NCBI GenBank assembly: GCA_015143295.1
Contig: CM026557.1
Location: forward strand, 22,043,760-22,107,759
Direction: 5' to 3'
Length of the DNA: 64,000 bases
DNA from: Tetracentron sinense
Taxonomy: Eukaryota > Streptophyta > Magnoliopsida > Trochodendrales > Trochodendraceae
In this document: positions 1 through 64,000 of the stretch, piece by piece
Layout: each line of letters starts with the position of its first letter
Numbering within the stretch: the stretch's first letter is position 1
Notes under the pieces: model-generated
Told to the model about the DNA's origin: nothing
The model's database searches: none
The model's input: only the letters and a program-made list of their open reading frames with translations
Program-made: the position numbers and the translations under genes

Positions 1-457
1 TTAAGACTGCTAATTGTAATGTTGAAGTGGCGGTCAATGATCTCTTTTATCTTTCATCCTATAGGAAGGTGGAGGATTTTTATGGTTCGTCAGCACGAAG
101 CTGAAGCTGAAGCTGAAGCTGAAGCTGAAGCTGAGGCTAGGCTCAATATTTCCTTCACCTCAGGCTCATATTTTAGCCCAAGAGGACAATTGCCATCACA
201 CAAGTCCAAACGACCCCAAAAATCCAAGTTTGTACCTAGCGATGTCTACTGATTTTCCTAGCTGTGAATGCCAATATTGCCAAGCAGGTTATCCAAGATC
301 CTTCTGGTTCTGTGTGGTGATGAACAAGTATCAGTTTCACATCTCCTGTTATCTTGCCCGTGGCCCATTGTTTGGTTTGGGCCTCCTCCGAAAATCCGGG
401 TTCCTATTTCGGAGCCTCCCCATTTCGCCTTAATTTTGAGACATAACAATAGGAAAA
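1..457. other. 3' flank of the aldehyde oxidase gene, no gene recognised
   Basis: I find no gene family signature here. The short ORFs overlap on both strands and look like chance frames. The only clear structure is a hexanucleotide repeat near 97-138. Confidence 0.5.
97..138. repeat. GAAGCT hexanucleotide microsatellite, 7 units
   Basis: Six perfect GAAGCT units are followed by one variant (GAGGCT). In one plus frame it reads as an Ala-Glu run, but no recognisable protein surrounds it. Confidence 0.9.
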
Positions 458-463
458 TTTATT
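458..463 (-). promoter_or_regulatory. candidate polyadenylation signal of the aldehyde oxidase gene
   Basis: AATAAA on the minus strand, about 170 bases downstream of the stop codon in exon 10. This is a plausible distance for a plant near-upstream element. It is inferred from position only. Confidence 0.4.
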
Positions 464-633
464 TCATTTTAATAATAAAGTGATCTATATCTTTAAAACA
501 AGAAGCTCTTTGATTTCAGGAGATGATCAATGTAACTAATACAATCTTTATGCATGTCCACAAAAACACTAGCCAACCATGCACATTATTCAAATATGAT
601 CTACAGTATACAAATTAACGAGCTAACATTTCT

Positions 634-848
634 TTAATGACTAAGCAGGCTTTGTAAATACCTCTCTACGTTGTCCAATCCACAAAGCTCCTTGACAACA
701 GGCATGGTTGCAGGGACCTCTAACTGGAATAACGAATGAGAAGCATCTGATCCACTCCAAGAGAAAAACTCTTTCCTGGCTTCTTTAATGGCTGCTCTTG
801 TTGCACAGTGAACTGATACTGCTAGAAGTAATGGTGGCTCCCCAGAGG
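634..848 (-). CDS. AO: aldehyde oxidase exon 10 (C-terminus, catalytic Glu)
   Basis: Begins with the split Ala codon and SGEPPLLLAVSVHCATR, and ends PVVKELCGLDNVERYLQSLLSH then stop. The glutamate in SGEPP matches the catalytic base of the xanthine oxidase family. The acceptor is TTGTGCAG. The C-terminus is slightly longer than the usual family end after ERYLQ. Confidence 0.93.
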
Positions 849-1400
849 CTGCACAAAAAAGAGTCAATTAACCCGAGAGATATCAAAGAAAATTTACTAG
901 TAATCTTGCTCATGTTGGATAATGATATATGGTAGTGTGGTTACACTATTTGTGTGTATTCAAATCATCATCATCACTAAGTTTCTTTTACCAACTATTT
1001 TGGGTCAGCAACTGAATCCTGTTCTGTCATTCCAATCTATCTAGAGCTACATCTTCTGTTACATGTGAATGATTTCAAATATTTTATTTATTAATAAAAG
1101 GATGATATATGGATCAAAAGAGGAAGTACAAGGCAAATGGATATGTAGGCAACCCCATGCAGGTTAAGCTCCACTAGGTTAGAAAATTAGGTTAGTTTCC
1201 ATTTTGTCAATTGCTTGCTAATATGATTTATTTCTTATCTTAGATAGTTTCTTGAATTTGGCATGCACATGACATTTTGGGTGAAAGACAATTGTTTTAG
1301 CATATTTCCTTCTTTACCTTGTCACCATTTCAGCATGTTTCTATGTTACTCTAACATGATTATCTAAATAGCATGTTATTAAATTACAAAGTTCCATTAA

Positions 1401-1858
1401 GAGCATTCCTAGCAGCCTCATCAAATTTTACTCACCAAAATAGCCAAAACTCACTTTTTTCTATTTTGGCTATCCACTTTTTTAAAACACTCCCAGGAAC
1501 CTCACCAATTTAACAAAAAAAGAAGGGAGAGAGAGACATTATTTTATTATTTGTGTGGGAATATTTGTGTGGGAAAACAAAAAAGGAATGGAGATAGAAA
1601 TATTATTTTATTTATTTGTGTGGGACCACAATAAAGGAAGGGAGAGAGACATTATTCTATTATTTGTGTGGGACCACAAAAAGGAAGGGAGAGATGAAGA
1701 TTTGGTTTGGTGAGTGTACAGCACTCACAAGTTTGGTGAGTACTGTACACTCTTCAAACCAAAATGGTTATTTTGAAGAGGCTGCTGGAGACCCCTTTTT
1801 ACAATTTTTAGTGTTTTGGCTCACCAAAACACATTTGGTGAGGCTGCTAGGAATGCTC
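1401..1858. mobile_element. Harbinger/Tourist-like MITE in intron 9
   Basis: Terminal inverted repeats GAGCATTCCTAGCAGCCTCA (left) and its near-perfect complement (right) are flanked by TAA at 1398-1400 and 1859-1861, the 3-base target duplication of PIF/Harbinger elements. The 458-base body has no transposase. Its interior carries three variants of a segment ending TTATTTGTGTGGGA. Confidence 0.88.
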
Positions 1859-2899
1859 TAAGGTTTCCATTTGTTTAATTCGGATTTTGGAAGTAGGTAA
1901 CAACCTTTAGTGGATGTTTAAGGGTATCTAACTCGTTCCCTTAAACATAAATGAATCTCTTAGCTAGATTTCTAATTCTAGACTTTGTCTTATCCACTAA
2001 ATTTAGGTTTCCTATTTTCCCTCAAAATTAGAATAAGTGGCTACTCTCAATTTTTGTACGTTATCATTATTCCTTATTAGGGTTTTTCCCAATTTGGAAT
2101 GACGCTAAATTCTATGTTCACAAATCCCTCCTCAACGGAATGGGCCCACACCACCTATCCTCCCAAAACTTACCATCTACGCCATTCCCCACTCCAAACC
2201 TGATATGCTTCTTAAAGGCGGCAGGCCATTGGTGATAGCCCTCCACAGACTATCACCATAGGGAGATTTCAACACAAGAGGGTCACACATGGAATCTTGA
2301 CCATACTTGGACACCATTACACATCACCATAGACCACTACCAATCCACATCCTCTTCGGCTTTCCCCTCTTTAAGAGCCTTAAAGTTCCACCATAGAACT
2401 TCTAAATGTTACTATAATTGATCTGTACATATCCAAACCATTTAAGTTGACTCCCCTTTATTTTATCACATATTGGGGCTATTACCCAAGTCCCTAGAAT
2501 GTTTTCATTTATGAGCTTGTGTTTCCTACTCTATCCACTCAACATCCTCATCAGGACGACAATGATCATTCTATGATCATACCGTCTTTTGACTGTCCAA
2601 CATTTTCTCATAAAGCATAGTGAATATTATTTATGTATTATTCAATTTTCCTTTTGGTTTGATCCGTATGTGTATGTTAAATAGCACTACAAAACCACAT
2701 CTCCCCTTCGGCTACCTATATCTCCCTCCTTATGAATGTTCAAATTGAGAAAACGGAAATGCTCTCTATTGGACACCGATCTTAGCTAGTACATCACTAT
2801 TTGTTTCCTCACTATAGTTGCTGAAGGAAGAGCTGAGCTCATTAAAGAGGAAGCCCAAAAAAATTTCAGATTTTCGGTTATGGATCAACTTGGACCCAT
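1859..2899. other. intron 9 sequence, no gene recognised
   Basis: AT-rich intronic DNA between the MITE and the first copia element. I see no coding signature. Confidence 0.5.
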
Positions 2900-2904
2900 A
2901 TAGG

Positions 2905-3129
2905 TGGAAGAATTAATTGGATCTCCATACCCTTTGATGTGTTCTCTTTGTACTATATAAACACTTTCAGTAACTCATTTACAGTTGTTACATTTGATGG
3001 ATAACAGAGATTCAAAAGAGAGGATAAAACTTTATCTAAAGATAAGTTTTATCTTGAGAGAGTCCTGAGAGATTGGAGAGTCCTGATCTTATGTGGCTCT
3101 TGAGAGTCTTGAACGAGAGTTATCTAACA
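2905..3129 (-). repeat. 3' LTR of copia element 1
   Basis: About 225 bases, nearly identical to 4337-4559. It ends in CTAACA, and the adjoining sequence reads on the minus strand as CTTGAAGGGGTG, a polypurine tract. Confidence 0.88.
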
Positions 3130-3230
3130 CACCCCTTCAAGCTTATGGTGGCTGAAACATGAGTTTAGCCTTGAGATGGTGGAATTGTTTCTTAGAGAGC
3201 CCCTTGGTAAGAGTACCCGTTGTTTGGTGA

Positions 3231-3460
3231 CATAGTGACAAAGTTGGGGTTGTTTTTGGAAAAAATTGGGAAAGATAACAAATAAATTAAATAAATATAA
3301 AAATATACCGAACAACATAAGTAGTTTTTTTGCCAAATTTGGAAATAATTTGGGAATAATTCACGAATATTCGTGAATAATTCGGAGAATAATTTGGCAA
3401 ACTAAAAATGGGCGAATAATTTGTGAATTTTTTTTAAAAACAGAGTTTTTTGTTACAGTG
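3231..3460. mobile_element. small hAT-like MITE inside copia element 1
   Basis: It interrupts the RNase H region of element 1. Its ends CATAGTGACAAA and CACTGTAACAAA (complement of the right end) are similar inverted repeats, flanked by TTGGTGA at 3224-3230 and 3461-3467. The interior around 3329-3402 forms a long imperfect hairpin running from TTTGCCAAATT to AATTTGGCAAA. The 7-base duplication is one short of the 8 usual for hAT, so the superfamily is tentative. Confidence 0.6.
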
Positions 3461-3467
3461 TTGGTGA

Positions 3468-4269
3468 AGGGTTGAAACGAACAAGACGCAAATATCTCCC
3501 ATCATAATCCTTTCTCTAATAAAGTGATAATCAATTTCTATGTATTTGCTTTGGGCATGAAACACTGGGTTAGTTATCATGTAGGTGGCACTACTATTGT
3601 CACAGTATAAGAGAGAGGGTCCAAGGTCCCTGAAAACTGAGCGAATCCATAATACTTCAGCAATTGTAACGAGGGCACGGTACTCAGCTTCAACTGTGGA
3701 TCTTGAAACCGTCGGTTGCTTCTTGGATGCCCATGCGATGAGGTTAGATCCAAGATAAACACAGTATGCGCTTGTTGATCTTCTATCATCTAGGTTTCCA
3801 GCCCAGTCAGCATCCGAATAAGCCGAAATTTGGAGTGAAGAGCAAGGTTGAAGAAAGAGACCTTGCCCTAAGGTGCTCTTGATGTAGCGTAACTGTGTAG
3901 GATACGCTTTGTAGATACAAAAGGAATGTCAGTTGGGCGATGTATAAAGAGGGATACATGATGTACCGCAAAGGCGATGTCCACACTTGTGATGGTGAGA
4001 TATTGCAAAGCACCAACCAATTGACGGTAAATCAAGGGCTCAGTCAAGGCCGTACCTTGATGGAGGGAGAGCTTGGTTCCAGTGGGTGCTGGAGTGGAGC
4101 ATAGTTTAGCTCCAGTTAACCTGAATTTAGTATGTAGATCCAAAGCATATGTGGATTGTGTAAGGGAGGGAACACCGTCCTTGAATGATGCCTCAATACC
4201 GAGAAAATGAAGGCATCCCAAGTCTTTAATCTCGAATGCTTGCCCCAATCGAGAGATGGACTTTTGCAT
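3468..4269 (-). pseudogene. copia reverse transcriptase C-terminus and RNase H remnant
   Basis: On the minus strand, 4269-3868 reads as the end of a copia reverse transcriptase: FEIKDLGCLHFLGIE, then RQLVGALQYLT. The frame then breaks. RNase H-type residues follow in other frames, for example a SNLIAWASKKQPTVSRST-like stretch across 3760-3680. The upstream catalytic half of the polymerase is absent because of the element's internal deletion. It is not functional. Confidence 0.8.
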
Positions 4270-4324
4270 GTAGGATGAACTGCTCCCTGTGAGATCGAAG
4301 CAGCATTTTGTTTAGGAGTCTCGG

Positions 4325-4336
4325 GCTCTGATACCA
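4325..4336 (-). other. primer-binding site of copia element 1 (tRNA-Met)
   Basis: TGGTATCAGAGC on the minus strand, directly adjoining the 5' LTR that starts at 4337. This is the usual plant copia initiator-tRNA primer site. Confidence 0.9.
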
Positions 4337-4559
4337 TGAAGAATTAATTGGATCTCGATACCATTTGATGAGTTCTCTTTGTATTATATAAACACTTTCA
4401 GTAACTCATTTACAGTTGTTACATTCGACGGACAACAGAGATTCAAAAGAGAGGATAAAGCTTTATCTAGAGATAAGATTTATCTTGAGAGAGTCCTGAG
4501 AGATAGGAGAGTCCTGATCTTCTGTGGCTCTTGAGAGTCTGGAATGAGAGTTGTCTAAC
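4337..4559 (-). repeat. 5' LTR of copia element 1 (last base at 11342)
   Basis: Pairs with 2905-3129. It is interrupted after CTAAC by element 2. The final A of the LTR is at 11342, after the duplicated CTAAC. Confidence 0.88.
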
Positions 4560-6075
4560 TGTAAAGTCCATGTTTTTGTATTGGCATATTCCGGTGTCAA
4601 AACAAGTGAGTCTAGGTGTCTAGGAGTGGTTCTTGTGTCATTGCCGTCAAGCATCCACGACAAGTGAAGTTGAAGCGCGTTGAAAAATCGCTTGATCCAC
4701 TCGGATGATCATTTCCTTCATAGGATGGTAAGTGACCTAAATACCATACTAGCATAGGTGGGATTTGACCTAGAATTATCCTAACATGATGCCTTAGGTG
4801 GTAAGTGACCTAGACTAACCATACGGACCCTAGGTGATGATAAACAGTGCAAAACTTGTTTTAAATTCTGAAATTTTTCAAAAAACCAAGGTTGCTTGTT
4901 TTGAGCGTATCTCACAAACCGTAGCTCGGATTTTAGTCCATAATATGTCAAAACGACCGTGTCGAAAAGAGATACAACTTTTGTGAAGGGTGCGAGACCC
5001 AAAAACGAAGTTTGAAATTCGGGTTGGCACCTCAAGGTTGACCCTGACCATTTTGGGTCGACCCTAGGTATAGCAAAATTTGTATGGTGTTTTTTGGCAG
5101 AGAGTAGTGTTTGTGAGGGTCGACCCTGAGGACCATCCGGTCGACCGAAAGGCACCATCCGGTCGACCGAATGTGCCCCATGGGTCGACCTTGATATGGG
5201 ATTTTTTCCAAATCCAGTTTTTTGCTAATTTAGCTATTTTGGCACTTTCCTTCTTGGGTTTTAGCAACTTCTAAACCATGTTTTTGATTCCCTATAAAGC
5301 TAGAACCCTTCCACTTTGTGGGAAACAGCTTAGGGAATGTGTGGAGAGGGTAAGTGTCTCTAGAGGTCATGAAACCTATGGAACATATTGTTCTCCTCCC
5401 CTTTTGTTAGTGCATAAAACCTAGAGTTTACAAGCCAAAAGTTCCAATATTACTTGTTTGAACTTGTGCATTGAAGGAGTCCATCTAGGTGATGATTCTT
5501 ATCAAACCATTAACCCGTTCTGGATAGAACACCTTGGCCGAAGTATTCCGGAGTCTTTGCGAAGGAGATCGATCCGAAAAGGATTGTGGTAGAGTGATTT
5601 GGTCGGTGGAATCCAAAGCCGTCATTGATGGAGATCGAACGGAACATCGTGGACTATTTTCGAGACACAAAGAGAAGTACAAGCGGCTGCGGTTGATCAC
5701 GTGACTTGTGAGTACGTGATGACTTTTCGAGGCGTGGAGGACTAAGAACTGAAGGATTGTGGTGTCGAGTCCGAAGGAGTCAAGTTCGAGTCTTGTAAGT
5801 TCTTGTTTACTTTGTCTTAGTAGGTTCTCATGACTGGACTAGGTCTCCTGGTTTTTCCTAGGAAGGGTTTCCACGTAAAAATCCTTGTGTTGTGGTTTGC
5901 TTGGTTTTCCTTATTCCGCACTTAAAGTACATCATCTCTTAAGTTAATAACTTAATTGTTAAAAACATAAAAATGGTAGATAGGCTTATAGGAAAACCGA
6001 TCCATCCCCTTATCTTGTGAGATTCTCAACTCAAACATTGAATTGAGGTTCACCGAATTTAATTTAGATTTTTCA
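4560..6075 (+). repeat. 5' LTR of copia element 2
   Basis: 1516 bases, close match to 9839-11336 apart from a small indel near 5030-5055 and scattered substitutions. It contains five GTCGAC-centred palindromes between 5055 and 5190. Confidence 0.9.
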
Positions 6076-6076
6076 A

Positions 6077-6089
6077 TTAGTATCAGAGC
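6077..6089 (+). other. primer-binding site of copia element 2
   Basis: TTAGTATCAGAGC just inside the left LTR. It matches the tRNA-Met site TGGTATCAGAGC with one mismatch in the 12-base core. Confidence 0.75.
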
Positions 6090-6132
6090 ATGTTCACTTA
6101 CTTTTTAGTGTGATCTTATCTCATTCTTTTCG

Positions 6133-8058
6133 GTGAATATGAATCTCCAAAGAGAGGGAGGATCCATTTCTTGTCCCCCATTATTTGATGAGAATAATTA
6201 TGCCTATTGGAAAGCTCGAATGAGAGCGTTTCTTAAATCATTGGACGAGAGAGTATGGTTCTTCATTGAACAAGGTTGGACCCATTCAACAAAGACCATA
6301 AATGACCAGACCATCCCTAAACCTTCTTCTAAATGGATCAATGTAGAGCTTGAGAGTTGTAGATGAAATAGTAAGGGTCTAAATGCAATCTTCGCTGCTA
6401 TCACACTCGAAGAATTTCGACGTATTTCTACATGTGACACTTTGAAAGAGGCATGGGACATTCTTCAAATTACCCATGAAGGGACTACAACTGTCAAGAT
6501 CTCCAAACTTCAATTACTGACCTCTAAGTTTGAAAAGTTGATGATGGATGATAATAAAACTTTTGATAGTTTTTATGCCAATCTGAGTGACATTGTCAAT
6601 TCTAGTTTCAATCTAGGAGAAAGAATTCCAGAGTCTAAAATTGTGAGAAAAATTTTGAGATCTCTACCTGAGAGATTTCGATCGAAGGTTACCGCCATCG
6701 AGGAGAGCAAAAATGTTGATGCTCTCAAACTTGAAGAGTTGGTTGGTTCTCTCCAAACCTATGAGTTAAATCTGAATCCATCTAAGAAACCAAAATCCAT
6801 TGCCTTGAAGTCCGTCAAGGAATCTAAAGATGGCTCAGATAATGACTCTAAGGATGAAGAAGAGTTGGCTTTGTTTGCAAAGAAATTCAGAAAATTTTTG
6901 AAACTTAATAAGAGATTTAATCCGAAAAGACAAAAATCTTTTGAAAAGCCCAAGTCCAAGCACTTTGAAAACAAGAAACATTTTAAAAGTGTGGACAAGA
7001 AATCCCAAGGTGTTCAATGCTATGAATGCCAAGGCTACGGCCATATTGCCGCTGAGTGCTCTAATAAGAAAAGATTTAAGGGCAAGGCAAGGGATGTCAG
7101 TGAATCTGAATCTGAGGAATCAGATAGTTCTTCTTGTGAGGAGACTAGGGGTTATATGGCTTTCACTGCATCCTTATCTGGGATTGAGAAATCTTCTTCA
7201 AATGCTGTGAGTAACCAACACTGTAATGATGGTGAGGAGGATGATGAGAGTCAGAATGACTCTGATACTGAGGGAGACCTTGAGGCAGCCTATGATGAAC
7301 TATTTCAGGAATGCCTAAAGTTGAAAAATGTTCAATTTTCCATGACCAAAAAGATCAAATCTATTAAAATGGAAAAAGGTTCCTTAGACCAAGTGGCTTC
7401 AGGGTTGAGAGCTCTTGTGTCACAGCTTGAGGAAGAGAAGGCTTCCCTCCTTGCCAAGACTCAGCTATTTGAATCTAATTTACATGTTTGTCTTGATGAA
7501 AAGACAAGTCTTGAAATCAAGTTGGCTAAACTTGAGCAAAACCAGAGGTGTGGAGATGTGAAAGGAACTCCATCCACCTCGAACACTGAGCCTGGTGCTA
7601 AAAGGCGCCCTCCTGCTAAAGGGAAAGACCCTTCTATTCAGAAATTCTTTCCTACATGTCATAACTGTGGTGTGAAGGGTCATATTAAGCCTCGGTGTCC
7701 TAAACTTCGAAGAATGCCCAATCATGGTTTTGAAAACCAAAACTTTAATGAGTATCTTCAAAGGAGAGTTGAGGTCCTAGTGGAGAAGTCTAGGAGTTTG
7801 TGTGAAGATGTGATGAAAATTGCTCACAACTCTAGATAGTGGCATGGTCATGACACTCCTTATGCTAGATATAAAGGAGGTAACAGGGAGAACCAGAATG
7901 CCCACCATAACTCTAGGACTCAATCCTGGAAAAGGAAGAATAGGAGGAAGAGGCAAAAGGTCATACCTACCTCAACTGAAACGGTTAGAGACCATAGGGT
8001 CAATCAAACTTCTAAAACCGTTTGGGTGAGAAAAGAAGACCTGAAGGGCTTTACTTAG
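6133..8058 (+). pseudogene. copia gag polyprotein with two in-frame stops and two zinc knuckles
   Basis: One frame runs 6133-8058, interrupted by TGA at 6364-6366 and TAG at 7837-7839. The N-terminus (FDENNYAYWKARM) matches the DUF4219-type start of plant copia gag. The middle (EAWDILQ ... SKIVRKILRSLPERF) matches the UBN2 gag domain. Two canonical CCHC knuckles, CYECQGYGHIAAEC (about 7018) and CHNCGVKGHIKPRC (about 7657), bind nucleic acid in gag proteins. They lie about 210 residues apart, separated by an acidic, Ser-rich and coiled-coil-like stretch, instead of being close together. Beyond the TAG the frame stays open through a basic region to KTVWVRKEDLKGFT. No protease or polymerase follows. 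Confidence 0.85.
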
Positions 8059-9838
8059 CCCGTGCCTGTCATAGCCTAGGGTGTGCTGTTAGTGATATAT
8101 CTTATCCTAGTGCTATGCTATCTGTGTATACTAGTATGCTTTTTCTTTTTACTAGTGTTTATTTGCTTTGGTATGTTTTTCTGTTTTCCTTATTTTGAAA
8201 AATCCAAAAACATTAAAAAACCATAAAATCCAAAAAGATTTTTTTCATGTTGCCCTTGTTTGACTTACATGATCTGCATTCCTTGTGTGATCTTTATTTC
8301 TATACTTGTCTAGGGTTGAACATGAATTTGTTGTTGATTGAGGATATATCACCTTCATAGTCTCTTGGTTAGGCTGAAAATTAGACCGATTTTATCTTGA
8401 ATAGGTAGAGACTTATTCATGTGTGTATGCTTTACAAATTTCACATGCACTTTGACTGATTCTATTGAGAGGTCCATTTTCCAATCTGTAGGTGTATGAC
8501 TTATCCCTTAAGTGTGACCTTGGATGACCAATCTAGAATGACCATATTTGTTAGTCATCCCCATTTTGTGTATCCTCCATGAGCTTAATTTGTTGCAATG
8601 AAAAGGGCTACCTACTAGGATAATGTGAAAGTCACTATTGGATGCAAATAGTATGAAATGGCTACCTAGGCGGACAGTAGGTATCTATCTGGGTCATTAG
8701 AGTGAAAGCCTCTGCTGCTAATAGCCAGGACTACCTACCTAGATAATGTGAAAGCCATCATTGCATGAAAAGATATGATCAGATAAAGATCATCAAAAGA
8801 AATCTTACAAAGTTTGGAGGTATTTGACCAAAAATAAAAGAAAACTAATGAGTCAAATAAAATGGATACAGGAGTACTAAAATGTAAAAAATCAGCATAT
8901 CTGGATCTAACTAGGTTTGATTTCTAAGATTTATGTCTTCAGGAGTCCTCTTAGTGGTTAATGTCATACCCTTGGAAAGGGAAAGAAACCTTGATCTAGT
9001 ATCTTGTTAGACCACTACTACACAAAATGCTTTATTTTTGAACTGTTCACTAAATGTGTCTAAGTGAATTGGCTATGCTTTAGCATTCCATGAGATTTAG
9101 TTAGATGGGTTTCCTCAATCGGACTAACTAATCATGTTCTTCATTGGATTTTTAATTTTAAATTACTACTGCTTGGAATGCTTTTGATGCATGTTTGTGT
9201 GGCACATGATATTTTTTGTAATATTTTTTGTGTGTGTTTCTTTCTTTTGGCATGGGTCTTTCTAGCATAGGTGCCATTTTTTTGGTGGTATCCTTGATCT
9301 TAGGGGGAGAAGATCAGGGTGAGTTGTTGAGGGGGAGTTCTGTGCTTGAGTTGTTGAGGGGGAGTTTGTGCTTTATATTTCTATCTCGTTCCCGGGTTTT
9401 TAGTCCCTCATTGTCTATTTTGATTGGTTGTACTGTGGTTGCCTTGATATTTCACTTTTGTTAAATTGGTATATTTTTTTTAATATTGGCTTCCTGCCTT
9501 CCTTTGGCAATTGTGCCAAAAAGGGGGAGAATGTTGGGGTAGTATTTCTCCCGTTCAGTACATTCTTTGCTTCACCTGTGATTACTTATTTTCATATTCC
9601 ACACATGCTTCACTAGGTATTTTGTTTTTGAGCATGTGCAGGTGCAAGGTTGCAGCAGACTGATTTTTCTTGGCAAGAGCTTAAGTGTCTTAAATTAAGA
9701 TGATTTGTCGATTGATGTCATGTAAGAGTGTTGGAGTCATGTAATGTCCTAATTCACCGTTTTGATGTGTTTGGGTGAGTTTGTGTCAAGTCATGTACTT
9801 CAGTTTGGTTTTGCCACGGAATTGCCAAAGGGAGAGAT
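8059..9838. other. non-coding internal region of copia element 2
   Basis: About 1.8 kb with no conserved polymerase motif in any frame. It has purine runs TTAGGGGGAGAAGATC (9300) and AAAAAGGGGGAGAATG (9519) and ends in the polypurine tract before the 3' LTR. It probably replaces the deleted pol region. Confidence 0.7.
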
Positions 9839-11336
9839 TGTAAAGTCCATGTTTTTGTATTGGCATATTCCGGTGTCAAAACAAGTGAGTCTAGGTGTCT
9901 AGGAGTGGTTCTTGTGTCATTGCCGTCAAGCATCCACGACAAGTGAAGTTGAAGCACGTTGAAAAATCGCTTGATCCACTCGGATGATCATTTCCTTCAT
10001 AGGATGGTAAGTGACCTAGATACCATACTACCATAGGTGGGATTTGACTTAAAATTATCCTAACATGATGCCTTAGGTGGTAAGTAACCTAGACTAACCA
10101 TACGGACCCTAGGTGATGAGATAAACAGTGCAAAACTTGTTTTAAATTCTGAAATTTTTCAAAAAACCAAGGTTGCTTGTTTTGAGCGTATCTCACAAAC
10201 CGTAGCTCGGATTTTACTCCATAATATGTCAAAACGACAACGTCGAAAAGAGCTACAACTTTTGTGAAGGGTGCAACACCCAAAAACGAAGTTTGAAATT
10301 CGGGTTGATTTTGGGTCGACCCTGGGTATAGCAAAATTTGTTTGGTGTTTTTTGGCAGAGAGTAGTGTTTGTGAGGGTCGACCCTGAGGACCATCCAGTC
10401 GACCGAAAGGCACCATTCGGTCGACCGAATGTGCCCCATGGGTCGACCCTGATATGGGATTTTTTCCAAATCCGGTTTTTTGCTAATTTAGCTATTTTGG
10501 CACTTTCCTTCTTGGGTTTTAGCAACTTCTAAACCATGTTTTTGATTCCCTATAAAGCTAGAACCCTTCCAGTTCGTGGGAAACAACTTAGGGAGTGTGT
10601 GGAGAGAGTTTTTAAGTGTCTCCAGAGGTCATGAAACCTATGGAACATATTGTTCTCCTCCCCTTTTGTTAGTGCATAAAACCTAGAGTTTACAAGCCAA
10701 AAGTTCCAATATTGCTTGTTTGGACTTGTGCAATGAAGGAGTCCATCTAGGTGATGATTCTTATCAAACCATCAACCCGTTCTGGATAGAACACCTTGGC
10801 CGGAGTATTTCGGAGCCTTTGCGAAGGAGATCGATCCGAAAATGATCGTGGTAGAGTGATTTGGTCGGTGGAATCCGAAGCCGTCATTGACGGAGATCGA
10901 TCGGAAGATCGTGGACTATTTTCGAGACACAAAGAGAAGTACAAGCGGTTGCGGTTGATCACGGGACTTGTGAGTACGTGATGACTTTTCGAGGCGTGGA
11001 GGACTAAGAACTGAATGATTGTGGTGTCGAGTCCGAAGGAGTCAAGTTCGAGTCTTGTAAGTTCTTGTTTACTTTGTCTTAATGGATTCTCATGGTTGGA
11101 CTAGGTCCCGTGGTTTTTCCCGGATGGGTTTTCACGTAAAAATCCTTGTGTTGTGGTTTGCTTGGTTTTCCTTATTCCGCACTTAAAGTACATCATCTCT
11201 TAAGTTAATAACTTAATTGTTAAAAACATAAAAAGGGTAGATAGACTTACAGGAAAACCGATCCATCCCCTTATCTTGTGAGATTCTCAACTCAAACATT
11301 GAATTGAGGTTCACTGAATTTAATTTAGATTTTTCA
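9839..11336 (+). repeat. 3' LTR of copia element 2
   Basis: 1498 bases, partner of 4560-6075. It starts TGTAAAGTCC right after the purine tract and ends TTTTTCA before CTAAC. Confidence 0.9.
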
Positions 11337-11347
11337 CTAACAATAGG

Positions 11348-11992
11348 GCTGTACAATAGGTTTTAGCTTTTCGAGTGGGACAATAAAGATAGTTTATAAA
11401 TGGAAAGCAGTAAGCATGGATTACACGCAGAGTGGTGAGGCCAATTATTCAATGGCCCCAACCGGGAGAGATATTAGAGAAAAAATCCAACTACCAATCG
11501 GCTGATTTGTGATCCTAATTCCTAACTGATGCTGGATGGATGTGTTAATACTAGCAGAGATCTAATTGATTGAATTAGCAGCAACCTTGATTGAAGATTT
11601 TTAATAATAACTAATATTAAGATTGATTCAGCAGGACTGAGGTGATGTTTTAGAGAATTAGAAGTTGAAGGAGACTGATTAGTGGGTGTTCAGAATAGTG
11701 AAGCTAAGGTTAAATATAGGCAATGTGGGGCTGCAAGGTAGTGAGATTAGGGTGTTTGGGTTAATAGGGGATTGTAGGAAAAGGATTTTGAGGGCTAAGA
11801 TACTGATTATATAATAGATTCACAACTTCAGAGGAACTAGAGGAAAGGAGTCTCATCAATCAGAAGCACCAATTGATGAAGACACAACACTGATAAAAGA
11901 AAGAAGTCTGGCCTAACATGCACATGCAGCAGCAATACATAAAAGAACTCTTATTCAATAACTTCAATCCTCTAGGCCTACGTGTACGAGAG

Positions 11993-12023
<31 letters not shown>

Positions 12024-12685
12024 ATGTACATAAGGTGATGGCCTCTTTCCTATTAACAATTGAATAAGAAAAGAGAAACCGCTATTGATTCCAAAACCCT
12101 TGGTACTATCAAACCTATTACAATATGGAAACTAAATAGAACATCAAGATTCTTACTGAGCAACCAAGAAGACTTGAATAGAAACTAACAGAGGAGAGAC
12201 TAAAGAAAATGACTCAAACAAGATACTATCACGGATTCAATTAGGAATCAACAAAAGAATTAACTAGCAAGCTAATAAAAACTCAATTCAGAACTGAAGA
12301 CTCGAACTTCAACAATAACTGACTCACAGCACATGTTTTGTCCATAATTAACTCAAACCATGTAAGAATCACATAATATTACCTCACTGGAATAACAATT
12401 GACAATATCAGAAACAAAGTCGAAGCATTTCAACAATTTTAAAAATTAAATAGCATGGTCTAAAATAATTGTCAGATTAGATTGTTTAGGGTTAATTGAT
12501 AGCATTCCATTATGATTCTCAAATAACATCATTGACCATCCAATCTAATGATTCTTTTCATATAGAACATTCACTGTTTTTCCCATTTAAAAGATTCAGA
12601 AGACCTGTGGCACATGTACATAGACCACCTATAGGGACAGTACATTAGCTTTCCTATAAAAATTGAAGGGACCCGGAAATGGTAC
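11348..12685. other. intron 9 sequence next to exon 9, no gene recognised
   Basis: AT-rich intronic DNA with a long homopolymer G run at 11994-12020. No coding or transposon termini recognised. Confidence 0.5.
11994..12020. repeat. poly-G run of 27 bases
   Basis: An uninterrupted stretch of 27 G, preceded by GAGA. On the transcribed strand of the aldehyde oxidase gene this is poly-C, in the middle of intron 9. Confidence 0.95.
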
Positions 12686-12875
12686 CTTTGGAGGAGAGGA
12701 TGCGTTTTTGGTGATGCTTACTATTCAGTATCTCGACATTGAACTGTTTGGGGATGGTGTCAATGGTTGGGATCTTGTACGTCCATGTACCATCTGATAC
12801 CACCAATCCTTCTGGATTCGTCAGGTACTCTTCTAGCATGAAAAACCCAATTCCTTGGACGAAAGCTCCTTCAAT
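12686..12875 (-). CDS. AO: aldehyde oxidase exon 9
   Basis: Begins IEGAFVQGIGFFMLEEY and ends ILSSK plus one base, about residues 1229-1291. Acceptor CTTACAG, donor G/GTACCA. It is isolated from exon 8 by 6.6 kb and from exon 10 by 11.8 kb of transposon-filled intron, yet its frame and splice sites are intact. Confidence 0.92.
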
Positions 12876-13158
12876 CTGTAAGAAGTAACTTCCAAATTTG
12901 AGATGTTTAATCATTAAAAATAAGATAGATTCAATGTTTTTTTTTTCCTTTTTTTCCTTGGGCGAAGCAGATAGACTGAATGGTTACAATCATCATATGG
13001 GTTTAACTTTTACGTGTAAAAGAATTCCTAGGTGATACCCATAGAACAGCTGGTCATACCCCTTGCATATCGACTACATGCATATGTCGACAGGAGCTCT
13101 ATTTATTGTTCACCTAAAAGAATTTACATTTTTCATTTGAATTAATATGCATGCTATT

Positions 13159-13374
13159 AGTAGAAATATGAAAAACCTAGTTTCCTGTGAGAGAAAAGAG
13201 AGAAACTAGGTTTAGGCAGAGGATGAATAGAGATTAGGGTTTTCTCTTTCTCTCATTTTTATATTATTATAAATCATTAATAAAGAACATAGATAACCTT
13301 ACTAATGTACATACAAAAGCATTATAATGACTAACATAAGACTACGGGCTTAATGAATTAGGCCCATTACTACA
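13159..13374 (-). repeat. 3' LTR of copia element 3
   Basis: About 216 bases, matching 19110-19334. It is followed on the plus strand by CTCCCCCTCAAG, the complement of a polypurine tract. Confidence 0.87.
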
Positions 13375-13960
13375 CTCCCCCTCAAGTGGGGCATAGATGT
13401 CTATCATGCTCAGCTTGCCAAAAAGATAATGATGACAATTAGATGCAACCTCCTTTGTGAGAACGTCAACGAACTGATTATCTGTTTTGACAAATGAAAA
13501 ACTGATTATTCCTAAAGCCAATTTTTCTCAAGTGAATTATCTGTCCACCTCAATATGTTTGGTTCTACCATGCTGGATTGGATTATGGGCAATGCTCATA
13601 GCTATCTTATTATCACAAAATAATCTCATCCCAGATTGCACTGGAAACCCAAGCTCTTTAATAAGAATCTTGATCCACAGCAACTCACAAGCTCTATGTT
13701 TCATTGTCATGAATTATGCCTCTGCACTGGACTGCACAACAACAGCCTATTTCTTGATCCTCCATGTCACTAAGTTCACACATACAAAAGTGCAATACTC
13801 AGAGGTGAATCTTCTGTTTGTCACTGAACCTACCCAGTTAGCATCTATATAACCTTGAACTTGTAAATGCCCATTTTCCCAAAAAAGCAATCCCTTGAAA
13901 AGAAGTGACAAATGGACATCTTCAATACTACTATTCTCCCCCCAAAGAGGAACACCCAAA
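13375..13960 (-). pseudogene. copia RNase H remnant of element 3
   Basis: The minus-strand reading contains GYIDANWVGSVTNRRFTSEY, then a degenerate copia RNase H ending in a DIYAP-like stretch just before the polypurine tract. Several frame breaks and stops are present. It joins the integrase remnant directly near 13960-13975, so almost all of the reverse transcriptase has been deleted. Confidence 0.78.
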
Positions 13961-13974
13961 AAATAAGGAGTTTA

Positions 13975-14290
13975 CTCGAAGAATGAAATATCCATAAAAA
14001 TAAAAAGCTTTCGGTAACTAGATTAAAACACTTGTACCCTTTTTGAGTGGAAGAGTAACTTAAGTAAAGACACATCACAAACTTGGGGTCGAGTTTATAG
14101 AAATTAGGACCCAACACATAAACAAAACAAGTACAACTAAAGACTTTTAGAGGAAGACTGAATATTGGATAATCCGGAGATAATAGTTTATGTGGAGATT
14201 TGTACTCCAACACTCTAAATAACATGTGATTAATGAGGTACGCTGTAAGCACCGCATAGCCCAATATTTTTCTCCACTTTCATAACTAGC
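13975..14290 (-). pseudogene. copia integrase C-terminal remnant of element 3
   Basis: The minus strand reads AVLTAYLINHMLFRVL, then KVFSCTCFVYV and KLDPKFVMCLYLSYSSTQKG. These are the conserved end of the integrase core and the following region in plant copia elements. The flanking frames are broken. Confidence 0.78.
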
Positions 14291-15165
14291 AACAGACTTC
14301 TTCCTATTTCAAGTAAATGTCTATTTTTTCTTTCAGCGATTCCATTTTATTGAGGAGTATAAACACAGCTGGTTTGATTTATTACATCATTGTCCTCCAA
14401 ATAAGCTTTCAACTGGTCTCCAAGTACTCATGACCATTGTTGAATCTAAGAATTTTGATGTTTTTGTCAAACTGGGTTCTCAACAACTTATGAAAGACGG
14501 ATGATGTTCGATACTACATCCCTAGTCTTCATAAGGTATATACAAATGTAGCGTATGCAATCATCCACAAAAGATATGAAATATCAAAAACAAACAAAGA
14601 CATAGTGGGGGACGGTCCCCAAACATCAGAATGCACAATATCAAATGGAAATTGACTTCTCTAATTACTAGGAGGAAAAGAAACACAATAATGTTTTGCT
14701 AGAGTTCACAAACTTCACATTGGAAACTTATCGAATTGACAAACATAAAAAAATACGAAATCCCAACTTTTAAAGATGGAAAAGACAAATGACCAAGCCC
14801 GTTATGCTAAAGCAATATCTGGTCTTTATTGACACACCTATGAGATTTAAGTGCACTAGAAGAATTCAAAGTCGAATCCAGTAAGTATAGCGCATCAACC
14901 TCACGACCATTCCTAGTCTGCTGTTGTGTCTTTAGATCCTTAAACACACAGTAGGTAGGAAAAAAGGTTGCACTGCAATTTAATTTTCTGATTAGACTAC
15001 TATCAAGAAAATGATTAGCAGAGAAACCAGAAACATGTAAAACAGATGACAACGAAAGGTTTGAAGAAACACTAATGGTTTCTTTTCCTAAAACTCAGGA
15101 AAAGGAATCATTAGTTTTAGCACTATTAGAACAAGACTCATAAGAAAAAAAAAAAAAAGAGGACA
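14291..15165 (-). other. degenerate pol region of copia element 3
   Basis: It lies between the integrase remnant and the solo LTR. By position it should be integrase N-terminal and pre-integrase sequence. The frames are too broken for a firm domain call. Confidence 0.5.
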
Positions 15166-15170
15166 TACCT

Positions 15171-16552
15171 TGATGCCCAGAAAATGGACCCTAGAGGGGG
15201 GGTGAATAGGGTTTATGGCAATTTAAATTTAAGCTAAGAGAATTTTTGCGGAATTAGAAATAATCACTAATACTACCAAAAATTAATCAGAGATAAAGAT
15301 AGAGACAGAGATACCAGACACCAAATGTGTTATCGGGGTTCAGCAACTTGCCAACGTCCCCGCCTTTAAGCTTCCTGCTTTAAGGATTTTCACACGATTT
15401 ACTAATCGTACTCTTCTTTCCAGGCAGAGAGCAAGCCTTTACAATCATTTTTCAGGCTCAGGAAGAACCTCTTACAATCCTTTTAATAGGCTAAGGAATA
15501 ACCTCTTCAAGAGAATCTCTCTCTTTGATACAAGAAGAAACTCTTCTCAACAGGTGCAAGAATCCATGATTCTTGACTTACAGCAAATACATAAATTTGA
15601 GTGGATTTGAAATCCGAATTGAAAGCTCCTAACTGAGCTAGATAAGAATGGAAATGAATGCTAACAATCTCTCAAAATTGATTGTAATTGAATGCTCAAA
15701 TAAAGAGGGATTGGGATTCTAGATATTCAATGCAAAAACAGAGTATTGATTGCTTGAAGGTGTGAGTGATTTCTGAATGAATAGAACAGTGTATTGAATG
15801 CTTAGATTTCCTCTTTTGTTCATAAATCAGCTCATTTTATAGTTGAACAATCAATATGGCCATTGGGGATAGCATTTAATGCAAACTAGCCGTTATACAT
15901 TTTTCCCATAGGCACTCGTCGACGAGTGAGTGAAAAATAGGCTTGAGTCGTCGACGAGTGGAGATAGAAGCAATTGCTTCATTTCGGTTCTTCCACTCGT
16001 CAACGAGTCCCTTGTACTCGTCAACGAGTTCACTGAATTTTTTTCAGTAAACTCATCTTAATGAGACCAAAAAGATGGGAATCATGCTAGGACCCTTAGG
16101 CAATCAAATTAACATTATTTTAATCATTTTTAGGGCCTTAGATTGATGTCCAAATTATCATAGGTCTCGTAGGGTCTATCTAGGTCAACTTTGAGCAATT
16201 CTTTTCCAATGTCTTGAGGACTTTTACAAGGTCCTAGACATTTATAACTAAGACACTAGTCTTCATTGAGAGATGATCTTCATTCTTGATTTGAGGAGCT
16301 TTTCCCTTGATGGATCTTCATGGAATGTCTTGAGCTCTTGAAGCTTTTTCCTTTGAAGGACTATCACTTGGACTTTGACTTTGATGACCTTGAATGGTTG
16401 ACTCCTTCAATTCTCCATGACTTAAAAGTTGATCTTAATATTCTGAAATTTCACATTCTAAACACAAGAATTAGTCTCATAAAGTTCATTCCATTATTGT
16501 GTTATCATCGAAACCATTAAGGGTACTTAGAGTTGTAACCTTGAGGCTAACA
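15171..16552 (-). mobile_element. solo LTR (SIRE-like copia family), copy A
   Basis: 1382 bases from TGATGCCCAG to GAGGCTAACA, flanked by the perfect duplication TACCT (15166-15170 and 16553-16557), with no internal region. It is homologous to 40621-42020 (opposite orientation) and 42664-44015. Copy C has its polypurine tract next to the TGTTAGCC end, which fixes the family orientation and makes this copy minus-strand. It contains four GTCGAC/GTCAAC palindromes at 15913-16030. Confidence 0.92.
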
Positions 16553-16557
16553 TACCT

Positions 16558-17760
16558 GACATGATCTGAAGCACCTGAATTGATGATCCAGGAGAGGGTA
16601 AAGTAAGAACATGATATGCAGAAGCACTGGTACCTGATTGGGCAAGAGATGTGAAATGTGGAGAAGAGTAATCCAGCTGAGTGAAGAGATGACAACGTCT
16701 GTCGATTTCCTCTGGGGAAACTGACATCATCACCCTTGGAGAAGGTTGAGTAGTAGGTAGTAGGCCCGAAGAAGCAAGAACAGACTAACAGTAGACGATG
16801 CACTGTGAGCTGATGTTGATGTTAATGAAGATTGTGTAGCACGAGTGTATTTAGTTGGTCGTCCAATTAAATCCTAACATGTCTCTCTCGTGTGCCTTGA
16901 CCTCCCACAGTGATCGTACTTCAACTTGTCCTGCTCCTCTTAACTCATACTTCCTCTCAGCTTACGATTACCTCCTTTGCCTCCTCTCTAAGGCTAAGTA
17001 GTGAAGGCCAACGCTGAATGTTCGGAACTACCGACAAGACTATACATAACAATTTGTCTACTCTCCTCACCCTGTACAATGGCATATACCTGGCTCAGTG
17101 ATGGTAACTCATCCTTACTCAAAATTTGAACTCGCTATAATTCAAAATCCGAGTTGAGTCTAAGGGTTTATCACTCTGTCTAAGTTGGGAGATCTCCTAT
17201 CATAGCTAATAGATCCTAGCAATGTTAAGCACCTAGGAATATGGTTGGGTTGTAGAATCCCAAAGCTCTATAACAATCATGAGAAATAAGAATCCTCTCG
17301 AAATCAGTGGTTGCATAGAATGCAACAACCATGACATGACAATGAGATATTTTGACTCCCACTTATCATATGAATCATCAAAGAGCTTGGGTTCTACTAT
17401 CCTCCCATTAATGTATCTCTATTTACCTTTGCTATCAATAAACATCCGTGCAGATTGGGACCATTCTAAATAATTTCTTCCATCCAGTTTAACAGTCAAA
17501 ATTTACAAATTAGGATTCTCTGGAGTAGCATAATTAGCATTCCCATACACCGGATTGCTATGCCCTCTAGCATTTGATAAATTTTCTTTCATGCCACTTT
17601 TTCAAACATTTTCACTATTTCTAAGGTGGTAAAACATTAAAAATTGACCTCTAGGCTTCTTGATACCCTAACACTTCAAAAAAGGAACATTCCTTCCACA
17701 AACTAGACCAACTGGGTCAATAACAAACAATTTTCAGTAACAGAGATCCCCTCCAACGCC
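16558..17760 (-). pseudogene. copia gag/protease remnant of element 3
   Basis: The minus strand reads SWIINSGASDHVR just beside the solo LTR. This is the copia aspartic protease active-site motif, in which the usual IDSGA Asp is replaced by Asn. The upstream part is a heavily broken gag region with Ser/Pro-rich segments. Confidence 0.7.
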
Positions 17761-17789
17761 ATTCTAGGAAGGATTAGACATCTTCCCAA

Positions 17790-18440
17790 TCTTCGACATA
17801 AGAATAAGGAATTTTCCACCCTTTTCTTTGTTCTTGTGTCGAAATAATAATGATTCTTGATCCTGTTCGTCAAAGATTACTATTCTTAACTTTATATTTT
17901 ATTTAATTTTCCAGGTTTATCGGAACCTTTTTTTTTATTTAGAAGTATAAGAAGTAGTGGACAAAAAAAGGGGGAGTAATCCATTAAGAAAATAAAACTT
18001 ATTCGATGTTCAATGAACTTTTTTTTTTGTTTTTAATTAACCTTTGATGAGATACTCAAATAAATAGAGTAGGGATCTAATCGATTAGTATAGAAATGAT
18101 TTGCATGATATCTCATCTACAGAAATCCATATCATATTGTGTCATCCAGGAAATCGATTGATTCCTTATTTCTTCTGACTTCGGAAGAATCTATGGAGGA
18201 AGAGATGTAATCAACGGAGTTAATTATTCAAAAACATCATCAGAAAAAAATAGGAATGGAGTCTTTTGAAACATCAAAGCAAGAGGTCCGTTTTGTCATT
18301 TAATTTATTTAATTTACTATGATATAGAATATTATGATTATGTTGATTGGATTAATTTCCAACTTTTATGTTATAGAATAGATCAAAGTCTCGCTGAAAA
18401 AGTAAGAACTCAACGGGACCTTACCCCTCCTTTTTTGTTT
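17790..18440. other. AT-rich insert, possibly plastid-derived
   Basis: This block lies between the gag remnant and the 5' leader of element 3 and does not read like either. Its texture (short homopolymers, GGAAGAATCTATGGAGGAAG, CTCAACGGGACCTTACCCC) resembles plastid intergenic DNA, but I cannot name the plastid locus from memory with certainty. Confidence 0.25.
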
Positions 18441-19097
18441 GAGGTGTAATAGGGTTGTTTTAACACAAAAACAACCTATAAAAACACTTTAGGGTTTGCA
18501 GAATCAACCCCTTTCACCATACGAACTTTAAGAAACACTTGGTTGTCACACACTCCTTCAAATAACTTCTAACAAGTAACATGAAGTCTTCACAAGCTTC
18601 AAATCACTTTTATCAAATATTATACAGCACTTCTATGCATGAAAAAACTCTCCAAACACAGTAAAAAAAAACAAATATAGTAAAAATAATGATCACCGGA
18701 GCTTCAATATAGCTCCAAAAGATCCACAACCACCTCCATTAAATTAAGCATAAGAAAAATGATAAATCCACTTGAGATCAAACTCAGAAATTAAAAAAAA
18801 AAAGACATCTTTATACGAATTTGGTGCCTCGACAACACTAGATCTGTATTTTTTTTTAATTTTCTTCTATTTTTCACAAAAAATGTCCTAACTTTTTCAA
18901 AACAACTCAAAATCGCACAAAACTTGATTAGAAAATTCTCTAAAATCAAGGTCTCTTAAAACATGCCTTTACAGTCGAGATCCGATGGCCGTCAGTAAGT
19001 CAGATGACGTCAGTCCGTACACTTTCTTATGTCAAAAAGTGTGCTTCCCCCTTTTTGTCCTCTTTTGTGTTCTTTATATACCCCCTTAGGTCAATAT
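18441..19097 (-). other. 5' untranslated leader region of copia element 3
   Basis: It lies between the gag side and the primer site. It is AT-rich with no long frame. Its position fits an untranslated leader. Confidence 0.45.
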
Positions 19098-19109
19098 GCT
19101 CGGATAACA
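19098..19109 (-). other. degenerate primer-binding site of copia element 3
   Basis: The plus strand GCTCGGATAACA is the complement of the tRNA-Met site with two mismatches. It abuts the LTR starting at 19110. Confidence 0.75.
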
Positions 19110-19334
19110 AGTAGAAATATGAAAAACCAAGATTTCTATGTGAGAGAGAAGATAGAAAAGAGAGAGACAAGGTTTAGGAAGAGGATGAAAAGAGATTAGG
19201 GTTTTCTCTCTCTCCTTTTCATATTATTATAAATCATTAGTAAATGAGAGAAATAGCCTTACTAATGTGTAGACAAAAGCATTATAATACCTAACACAAG
19301 ACTATGGGTTTAATGACTTAGGGCTATTACTACA
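19110..19334 (-). repeat. 5' LTR of copia element 3
   Basis: 225 bases, partner of 13159-13374, followed by the duplication CTATT. Confidence 0.87.
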
Positions 19335-19472
19335 CTATTCATATGCTTGTCAACTATGAAAGAAAACACGGAGTAACTCAAATGCCGAGGCTTAAGAATC
19401 TAAACAGAAAAGGGAAGGACAATAACTTTAAAATTGGAATAAACTTGTGAATAAGACTGTGGTCGAGTCAAC

Positions 19473-19571
19473 CTGTCCCAAATCAACAGCAGGATTGAGA
19501 CTCTGTCCACAGTCATAGATAATATCTGCTTGCAAAATTGTGGTTGCACCAGTGAGAAGATTTATCTCCAC
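19473..19571 (-). CDS. AO: aldehyde oxidase exon 8 (too short for a stand-alone ORF)
   Basis: 33 codons, about residues 1196-1228, VEINLLTGATTILQADIIYD to NPAVDLGQ. Acceptor TTGCAG, donor GTTGAC, phase 0. The motif DCGQSLNPAVDLGQ is the signature just before the IEGAFVQG exon. It sits 138 bases to the right of the copia insertion in intron 8. Confidence 0.92.
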
Positions 19572-19830
19572 CTGCAAAACCCATATGTTCATTCTTAGAA
19601 TACTGTGAGTTGATACAGGAACGACTTAATAACCCCATTAAATCCAACAAGTGATATGTCAGTACAACTTTTTCAATAAAAGAAAATAAATATTTATTAA
19701 ATGTCAGCCTCAGCCGCGAGCTCTGAGGAGATTAAGCATATAAGCTGGCCTGGTCCCTGCTTACCTTTAGAAACAGTGTTTTTATTTTAAAAATATATAA
19801 AAAGTGAAAGATATGTAAATACAAACTCAC

Positions 19831-19926
19831 CTCACTCACTGCAGCACCATAGTTTAGGTACCTCTTGGAAGTAAGGTCGGGAACATAGTAACTATTTGCC
19901 GATAAGTTTACAGCTTGAAGATGGGC
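19831..19926 (-). CDS. AO: aldehyde oxidase exon 7
   Basis: 32 codons, AHLQAVNLSANSYYVPDLT to YGAAVSE, about residues 1164-1195. Acceptor GCAG, donor GTGAGT, phase 0. The YYVPD motif and the A-VSE end are typical of the family. Confidence 0.92.
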
Positions 19927-20964
19927 CTGCATGTAGATAGACAAACCAAGTGAGAGAAAGCATAGTTCCTGCTGTATCTAATCCAGAATATCTTTAATTG
20001 ATTAAGTTTCCTGACATATCTTCTATGGGATGAAGCAGAATCATTTATAGATTATCTCATTGATTAAATTTTAATAACTTTTACAAATTATAAATATCTC
20101 ATGAAATTTCTTTCTATTTCAGAGTTTTCCAAACTGCCCAAAATTTCATTTAAAGTGAGAAGGTTAAACCATTTAAGATTTAAAGATATTTTCTCTTTTC
20201 CTAAATTAAAAATAATTTGATCACTAATACATGTAATGAAAGACTTGAAATATTCACCAAATTATGTGTCCTTTACAAATTTTCCAATATACATGATACT
20301 TAAAAAATTATTCCAGTTTTGTGGTATTCACATGCAGGGTCAAAGCCAGTAAAGTTACAAATCCAGGGACTCACAAAGTAAAAGACACAGGTGCTTAAAC
20401 ATGATTTTTGATTAAGACAATTAAATAAACAGAAAAGAAGAATAGGAAAATGGGAAGAGGTCTCCCCTGCCTTTGTTTAACATGTATCATCAGGGTCCGA
20501 GCCATTACATAGGACGGTACCAATAGAACACCAAAGAACGTAGGAACCAGCCGTTGATACAATACATAACTTAGCACTCGGCTGAGTCTTACCATTAAGA
20601 GAGTTACGTAATGGCGTTTCGGTCCACAAGGACTATTTAGTGCCATTTGTACAAAAAACTACTTAAATGAAAATAAATAGTAGTAATAATAATAATAATC
20701 GCCATTTTATAAAAAAATTACTCAAAAATAATAATAATAACCTCCAAATCATAACATCCGTTACGTAACAGGTTTGGCATTACGTAATGGTTTCAGCAGG
20801 GTCCATTACATACGTCGAAACCATCATTTTAATCCTCAAAGCACCTTGCATCTGCACAAGGAAGATGTCTTCTTCTTGTCCTCCAGACCTCTCTTTGAAC
20901 CTCAAGATATGAAGATAAAGAAACAAAGAAGTCCTCTCTGTAGTTTCAAATGTTCAGTAGTCAC
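19927..20964. other. aldehyde oxidase intron 6
   Basis: 1038 bases. The part at 20490-20810 carries repeated TTACGTAA/TTACATA motifs and AAT triplet runs. This suggests a degenerate small transposon, but I could not define its ends. Confidence 0.45.
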
Positions 20965-21930
20965 CTGGAGAATTAGAAAATCCCACGTAATACAAGCCAT
21001 CTGTTCTTGCAATCTTTCCTTGAGAAGGACTAGTCTTTCAACCAAGGTATTGCAGCAAAGGCGAATTGCTTCACAGCTTGACTCTGATGTGGTGCTCCCA
21101 GCAGTTATCCCCCCTTGGACTAAGCTCAAAGTGTCTGCCTGAATGACCCGCACTCTATCCAAGAGGTCTCCACTTCCATTACATTGTATTGAACCGAGAG
21201 CAAATGCAGCCATCTGCTTTACTTTTGTCCAGAGCCCCTGGCCCAGTTCTATCCCTCCGACTTCAACCACAACCGACCCGTCATTGAGAATGCTCACTTT
21301 TCCGGGAGTTGGTTTCACAGTCACTTCATTCACGATGGGTACCCGAGAAATTCCCCTTTTCAGCCATTTATTACTACAATTAAACTGTCTTATTACTTCA
21401 GCCCTTTGGTTCAAGTTTGAAGACTTGGTTAACTTTTCTAAAACTGAAGGTAAAGTATACTCAAGAGGTTCTCCCGCACTACCTAAATAGAAGAAATAGA
21501 GGCTCTTGAATGTGTGGACATTCTTGTCCCTGACAGAATCAACTTCCAAGGAAAGAGTAGATGCTACGTGCTCGATCACTGTCTCAGCAATAAATGATGC
21601 CTGTACCGCTCCTGGGGCACGCATTGCTGACTTACTTAAATGGTTTGTCTTGCAGATCTTTATATCAAAAGACAAAGCTCCCCAGTTATATTTCTTCAGT
21701 GCACCCAGCATGGTGTGTGGCATTATTGGGCTTATATCTTCATATATCCCTGCATTGATTAATATATCAAGGTGCAAGGCCGTTATCTTTCCATTGGATT
21801 TGAAGCCCACGCTATAATTTATTTTCATAGGATGTCTCCCTCCTGCCATTATCATATCGGTCTTGCGATTGAGATATGTTCGGACTGGGCACCGTAACTT
21901 ATGTGCTGCAAGTGCACATGCTGTAGCAAC
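20965..21930 (-). CDS. AO: aldehyde oxidase exon 6 (main Moco-binding domain)
   Basis: 322 codons (about residues 842-1163). It begins VATACALAAH and holds MAGGRHPMKI, AMRAPG, RGISRVPIV, VEVGGIELGQGLWTK and QGGITAGSTTSESSCEA, all hallmarks of plant aldehyde oxidase. The segment after AMRAPG reads AVQASF where family members I know usually have EVQGSF, so there are two substitutions in a conserved loop. The reading frame is open throughout. The acceptor is TTGTAG and the donor CAG/GTGACT. Confidence 0.93.
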
Positions 21931-22968
21931 CTACAACATCGCATTGTAAGTACTCACAGTGATATTCATAGTTTAAAGGATAAAATGACAATATCAAATG
22001 GGGAAAAATTAGGAAGAGAGAGAGAGATTCTGAAAAAAAAAAAGAGTTATTCTGGTGACCTTATTCGTAAGTCAGGATCAAGAATCTTACAATCAAATGA
22101 TATTTCAAAATAAATCTAGCATTAAAACAAGCCTAGAATATTAATTAACCATAGAGGAAATCTAAGAGAACCCCCAGGTTGGTGGTAGACCAGAAGAACA
22201 GTCTACCAGCTGCATGCTGGTACACATGAAGTACATGCTTCGGTTAGACCCACCATTTAGTCCAAATATCACCAAGGAAGTCTACTATGCCAATATCAAC
22301 CTGACCAATTATGGTAACCAGCCATTCTACAGACCATTCTGTTGTCATCTGGATACTATTTTCCTCAATGTTCACAAGAATGCAATACATTGCATAATAA
22401 GGATTATCAAACTGCATAAACTTTTTGTCTAGGACATCTCCTAAGTGGGAATATTGAATGGTGGGTCCCTTGCCCCGCATTTGTTCGTTTGCACCAATAT
22501 GCAGCTTCAGATAATATCCAACAATAAGAATCCACTGTAACTTTGACACACAGACACCTATCTGCATCTGTTACAAAGCCCTATCAGTCCCAATGAGCAA
22601 AGATTTCCAATACACAAAAAGAAAAATGAATAAATTTTCTCCTAATAGCAGTGTAAATACGTATCTGACATGTGTCTGTTATGTACTTTTTGGGGGGACA
22701 AAAAATAGTATCTATTACATAGATTTCTATTGCTGGATATAACAAGACTCATTCACAAGCAATGGAAAGCTCATCGACATGGATTGGTCAGTTAAGAAAA
22801 GCTTTGAAACTCTTTTATTGCTTGATTATAGAAAGCTCAGATTAACATGCATGATTTCTGAAAATCAAGTTTAATTCTGAAACACTGGAGACGGGGACAT
22901 CTCTTTGGAAAGGAGAAGTATTTCTCTCAGAAAGGTCAATTTCTGAAAACCATCAAACGGATACTCAC

Positions 22969-23187
22969 AGGTAAAGCTTTTAAGCCCTTTCCACCAAACC
23001 CTCCTCCAACCCTTCTTGTAATCACACGGACATTGTGGCCCGGAACACCAAGACATTTCGCAATCACAGCATGTGCATTCTCGGGGCACTGAATTGAGCT
23101 GTAAACCACCATACAATTGTCTTCATCTGGTACAGCAAGCGCAGTTTGTGTCTCCATATAGAAATAGTATTGTGATCCAAGTTTGAT
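22969..23187 (-). CDS. AO: aldehyde oxidase exon 5 (start of Moco-binding region)
   Basis: 73 codons (about residues 769-841), IKLGSQYYFYMETQTA to GGGFGGKGLKALP. It includes METQ and the GGGFGGK loop that lines the molybdopterin site in this family. The acceptor is TTCCAG, the donor GTGAGT, phase 0. Confidence 0.93.
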
Positions 23188-23504
23188 CTGGAAATCACCA
23201 TTACAAAATAAAATGGTTCACATACATCTAATGACCATGTCAAACAAAGTTTCAGAAACTAGATAGAGTACTCTAGGATGTTACTGAATCAATGTACCGA
23301 TGCCATTCCTCATTAAGGGATTTGAAACTGAAGTACTCAGAAAACGACAACAATCAGACTAGAAAATTAAGTTTTAAATCTTGAAATAATTTGAGCTACT
23401 GCTTGAATGTCTTGAATTAATTCAAACTTGAGCTCTCATTAGGTCCAAGTTGTGCTTCTGGTTGTAACCATTGCTAGAAAAGATAAATAATATTAGAGAA
23501 GCAC

Positions 23505-23714
23505 CTCGGCAGAGAGAATCTTATGATCAGCTTCAGCCATTCCTTTTGAGAAATCGCCAACCTGTTTCGGGTAGAGGAAAGAAGGGACCTCAAAAAAGCT
23601 GGACCTCTCAACAGCCTCTTCTACTGATAAAATGGGTGGCTCTAGATTTTCAGTGTCATAGTCAATGACCACATTATTTGCTGCCATGTCTGCATGTTTC
23701 TGCGTATCTGCAAC
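23505..23714 (-). CDS. AO: aldehyde oxidase exon 4
   Basis: 70 codons (about residues 699-768), VADTQKHADMAAN to HKILSAE, covering the end of the hammerhead domain and the linker into the molybdenum-binding region. The acceptor is GTAG, the donor GTGCTT, and both borders are phase 0. Confidence 0.92.
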
Positions 23715-24125
23715 CTACACCATCCATTCCAATCACTATGTTAGTCAAACATAAAACACAAAGTAAACACTCGATTCTGGTCGTGTGCCTGCAACAACAC
23801 ATCCATAATCAACATAAAAAAAAAAAACCAGATGTATAATAGTGGAATCAATGACGCAGATTCAAAAAGGGAATTCTGACCGAGCGCTGATGAACCAATC
23901 CAATAAATCCACTTCTAACAAGTTCCTATGTGATTTCTAGCAGATTCAAAAAGAATTATGCACACGGAAGTCGCAGTGACTCCCTTGTAAGTATTAAGGG
24001 AATGCTAATAATGGAACATGTAGGAATAGTAAGACCTATTGTTTCTTTTGTCGCCCTTAACAACTAAAGGGCCTAAGAACATATAATCAATATAGAGAAC
24101 CATCCTTAATATGTGATGGAATTAC

Positions 24126-24385
24126 CACGAACCGGAGTGGCTGGCCTGCATACCGAGTAAGATCGTCTGCAAATAGGGGTTCAGAACCAAACATGGCCTT
24201 AGCTCCTATGTTCTCCCCACCTTTTGGAATGTCTTTAATGGAAATAATTCCAGTAACTCCATATGGTTGTGATCCAGACTTGAATTTAATACCCTTCACT
24301 CGTGCCAATGGCCTTGTGCTATAAATGAATGCTCCGTGAAGGCAATTGTTTGGAGAAGGGATGTCGTCAACATAAACAGCTTCAC
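24126..24385 (-). CDS. AO: aldehyde oxidase exon 3 (a/b hammerhead domain)
   Basis: Runs from GEAVYVDDIPSP to AGQPLRFV, at about residues 612-698. This is the start of the aldehyde oxidase/xanthine dehydrogenase a/b hammerhead domain. The acceptor is TATAG and the donor GTAATT. Phase is consistent on both sides. Confidence 0.92.
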
Positions 24386-25127
24386 CTATATAATTTGATA
24401 AAGAGCTTCAATGGAGGTGAAAAATGGAAGAGCTGCAAAGCTTGCTGTTTTCGCTGAAGACATTTCCATCAATAAATTATTTTTTCCCTTTTAGAGGGTA
24501 AAGCCAAAAGAAAAGAAAATGAAATCAATAGGCAGACGAGAGAGATTTAAAAGTTAATTCTCTTCAATACTAATTAGCATGAAAATTAAACTAACATGCA
24601 AACCCAATCGAAGAAGAAGGAAGATAAGTTTTAGGGTTTAGATGAAGAGTTTTAGGTTTAGAGTTTAGGGCTTGAGAAGGGAGAAGAAGAAATGAAAGAG
24701 GTTGGTGGTAAATGGCTTAGTTAGGGAGAAAGAGCCCTACTAGCCTTTTATATTAAGTAGAACACATAAAATTATAAATATATCAATTACACCATTACTA
24801 ATTACTTCACTAACAATATCAACATATGAGACACACACCAACAACCCTAATCCTAAAATAATGATGTTTATGAATCTGAAAGGTTATCCAAATTCCAAAC
24901 CACGATAAACACCAAGGATTACAAATCAACAATATAAACTTGATTTAAAAGATAAGAAGATGTCTCACTTAAAGAGTCAAATTGTTCGACTATCAGCATG
25001 GCTGGGTTAAGTGTCTACAACTATCAGCATGGCTGGAAATGCAAAAAAGAATGTGTCCAGGTAATGCTGTAGAAATAAAATAAGTCAAGCTCCAATGAAA
25101 TAAAATACTAGATTGGGTATAAAATAC

Positions 25128-26817
25128 CAGAAGCTTGGATCTCAGAGCCAGCTTTTATAGTTGGCTCACCAACCGGATGATACTCGCTGCTCACTACCAA
25201 AACCTGCTTTGCAGATGATAGCAGAGGTGTTTCAATATGACCCAAGTGATCATAATTATTTTTGGGTGTGGAAGCTTTAGTTGACAATGCATTCATATAT
25301 GCATTCAAGCCACCGTTGGGAATTTCAGCACTAGCTTCAACCAAAGGGCGAAAAAAATCAAAAAGAAAACCAATGGCCAAACTTGATCTATAAGCAGGAA
25401 CTGAAGTGCCCTCTTCAGGTGCCACAGTTTGTCTGAGTAATTTGATAGCCTCAGAGAGAAGACCCACACCAAACAATTTCCCAGCCAAAAATTCCTCAAC
25501 CTTCCAGGCCCGTATTGCATGTTTAGTCCCATAAGCGCCGAAAGCCAATTGAATGTTTCCCAAAACAACTCCATCAGAAGTTTTGCAGGGAGAAACCTGA
25601 GCCATAAAAGCAGCATTAAGATAGGGCAGTGCATTCCCAAGAGGTCGCGGTGCAGCTCGTGAACAGCAACTTGGTTTCAGTTTCAGAAGAAACGTTTTGA
25701 ACTGGTTCCCAGCTAGGAATCTTAATACTAAGAAGTACAGTTCTAGAATCACATGGAGGTCTCTCCAAGAATTCCTTCAAGGTAAGTGTTAGCTGTTTGG
25801 GACCTGTCTGTATATCTACCAGTGAACCCACAGCAAGAAGTAAAGTGGCAATATCTGAGGGAAAGTGATTCCTTTGTGCCATGACCAAATTGCCACCCAA
25901 ACTTGCAGAATTCCGGATGAACTCTGATGCAATTTTATCCATATGGTCGGCAATTTTTTTAAACACCAATTCTCCATTTGAATGAAATTTACCTTCGTTT
26001 TCCTCCTTCAAAGCTCGAATGACCTTAGAGATCGTCACAGCTGCTCCAATTGTGATCCCTGTACTATCCCTTCTGATCATTGAGAGCTCAGGGATATGTC
26101 TTAGATCAATGTATTTGTTGTAGCGTTCTAGTTCTTTGTAATAGCCCGCACCTGTGTTGCCAACAACTAGTTTCACCCGGACCCCATCATCGGGATCTTT
26201 GGGTTCCAGTAGGCTCTGAAGCTCCTCAACACTAGCAGGACTATACCAGGAATATCGTTTGGAATCTAATAGTGGTTTGGATTTTATTTCCCATTTCAAG
26301 AACTCAGGGAATGTACAAATCTCTTCAGTAGGAGCATAAGAGGGTAATCTGCTTACTTTTACATCGTTACTCTCCCCTTTTCTCCAAAAAGAGTTGATCC
26401 CCAGATCCTCCATATCGGCATCGGCTGCAAAACTTTTGCAGGCATCTGCAATGGGTCGGTAACCAGTACACCGACAGAGATTGCCTGCAATAGCCTTTTC
26501 AGCTTCCAATACTGTGAGCTTGGAGAACCCAGGAGAGGGGTCCGGCCTCCGGGTCTTTTCTGCATTGACAAGAGCTGAGTAGAGTGACATGCACATACCA
26601 GGAGTACAAAAGCCACACTGGGAAGCATGGAAACCAGAGAACCTTCGATGGATCGCATGGAACCCATCTTTGCTGTTCCCAAGTCCTTCAGTGGTTGTAA
26701 TCGAACACCCATTTATACTGCAAAGAAGAGTCAGGCATGAACTCACTGTGAAGTCCACAACTTTTTCGAGCAAAGGGTCATACTTGGACAGAAGAACAAC
26801 ACAAGCACCGCAACCAC
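25128..26817 (-). CDS. AO: aldehyde oxidase exon 2 (Fe-S, FAD domains), contains the frameshift
   Basis: The acceptor is TTGCAG before 26817, and the split Gly codon joins GCGE to GGCGAC. The exon holds the remaining first-cluster cysteines (48, 51, 73), the second-cluster motifs QCGFCTPGM and CRCTGYRPI, the FAD motifs VVGNTGAGYY and SASLGGNL, and the flavoprotein C-terminal region. At 25660 the codon TTC (Phe431) is followed by one A and then CGA GCT GCA (RAAPRPLGNA). The conserved three residues expected between them are gone, so 8 bases are missing. Read literally, the frame stops at 25616-25618. The exon length of 1690 leaves the wrong phase for exon 3 unless the 8 bases are added back, which independently supports a real frame break. 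Confidence 0.92.
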
Positions 26818-27959
26818 CTGCAAGGGAAAGCTAGAAATAATTCTTTTTATTGATAAAAAAAATACTTGTAGATTAAAATTGAGGTTTCGAATAATCATTA
26901 GATCCTGTAACAACTATTCATGAATCCTAGTAAAATCCCCAAAGAAAATTCCATCATATCTGGTCAGTAAAACTCCAAAACCCAACACAAAACAATCAGC
27001 AGAAACAGAATGATAGGAAGTGTGGAGCCTGCCTCGACCGAACATCCTCCCTCTATTCTCGAGACGAATTTTCCGAGGGGTAATTTGGTATTTTTGACTT
27101 TTGTTATGTAGCCCTAATACTATTAAGAATAGGGGTGGGCGGCTACTGTTTTTTTTTTAGATCGCGAACACTGTAATTCTCTTTTGCTCCAGATCATAGT
27201 GAAATCTCAGCGACTCAATGGTCGTACCTCAACTTGAGGGAACCACATAAATCTGTGTTTTCTGTGTGTGTTTGGTCTTGTTCATTTTTCTGTCTATAAT
27301 TCTGTGTCTCACAGATCCTGTTTAGGACTCTAACACAGAAGACTATTCATACAAGAACAATTGAATCAAACAGGTAAATAGTACCAAAAAAAAATGCCAG
27401 ACATGAATCACAGTAACCAAAGTTAGAAGTAATGACATTACAGTTTAAACTACCTCAAATCCAAATTACTAAAAAAATAAAAAATAAAAATCAAACAACC
27501 CAATGAAAAAACCTTCTCATCTATACCTATAAAAATCCAAACAAATAAAATCTACTCCTCAAAACTCCACATTCCAGTCAAACTAAACATGATAATGCCA
27601 ATGGAATATATATATACCACTGAGCATTTCCGAAACTTAGATTTATAAACCCCACAAAACTCAATCAAGAAAAAAAAAACAAAGAAACACTTCTTTAAGA
27701 ATTGAAAAAAAATTGAATCAGATATTTAAAACAAAATTAACCCATCATTGCGTGTGTTAAATTTTACAAAAAGAAAAAAAAGATGAGATAATCAAAATTC
27801 AAAAAAGGAAAAACCCCAATCGGACTTATATATATAAAAAAAAAAAAAAAGGAGCCCAGATTGAAATCCACCAGTAATACCATAATTAAACCTCAATAAC
27901 CAACCCAAGAAAAATGCTCGTATAGAAACTCAGAAAAAAAAAGAGAGAAAGAAAAAGAC
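26818..27959. other. aldehyde oxidase intron 1
   Basis: 1142 bases of AT-rich DNA with A-runs near 27660-27850. It has no transposon termini or coding signal that I recognise. Borders are GT (27959-27958) and AG (26819-26818). Confidence 0.6.
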
Positions 27960-28095
27960 CTTCTCCGCAACCAAGCTTGGCACCCTTGTAAGGAGTCTGA
28001 GAGCGTAAGAATTCAAGCAAAGAAGTGGAAGGGTCTACAGAGGAGAGCTCGAATCTGTCCCCATTAACAGCAAAAACCAGCTTCTTTCCTTCCAT
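27960..28095 (-). CDS. AO: aldehyde oxidase exon 1 (start codon, N-terminal 2Fe-2S domain)
   Basis: It encodes residues 1-45 plus one base of codon 46. It starts MEGKKLVFAVNGDRFEL and ends KLGCGE with the first cluster cysteine (C43). The donor GT is at 27959-27958. The ATG fits because the family's beta-grasp ferredoxin-like fold begins within 6 residues of it. Confidence 0.93.
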
Positions 28096-28316
28096 TTCAG
28101 TTCTTTGTGACTGTAATTTCGGATCTCCACTAAAAATCCAGTTTCTGACTCGAATCCTAATTCCTACAAACGTCCAATCAGAAAAACAAAATATCGTACA
28201 AACGACAAAGAAAAAGGAAATAAAATGAAAAAAACATGATCGTAACTTTTATTTTAAAATTGTGTTATCCAATGTTATCTCGTACGTGGTTAGCTCGGTG
28301 AGACTGGATCGCCCAT

Positions 28317-28341
28317 TGCAATTGAATTCAATTCAATTGCA
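28317..28341. repeat. perfect 25-base palindrome upstream of aldehyde oxidase
   Basis: Two 12-base arms, TGCAATTGAATT and its complement, surround one central base. It lies about 220 bases upstream of the start codon. Confidence 0.9.
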
Positions 28342-28395
28342 TATATCGCACGCAAGTGTGATTGCATTGGATGAAGAAAAAAAAAACCTCATAAA

Positions 28396-28430
28396 ATATA
28401 ATATATATATATATATAAATATATGTGTGT
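28396..28430. repeat. AT/TG dinucleotide microsatellite
   Basis: A mostly TA repeat grading into a short GTGTG run. Confidence 0.85.
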
Positions 28431-29099
28431 GAATATATTATAAATAATTATTTTTAAGGAAACAGCTAACGGACCCATGAATTCTATTTGCAAACCTAAT
28501 GCATAAGTGGATGCCTTATCACTACTCTTATTTTTATGTATTTGTATGAGTGGTTCGTAAACCCTACTATGAGTGGTTCGTAAACCCTACTTTTATTTTT
28601 AATCAAACCTTAAGTTAAAGTTCATCAAATTCAAAGAAAAATATCCACAAACTCAAATAAAAATCGAACCAAAACTGTTCGAAAGAATCGTGTGGTTCTC
28701 ATTTCTCAATTTCAAGAACCAAGTCGAACCGATCTAATTGGTTCGAGTTTACTCCAATTCACAATTCGCAAACTTGATACCCCTATTGCTACCCCTACTC
28801 TCTGCCTATAAAAACAAGGATATGTATGTGTTGGTTTTTTTGCTGAAAGCAAGGACAGGTTTGTTGGTTTTATCAATTCAAAATGACTTGCACCCAAAAT
28901 TACAATTCCTTAATCAACTTGGCTTAGAAGACAATGTTTTTGAAGATATCTAGTTAGAGCCTCCTATTTGTAACTCTCTCATTGGGATTCAACCTAACCT
29001 AAAATCGATTCATTCCTATACGGATTTGCACTGTCTAGTAGGAACTATCACTACAACAAAATACCGCCCAGTGACGGAATAGTAGTGATGGAACCTTTC

Positions 29100-29415
29100 C
29101 ATCACTAATACTTCCCTTATAGTGACGGAAACATGCGCCGTCATGACAGGTCCGTCTATTTGATACGTAAGAAGTATTTTCCAATTAAATCGAATAGTAG
29201 TGACGGAATTATTTCTGTCACTATAAGGATTAGATAATAATAACGGAAAGTTTCCGTCAGTATTAATATTAGTGACAGAAGTGATTAATAGTGACGGAAT
29301 ATTTTCTGTCACTATTAATATTAGTGACGGAAATGATTAATAGTGACGGAAATATTTTCCGTCACTATTAGTATAATTATTATTAGTGACGGAAATAATT
29401 CCGTCACTACTAATT
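29100..29415. repeat. left subterminal repeat array of the CACTA element
   Basis: Multiple copies of TAGTGACGGAA and its complement TTCCGTCACTA in alternating orientation. Neighbouring units can pair into hairpins. Confidence 0.85.
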
Positions 29416-29538
29416 GATATATTAAAAAGGGTTTATCAAACCCAAACCCATCTTCTTCCCCAAATTTTTTCCGCCATCTAGCTAGTTCCCGCTCTCCTCG
29501 CCTCCTACCACATTCTGGCCACCACGGTAAGCCCCAAT

Positions 29539-29725
29539 CTCTCTCTCTCGCTCTCTATTTCTCTCTCTTCTGCTCTCTCTCTCTCTCTTTTTGTCTGACT
29601 CTGTCTCTCCCTCTCGTGCTCTCTCTCTCTCTCTCTCTCTGTCTCTCCCTCTGTCCATCTCACTCTCTCTCCATCACTCTCCCTGTCTCTCTCTCCCTCT
29701 TGTGCTCTCTCTCTCTCTCTCTCTT
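29539..29725. repeat. CT-rich microsatellite inside the CACTA element
   Basis: CTCTCT runs with interspersed GTCTCTCC variants. The low-complexity frame over it is not a gene. Confidence 0.9.
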
Positions 29726-30414
29726 TGCATGTCTGGGAACAGAGCTCTCTAGGAATAGGGTTTCCACCATTTCTTTTTCATTTAACTTTTTAGAATTTCA
29801 GCTTTTTTGTTTTAAAAAAAATTTAACTAAGACCCTAATTTTGATCTTCAAATTTCAGTGTTAGAGTTTGGAAGCAGCTGTTGGAGGCATTGAAAGGAAA
29901 ATTCAGCATAAATCACAGGGAATTTGCTCTCAAGGTTGGTTGGGTTTCTTGTTTTTACCTTATTTAGATCTAAAATCGTCAGATAATTTGATGTGTTTGT
30001 TTGTATATTTGTCTCTAGGTGGATTACTTACATGCATTGGAGAATTGCTTATTCTGGTTTATATCTCATATAAGTCTATTTATCTACATGTTTGTCTAAG
30101 CATTTGAGATAATTTTAGATATAAATAACCGGCATATATACTGCCCTTGTAAGTCAGTTCATACTACAAGAATGTGGAAATGATTACTTGGATGGTGTTT
30201 CATATCCACTGAACCTTAGTCGATGAGATAGTGTCTAAGGATATTGTTAAAATAGGTATTAGGGAGAAATTAGATGCTGTGAAAATTTTATTGTGGTTTT
30301 CATAAGATCTAGCCAGACTTTTTTGACTTCTAAATTTATTTTAGAATTACTCAGTGTCATCGAAGCATTTTGAAATAATGTTTACAAACTTTATTTATCA
30401 CTCACGATGCACAA

Positions 30415-30760
30415 AATATGAATGAATTGATGTACAGGTTTTGTGAATGAATGAATGGATGTACAAGTTTTGTGATTGAATGAATGAATGTACAAATTTT
30501 GTGAATGAAAATGTGAATGAATGATTTAGATGGAAAAGTGAAATTGGAATGGAAGTACAGGTTTATACAGGTGAATGTGAAATTGGAATGTAATAGGTGA
30601 AAATGTGAAATTGGAATGGATGTACAGGTTTATATGAATGAAAATGTGAAATTGGAATGAACAGGTTTATACAGGTCCAGGAATGTATATAGGTTTACAG
30701 GTGCAATGTTTTATACAGGTCCAGGAATGTATATAGGTTTATAGGTGCAATGTTTTGAAA
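30415..30760. repeat. degenerate minisatellite inside the CACTA element
   Basis: Irregular repeats built from GAATGAATG, TGTACAGGTTT, GTGAAATTGGAATG and ACAGGTCCAGGAATGTATA. The last motif forms a clear direct repeat of about 54 bases at 30665-30750. Confidence 0.8.
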
Positions 30761-30774
30761 AAAAAAAAGGCATT

Positions 30775-31120
30775 AGTATTTCCGTCACTTATAAAGGATT
30801 CTTATTAGTGACGGAAATATTTCCATCACTATTAAATTAAATGTGACGGGAAAGTTTCCGGCACTATTAAATTAATTGTGATGGACACATTTCTGTCACC
30901 AATGTTGTTCCGTCACTAAATTCAGGTCCTAAAATTGCCAATAATAGTGATGGAAATATTCCGTCGCTACTTAGCGACCGATAGTGATTTCCGTCACTAA
31001 TAACCATTAGCCACGGAAGTTATAATAACGGGTTAGCGACGGCGGATTTTCCATCACTAATAATAATAGTGATGGAAGATCTAGTATTAGTGACGGAAGA
31101 TTTCCGTCACTGCTAAGTGA
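30775..31120. repeat. right subterminal repeat array of the CACTA element
   Basis: Repeated TTTCCGTCACTA / TAGTGACGGAAA motifs in both orientations, mirroring the left array, with several C-to-T decayed copies (for example TAGTGATGGAA). Confidence 0.85.
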
Positions 31121-31134
31121 TTTTCTTGTAATAT

Positions 31135-34100
31135 GTATTAGCCTATTTTAGGATGTCCATAGGTAAATTAGAATAAAATTAGTCCAAATAAAGGTCCTAA
31201 ATTCTGGACTTATCCGTAATAATGATAACAATTGGTTACACATAATGTAAAACCAGAATAGGCTATCATAGAATGTGATGCCAAACATAATCACTCTTCT
31301 AATAACAGTGTCAACCAGAATAGGCTATCACAGTTTTAGAATTGAATTTTATATATTCTAGCTAACCAAATTTTGGATAACATACTATTTGGTTATAACA
31401 CTATCTAAAAGTTTTGTTTGATAGCAGTGATCAAATGATTGGTGTATTTCTGCACTAATCGAATTACCCTGCTCTTTCTCTATTTGGTAATAGATGATTG
31501 ACTAGTCCAGGTAGATTTTTCAAAATTTGCTCCAAAACAAGGATAATCTATTTGTTGTTTATAAACACTTGATATCAAATGCGATGATTGGTTATCTCTA
31601 GTCTGATATTCTAGTTTGAGTCGTCTTCAACCTTGAGATGGGCTTTAGATTTCCAATGGAGCTCATCTTCTCCTCTGGTTCGAGTTCTTCTTTTGGGCTC
31701 AATCTAACAAAGGTCTATTAAGGTGTTTGCACTAGTGTTAAAACTCCCCTCCTCATCCTCACTTTATATAGTCAAGGCTAGCCTTGGGAGCCTCTTGTGC
31801 TTCATAATTGACCCATTTATGAGTTACTTTGGCTTCCCCAACTAACACATACATGAACCCAGCAGGTTCAGTGAACCTAGAAGCCCACCCATGATCCGTT
31901 ATGGATCATAAAATTCGAATCATTCTTAACCTTGATCATATCAATGGTGGTGATCTGACTTTTAATTTGGAAAGGTGACTCAAGTGACGATGTGAAGTGC
32001 AAAGTGCGTCTAACCAAGCCCATGCCTTTTCACTCGCCCATGTTGTGCTCAGTGTGATTCACCTCGCTAGAGCACACTTATGTGTATGTGCTCATATGAG
32101 AACATATTCTATAAGATAAGATAGGTAAGCTTTATTAGCTAGCTTCAAGTTTTCTCATCCGATTCTAAATACATTGGTTACCTACCCAAACAAACTAAGG
32201 TTCAAAACACCCGTTTATCACATTATAAATTATTACAATCAATTTAAAAATATTATTATGTTATTTTAAAAAGTCATTAAATCAATAAGGTTTTCGGCTA
32301 GAAATTTGAGACGGTAGAGAAAGAGAAAGGTGGAGGGTAAAAATAATGCAGGCGTGGAAGTGGTGGGATGGTACACTAGGGTGGCGTTTGGATAGACTTC
32401 CTACTGACTACTGGGCTTCAGGAAGTAGAAATTCAAGGATAAATGAGTTTGGTTAGACACCTCCAAATTAACGTCCCGCGGATGTAAAAATCTGTGGAAG
32501 TCGATATATCCACTTCTTGAGAAAGTAGGTGCAGATAGCTTCCTAGGCAATTGCTATTTCCGGCTTTCGCCAGAAGTTGATGAAACCTTTAATTTTACGA
32601 AATTTTTATTGACGATGCTTTCGGGAAAAAAAAAAAAAGGTGCGCAGAGAAACGCAGACAAACTCAATGGGCTCCTCTCTGGTCGTCTTCTCTATCACCG
32701 TTGACTCCTCTCCCGCCGCCGTCTTCGCTCCCACCGCTGGTAAGATCCTCAGTCCACCACTGCTTCTCTCTAGGTATGTGAGAAACCTACATTGTGATGG
32801 AATGCTTTAGGTATGTGAGAAATCTACATTCTGATAAGTAGGCATGACCTTCCTTTAGGTGTGCTATTTAACTCTCAATCAATTGGTGAAAGTTCCGTTG
32901 GAGGGTCCATCCTCTCTCAGATCATGTAACTACTTACTTGATTTTTGAAAGTGACAAGTGTTAATTGTGTTAACCCTTAATTTTCGTATTCAAACTATTT
33001 TTGTATGATACACATTCAAAAATGGCTTGACTTTTCTCTTGGAGCAACATTTTTGGAGGGCCTAGAGCGATTTTCGGAAATTATCCCTCCCTCTTTTTAG
33101 AAGCAATCATATTTTCCCGGTATCAGGAAATAGGCCTCTTAACTACCACCTTTACTTTTTTCTACCCCTGATACTTCCACAAATAATTTATTCCTCCTTC
33201 TTCCTCCCCACTCAAAAGAAACCACCAATTAAATACATATTTCCTATAAACTTTACCAATCCAGACACAGAACTCCTTTGCAGACAGTCGCACTCCGCAT
33301 ACATCTTGCTTTCTTTAACAAACCGGTTCATTTTTTAAGGTGCATCCTTATTTATTTATGAATTTCTCCACTGATCTTCCTCTTCAATATAAATTACAGC
33401 ACCCTGCATTAATTTTTCCTCATTTGCTCTCTATTCGTTTTTATCCTATGCTCTTCAACCATCATGTTATTGCAACCAACATCGACCAGTAGCCATTCGT
33501 CAAACCAATAACTATTTTGTATTTTTTCGTCTAGAATCTATATTGGTTTTGGCAAACAGTTTCTTGGATTTTAAATGTGATCGTAGAAAATTATTTTAAG
33601 TTATACTGCTTAAATAACTCGTTCACACTGCACCTTTAAAAAATATTTAGCCGTTCGTTCCGTAAACAAATGTAACGTGCAAGTTACTTTAGAAGGGAGA
33701 GGATGAGAGAAGATAGGGATACAGACAACTTGGAGGGGGTTATCCTCCTTAGACATTTTAGATACAAAGCTTTTTCATTCATAATCTCATTCAGGTCAAA
33801 AAGTTGATACATATAATTCACTCAAGAGTCAAGACCTATTCTCATGGCTCCACTAAGCACGTACACAGACTCCCACTATACACTACTATCTTGATAATAA
33901 GTAACTACCCACTAACCTTCTAAGTACAACTCCTACACATACTCAACTACTTCATTCCATCTCTCCACTAACAACTTATTTATTTACAAGTAACCATTAT
34001 CTAATCTAATGCTCCCAACACACGTCCATACATGGGACACCTTCCATGCACGTGACAACAAACAAGGTCAAATGACTTTACCTTCAAAAAAAATTAACAC

Positions 34101-35639
34101 ATATGCCTTTACATTAAGGATGGGTGCAATGTAATATTTTTTTTTTCCAATACACTCTGTCAGATTACTTAACCTTATGTATGGGTGGAACTTAACCACG
34201 ACCAATTTTTTTTTACAAAGGGAGTGACTCGATTTCGTTTAGGACTCTCTTTTGGCGCTGAATTAACAATTGTTAAGTTCTCTCTTTGGGGAATTTATTC
34301 TATGATGGGGTGATCTGCTTCAAATGCATTGTGGTTTGTTATCAGAAACAAATCTACATGGCTGATTCAAATTATCCGCCTTTATTGCCATATAAAATGT
34401 AAGAACTTTACCAATTGAAATATGTTTGCTTAGGATCTTATAAAAACTATATTAAATTCTAAGCCCTATAAACTTTACTTCCAACATTTAGATCGAAGGG
34501 AAAGTCAACGACTATCGAAGACACAGGTGGGTCAGACTAATCAGCATTTAAACAGTATGTAGAATTTCAAGTTATCAATTATTTCACTTCATTTCCTGAA
34601 ATATTACAAAAAAAAATTATGGTTTATCTTTCAACATTCTCATTATTCCTCAATTTTTTTTATCTCCTTACTCACAGGGCAAAAGAAACCTACAACTTTC
34701 CTTCCGACAATGCATAGCGAGTGCAATGCAATTAGATAAGTATTCATTTATTTTTTGTTAGAAATTTTACAAATAATTATTAATTTCTTACGACATTATA
34801 ATTACATATTCAACTTAACATTAGTTTTCGCTCACCCTGTAGATGTATTGCTCCTCCGTTGATATCCCATCAACTGCTTTTGTCTTCAGTCTCCAGGTAT
34901 TCTATTGTTTTTAAATGCGCATATTATTGTTTCATATTTCTTAATCTAATTATCTAGCACAATTTTGTTTTTGTCTGTACTCTGTTACAACATCAAATAT
35001 TTGAGTTACTATAGTACCTAATTATTTGTCAATTACTCATCAGATCTAATGAAAATACTTGACATGAAAGTACTTAAGATCACTGTTGATTGCTACTATT
35101 TAGTGATCAACTTCATGTGTAGTGAACCACATAAGATCAATGAAGTTCAACGACTTTCTCGACAACCTTGAAAAGAAATATTGGATGGAAAATGTAAGGA
35201 AGCATTTGCTACTAATCTAAGGCTCACAAAGTCCCATAATTATCTATACAGCAATGCTAAATCTACAATGACACCTACTCAAAATAATGATGATAATAGT
35301 GGGAGGACCGCATTACGTGTGTCATGCATCTTCATTTGACATTATAACAAACACTATTGAATGTGGTTCAACATCACGAGTTCAACAAGAAAATGAATCA
35401 TCAAGTCATACTATAACAAGTCTAACAGAAAGCCTTAAGGAAGAAAGCACAGCCACAAATGCTCAAAGAGGTATATTCATTTATTAAGAAATTATCTATT
35501 CTTAGAATATTATAACTTAGTTTGCAATTCCTTATTCTTACACTACTACATTAATAGTAAAGAAACTTTTTTACAACATTCACGAGGGAAAGAAGATTTA
35601 CATATCGTTGGTAATTTGGTCCACATATACATTTATGTT
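31135..35639. other. 4.5 kb intergenic stretch, no gene firmly recognised
   Basis: AT-rich DNA with no convincing coding frame. The segment starting GGTGGCGTTTGGATAGAC (about 32383) looks like the end of a small DNA transposon, but I found no partner end. A possible decayed coding remnant lies around 35130-35330 (one plus frame reads a KEAFATNLRLTKSHN-like stretch), with stops nearby. I do not recognise it. Confidence 0.4.
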
Positions 35640-35942
35640 ACAAGGGTGGAGTAGTTGTAGAGACATGGATTTCACTTTTGTGAATCCTACAACCATTGAG
35701 GTTAAACCTTGTAGGTGTTTAAAGGATAAGGGAAAAAGGGAAAATTGACTTTAGCATCAAAAGGATAAAATGGTCAATATTAAAATATGGGTCATACTCA
35801 ACGTCTATTATTAGTCTTGATGATTAATTCATCTTGACTTATACCTTGGAAGAGATTAAAGGTGCAGAAGTTGGAGCAAGGAAACAAAATTAGAAAATAG
35901 GAAATCTGGGACTTTTGTTTGAACGAATGTCCCATTCGTTCA

Positions 35943-36539
35943 CTTAGAGGATGTGATTATTGAATCAGATTCTAAGAGCATGGTTGATGAGTGGAATGGC
36001 AAAGCTGATGGAACTTGGAAGAATTGGTACCGGAATAAACAGATCAAGAGTCTTATGACAGATAATTTCTCTCTTCATCATATCTTTCGGGAAGCTAATT
36101 CAGTGGCTGATGCGTTGGCTAATATGGGGTGTGATAGATTGCATTCGGGTTCTTTCCTTCTTCATGAGAATCTCCCTGGGAAAAATAAAGCTCTGATTCA
36201 GTTAGATCAAACAGGTTTTGGGAATCTCAGACATATTCGTATATAAGTCTGGTTTTGTTTTTTTGTTGTTGAGTCTGTAGGGGTAAGGTTTTATGTCCCC
36301 CCATGTCTTTTTTCTTTTTTTAATTTTTGTCGATTGTCCTGTAGGGGTAAGGTTTTTGTCCTCCCTCCCCTCCCCCCCCCCCCTTTTTTTTGTTGGTTCA
36401 TATAGGGTTTAGGCTTTGTCCTACCCTTAGTCTTTGTAGGGGTAAGGTTTATGTCCCCCCTATTTTTATTAATTAATAAACTGGTAGGGGTCTAGCAAAC
36501 CTCCCACTCTCTCTGAGTGGATTTATTTAAAAGAAAAAA
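35943..36539 (+). mobile_element. 5'-truncated LINE insertion
   Basis: It is flanked by a 17-base duplication with one mismatch (AATGTCCCATTCGTTCA at 35926-35942, AATGTCTCATTCGTTCA at 36540-36556). It ends in an A-rich tail (AAAAGAAAAAAA) preceded by a 3' UTR with repeated TAGGGGTAAGGTTTTTGTCC motifs. It retains only the C-terminal RNase H-like domain, as expected for incomplete target-primed reverse transcription. Confidence 0.9.
35944..36246 (+). pseudogene. LINE RNase H-like (RVT_3) domain fragment
   Basis: The frame enters from the 5' truncation and reads VIIESDSKSMVDEWNG, then HIFREANSVADALANMGCD, ending at the stop at 36244-36246. ESDSK and REANSVADALANMG are hallmark segments of the plant LINE RNase H-like domain. 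About 100 residues remain, with no reverse transcriptase. There is no start codon of its own. Confidence 0.85.
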
Positions 36540-36701
36540 AATGTCTCATTCGTTCAAACGAAGCCAAAAAAGGGACAATTAATCAAAACCCGCGATCATT
36601 TCCATTTGAAAGGGCTCTGATATCGTTCAAACGAATGTTATTAAAACAATTTTGTAAAAACTGTGCTGAATTCGGATTTGTGGGGTTTAACCCCCTTGGA
36701 C

Positions 36702-36709
36702 TATAAATA
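36702..36709 (+). promoter_or_regulatory. TATA box of the gypsy LTR
   Basis: CTATAAATAGG, a strong plant TATA context, within the LTR and upstream of the primer site in the expected orientation. Confidence 0.6.
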
Positions 36710-37121
36710 GGACACCTAATTTGGGGTTTTAGGATATTCCAAGTCTTTCTTACCTAATGTGGCAAAGAGTGGAGCAAAATCCTAGGTTTTCTAAGGAAAA
36801 TTCTTAGAGGAGCAAAGAAATGATAGAATTAATGAATGTGATGCGAATGCTCTAGTTAGCCTACTTGGATTTATGCATATGGTAAATTATGGAAGAAGAT
36901 GATGATGTGAAGCATGTTAAATGAGTTAAATTATGTATCAAAATTATATGAGAGCATGCTTAAGACTATGAAATAGAAATTGAAATTCATGTGCTATGCT
37001 GATGAAGTTTTATTGCATATATGTCACACACCAATAGTATATGAGCACTTGAATTACATGATCGAAGTTTTGTATAAGTACGGGTATCCGAAAAGTAAAG
37101 TAAAGAAAATGAAAGAAAAAA

Positions 37122-37500
37122 AAGATGTTATTGGGAGGGTGATAGTGTGTTTAGACTAGGTACACCACTATCCACCTGATCTTAAGTAAAACGAAAGAAG
37201 AACATGCTATTGGAGGATGCTACTATGTTTAGACCAGGTACACCACTAGTCATTTGATCTTAAGTAAAACATAGTATGCTATTGGGAGGGTAATAGTGTA
37301 TTTAAACCAGGTACACCACTTTAGGTGATCTCAAGTTAAACAATGGAAGAAATGCTATTGGGAGGATGCTAGTGTGTTTAGACCATGTCCACTACTAGTT
37401 ATTTGATCCCAAGTAAAAGAATGAATAAGGATGTTATTGGGAGGATATTAGTGTGTTTAGACCAAGTATACCACTAATACCCGATTTCAAGTAAAAATGA
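37122..37500. repeat. five-unit minisatellite (72-82 bp) inside the gypsy LTR
   Basis: Five diverged units share ATGYTATTGGGAGG, AGTGTGTTTAGACC, GTACACCACTA and GATCTTAAGTAAAA. Confidence 0.9.
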
Positions 37501-38440
37501 TCAACTCGGCTAAAGTTAAGTAAGAAAATGAAAGATGAAAATATGAAAGTAAAAGACATGAAAAAATGATAAAAGAATATTGTTTTTTTATGAAAGTAAA
37601 GTAAAATATATAGTTTTAAAGAGTACGCACATTGATATCAAAGCTATGATTTTCCGCATATTTGATTTGAAGTATACATGTGATTTAATATTCAGGATAT
37701 ATGAATTGCATATGAAATTCGGTTATGGTGTCTTGATGATTGAGGTACATGACCTACATATGAAATCATGTTTGTAAGCACCCAATTTTTACACCCCATC
37801 CGAACCTTAAACCCTTGGGCTCAAAGCCCGTTTCCATTTAAACCCTAAAACCATAGGACCTAAACCCTAGAACCCCAGGACCTAAGCCTTGGGCTTAAGG
37901 CCCATTACCCTAGGACAAACCGTAATAGAGCCCTAGACCCTAAAAACCTAGGTAAATCCTTTTTGGCTCATGGCCCATTAGCATAGCGAAACCCTAGCCC
38001 AAGACCTAGGACAAGCCCTATGGGCTCAAGGCCCATTTAAAAAACCCAAAAAACCATCAAGTTCTAAAGCCCAAACACCTTGGGGCCCAAACTTGGGCCC
38101 ACCTCAACCCATGAGGATCACATGGGTGGGACCCACAACCCCCTACTCGAATTTGGGCGGGAAATGCCCGAAATGGCTGCCCACAATCCCTTTTGGCCCA
38201 AGTGAGATTGGGCCTGGCCTAAAATGGCATAAATGGCATAATGTCGGTAATTGAATTACCTACATTCCAAATAAGCCTGATTTGGGAATGGAAGTAATTC
38301 GACTACTGCCGTTTCTAGATTTGCATAATCGCGTGTTGCAGACTCCCCCCTGCTCACCCTAGCCACTTGGGACCTCCACCATGACTCACCTCCGGACTGT
38401 TTAATGCCCGAACTGCCCTTGGGGTCCCTCCCATCTCCTC

Positions 38441-38448
38441 TATATAAA
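38441..38448 (+). promoter_or_regulatory. TATA box of the solo gypsy LTR
   Basis: CTCTATATAAACATGG about 670 bases into the LTR. The homologous LTR at 59379-61801 has TATAAA at 61103-61108 on the minus strand. That agreement sets the family's sense direction. Confidence 0.6.
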
Positions 38449-39689
38449 CATGGCCACCCCCATGCATTTCCTAGGCCCGAATCATCCTGTACAAGCTCTG
38501 TCAAAACTCCCCCAGCCCAAATCAACATCATTCCATCCACCTCAGACCCTATCTCCACCTTAGGTAGTCTCTCACACTCCCCCTGGTGCGTCCCTAAGTC
38601 ACTGCACCCCTTTGCATCACTGCTGCATCACCATTACCGCCAAGCTCCGCCACCTACAACCAGCATATCAGGGTAACAGGCCTACCCCCCAGTTGTTGGC
38701 TTCTGTCTCTCATTGTAAGGGACCCCTGGTCCTACTCCAGGGGTCCCATCTTGCTGTTTTCTCATTCCTAGTAGCTTACAACCGAGGATAGGGTTCCCTT
38801 CACCTTCTTCATAGGTGTAGGGGAACACCCTTGAGGTATAACTCGAGTTCAATACCATTTATCATGCTTGGACATTCCACATAAGGCCTTGGGGTCCCTC
38901 AGGCGATGAGGAAACCCCCTAAACCCTTGCTCGTGCATAATACAGTGGAGAAAATGTTTTTTTCAACAAAACAGCTTAATGTCGGCAATACCAATGCCGA
39001 CATTACTAAAAAAGCCTAAAAAGCCTCTGTCCCCATTTAGTTTACCGACATAGTGAGCTTATTTTTGCACCGACTTCGGGCCCCTATGGGGCCCACATGC
39101 CTTGTGCTCTAGGGTTCACCTTAGGTTTATTGGGAAGCCCTTGACCCCCTCTAGCTCCTTACAAAATTTTAGGGCCTGACTCGAAGTTTAACCCTAGTTA
39201 CCAGAGCCCTTAACTCTAATAAAATTCTGTTCTTGGTGTCGGCAGTCCAACTGCCGACACTATAGTCATTTTTGCCTGACTTTAGACCCGTGTGGGGCCC
39301 ACACCTGACCTATTCAGAGGCTACCACCTGGTCCATTGGAAAGAGTGCACTCCAGGCTATCTTCCCATGCCTTTACTTTACCCGGGGGAGGTCCCTAACC
39401 CCAATTACAACCTCACAAACTCTGGTTAAAAAGTTACAAAAATGGAGGTAATCCGATTACCTCCATTTTAAAATTTTTGATTTTAGGATTTGTAAAGGGC
39501 CCAAACCTGGTAGGAGGCCACTCTAGGCCATGCCATACCCTTTGGGCCCATTCTTGACTGACCATGACCTTTAATCATGGTTAAAATGACCCCGATTAAC
39601 TTTTAACCATGGTTAAGCACCACTTAACCCCATAAAAAATATGAAAAAATCCCTAAAAATACAAAGGACCAAAAAATCATTATCTTGGA

Positions 39690-39852
39690 CTTTTTAATCC
39701 TGGTTAGCAACCCTAACCACGGTTAACACCCTCTTAACCCCGATTAGCAACCCTAACCACGGTCAACACTTTTTTAACTCTGGTTAGCAACCCTAACCAC
39801 GGTTAACACCCTCTTAACCCTAGTTAGCAACCCTAACCCTCGGTTAACACCC
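39690..39852. repeat. tandem repeat GGTTAGCAACCCTAACCACGG in the solo LTR
   Basis: Four units of about 45 bases, built from ACCCTGGTTAGCAACCC and TAACCACGGTTAACACCC. It is self-complementary in part (GGTTAA/TTAACC). Confidence 0.85.
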
Positions 39853-40620
39853 CATTTGCCTCTAGGCTTCACCCTTGACCTACCGGGCCTCACCCTAGTC
39901 TACCGAACTACCCCTCGGCCTACCGGGCCCAACGCTTTGCACATTGACCAACCTCGGTCAAGTAAAACCCTAATCTACCGGATTAGGTCCATTGGCCGCC
40001 TTTTGGTGCACACACACGCCCCCTCGCCTTAGCACGGGCTCAAGTGCTAGAACTACGCTCGGTCTGATCTCACCCCAATGTGAGTACGTAGGCAGTCCAA
40101 CACGGGCCTGACCCTAATTAGCTTTTACTTTTTTCCGATTAATATTAACTTAAACACTAAATGACATTCAATTAATATTGAAACTAATTTTGGCTTAAAC
40201 CTAGTAAGTAGGGAACCACCATGTGTGGAAGTGTCGGGGTGCCTAACCCCTCCCCCGAACTTAATCGAACCTCTTAACCCGATCCCTGATCACGGACCAA
40301 GCCTTATCCAATATTTCCGGGGGACTTATCCCTTTTGAATTAATAAGTTACGACTCTAAATCCCGTGAGACATTTTTCTTAGGGAGTGAAATCCCGTGCT
40401 CACAATGTTGTTTTATGACTTCATTGTTTAGTAGTATACATTGAGCCTTCCATGCTCAATCGAACTGTTATTGTTAGCAGGTCCATCTTTTGACATTTGT
40501 GCTCCAACTCTATGGGTGGAGAAAGAGTACATTGAAGACGGTGTCGAGGAAGAACACCCGGGACAAGACAAGGGTCTTAACAAGTGGCCTTACCTTGATT
40601 TATGTTGAGAGGGTGAGGGA

Positions 40621-42020
40621 TGTTAGCCTAAAGGTTACAATCCTGTGTAACCTAATAATTTTGATGATAACATAATAATGAAATGATCATTTTGGTAATA
40701 ATGTTTCCATGAAGTTTATGAAAAATTCAAATTGCAAGAACATTAGCCCAACATTCAAAGCATGATGTATGGAAAAGACTCCACATTTCCAAGATGAACT
40801 AATCAAGAAGAATCATCTATATTCAAAGTTGAATTAAAGATCAATCCCAAAGTCCAAGTTGGATCATAAACAACAATAGAGATCATTAAGACATACTCAA
40901 GTTAAGAGATCCAAGATCAAGATGACTATTTTTCAAGATGATTTAAAGCCTATTTTTATTTATTTGAAAGAGTCTAGGACTTATGTAAAAATCCTCATTA
41001 GTTTGGAAAGTTGAAATGCTCAAGTACTTAGATTGACCTTAGGAATCCTTGACAAATTTGGATATCATTCTAAGGCCTTAGGACATCATAAAATATTATT
41101 AAAATCATGGTAAAGGGAAGCTAAAAAACCTAGGAATTCATTCTCATCTTATTGGTCTTGTAAATATGAGTTTTCTTTTGAAAAACAAAGGACTCGTCGA
41201 CGAGTGGGATTGCAGTCTCAGTTCTTGTTGATGAGTGGGCTTAACAGTAGTTGAAGGAAATTTGTTTAACCTTCACTCATCGACAACTAAATAGTGCACT
41301 CGTCAACGACTGCTTGTGGGAACACTCCAACGACTAGTTTTTTAATGGCTAAAATTGCATTAAATGTTCCCCCGACGGCTCTCTTGATCCCACAACTATA
41401 AATTGAATTCATTTATGAACATCAAACAATTATTGAACTACTATTGATCATATCTTTGAGTTGCATTCAATTCTCATCAAGTTTTCATTGAAAACCTAGA
41501 ATTTCCCAAACTCTCTTGTACGAGCTTTCAACTCTCCTTATTTTGAGAGATTTCTAAAAGAGCTTCAAAGCCAATCTTGTCAGCTCATAAAGGAGCATTT
41601 GTAAAAGATTAAAAGCTCTACTTCCATGTATTGAAGAAAATCTAGAATCGAGGATTCTTGTTCGAGAAGCCAGATAGCTTTGTAAAGTCAAGAGAGGGTG
41701 TTCTCTTGTATTGAAGGTGGTAATCTCAGCTTGTAAAGGAGATTATAATGACTGGGCCTTCATCTGAGAAGAAGGTTGTGTGATAGTGAATCGTGTTGAA
41801 TCCTTTGAGCTGGAGAGCTTGAGGTGGGAGTGCCGAACCTCGAGAACAACTTATTGTGTTTGCTCTCTCTATCTCTTACCATTTCTTTATCATTGGATAG
41901 CTAGTTTCTTTAATTTGTTTAATTAGTTTAACTTAAAATTTTGTAAAAAGGAACTAGATAGAATTTTAAATCTGCCATAGACCCTATTCACCCCCTCTAG
42001 GGGCCATTTATTGGGCAACA
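40621..42020 (+). mobile_element. solo LTR (SIRE-like copia family), copy B
   Basis: 1400 bases from TGTTAGCC to GGGCAACA, flanked by AGGGA and AGTGA (4 of 5 match). It is homologous in opposite orientation to copies at 15171-16552 and 42664-44015. It contains GTCGAC-type palindromes at about 41191-41320. Confidence 0.87.
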
Positions 42021-42282
42021 AGTGATTGTACATATTGACTATATACTTGGTTGAAAGAGGGGATGTCCACCTATGACTTTGATTTGTTAGACTGGTTTAC
42101 TTGTTAAACTCGTATTTCATATGGTTTTGTTTATGTTCTTAGAATACGGTTGAGTATCGTTAAGAAAAAATTTCGATTCCACTTTGTAGTATTGCTTTAA
42201 ATGCTCTTACGGGATGGTTTGAAGTATAAGTGACGAGCCAAAGTCCTAAAACTTCTAGGGGGATTTTGGGTCGCGACAGAAT

Positions 42283-42294
42283 TGGTATCAGAGC
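42283..42294 (+). other. primer-binding site (tRNA-Met) of the gypsy element
   Basis: TGGTATCAGAGC, 4 bases after the LTR end at 42278. This fixes the LTR border and orientation. Confidence 0.85.
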
Positions 42295-42508
42295 AAAGGC
42301 ATTAGGTCTGTGTAAGGAGTCGTATTCCAAGTATAGACTAATTTCTTAGTCTTAGTCTTAAACTAGTTGAGGCTTCAACCGAACTTGAGTCTTAGCTTTG
42401 CTAGGGATCCGAATTGTACGCGTACATTACTATGTGTATACCTCGGTGTATTATTACCTATATTATGAATTGTGAATTATTGACGAAACTGGTTTCCGAG
42501 TTAGACTC

Positions 42509-42663
42509 ATGGGTTACTGTTGTTCTCAAGATTTGATCTTGAGACGCGGTACAAGGGGTCGAGGATACCAGACTAGAGGAAATGGAGGGAAAACTCCAAT
42601 GGGCAATGAACAGTCTGATTTCTCTCAGCTGTTGGAGACTATGGTCGACACTATGGCCATTCT
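42509..42663 (+). pseudogene. gag-like start of the gypsy element, cut by the SIRE-like insertion
   Basis: From the ATG at 42509 the frame reads RRGTRGRGYQTRGNGG, then SQLLETMVDTMAIL. A basic RG-rich start like this is common in gypsy gag. It runs into the LTR at 42664 and stops four codons later. The call rests mostly on position after the primer site. Confidence 0.4.
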
Positions 42664-44015
42664 TGTTGCCTAGTTAATGGACCCTAGAGGGGGGGTGATT
42701 AGGGTCAATGGCAATTAAATTTTTTTATCTAAGTGATTAATCCGGAAATAAAATCTAATCACTAATATTGCTACAAGCAAGAACATAATAAAAAGAGAGA
42801 GGGAGAGATACTAATACCACACACAAGATATGTTATCGGGGTTCAGCAACATGCCTACGTCCCTACCTTTAAGCTTTCCGCTTTATGGATTTTCTCACGA
42901 TTCCACTAATTGCACTCTTTTTTACGGGCAAAGAGTAAGCCTTTACAATCCTTTTCACAGGCTTAGGATCAAACCTCTTCAAGAGAGCACTTTTCTTGGA
43001 TACAAGAAGAACCTCTTCTCAAAAGGTGCAAGAATCCTTGATTCTTGACTTAGCTTTTACAGAAATATGTTGGATATGAAATCCGAATTTGAAAGCTCCT
43101 AACTGAGCTAAATATGAATGAAATACAGAGCTAATAATCACTCAAGATTGATTGGAAATGAATGCTCAAAGAATGAGGGATTGGGAATCTAGGTATTCAA
43201 TGTAAAAACAGGGTATTGATTGTTGGAGACTATTGAATAATCAAAGTATGAATGAATAGTGTTAGAATCTTCTATTTAGTTCATAAATAAGCTCTATTTA
43301 TAGTTGAGCAATCAATATGGTCGTTGGAGCACATTTAATGCGAACTAGCCGTTACACCCATTTCCCGCATACACTTGTCAACGAGTGAGTATGGAAAAGC
43401 CCAGAGTCGTCGCCGAGTGGAAATAGTAAGCAATTGAGAATTTCTGTCATTCCACTTGTTGACGAGTCTCTTCCACTCATCGACGAGTCCACTGAAAAAT
43501 TTCAGGGAACTCATCTGTAATGAGACCAAAGTGATGGGAATGGTGCTGTGGTCCTTAGGCAATCTTAATATTATCATTTTAAACATTTTTAGGCCCTAAG
43601 AATTATGTCCAAATTATTCTAGGTCTCCTAGGGTCTATCTAGGTAACCTTTGAGCAATCATATCCAATGTCTTGAGGACTTTACAAGGTCCTAGACATTC
43701 TAAACTTTGACTCTAGTCTTCATTGAATGATCTTGTCCTGGAACTTATGGAGCTTCAGTTTTGACTTGACTTCACGAATTGGCTTGAGTCCTTGAATCTT
43801 TTTCCCTTGAAGTGACTAGTACTTGGACTTTGACCTTGATGACCTTGAATGGTTGAACTCTTCAATTCTTCATATCTTGAATGATGACCTTAATATCCTT
43901 TTTCTTTGAAATTACACATTCTAAATGGAAATATTAGTGTCATAAAGATCATTCCATTATTGTGTTATCATCGAAACTATTAAGGGTACTTAGAGTTGTA
44001 ACCTTGAGGCTAACA
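42664..44015 (-). repeat. 3' LTR of SIRE-like element, copy C
   Basis: Plus-strand ends are TGTTGCC and GAGGCTAACA. It is homologous to copies A and B and contains GTCGAC-related palindromes at about 43374-43490. Confidence 0.87.
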
Positions 44016-44034
44016 ATCTCCTCCTTTTTGATGA
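44016..44034 (-). other. polypurine tract of SIRE-like element
   Basis: The minus strand reads ATCAAAAAGGAGGAGAT directly before the LTR start TGTTAGCC, as in SIRE-type elements. Confidence 0.8.
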
Positions 44035-44660
44035 TGACATAATAATGTGAATGACTTGGGTTAAGCTCCCCCTCAATATATATAGTCTAATAAATTTTTG
44101 AGGTTAGCTCCTCCTTGACATATGCATTTCTGTAAAAAGGTTCACAATATACTGAAGTTCATAGCATTGTTATGATCATTCATGAATCAACAAAAATTCA
44201 AACAATTCTTACATTTATTTTCAGGATGAACTGGTTTTTATACTTTGGAACCAAGAGAAGTTCCATAAAGATGATTTTCAGAAAAGATTGTTAAAACACA
44301 TAATTTGGAACCAAGAGAAGTTCCACAAAAATGAGTTTTCATTTCAACATTCATAAACAAGGTATCATAGCATTCACAAATCCACAACATTCATAAACAA
44401 GGTATCATAGCATTCACAAATCCATTTGCAACAATCCCACACTATTCTTATACAACATTCACATTTTCCTCCCCCTTGGCATCATAAAAAAATTATATAA
44501 GGGATAAAAGTAAAGTAAACAACACATCATTGGAATCAAAACATGATGTCATATATAAAAATATTTAAGTACATGTATGATCAGTTATTACATCCAAAAT
44601 CAGAAAACTAAAAAGCAAAAACAGTCTATAAAAAGTAGAAAATCATAGAGGAGGTCTTCA

Positions 44661-45867
44661 TCACAGCTTCTGCCTCTTCCTTGCATTGTCAGCCTTGGAT
44701 GTAGTTTCCTTTCTTTTGGAGGTCTTGGACAAGTCTTGAGAAGAGTCAGAGGAGATCTCAGCTGGTTGCTCTTGAAGTGTCTTTTGAGTCTTGGCTTAAG
44801 GTGGCTCAGCAAGTGGTGCTTGAGGTGGAGTTGGAACTTCCACAACAATGGGAATAGGTACAAGCTTAAGCTTCTTTCTGATGTTCAGCATCTCTATGGA
44901 AATTTGATCAACTCTGATAGCCATCTCTCTAATGACTGGGGCCTGAGAGTCCAATAATCCCGTCATATGCTGAATATATATGGCTTGCAAATTCACAGCC
45001 TTCCCCACACTAGTCAAGTCATCACTGTGTTTATCACTCACAACTGAGGCCTCTACTGCCTTCCTCTCACTTAGTGATATTATGGAGTCCACTCTGTTCT
45101 TCACAACCTCACTAGATATCTCAATCTCTGCTAGTCTGGGCTCTAGCACCTCATCTCTCTTCCTCATCTTAACCTTAATAATCTCAATCTTAGATTCTAG
45201 AGAGGATAACCTATCTCTAGTCTCAGATTGGAACTGCAACTGACTCTGCCTCAACTCTAACTGGAATTGCTTCATACTTGAAACCATGGAGGCAATCTGT
45301 CCAGCCATCAAATTCATTTGCTCATCTGAAGGTGCAGGCCTGGTAGGAGAAACAAACTGCTAATGTCCTGAGTCCTCAATCTGAAATGAGTCCTGTCTCT
45401 GTGAGGACTCGGGAAGTTCAATATCAATCATCACATCTAGCCACTCTGGTCTAGTCTCAGTCTCTGGTGTTGCCTCATCATCTGACTCTGCCTGAACTGT
45501 AGGTGCTAGCTCAGCTACTGGTGAATAATGAAGGATAGAGGAATGGGAAGGAGAGAGAGTATGAGAATGAGTAGGTGATGAAATGGGATCATGGGAAGAA
45601 GGGAGTGGAACTGAGGGATCTGGAAAGGTGGAAGGAGGTACTAAAGAAGTAGGGTGAAAAGGTGGAGGAATCGGAGTAGGTAGAGGAGCAGTGGGTTCAG
45701 GGATGATGGAAGGATCAGATGAAGGGATGGTTTGGGATTTAGGAACCCAAACAATACTAGCCTCTATCCATGTATATCCCATACACATGATGGTAGCCTT
45801 GGAATACACATCAGAATCAGTAATAGACTTCTTGTCATGATAGACAGACAAGGGGATTCTAAATGTT
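44661..45867 (-). pseudogene. env-like/downstream ORF of SIRE-like element
   Basis: One minus frame runs from about 45865 to the stop at 44661-44663, with TAG at 45360-45362 and TAA at 44796-44798. The first part has a very Pro/Ser-rich stretch (repeated SPTHSHTLSPSHS-like runs). The second has a coiled-coil-like helix (about 45290-44850, SSLESKIEIIKVKMRKR), then a Pro-rich segment and a Lys/Arg-rich C-terminus (SKTSKRKE, NARKRQKL). Its place between pol and the 3' LTR, and the Pro-rich plus coiled-coil layout, match the extra ORF of SIRE-type copia elements. I assign no function. Confidence 0.6.
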
Positions 45868-48800
45868 TAAAGACTCTGGTTAAGGCAAGACCAAAAGATA
45901 ATCTGCCTAAGGTTGGTGGTGTACACTGTAAAGTTACAAATGAGATATCTGGCATACGAGGTGTTGACAAAGTGTGTTATGTTGACGCTCACCTGAGAAG
46001 CCAAGGACAAACGGGTTGTTAAAAGGGGATATGATGGTGGTGTACACTGTAAAGGTACACACGAGATGTCGGGCATATGAGGTGTCAACAAAGTGTGTTA
46101 TGTCAACGCTCACTTGGGATGCCAACGAAACACGGAGGTGTCACAAAGGGGGACATGTTGGTGCTGTACACAGTAAAGGTACACACGGGATGCCAGGCAT
46201 GCGAGGTGTCGACAAAGTGTGTTATGTCAATGTTCATCTGGGTGCCAAGGACACAGGGGGGTGTCACAAAGGGGGATATGCATGTGGTGTACACTGTAAA
46301 GGTACACACAGAGGATGGTGGGCATGCGAGGTGTTAACAAAGTGTGTTATGTCGATACTCACATGGGATGCCAAGGACACACGGGAGTGTCACAAAGAGG
46401 TCGACAAAATATGTTATGTCAACGCTCACCTGGGATGCCAAGGACAAATGGGGGTGTCATAAAGGAGGACATGCTGGTGGTGTACACTGTAAAAGTACAC
46501 ACGGGATGTCGGGCAGATGAGGTGTCGACAAAGTGTGTTATGTCGACGCTCACCTGGGATGCCAAGGACACACAGGAGAGTCACAAATGAGACAAGCTGG
46601 TGGTGTACACTATAAAGGTACACACGGGATGTTGGGCATACGAGGAGTCGAGAAAGTGTATTATGTCGACGTTCACTTGAGATGCCAAGGACACATGAGG
46701 GTGTCACAAAGGGGGACATGCTGGTGGTGTATATTGTAAAGGTACACACGGGATGTCGGGCATACGATATGTCGACAAAGTGTGTTATGTCGATGCTCAC
46801 CTGGGTGCCAAAGACACATGGGGGAGTCACAAAGAGAACATGCTGGTGGTGTACATTGTAAAGGTACACATGGGATGTTGGGTATACAAGGTGTCGACAA
46901 AGTGTGTTATGTCGACGCTCACCTGGGATTCCAAGGACACACCGGGGTGTCACAAAGGGGACATGCTTGAGGTGTACAATGTAAAGGTACAGACAGGAGA
47001 TTGGGCATAGTAGGTGTCGACAAAGTGTGATATGTCGACGCTCACCTGAGAACCTAAAGACACACGGGAGTGTCACAAATGTGGACATGTTGGTGATGTA
47101 CATTGTAAAGGTACACACGGGATGTCGGGCATGTGAAGTGTCAAAAAAGTGTATTATATCGACACTCACCTGGGATGTTAAGGACATACGGGGGTGTCAC
47201 CAATGGGACATGCTAGTAGTGTACATTGTAAAGGTACACACAGGATATCGGAGATACAATGTGTCAATAAAGTGTGTTATGTCGATGGTCACCTGGGATT
47301 CAAAGGACACACGGGGTGTTAAAAGGGGACATGCTGATGATGTACATTGTAAAGGTACACACGGGATGTCGGGCATATGAGGAGTCGACAAAGAGTGTTA
47401 TGTCGACCCTCACCGGGGATGCCAAGGACACACGGGAGTGTCGCAAAGGGGACATGCTGGTGGTGTACATTGTAAAAGTACACACGGGATCTCGGCAATA
47501 CGAAGTGTCGACAAAGTGTGTTATGTCGACGGTCACCTGGGATGCCAATGACACATGGGGGTGTCACAAAGGAGACATGCTGGAGGTGTAGACTGTAAAG
47601 GTACACATGGGAGGTCGGGTATACGAGGTGTCAACAAAGTGTGATATGTCAATGCTCACCTGAGAAGCCAAAGACAAACGGGGGTGTTACTAAGGGGACA
47701 TGCTGGTGGAGTACCCTGCAAAGGTACACACAGGATCTCAGCAATACAAGGTGTTAATATAGTGTGTTATGTCGATGCTCACCTGGGGTGCCAAGGATAC
47801 ACCGGGTGTTAATAGGGGACATGCTGGTGGTGTACACTATAAAGGTACACATGAGATGCGGGGCATTCAAGGTGTTGACAAAGTGTGTTATGTTGATGCT
47901 CACCTGGGATGCCAAGGACATACGGTGGTGTCACAAAGGGGACATGCTGGTGGTGTGCACTGTAAAGGTACTCACGAGATGTCGGGCATAAGAGGTGTCG
48001 ACAGAGTGTGTTGTGTCGACGCTCACCTGCGATGCCAAGGACACAGGGGGTGTCACAAAGGGGATAAACTGGTGGAGTATACTGTAAAAGTACACACGGG
48101 ATTTCAGGCATAAGTCGTGTCGACAAAGTGTGTTATGTTGACACTCACCTGAGATGCCAAGGACACACGGGGGTGTCACAAAGAGACATGCTGGTGGCGT
48201 ACACATTAAAGGTACACACGAGATGTCGGGATACGATGTATCGACAAAGTGTGCTATGTCGACGCTCACCTGAGATGTCAAGGACACACGGGGGTGTCAC
48301 AAAGGGGACATGCTGGTGGTGTACACAGTAAATGTGCACACGGGATGTCGGGAATACGAGGTATCGACAAAGTATGTTATGTCGATGCTCACCTGGGATG
48401 CCAAGGAGACACAGGAGTGTCACAAATGGGCATGCTGGTGGTGTACACTGTAAAGGTACACGGGATGTCGAGCATACGAGAAGTCGACTAAATGTGTTAT
48501 GTCACGCTCACCTGGGATGCCAAGGACACACAGGGTGTCAAAAGGAGACATGGGAGGTGATGACAAAGTGTGTTATGTTAGCACTCACCTGGGATGTCTT
48601 GTACACACGGGGGTTTCACAAAGGGAACATCCTGGTGGTGTACACTTTAAAGGTACACATGGGATGTCGGGCATATGAGGTGTCGACAAAGTGTGTTACG
48701 TGGATGCTCACCGGCGATATGAAGGACGCACAAAGGTGTTACAAAGGGGACATGCTGGTGGTGTGTGTTGTAAAGGTACACACGGGATGTCGGGCATATG

Positions 48801-49877
48801 AGGTATCGACTAAGTGTGTTATTTCGAAACTTACCTAGTATGCCAAGGACACGAAAGGTATCAAAAGGAGACATGCGAGGTACCGATAAAGTGTGTTATG
48901 TTGGCACTCACCAAGGATGTCTCAGATACACGTGGTTCTCACAAATGGGACATGCTGGTGGTGTACACTGTAAAGGTACACACAGGATGTCGGGCATACG
49001 TGGTGTCGAAAAAGTAAGTTATGTCAACCCTCAAATGGGTTGCCAAGGACACACGGGGTTGTCATAAAGGGGACATGCTGGTGGTGCACACAAGGTATTG
49101 ACAAAGTTTGTTCTGTCGATGCTCACCTGGGATGCCAAGGATATACAGGGTGTCGGGCATATGAGGTTTCGACAAAGTGTGTTATGTCGACGGTCACCTG
49201 GATTACCAAGGACACACGAGTTTGTCACAAAGGGGACATGCAGGTGGTGTATACTGTAAAGGTACATACTTGATGCTTAGTATGTGAGGTGTTGACAAAG
49301 TGTGTTATGTCGACGCTCACCTGGGACGCAAAGGACACACGGGTTTGTCACAATGGGGACATGCAGGTGGTATACACTAGATGCTGAGCATGTGAGGTGT
49401 CAAAAAAGTGTGTTATGTCGAAGCTCACCTGAGATGTCAAGGACACACCAGGGAATCACAAGGGGCACATGCTTGTGGTGTACATTGTAAAGGTACAGAC
49501 GAGATGTCGGGCATTCGAGGTGTCGACAAAGTATGTTATGTCGATGCTCACCGGGAATGCCAAGGACACACGGGGGTGTCTAAAAGGGGGAAATGCTGGT
49601 GGTACACATACTAAAGGTACACAAGGGATATCGAACAAATGAGGTATTGATAAAGTGTGTTATGTCGACGCTCACCTGGGATGCCAAGGACACACGGGGG
49701 TGTCACAAAGGGAACATCCTGGTAATATACACTATAAAGGTACACACAGGATGTCTGGCATGTGAGATGTCGTAAAAGTATGTTATGTCGACGCTCACCT
49801 GGGATGCTAAAAGACACACGGGGGTGTCACAAAGGGGGACATGTTTGTGGTGGACACTGTAAACATGAAATAGGATG

Positions 49878-50240
49878 TCGGGCATGCGAGGTGTCGACAA
49901 AGTGTGTTATGTCAAAGCTCACCTAAGATGTCGAGGATACACGGAGGTGTCACAAGAGGGACATGTTGGTGGTGTACATTGTAATGGTACAGACGGGATG
50001 TCGGGTATTCGAGGTGTTGACAAATTGTGTTATGTCGATGCTCACCTGGGATGCCAAGGACATATGGAGGTGTCCGAAAGGGGGACATGCTAGTGGTGTA
50101 CACAGTAAAGGTACAGATGGGATGTCGGGCATGCGAGGTGTCGACAAAGTGTGTTATGTCAAAGCTCACCTAAGATGTCGAGGATACACGGAGGTGTCAC
50201 AAGAGGGACATGTTGGTGGTGTACATTGTAATGGTACACA
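49878..50240. repeat. dimer-scale duplication in the satellite (period about 247)
   Basis: The unusual variant TTATGTCAAAGCTCACCTAAGATG with CACAAGAGGGACATGTTGG occurs twice, 247 bases apart (49911 and 50158), implying a recent two-monomer duplication. Confidence 0.85.
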
Positions 50241-53200
50241 CAGGATGTCGGGCATGTGAAGTTGCATAAATGTGTGCTATGTCGACGCTCACCTAGGATA
50301 CTAAGGACACACGGGGGTGTCACAAATGGGATATAATGGTGGAGTACATAGTAAAGGTACACACAAGATGTCAAGCATACGATGTGTTGACAAAGTGTGT
50401 TATGTCGACACTCACCTGGGATGCTAAGGACGCACGAGGGTGTCTTAAGAGGACATGCTGGTGGTGTACACAGTAAAGGTACACATTGGATATCGGGCAT
50501 ACGAGGTGTCGATAAAGTGTGTTATATTGACACTCACCTGGGAAGTCAAGGACACACGGGGGTGTCAGAATGGGACATGCTGGTGGTGTACAATGTAAAG
50601 GTACACACGGGATGTCTGGTATACGAGTTATTGATAAAGTATCGTATGTCCACGCTCCTTTGGGAAGCGAAAGACACACGGGGGTGTCACAAAGGGGATA
50701 TACTGGTAGAGTACACTGTAAAGGTACACATGGGATGTTGGGCAGACGTGATGTCGTCAATGTGTGTTATGTTAACACTTACTTGGGATGGTAATGACAC
50801 ACGGGGGTGTCACAAGGGGACATGCTGCTGGTGTACACAGTAAAGGTACACCCGAGATATCGAGTATACGAGGTGTCGACAAAGTTTATTATGTCGACAC
50901 TCACCTGGAAAGCCAAAGACAGACGGGGGTGTCACAAGAGGACATGCTGGTGGTGTACACTGTAAAGGTACACATGGGATATCAATGCTCCCTGGGATGT
51001 CAAGGAGACACAGGTGTGTCCCAAAGGAGATATGCTGTTGGTGTACACTGTAAAGGTGGAAACGGGATGTCAGGCATAAGAGGTGTCGACCAAGTGTGTT
51101 ATGTCGACGCTTACCTGGGATGCCAAGGAAACACGGGGTGTCACAAATTAGACATGTTGGTGGTGTACATTGTAAAGGTACACACAAGATTTCGGTTATA
51201 CGAGGTGTCGGAAAAGTGTGTTCTGTCGACGCTCACTTGGGATGCTAAGGACACATAGGGTGTCAAAAGGAGACATACGAGGTGCCAAAAAAGTGTTCTC
51301 TATTGGCGTTCACCTGTGATGTCTCGGACACATGGGTGTGTAACAAAGGGGACATTGAGGTGGTGTACATTGTAAAGGTGCTCACGGGATGTCGGACATA
51401 CGAAGTGTCGACAATGTGTGTTATGTTGACGCTCACCTGGGATGCCAAGGACACACGGGGGTGTCACAAAGGGGACATGCTGGTGATGTACACTGTAAAG
51501 GTACACACGGAATATTGGGCATATATGCTGTCGACAAAGTGTGTTATGTTGACACTCACCTGGGATGTCTCGGACACATGGGTGTGTCACAAATAGGACA
51601 TCCTGGTGGTGTACATTGTAAAGGTGGTCACGGGATGTCGAGTATACGAAGTGTCGACAATGTCTGTTTTGTCGACGCTCACCTGGGATGCCAAGGACAC
51701 ACGGGGGTGTCATAAAGGTAGACATGCTAGTTGTGTACACTATAAAGGTACACACTGGAATCCGGGCATGCGAGGTGCTGACAATGTGTGTTATGTTGAC
51801 GCTCACCAGGGATGCCAAGGATACACAGGGGTGTCACAAAGGGGCACATAATTTTTGTGTACACTGTAAACGTACAAACTGGATGCCGAGTATGCGTTGT
51901 CTCGATAAATTGTGTTATGTCAATGCTCCCCTGAGATGCCAAGGTCACACCGGGGTGTCATAAGAGGGACATGCTGGTGGTGTACACTGCAAAGGTACAC
52001 ATGTGATGTCGGGCATACGAGGTGTCGACAATGTGTGTTATGTCGACGCTCATCTGGGATGCCAATGACACACGGGGGTGTCAGAAAGGGGACATGCTGG
52101 TGGTGTACACTGTAAAGGGACACATGGATGTCGGGCATGTGAGGTTTTGAAAAAGTGTGCTTTTTTCGATGCTCACTTGGGATGCTAAGGACACACAGGG
52201 GTTTCACCAAGGGGACATGCTGGTGGTATACACAGTAAAGGTACACCCAGGATGTCGAGCATACGAGGAGTCGACAAAATTTGTTATGTTGACGCTCACC
52301 TGGGATGCGTAGGACACACGGGGATGTCACAAAGGGGACATGCTGGTATTGTACACTATTAAGATACACACGGGATGTCGGGCATACGAGGTATCGACAA
52401 AGTGTGTTATGTTGACGTGTACTTGAGATGCAAACGACACACGGGGGTGTCACAAAGGAGACATGCTGGTGGTGTACATTGTAAAGGTACACATGGGATG
52501 TCGGGCATATGAGCTGTAGACAAAGTTTATTTTATCGATGCTCATCTGGAATGTGAATGACTCACGGGGGTGTCACAAAGGAGACATACTGGTGGTGTAC
52601 ACTGTTAAGGTTCACAAGGGATGTCGACAATAAGAGGTGTTAACAAAATGCGTTACGTCGAAGCTCACCTGGGATGCGATGGACTCACGAAGGTGTCACT
52701 AAGGGGACATGTTGGTGTTGTAGACTGTAAATGTACACACAAGATTTCAGGCATACGAGGTATCGACAAAGTGTGTTCTTTCGATGCTCACTTAGTATGC
52801 CAAAGACACATAGGGTGTCAAAAGGAGACATGCGAGGTGCCAAAAAAGTTTGCTATCTTGGCGCTCACCTGGGATGTCTCGGACACATGGTTGTGTCACA
52901 AAGGGGACATCCTAGTGGTGTACTCTGTAAAGGTGCTCACGGGATGTCAAGCATATGAAGTATCGACAATGTGTGCTATGTCGATGCTCACCTGGGATGC
53001 CAAGGACATACGGGGGTGTCACAAAGAGGACATGCTAGTGGTGTACATTGTGAAGGTACACACGGGATGTCGGGCATACATGGTGTCGATAAAATGTGTT
53101 ATGTTGACGCTCACCTGGGATGTCTCGGACACATGGGTGTGTCACAAATGGGACATCCTCGTATTGTACACTATAAAGGTGCTCACGGGATGTCGGGCAT

Positions 53201-54956
53201 ACGAAGTGTCGACAATGTGTGTTATGTGGATGCTCACCTGAGATGTCAAGGACACATGGGATTGTCACAAAGGGGATATACTGGTGGTGTACACTGTAAA
53301 GGTACACACGAGATAGCAGGCATACGGGGTATCGACTAAGTGTGTTATGTCGATGCTCACCTGGGATGCCAATGACACACGGGGGTACCATAAAGGGGAC
53401 ATGTTTGTGGTGTGCACTGTAAAGGTTCACACGGGATGTCGGGCATACGAGGTGTTGACAATGTATGTTATGTCGGCGCTCACTTGAGATGCTAAGGACA
53501 TAGGGGGGTGTCACAAAGAGGACATGCTGGTGGTGTATACGGTAGAGGTATACATGGGATGCCGGGTATACGAGGTGTCGACAAAAATCTCTTATGTCGA
53601 TGCTCACCTGGGATGCAAAAGACACATGGGGGTGTCACAAAAGTAGACATGCTGGTGGGGTACACTGTAAAGGTACACACGGGAATCCGGGCATGCGAGG
53701 TGTTGACAATGTGTGTTGTGTCGACACTCACCAGGGATGCCAAGGATTCACAGGGGTGTCACAAAGGGGGACATACTTGTTGTGTATAATGTAAACGTAC
53801 AAACGGGATGTCAGGCATGCGAGGTCTCGATAAATTTTGTTATGTCAATAGTCCCCTGAGATGCCTAGGTCACACCGGGGTGTCATAAGGGGGGCATGCT
53901 GGTGGTGTACACTGTAAAGGTACACATGTGATGTCGGGCATACGAGGTGTTGACAAAGTGTGTTATGTCGACGCTCACCTGGGATGCCAATGACACACCG
54001 GGGTGTCAGAAAATGGGACATGCCGGTGGTGTACACTGTAAAAGTACACATGGGTTGTCGGGCATGTGAGGTTTTGAAAAAGTGTGCTTTTTTCGACGCT
54101 CACATGAGATGCAAATAACACACGGGGGTTTCACAATGGGGACATGCTGGTGGTGTACACAGTAAAGGTACACCCAGGATGTCGAGCATACGAGGAGTCG
54201 ACAAAGTTTCTTACGTCGACGCTCACCTGGGATGCTAAGGACACACGGGGGTGTCACAAAGGGAACATACTAGTGGTGTACACTATAAAGGTACACACGG
54301 GATGTTGGGCATACGAGGTGTCGACAACGTGTGTTATATCGACGCGTACCTGGGATACAAACGACACATGGGGTTGTGTCAAAGTAGACATGCTGGTGGT
54401 GTACACTGTGAAGGTACACACGAGATGTCTAGCATAAGAGGTGTAGACAAAGTTTGTTTTGTCGACGCTCATCTGGGATGTCAAGGACCCGTTGGGGTGT
54501 CACAAAGTAGACATGCTAGTGGTGTACACTGTAAAGGTACAAGCGGGATGTCAGCAATACGGGGTGTTGACAAAGTGTGTTTCGTTGACGCTCACCTGTG
54601 ATGCCAATGACTCACGGGGGTGTCACTAAGGGGACATGTTGGTGGTCTACACTGTAAATGTGCAGACAAGATTTCGGGCATACGAGGTGTCGACAAAGTG
54701 TGTTCTATCGACGCTCACGTAGGATGCCAAGGACATATAGGGTGTTAAAAGGAGACATGGGAGGTGCCAAAAAAGTGTGCTATGTTGGCGCTCACTTGGG
54801 ATGTCTCGGACACATGGGTGTGTCACAAAGGGGACATCCTGGTGGTTAACACTGTAAAGGTGCTCTTGGGATGTCAGACATACGAAGTGTCGATAATGTG
54901 TGTTATGTCGATGCTCACCTGGGATGCCAAGGACACACGGGGGTGTCACAAAGGGG

Positions 54957-55692
54957 AGATGCTGATGGTGTACACTGTAAAGGTACATACGGGATGTCGG
55001 GCATACATGGTGTCAAAAAAATGTGTTATGTTGACGCTCACCTGGGATGTCTCGGACAGATGGGTGTGTCACAAATGGGACATCCTGGTGGTGTACACTG
55101 TAAAGGTGCTCACGGGATGTCGGGCATACGATGTGTCGACAATGTGTGTTATGTCGACGCTCACCTGGGATGCCAGGACACACGGGGTTGTCACAAAAGG
55201 GATATACTGGTGGTGTACACGGTAAAGGTACACACGAGATGTCGGGCAGACGAGGTATCAACTATGTGTGTTATGTCGAATCTTACCTAGGATGCCAAGG
55301 ACACACGGGGGTGTCACAAAGGGGAGATGCTGGTGGTGTACACTGTAAAGGTACATACGGGATGTCGGGCATACATGGTGTCAAAAAAATGTGTTATGTT
55401 GACGCTCACCTGGGATGTCTCGGACACATGGGTGTGTCACAAATGGGACATCCTGGTGGTGTACACTGCAAAGGTGCTCACGGGATGTCGGGCATACGAA
55501 GTGTCGACAATGTGTGTTATGTCGACGCTCACCTGGGATGCCAGGACACACGGGGTTGTCACAAAAGGGATATACTGGTGGTGTACACGGTAAAGGTACA
55601 CACGAGATGTCGGGCAGACGAGGTATCAACTATGTGTGTTATGTCGAATCTTACCTGGGATGCCAAGGACACACGGGGGTGTCACAAAAGGG
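54957..55692. repeat. trimer-scale tandem duplication in the satellite (period 368)
   Basis: Two nearly identical 368-base blocks (54957-55324, 55325-55692), each three monomers, share rare variants such as TGTCAAAAAAATGTGTTATG, GATGCCAGGACACACGGGG and ATCAACTATGTGTGTTATG. This is the freshest duplication that I see in the array. Confidence 0.9.
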
Positions 55693-57470
55693 ACATGCTG
55701 GTGGTGTGCACTGTAGAGGTTCACACGGGATGTCGGGCATACGAGGTGTCGACAAAGTATGTTATGTCAACACTTACCTGGGATGCTAAGGGCACACAGG
55801 GGTGTCGCAAAGAGGACATACTGGTTGTGTATCCTGTAAGGGAATACACAGGATGCCAGGTATACGAGGTGTCAACAAAGTGTGTTATGTCGACGCTTAT
55901 CTGGGATGCCAAGGAGACACAGGGTTGTCACAAAGGGGATATACTGGTGGTGTACACTTTAAAGGTACACACGAGATGTCGGGCATACGAGGTATCGACA
56001 AAGTGTGTTATGTCGACGCTCACTTGGATGCCAAGGACCCACGGGGGTGTCAGAAAAGGGGACATACTGGTGGTGTATACTGTAAAGGTACACATAGGAT
56101 GTTGGGCCAGTGAGGTTTGAAAAAGTGTGCTTTTTTCGACGCTCACTTGGGATGCCAAGGACACACGGGGGTTTCACAAAGAGGATATGCTGGTGGTGTA
56201 CACAGTAAAGGTACACCCAGGATGTCGAACATACGAGGAGTCGACAAAGTTTGTTATGTCGATGCTCACCTGGGATGTCAAGGACGGTGTTACAAAGGGG
56301 ACATGTTGGTGGTGTACACTATAAAGGTACACACGGGATGTCGGGTATACGAGGTGTCGACAAATTGTGTTATGTCGACGTGTACCTAGGATGCAAACGA
56401 CACATGGGGGTGTCATAAAAGAGACATGCTGGTGGCGTACACTATAAAGGTACACATGGGATGTCAGGCATACGAGGTGTAGACAAAGTTTGTTTTGTCA
56501 ACGCTCATCTGGGATGTAAAGGACCCATGGAGGTGTCATAAAGGAGACATGCTGGTGGTGTACACTGTAAAGGTGCACATGGGATGTCAGTAATACGAGG
56601 TGTTGACAAAGTGTGTTACATCGACGCTCACCTGGGATGCCAAGGACTCTTGGGCGTGTCACTAAGGGGACATGTTTGTGGTGTATACTGTAAATGTACT
56701 CACGAGAGTTCGGGCATACGAGGTGTCGACAAAGTGTGTTCTATCGACGCTCACTTAGGATGCCAAGGACACATAGGGTGTCAAAAGGAGACATGCGAGG
56801 TGCTAAAAAAGTTTGCTATGTTGGTGCTCACCTGGGATGTATCAGACACATGGGTGTGTCACAAAGGGGACATCCTAGTGGTGTACACTATAAAGGTACT
56901 CACGGGATGTCGGGCATATAGTGTGTCAACAAAGTAAGTTATGTCGACGCTCACCTGGGATGCTATAGACACACGGGGGTACCACAAAGAGGATATGTTG
57001 GTAGTGTACACTATAAAGGTGTGCACGGGATGTCGGGTATACGAGGTATTGATAAAGTGTGTTATGTCGACGCTCACCTGGGATGCCAAGGACACACGGA
57101 GGTTTTACAAAGGTGACTTGCTGGTGGTGTACACTGTATAGGTACACACGAGATGTCAGGCATACGAGGTGTCGACAAAGTGTGTTATGTCGACACTTAT
57201 CTGGGATACCAAGGACACACATGGTGTAAAAAAGAGACATGCGAGGTACCGACAAAGTGGGTTATGTTGACTCTGATTTGGGATGGCTCGGATACATGGG
57301 GGTGTCACAATGGGGACATGATGGTGTACACTGTAAAAGTACACACGACAAAATTTGTTATGTTGACGCTCACCTAGGATGCCAAGGACATACAGGGGTG
57401 TTGAAAAGAGGACATGCTGGTGTACACTGTAAAGGTACAGACGAGATGTCGAGGACACATGGGGGTATCA

Positions 57471-59378
57471 AACTTGTTTGAGGCATGATGCCGGATTTGA
57501 TATTGATATGGTCGAGAGGCACTGGATTTTGATCATGTTTGGAATAATGCTGGGGAGCAACTGGAATGCAACTGTAGTGGCAACTTGATTAAATGCATGC
57601 AGTTAAAGTGCAATGTGTTGTGTGACTTGAAAGTATTGGATGAGGCTTTCACCTTGGATGCAACTAATGTGTAGCTAGGGTGTATTGTGGATGACTCGAT
57701 TGAGTGCATATAGATAGTGTGCAGTGTAGCTAGAGTGTAATGTGTGTATTGACTATGCAGGAACATGTGCATGAATGACATGCACGACTTGACCTATGTT
57801 GATGCATGGAAGGCTCGACTAGTCTTGGTTTCCATGGTGTGGCATGAAGGTTGATGGAGGGCTGGGTATATGACTCGCTTTTGGAGACCAGTCCTTTGCC
57901 AATTGAAGATTCTAGAGGCATTCGATCTTGCTCTTGCTTCTTGTTGGAACTATGATGCATCTTGGGCGATTGCTGAGTTTTGTTTTATCTGGCCAACCCG
58001 ATGGACAGACACTTGGAGGGTGATTGATCTAGAGAGTATTGGGATTCTGGCGATGATTGAGAGACGTCACAGGATTTGACAGACTCGGGAGACTTCGAGG
58101 ATGGTTGATCCGATGAGTATGAGAACTCTTGCGGCGACAAGAAGGAGACTCAGAAGTTGAATGCTTCCTCCGCTTATGTGGTTTAACAAGGAGATCACTT
58201 TCACAGGGTGAATGGATTATGCTCTTAAGGGTAGAGTACGATGCTAAACAGATTTTTCTTGTTGTGACATTGATGAAGCCGTGTTTTGCCCGTTTGCGGA
58301 GTAGGGCTTTGCCGGGGAGTTGAGGTCGCTTTGCCAATAAGACTTGCTCTCCTTTGCTATTGCTGGAGATTGGACTCCGACTGGGGAGAAGCTTGCTGGG
58401 GAGCTTCTAGACTTTTGTTGGGGATAGTATTGTAGAGAGCAATTGGAGGCTTCTACTAGGGATCCGTTAGGGAATGTGACACTATTGTGGACCCTTACTG
58501 AGGATCTGCCGAGGAGTGACACTTTGCTAGAGATCGTCAACTGTCTGCTGGGAAGTTGAACTCTATTGGGGAACTATTTTTTTCAGTGCCATCTACTGGG
58601 AATGATTGGGAGTTTGGATAGACTAGTTGCTGCCAGATTTTGTTGTCAAACTGCTCTTCAGCTTTTCTCCTTTTTTACCCTTGGAATGACCAAGTCATGG
58701 GATTCACATAATTTTTGCACAATGAGGCCGTTGCCGGTTTTCCTCATGCCTACGAGGCTGATAGGTTTTCTTCTCTTTTTTGCCCTTGGTCTCGAGACCA
58801 GGTCTGGGGTTCGCGTAATTTTTGCGCACCAATACCATTTCTGGTTTTCATCGGACCCACGATGGATTTGAACGGAGTTTTGTTCCCGTTGTCTTGGATA
58901 TCGGTATCTTGCTTTCGGATACTTGCATGATAAGCTTCTTGCACTTTCAGTCTCTAGGGGATCTAGGAAGACTTGTGATAGGACGAAATGTAGGCTGGGG
59001 GACCGAAGTTTGGAACACCTTGGGATTTCTCCTTTGTAGTTACTCTTTCGGTGATCTTATCCATTATACTCTCATGGGGATTCGTACTTTTGGATTTCTA
59101 GCCGATTTTTTTTTACTCCGCTAGGAAATTTGAGAGAGGTTGTCCTTACTGGGGAAGGTTTCGAGAGAGGTTGTCTCTACTTGGGGAATGTTTTTCAAGA
59201 GAGATTTTTCTTGAAAGGTGTTTGCTGGGGACAAAGTCCGGAGAGCTTTTCTATGTGAGGAGTCTCTGACTTTGAAAATGTTTCAACTTCTATTTTGAGT
59301 TTTTCTTAGATGACATTTTTGTACCCTTGAGAGTTGACTTGAGAGGATTTTTGCTTTGTTTAGACTTTGCGGAGAGAC
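57471..59378 (-). other. non-coding internal block of a gypsy element, copy 1
   Basis: Same sequence family and order as 62491-64000. Both start with a GATGCYGGATT...TTGATATGG motif, then many GCTGGGGA-type motifs, then a duplicated segment with CATAATTTTTGCACAATGAGG (two related copies at about 58670-58870), then the LTR side with TTTCAACTTCTATTTTGA. No polymerase or gag motif is found, and the frames present are short and overlap on both strands. It adjoins the LTR at 59379. Confidence 0.75.
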
Positions 59379-61801
59379 TGTGAACATGGGATTTCACTCC
59401 CTTTTAAAAATCTCACGGGATCGCTAAGAGTTGCCACTTATTTGTTCAGAAGGTTTAAGTCCTTGGGAAATATTGGACAAAAGGAATTGGTCTATGATCA
59501 AAGATCGAGATAAGAGGTTTGGTTAAGTTCGGGGAAGGGGTTAGGCACCCCGACACTTCCACACATGGTGGTTCCCTACTTGCTAGGTTTAAGACAAAAT
59601 TAAACAACTACCGAAGTGTTTAAGTTAATACTAACTGGAAGAAAGTAAAGCTAACAAGGGTCAAACCCATGTTGGGTTGCCTACGTACTCACATTGGGGT
59701 GAGATCAGACCAAGCGTAGTTCTAGCACTTGAGCCTGTGCTACGGTGAGGGGCTGTGTGTGTGTGCACCAAAAGGTGGCTAATGAGCCTAATCCGGTAGA
59801 TTAGGGTTTTGCTTGACCGGGGTTGGTCAATATGCAAAGTGTTGGGCCCGGTAGGCCAAGGGGTAGTCCGGTAAACTAGGGTTTAGGCCCGGTAGGCCAA
59901 GGGTGAAGCCCAAAAGTAAAGGGGTGTGTTAACTCAGGGTTAGGGTTGCTAACCAGGGTTAAAAGGAAGTTAACCATGGTTAAAAGGTCCAAGATGAAGA
60001 TTTTTTTATCTTTTATAGTTTTCTGGATTTTTAGGGATTTTCCCAAATTTTGTGAAGTTAAGTAGTGCTTAACCATGGTTAAAAGTTAACCGGAGGCAAT
60101 AATGGTTAAGGGTCATGGTGGGTCAACAATGGGCCCAAAGGGCATGGTAGGACCTAGAATAGCCTCCTACCAGGTTTGGGCCCTATCGGTAATGAGATTA
60201 CCGACAACATGCTCAGTAGATTAATCCAGGTTTGGGGCCTTGCTAACCTTGGTTAGGCTTGGCCCCTGAAAATGAAATTTTGTAGAGAGAAGGGTCAGGG
60301 CTTCCAAATAAGCCTGGGTTGGACCCAGGGGTTGAGGTATGTGGACCCAACGAAGGCCCAAAGCTACTGCAAAAAGGCCTGAATATGTCGGTAATCAGAC
60401 TGCCGACAGTCTGATATCTTAAGTTTGTAAGCAAACTAACCATGGTTAGAAGCATGGTTAGGGTCTGAATTTGTGCAGAGAGATTGCCAAGGGCTTGGGG
60501 TAACTAACCATGGCCCTAGAATTGACCAGGGCCTTGACTAACCCTAGTTAGTGAAGCAAACACAGAGAGTGCACATAGGGTTGGTAATCCTATTACCGAC
60601 CACTAGTAGATTTTAAAAAAAAATTGATTTTCTCCTACAGGGGCTGCACAAATTAGGGTCCAAATTGCTTGAGGGACTCCCAAACCCTTGTGAAGAGTAA
60701 CCAAGCACATGGGAGGGGTGTTGTACCCATGCATGGCCTCGAGGGATTCCCTTAAGCCTATAAAGAAAGCTAGGGACCCTGTCCTTGGCCCTGAGAAACC
60801 AAGATACACTCAAACAGATGATAAGATGGGACCCCTCGAGTAGGACCAGGGGTCCCTTACATTGGTAAGGAAAAGAAAGCAAAGGGGGTGGGTCTAGTAC
60901 CCTCGCACAGTGGATACACCCACGGTGGCAGCTAAACGGTGGTGGTACAAAGGCTGAGGTGACTCCGGAGATGGCCTAGGAACCTAACTGATGCTGTATA
61001 GGGGATAGGATGAGTGGCTAAGGATGGAGGGAGGTAGGTGGAGCTCGGGTAGGGGTTGGACATGAAAAGTGGGAGTGTCCAATGCATGGGGGTGCACTGG
61101 GATTTATAGGGGAGAAGGAGAGGCCCTTAGGGGCAGTTATGGCATTAAAAGATTTGAAGGAGACCAATAGGGGAGGACCCAAGGTGCCCAGGTGGCTGTA
61201 GGGGGAGCCTACACACACAACTGCAGAGTTTCAAGAATGGCGGTAATCGAATTACCACCACCCAAAACAAAGGTGAAATTAGGGTGTCGGTAATTCAATT
61301 ACTGAGACTCAGTGGTTTTTGCTATTACGGGATAGGCCCTCACACACTTGGGCCAAAGAGGGGATAAGCTTGCCACTAAAGGGTTTCCCGCCCGTTTTTG
61401 AACTTGAGGGTGTGTGGGTCCCACCCTACCGGACCCCTAAGGTTGGTGGGCCCAAGTTTGGGCCTCCCAAAGGCTTAGGACCTTGGGATTTTTGGTGTTT
61501 TGGACTGTTAAATGGGCCTTGAGCCCGTAGGGCTTACACCTAGGTTTCGGCTAGGGCTTAGGGTAGGGTTAGGTCTAGGGTTGGTCCTAGGGCTCACCTA
61601 GGGTTAGTCCTAGGTTTTAGTCAGGGCTTACCTAGGGTTTAGCCTAGGGTTTGGGAATTTTAAGGGTAATGGGCCGTGAGCCCAAAAGGTGTAGGTTCTA
61701 GGGTTTGAGGGTATACCTAGGGTTAGGCCTAGGGCTTAGTTCTAGGGTTTCTATTGGGGACTCCACTGAGGTTCATAGGGTGTAAAAATTGGGTGCTTAT
61801 A
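59379..61801 (-). repeat. gypsy LTR (3' LTR of the right element, 5' side of the left block)
   Basis: 2423 bases. The plus strand starts TGTGAACATGGGATTTCAC and ends AAATTGGGTGCTTATA, the inverted homologue of the solo LTR at 37773-40404. The terminal dinucleotide on the right is TA instead of CA. TATAAA lies at 61103-61108 on the minus strand. Both sides carry element-internal sequence, so it is shared by two element copies in tandem. Confidence 0.88.
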
Positions 61802-61817
61802 GCTGCCCCTCTTTGCC
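61802..61817 (-). other. polypurine tract of the gypsy element
   Basis: The minus strand reads GGCAAAGAGGGGCAGC directly before the LTR start TATAAGCACCC. It orients the element and marks its 3' end. Confidence 0.75.
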
Positions 61818-62039
61818 GGAGAGTGCCAGGATGACAATTGAACGGCAAAGACTAGATTCATCCTATTTTTACATCGAGATGGATGATGAGATGTATGCAT
61901 GCTACGCAAATGTGGAGTGTGGTGAAGTGGTGAAGACTATTGCTAGGGGATAGTGAGTAGCTGGGGATGAAATATGGATGTAGAGATGGCGTGACACGGA
62001 GGTACTGGCCGAAACGGTGTTTCCCGGAGGATATTAACC

Positions 62040-62490
62040 AAGTCGATCGGGAGACACACAAGGTGTCAGGAACACGCGGGGTGTAGGGAACACACGGGAT
62101 GTTGGGAACACACGGAGTGTTGGACAAGTGAGGTGTTGGCATATTGACTCGGCGTCAATGGAGACTTGGGATGTCAGGGACACATGGTGTGTCAAAAAAA
62201 AGGACATGCAGTGAGTGTTGGCACGTTGACAAGGTGTGTTTTGTCAAAGGAGACTCAGACGTCGAGATCACATGGGGGTGTCTCTGAGGGGACAGGCGGT
62301 AAGTGTCGGCAGGTTGACTCGGTGTCAATAAAGACTCTATGATGTCAAGAATGTACAGGGACGTCTCTGAGGGGACATGTGGTGAGGGTCGGTAGGTTGA
62401 CTCGGCGTCAAAGGAGACTCTATGATGTCAAAGACACACAGGGGTGTCAAGGGGTATACACTATCCAGGTACAAGAATGTTTCAAAGTTT
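62040..62490. repeat. short degenerate tandem repeat, likely progenitor of the satellite
   Basis: About five irregular units (the last ones 80-90 bases) carry GTTGACTCGGCGTCAA, GGAGACTCTATGATGTCAA, GACACACAGGGGTGTC and GAGGGGACATG. The end carries GGTATACACTATCCAGGTAC. These correspond in order to the satellite motifs GTCGACAAAGTGTG, GATGCCAAGGACACAC, GGGGGTGTCACAAAGGGGAC and GTGTACACTGTAAAGGTAC. Confidence 0.8.
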
Positions 62491-64000
62491 TGAAGGAAAT
62501 GATGCTGGATTGACCTTGATATGGCCGAGGCGCTGAAGTTTGATCATGTTAGATGATGCTGAAATGTTGGTCATGCAAGGTATGATGCTATGCAAGTGAG
62601 GTCATGCAAGGGATAAAGGCGAGGATGCTTTTCCATGACTCTGTTGACTGCTGCTTGCTGGGGAGGCGCAGAAGCTGCTCATCTTGTTAGGGCTGCTTGG
62701 TGCAGGTTAGTTCAACGGATTTTGAAACCAAGAATTTGTTTGTTCTTGAAAATCTTTTTCAGAAAAAGTGTAGAAGACTTTTGCAAAGGTTTTTGATTTT
62801 GGCACATGGCTTAAGGGGATTTCAGATTCCCTTTTTCTCTCTAAGAGTGGAGTATGATTCAGAGCAGAATGCTATTAGGGATAGACAAGTTTGTCTAAAT
62901 GCTGTTGCAAGCTTCTGGACTCATGCTGGGAAAAATCTTTTCTGCTAGGCTTTAGAAGCTGGCTGAACTCTTGCTAGGGCAGAGCTGTTAGAGGCTTTTA
63001 CTGAGGGATCTGCTAGGGATTGAAGATTGTTACCGCCTGTTGCTGGAGGATCTACCGGGGAGTAGGTCTTTGTTGTAGACTACTGGCTGGGGAGTAAGTC
63101 TCTGTTGTAGACTACTGTCGGGGATCTCGGGATTTTCAGTCTGCTGGGGATTTTCCAATGTTTGTCTATATGCTGGGGATATGTCTTGGAGTAACACATC
63201 TGCTGAGGGTATTCCCTGTTGGAATCTCTGTTAGGGATATGACCTATCGAGAGATGCTGACTACTGAGGGTATTAAGGAGTCCGATGAGCCTGATTGCTA
63301 CCGGGTTGTGTTGTCGAACTGGTTTTCAGCTTTTTCTCTCTTTTTTATCCTTAAAATGATCAAGTCACGGGGTTCGCATAATTTTTGCGCGATGAGGCCG
63401 TTGCCGGTTTTCCTCATGCCTGCGAAGCTGATTGATTTTTTGTCCCTTTTTTACCCTTAGCCGTAAGACTAGATCGGGGTGTCACATAATTTTTGTGCAA
63501 TGAGGCAATTTCCAGTTTTCACTCATGCCCGTGACTTGTTGGGGAAATAAGTATGCTCCCTTCATCGCTCTGATAGACACTTGGGGTTGATACTCCGCTG
63601 AGGGATGTAGATATGATGTTGCGCTTGCACTCGTAGTTTCTAAGGGATCTAGGAGGACTTAGAGTGGGATGAAACATAGGCTGGAGGACCGAAGTTTGGG
63701 ACACCATGGAATTGTTTCCTTTGCTGCAACTGGCTTGCATGGGATTTTCTACTGGAGACTTGTACCTTTGGTGCTTCCAGTGAATTTTTTTTCTCCATTG
63801 GGGATTGTCCGCTCTGGTAGAGGTTGATTATTTGGGGATTTTTCTCCACACGGGGAGAGTTTGGATTTGTTTCTACTAGGGAGAGAAGTTGATTCTGTTG
63901 GGGATAAAGCCCGGAGAGATTGTTTTCGCTTGGGGTGTCCCTCACTTGGAGAATGTTTCGACTTCTATTTTGAATTTTCCTTTTAATAGAATATTTTGTA
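62491..64000 (-). other. non-coding internal block of the gypsy element, copy 2
   Basis: Homologous and collinear with 57471-59378. It is rich in GCTGGGGA motifs, with a duplicated CATAATTTTTGTGCAATGAGG segment at about 63340-63530. The window ends at the point matching about 59325 in copy 1, some 50-60 bases short of where the next LTR should start. Confidence 0.75.

Follow-up and report, generated by a model that had tools for sequence, protein, structure and literature searches.

Probable expansion of a hypervariable 3' UTR tandem repeat to about 94 units in an old copy of a Tat-clade, Ogre-like Ty3/gypsy family

Tandem repeats in the 3' untranslated region (UTR) of Ty3/gypsy elements are known from several plants. 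The cited sections of the Lathyrus sativus report describe satellites derived from the tandem repeats of Ogre 3' UTRs, non-autonomous carriers included, and weigh both scenarios, expansion or capture (PMC7004042, Plant J. 101:484). According to the sections drawn on here, the minisatellites of Gmr9/GmOgre reach up to 149 repeats per locus, and 90% of copies are associated with the element (PMC3305785). For Retand, the portion of the source used describes tandem arrays in about half of the elements, some non-autonomous members, and a region of 2.9-6.6 kb between pol and the 3' LTR with an antisense TRP28 ORF (PMC11963269). The Tat clade is marked by a second RNase H (aRH), which in angiosperm Ogre and Retand is located between RNase H and the integrase, as stated in the relevant part of the source (PMC6317226).

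The window analysed here is the whole 64,000-nucleotide stretch C7:22043760-22107759 of a 1.16 Gb plant nuclear assembly, in which the genome searches were also made. For the aldehyde-oxidase-type gene, the best protein match reached 73%. It contains an array of 123-bp units with a length of 11,560 bp (11.56 kb), equal to 94 x 123 bp, i.e., ~94 units, whose right end runs straight into a non-coding block (block A). A search with one unit gave 99 matches within the array, 81 of them full length by the set rule, and the identity among the units was 80%. We consider it very probable that this array represents the hypervariable tandem repeat which the 3' UTR of a Tat-clade (Ogre-like) Ty3/gypsy family carries and which has expanded in a single old copy. 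At the left end of the array (45911), the polypurine tract (PPT) and the LTR were both absent, and a dispersed repeat of another kind adjoins. As none of the 39 other copies of this repeat that were listed continues into the array, 45911 looks like a breakpoint rather than a natural array end. The features of the region are collected in Table 1.

Table 1. Features of the array and of the neighbouring elements, in window coordinates.
Feature	Position	Strand	Basis or remark
Solo LTR, same family, 2632 bp	37773-40404	+	ATGTT on both sides
Array of 123-bp units	45911-57470	+	TRF and unit search; very probably an expanded hypervariable 3' UTR repeat
About three ~2 kb blocks (16-17 units each) within the array	51310-57220	+	Self-alignment, 83-84% identity
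3' UTR block A of element 1	57471-59378	-	Matches the collinear place in other copies; cut at 59378 by the element 2 LTR
3' LTR of element 2, 2423 bp	59379-61801	sense -	Homologous to the solo LTR 37773-40404; polypurine tract directly beside
Presumed polypurine tract of element 2, sense GGCAAAGAGGGGCAGC	61802-61817	-	Named from place and composition
PPT_r, conserved PPT-side 3' UTR segment	61802-62039	-	39 other places, 81-87% identity, among 40 scored
Short-repeat form of the hypervariable region	62040-62480	+	18-bp repeats, 83-bp type units, one junction motif
Junction motif GGTATACACTATCCAGGTAC	62453-62472	+	Single copy; has a counterpart within the 123-bp unit
3' UTR block B of element 2	62481-64000	-	Extends beyond the window toward the minus-strand integrase

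The right-hand element has its coding region beyond the window, on the minus strand, where reverse transcriptase, RNase H, a second RNase H (RVT_3) and integrase follow one another toward the window. On the minus strand of L009, RVT_1 was located at 2822-3424, RNase H at 2204-2623, RVT_3 (2e-07) at 1835-2200 and the integrase at 1032-1763. Because a second RNase H is predicted between RNase H and the integrase, the family is placed by its domain order in the Tat clade of Ty3/gypsy. We describe it as Ogre-like, a likeness which refers to the features read here rather than to a reverse transcriptase tree. Four copies read TGGCGACTCYRCTGGGGA 4 bases past the 5' LTR, a candidate primer binding site which may be of the tRNA-Arg type of Ogre. 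Close to the 5' LTR, the strand that encodes pol contains a DUF7745/PMD-like fragment (L010:4739-5299, 7.8e-08), a possible counterpart of the extra ORF which marks Ogre upstream of gag on the same strand; gag was not identified. The last Pfam-supported integrase base falls at window position ~64972, and the region between pol and the 3' LTR is thus at most ~3.2 kb long; one further frame tried at the end of the broken pol gave no Pfam match. Since the coding region runs on the minus strand, the repeats adjoin the polypurine tract and the 3' LTR, and by this orientation pol and the presumed polypurine tract enclose the short repeats, an arrangement known from Tat/Ogre elements. The tract is read on the sense strand from 61817 to 61802, immediately ahead of the LTR start, and is collinear, with differences, in 9 other copies.

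The two 3' UTR blocks of the window, A and B, share ~71% identity in their best 433 bp and so do not represent recent copies of a single element. The original prediction had treated the right-hand element as a neighbouring copy of the same element; the collinear place and the homology were borne out, but the divergence of A and B does not fit recent copies. The left LTR of element 2 (59379-61801) was 76% alike to the next LTR to the right over the first ~540 bp and 85% alike to the solo LTR, so element 2 may be recombinant. The ATGTT flanking the solo LTR is a possible target duplication. We considered whether element 2 had inserted into element 1 with a target duplication, and rejected this: GAGAC, the 5 bases before 59379, is unmatched (CCTAG follows the LTR end in L011), and a continuation of block A to the right was found only at element 2's own places (L009, L010). 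By likeness to other copies, no continuation of block A was found in L011 or L012.

The position of the repeat was then compared across the genome. From among the matches listed of 224, 39 distinct array sites were obtained, the window included. Both flanks were read at eight other sites and one flank at a ninth, in addition to eight PPT-side stretches. In every examined copy of this Tat-clade family, the repeat occupied a single, fixed address, between the pol-side 3' UTR and the PPT with the 3' LTR. The order LTR, PPT-side segment, array and 3' UTR block, in a single orientation, was found in all eight two-flank sites, and the ninth displayed the same order on its one flank read. The PPT-side segment PPT_r adjoined the array in 9/9 other copies read, the start and end of the array were collinear among the copies read, and a second LTR was also present within the fetched 10 kb at five of the eight sites. 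By coordinates only, 14 of the 39 sites lie no more than 15 kb from a 3' UTR site among the 40 scored, all in the same orientation, and 13 of these 14 lie within 1.7 kb of it (0.04 expected by chance). A separate 4-kb search gave 39 array matches, of which 17 were near one of the best-scored 40 3' UTR sites; 16 of these were 188-202 bp from the site and in the same orientation, and the remaining one was 7 kb away. The other 22 matches, with no nearby site among the 40 best-scored, may be either free or linked. This search dropped C1:20045996-20046459, a second match at a site already counted, and did not return the window's own array, which shows that long arrays can be missed by it.

A 25-mer of the unit, with up to 1 mismatch, was found at 2133 places, 32 of them in the window array, and its reversed control at 0. 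A stricter 34-mer gave 59 matches, all listed, and only the window had more than two at one site (3 over 6.1 kb); this is a weak test, as the window's 94 units give only 3 matches and diverged long arrays could therefore escape it. No second array of the window's size was found in these non-exhaustive searches, with no match longer than 2.9 kb outside the window. Calling the array a satellite in the usual sense is doubtful, because each of the nine arrays with flanks read sits inside an element and no second array of such size emerged from the non-exhaustive searches.

Copies at the fixed address range from a few decayed units to 0.4-2.9 kb arrays of 123-bp units, and the window array is ~4 times longer than the other arrays measured. 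The array spans at the eight other sites were 376, 515, 790 (mixed, C19), 822, 1252, 1744, 2106 and 2110 bp, and the matches of the 4-kb search were 1115-2860 bp long (median 1503), which, being alignments, are lower bounds. Arrays of 3 to ~18 units were found inside other element copies. The units were 93-95% alike within the lineage I arrays (C2, C5, C14b, C17, C22) and 85-87% alike within those of C7a, C13, C14a and C19. The LTR pairs of three array-bearing copies were 99.7, 99.8 and 98.6% identical, a fourth pair was 96.0% identical over 569 bp, and the LTRs of C19 were 84% alike in their first part. The stretch from block A to the 5' LTR, ~4.8 kb in C2, C17, C14b and C5, matches only the ends of the element 2 internal region, which implies that most of pol is missing. 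At the sites examined, the LTR identities and these alignments showed the 1-2 kb arrays to lie in recently inserted, pol-deleted copies.

Several claims made from the window alone are thereby substantiated: the array of ~11.5 kb with ~123-bp units that ends directly in a gypsy non-coding block, and the location of the repeat in the 3' UTR. Its linkage to the element at the sites examined and a ladder of arrays of increasing length, which the original prediction had named as supporting evidence, were also found. The general statement that 3' UTR repeats of Tat/Ogre-type elements can seed satellites agrees with the cited part of the published record (PMC7004042). The proposal that a satellite was born here from an element repeat is upheld as far as short arrays at the fixed place are concerned, while the name satellite is questionable for an array that is still joined to the 3' UTR.

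The interior of the window array gives an indication of how it may have grown. Self-alignment paired 51310-54734 with 53234-56647 (3430 bp, 83.9%), 52863-55183 with 54913-57220 (83.3%) and 51326-53227 with 55299-57190 (83.9%). The lag between nearest-neighbour units in the window peaked at 16 units (13 of the 61 within-array cases), and local duplications of 1-3 units occur besides the ~2 kb blocks. A block of ~2 kb has roughly the length that an entire array reaches in a young element, an agreement which hints at, without demonstrating, the duplication of array-length blocks in the window array. Under the history we propose, the number of units would change through slippage or strand transfer, either while the element replicates or within the chromosome. 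Unequal exchange or slippage of array-length blocks would have produced the long array. The PPT-side end and the 3' LTR of the element 1 copy would have been lost at the breakpoint near 45911, and another family member would have come to lie at 59379.

A variant of this history, which is not exclusive of it, is that the array length was reached in the RNA/cDNA cycle, by strand transfer between repeats, instead of by chromosomal exchange after insertion. We regard this variant as possible, though somewhat unlikely. It is favoured by the related copies C17 and C14:34.66M, which have 11 and 18 unit matches, respectively, and yet carry identical PPT-side segments. The lack of any array match above 2.9 kb outside the window in the non-exhaustive search speaks against it, and the block copies of the window differ by ~16%, so their growth is old and could be chromosomal.

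The relationship between the short form and the 123-bp unit was assessed by profile searches. The satellite profile matched 62040-62480 at 24.8, 22.4, 18.9 and 10.5 bits, all above chance, given a maximum of 8.0 bits in 599 dinucleotide shuffles and one reversed copy; a fifth match, of 6.9 bits, was within chance. The third-ranked match includes the junction motif, which was found once in the short region, at 62453. These results confirmed the homology of the unit to the short repeats that had been predicted, as well as the motif-by-motif match, junction included. The PPT side, rather than the satellite, was the criterion for picking eight further copies among the 39 other places. The short form is present in all eight, and no runs of 123-bp units were found in the 2 kb read at each. 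A rotated unit profile matched all nine short regions, the window's included, with best scores of 22.7-40.6 bits versus at most 12.7 in 900 shuffles. In several of them the match covers approximately positions 1-105, and there is a second, partial unit with the junction at its end. When up to 4 substitutions were accepted, the junction was single in four regions (the window's among them), double in one (C12, copies 32 bp apart) and absent in four. The C19 copy combines both forms within one array, with short-form units roughly 85 bp apart followed by 123-bp units. From these profile matches, the short form consists of a single decayed unit, or a few such units, of the 123-bp repeat.

The original prediction went further and took the short repeats at 62040-62490 as the ancestral seed, with the 123-bp unit formed from a repeat plus its flanking junction and then amplified beside it. 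The single junction in four of the nine short regions agrees with this, as does the order of the 123-bp unit, which is that of the minimal region (18-bp-like part, core, junction). On the PPT-side tree, moreover, the 123-bp copies C2, C5, C14b, C17, C13 and C14a adjoin two short-form copies. This tree needs two changes between the repeat forms, and holding all non-short rows together was not rejected (p 0.35). The tree rows were picked by likeness to the window and are not a neutral sample, midpoint rooting served for drawing only, with no outgroup, and L030, for which the 3' UTR block gave no match, and W1, which lacks a PPT side, are each absent from one tree. When the tree of the 3' UTR block is rooted at its midpoint, 123-bp arrays fall on either side of the root and in each of the two major lineages, with the short form occupying one side of a branch (97/95); the short form could therefore be a decayed remnant, and as that branch is unrooted, either seed or remnant may be compatible with the trees. 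Given also the divergence of blocks A and B (~71%) and of the LTRs (76%), which make the neighbouring short repeats a few-unit version in a diverged sister lineage, a seed lying beside its product is improbable.

The trees further raise the question of whether the array joins different lineages. The PPT side of C13 resembles one lineage (90% identical to that of C2 over 207 columns), and its 3' UTR block stands nearer to a different one (74% identical to C2 over 444 and 85% to L036 over 249). A first AU test of recombination at the array (p 5.5e-39) was discarded, as its group omitted W1 and C19, which belong with it. With W1, C19 and L030 left out, the fair tests gave p 0.069 for the 3' UTR block and p 0.20 for the PPT side; with W1 and C19 inside the group, the 3' UTR block gave p 0.22. 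As none of these is significant, recombination at the array is suggestive only. That the array acts as a strand-transfer hotspot, growing or shrinking and joining the PPT sides and 3' UTR sides of different lineages, is a speculative and rather unlikely suggestion; if it held, array growth and lineage mixing would be one process.

Capture of an independent satellite, later spread with the element, would account for window units that are more diverged (80%) than those of young elements (93-95%), as an old satellite would be, but it is highly improbable given the collinear address and ends in each copy read, the homology that reaches copies with no array and, as a weaker point, the 34-mer that exceeds two matches only in the window, where 94 units give 3.

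Taken together, expansion of the 3' UTR repeat within one old element copy remains the reading that we prefer. Satellite seeding from such repeats has already been published, and it is seen here in one further element family. One genome holds few-unit, 3-18-unit, mixed and ~94-unit states of a single 3' UTR repeat. As these states are readable beside the LTR ages, one could put into order the steps by which a nascent satellite grows. What is gained is another clear example, together with a hint that growth may proceed by ~2 kb blocks. The Lathyrus sativus paper on Ogre satellites cites Macas et al. 2009 (Gene 448:198).

The closest likeness is to Lathyrus Ogre as the cited sections describe it: short tandem repeats are located between pol and the 3' LTR, some copies are pol-deleted and non-autonomous, and longer arrays of the same repeat exist (PMC7004042). 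In contrast, the expanded arrays described there lie in primary constrictions, whereas the single long array found here remains attached at one end to the 3' UTR of the element (PMC7004042). In the cited part of the soybean Gmr9/GmOgre report, an Ogre element likewise carries a polymorphic minisatellite downstream of its coding sequence; five interleaved short families are described there, whereas one 123-bp unit with a sister form of the 83-bp type is found here (PMC3305785). With Retand, as portrayed in the sections used, the family shares the Tat clade and the tandem repeats between pol and the 3' LTR (PMC11963269). It differs in its LTRs, which are 315-1194 bp in Retand and 2.4-2.7 kb here (2423 and 2632 bp in the window, alignments of 2.5-2.7 kb in three other copies), and in the antisense TRP28 ORFs of Retand, for which the six antisense frames scanned here gave no Pfam match (PMC11963269).

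The repeat cut by the array at 45914 includes the end of the stretch holding the pair of ORFs at the array's left border, and at least 39 other copies of it were found among the matches listed. A Pfam search of these ORFs yielded no significant match.

In one related copy of the array-carrying gypsy family (L036), a distinct tandem array with a 92-bp unit (4.9 copies, L036:234-687) lay at the PPT side, the side toward the polypurine tract and 3' LTR, of the same 3' UTR region; its unit looks to be made of PPT-side sequence. In element 2, the family member whose coding part lies to the right of the window, a portion of the 5' region was present twice (L010:1621-2591 and inside L010:3855-6556), and this stretch (L010:1621-6556) is possibly an internal duplication or the remnant of a second element. 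Immediately left of the family's solo LTR, an ~80-bp tandem repeat was present in 4-5 copies (37106-37496).

Coding features of the window
Feature	Position	Strand
Copia-type gag ORF	6367-7839	
Aldehyde oxidase / xanthine dehydrogenase type gene, in pieces	20905-26830	minus
Two adjacent ORFs, same frame, one stop between	44799-45866	minus

Comparison of the window with itself revealed a direct repeat pair (4560-6075 and 9839-11336, 94.4% identical) enclosing the gag ORF, and 4560-11336 is probably a copia element with LTRs of ~1.5 kb. A dispersed repeat pair (15169-16552 and 42662-44015) shared 77.6% identity. The aldehyde oxidase type gene displayed 73% identity to its closest protein relative.
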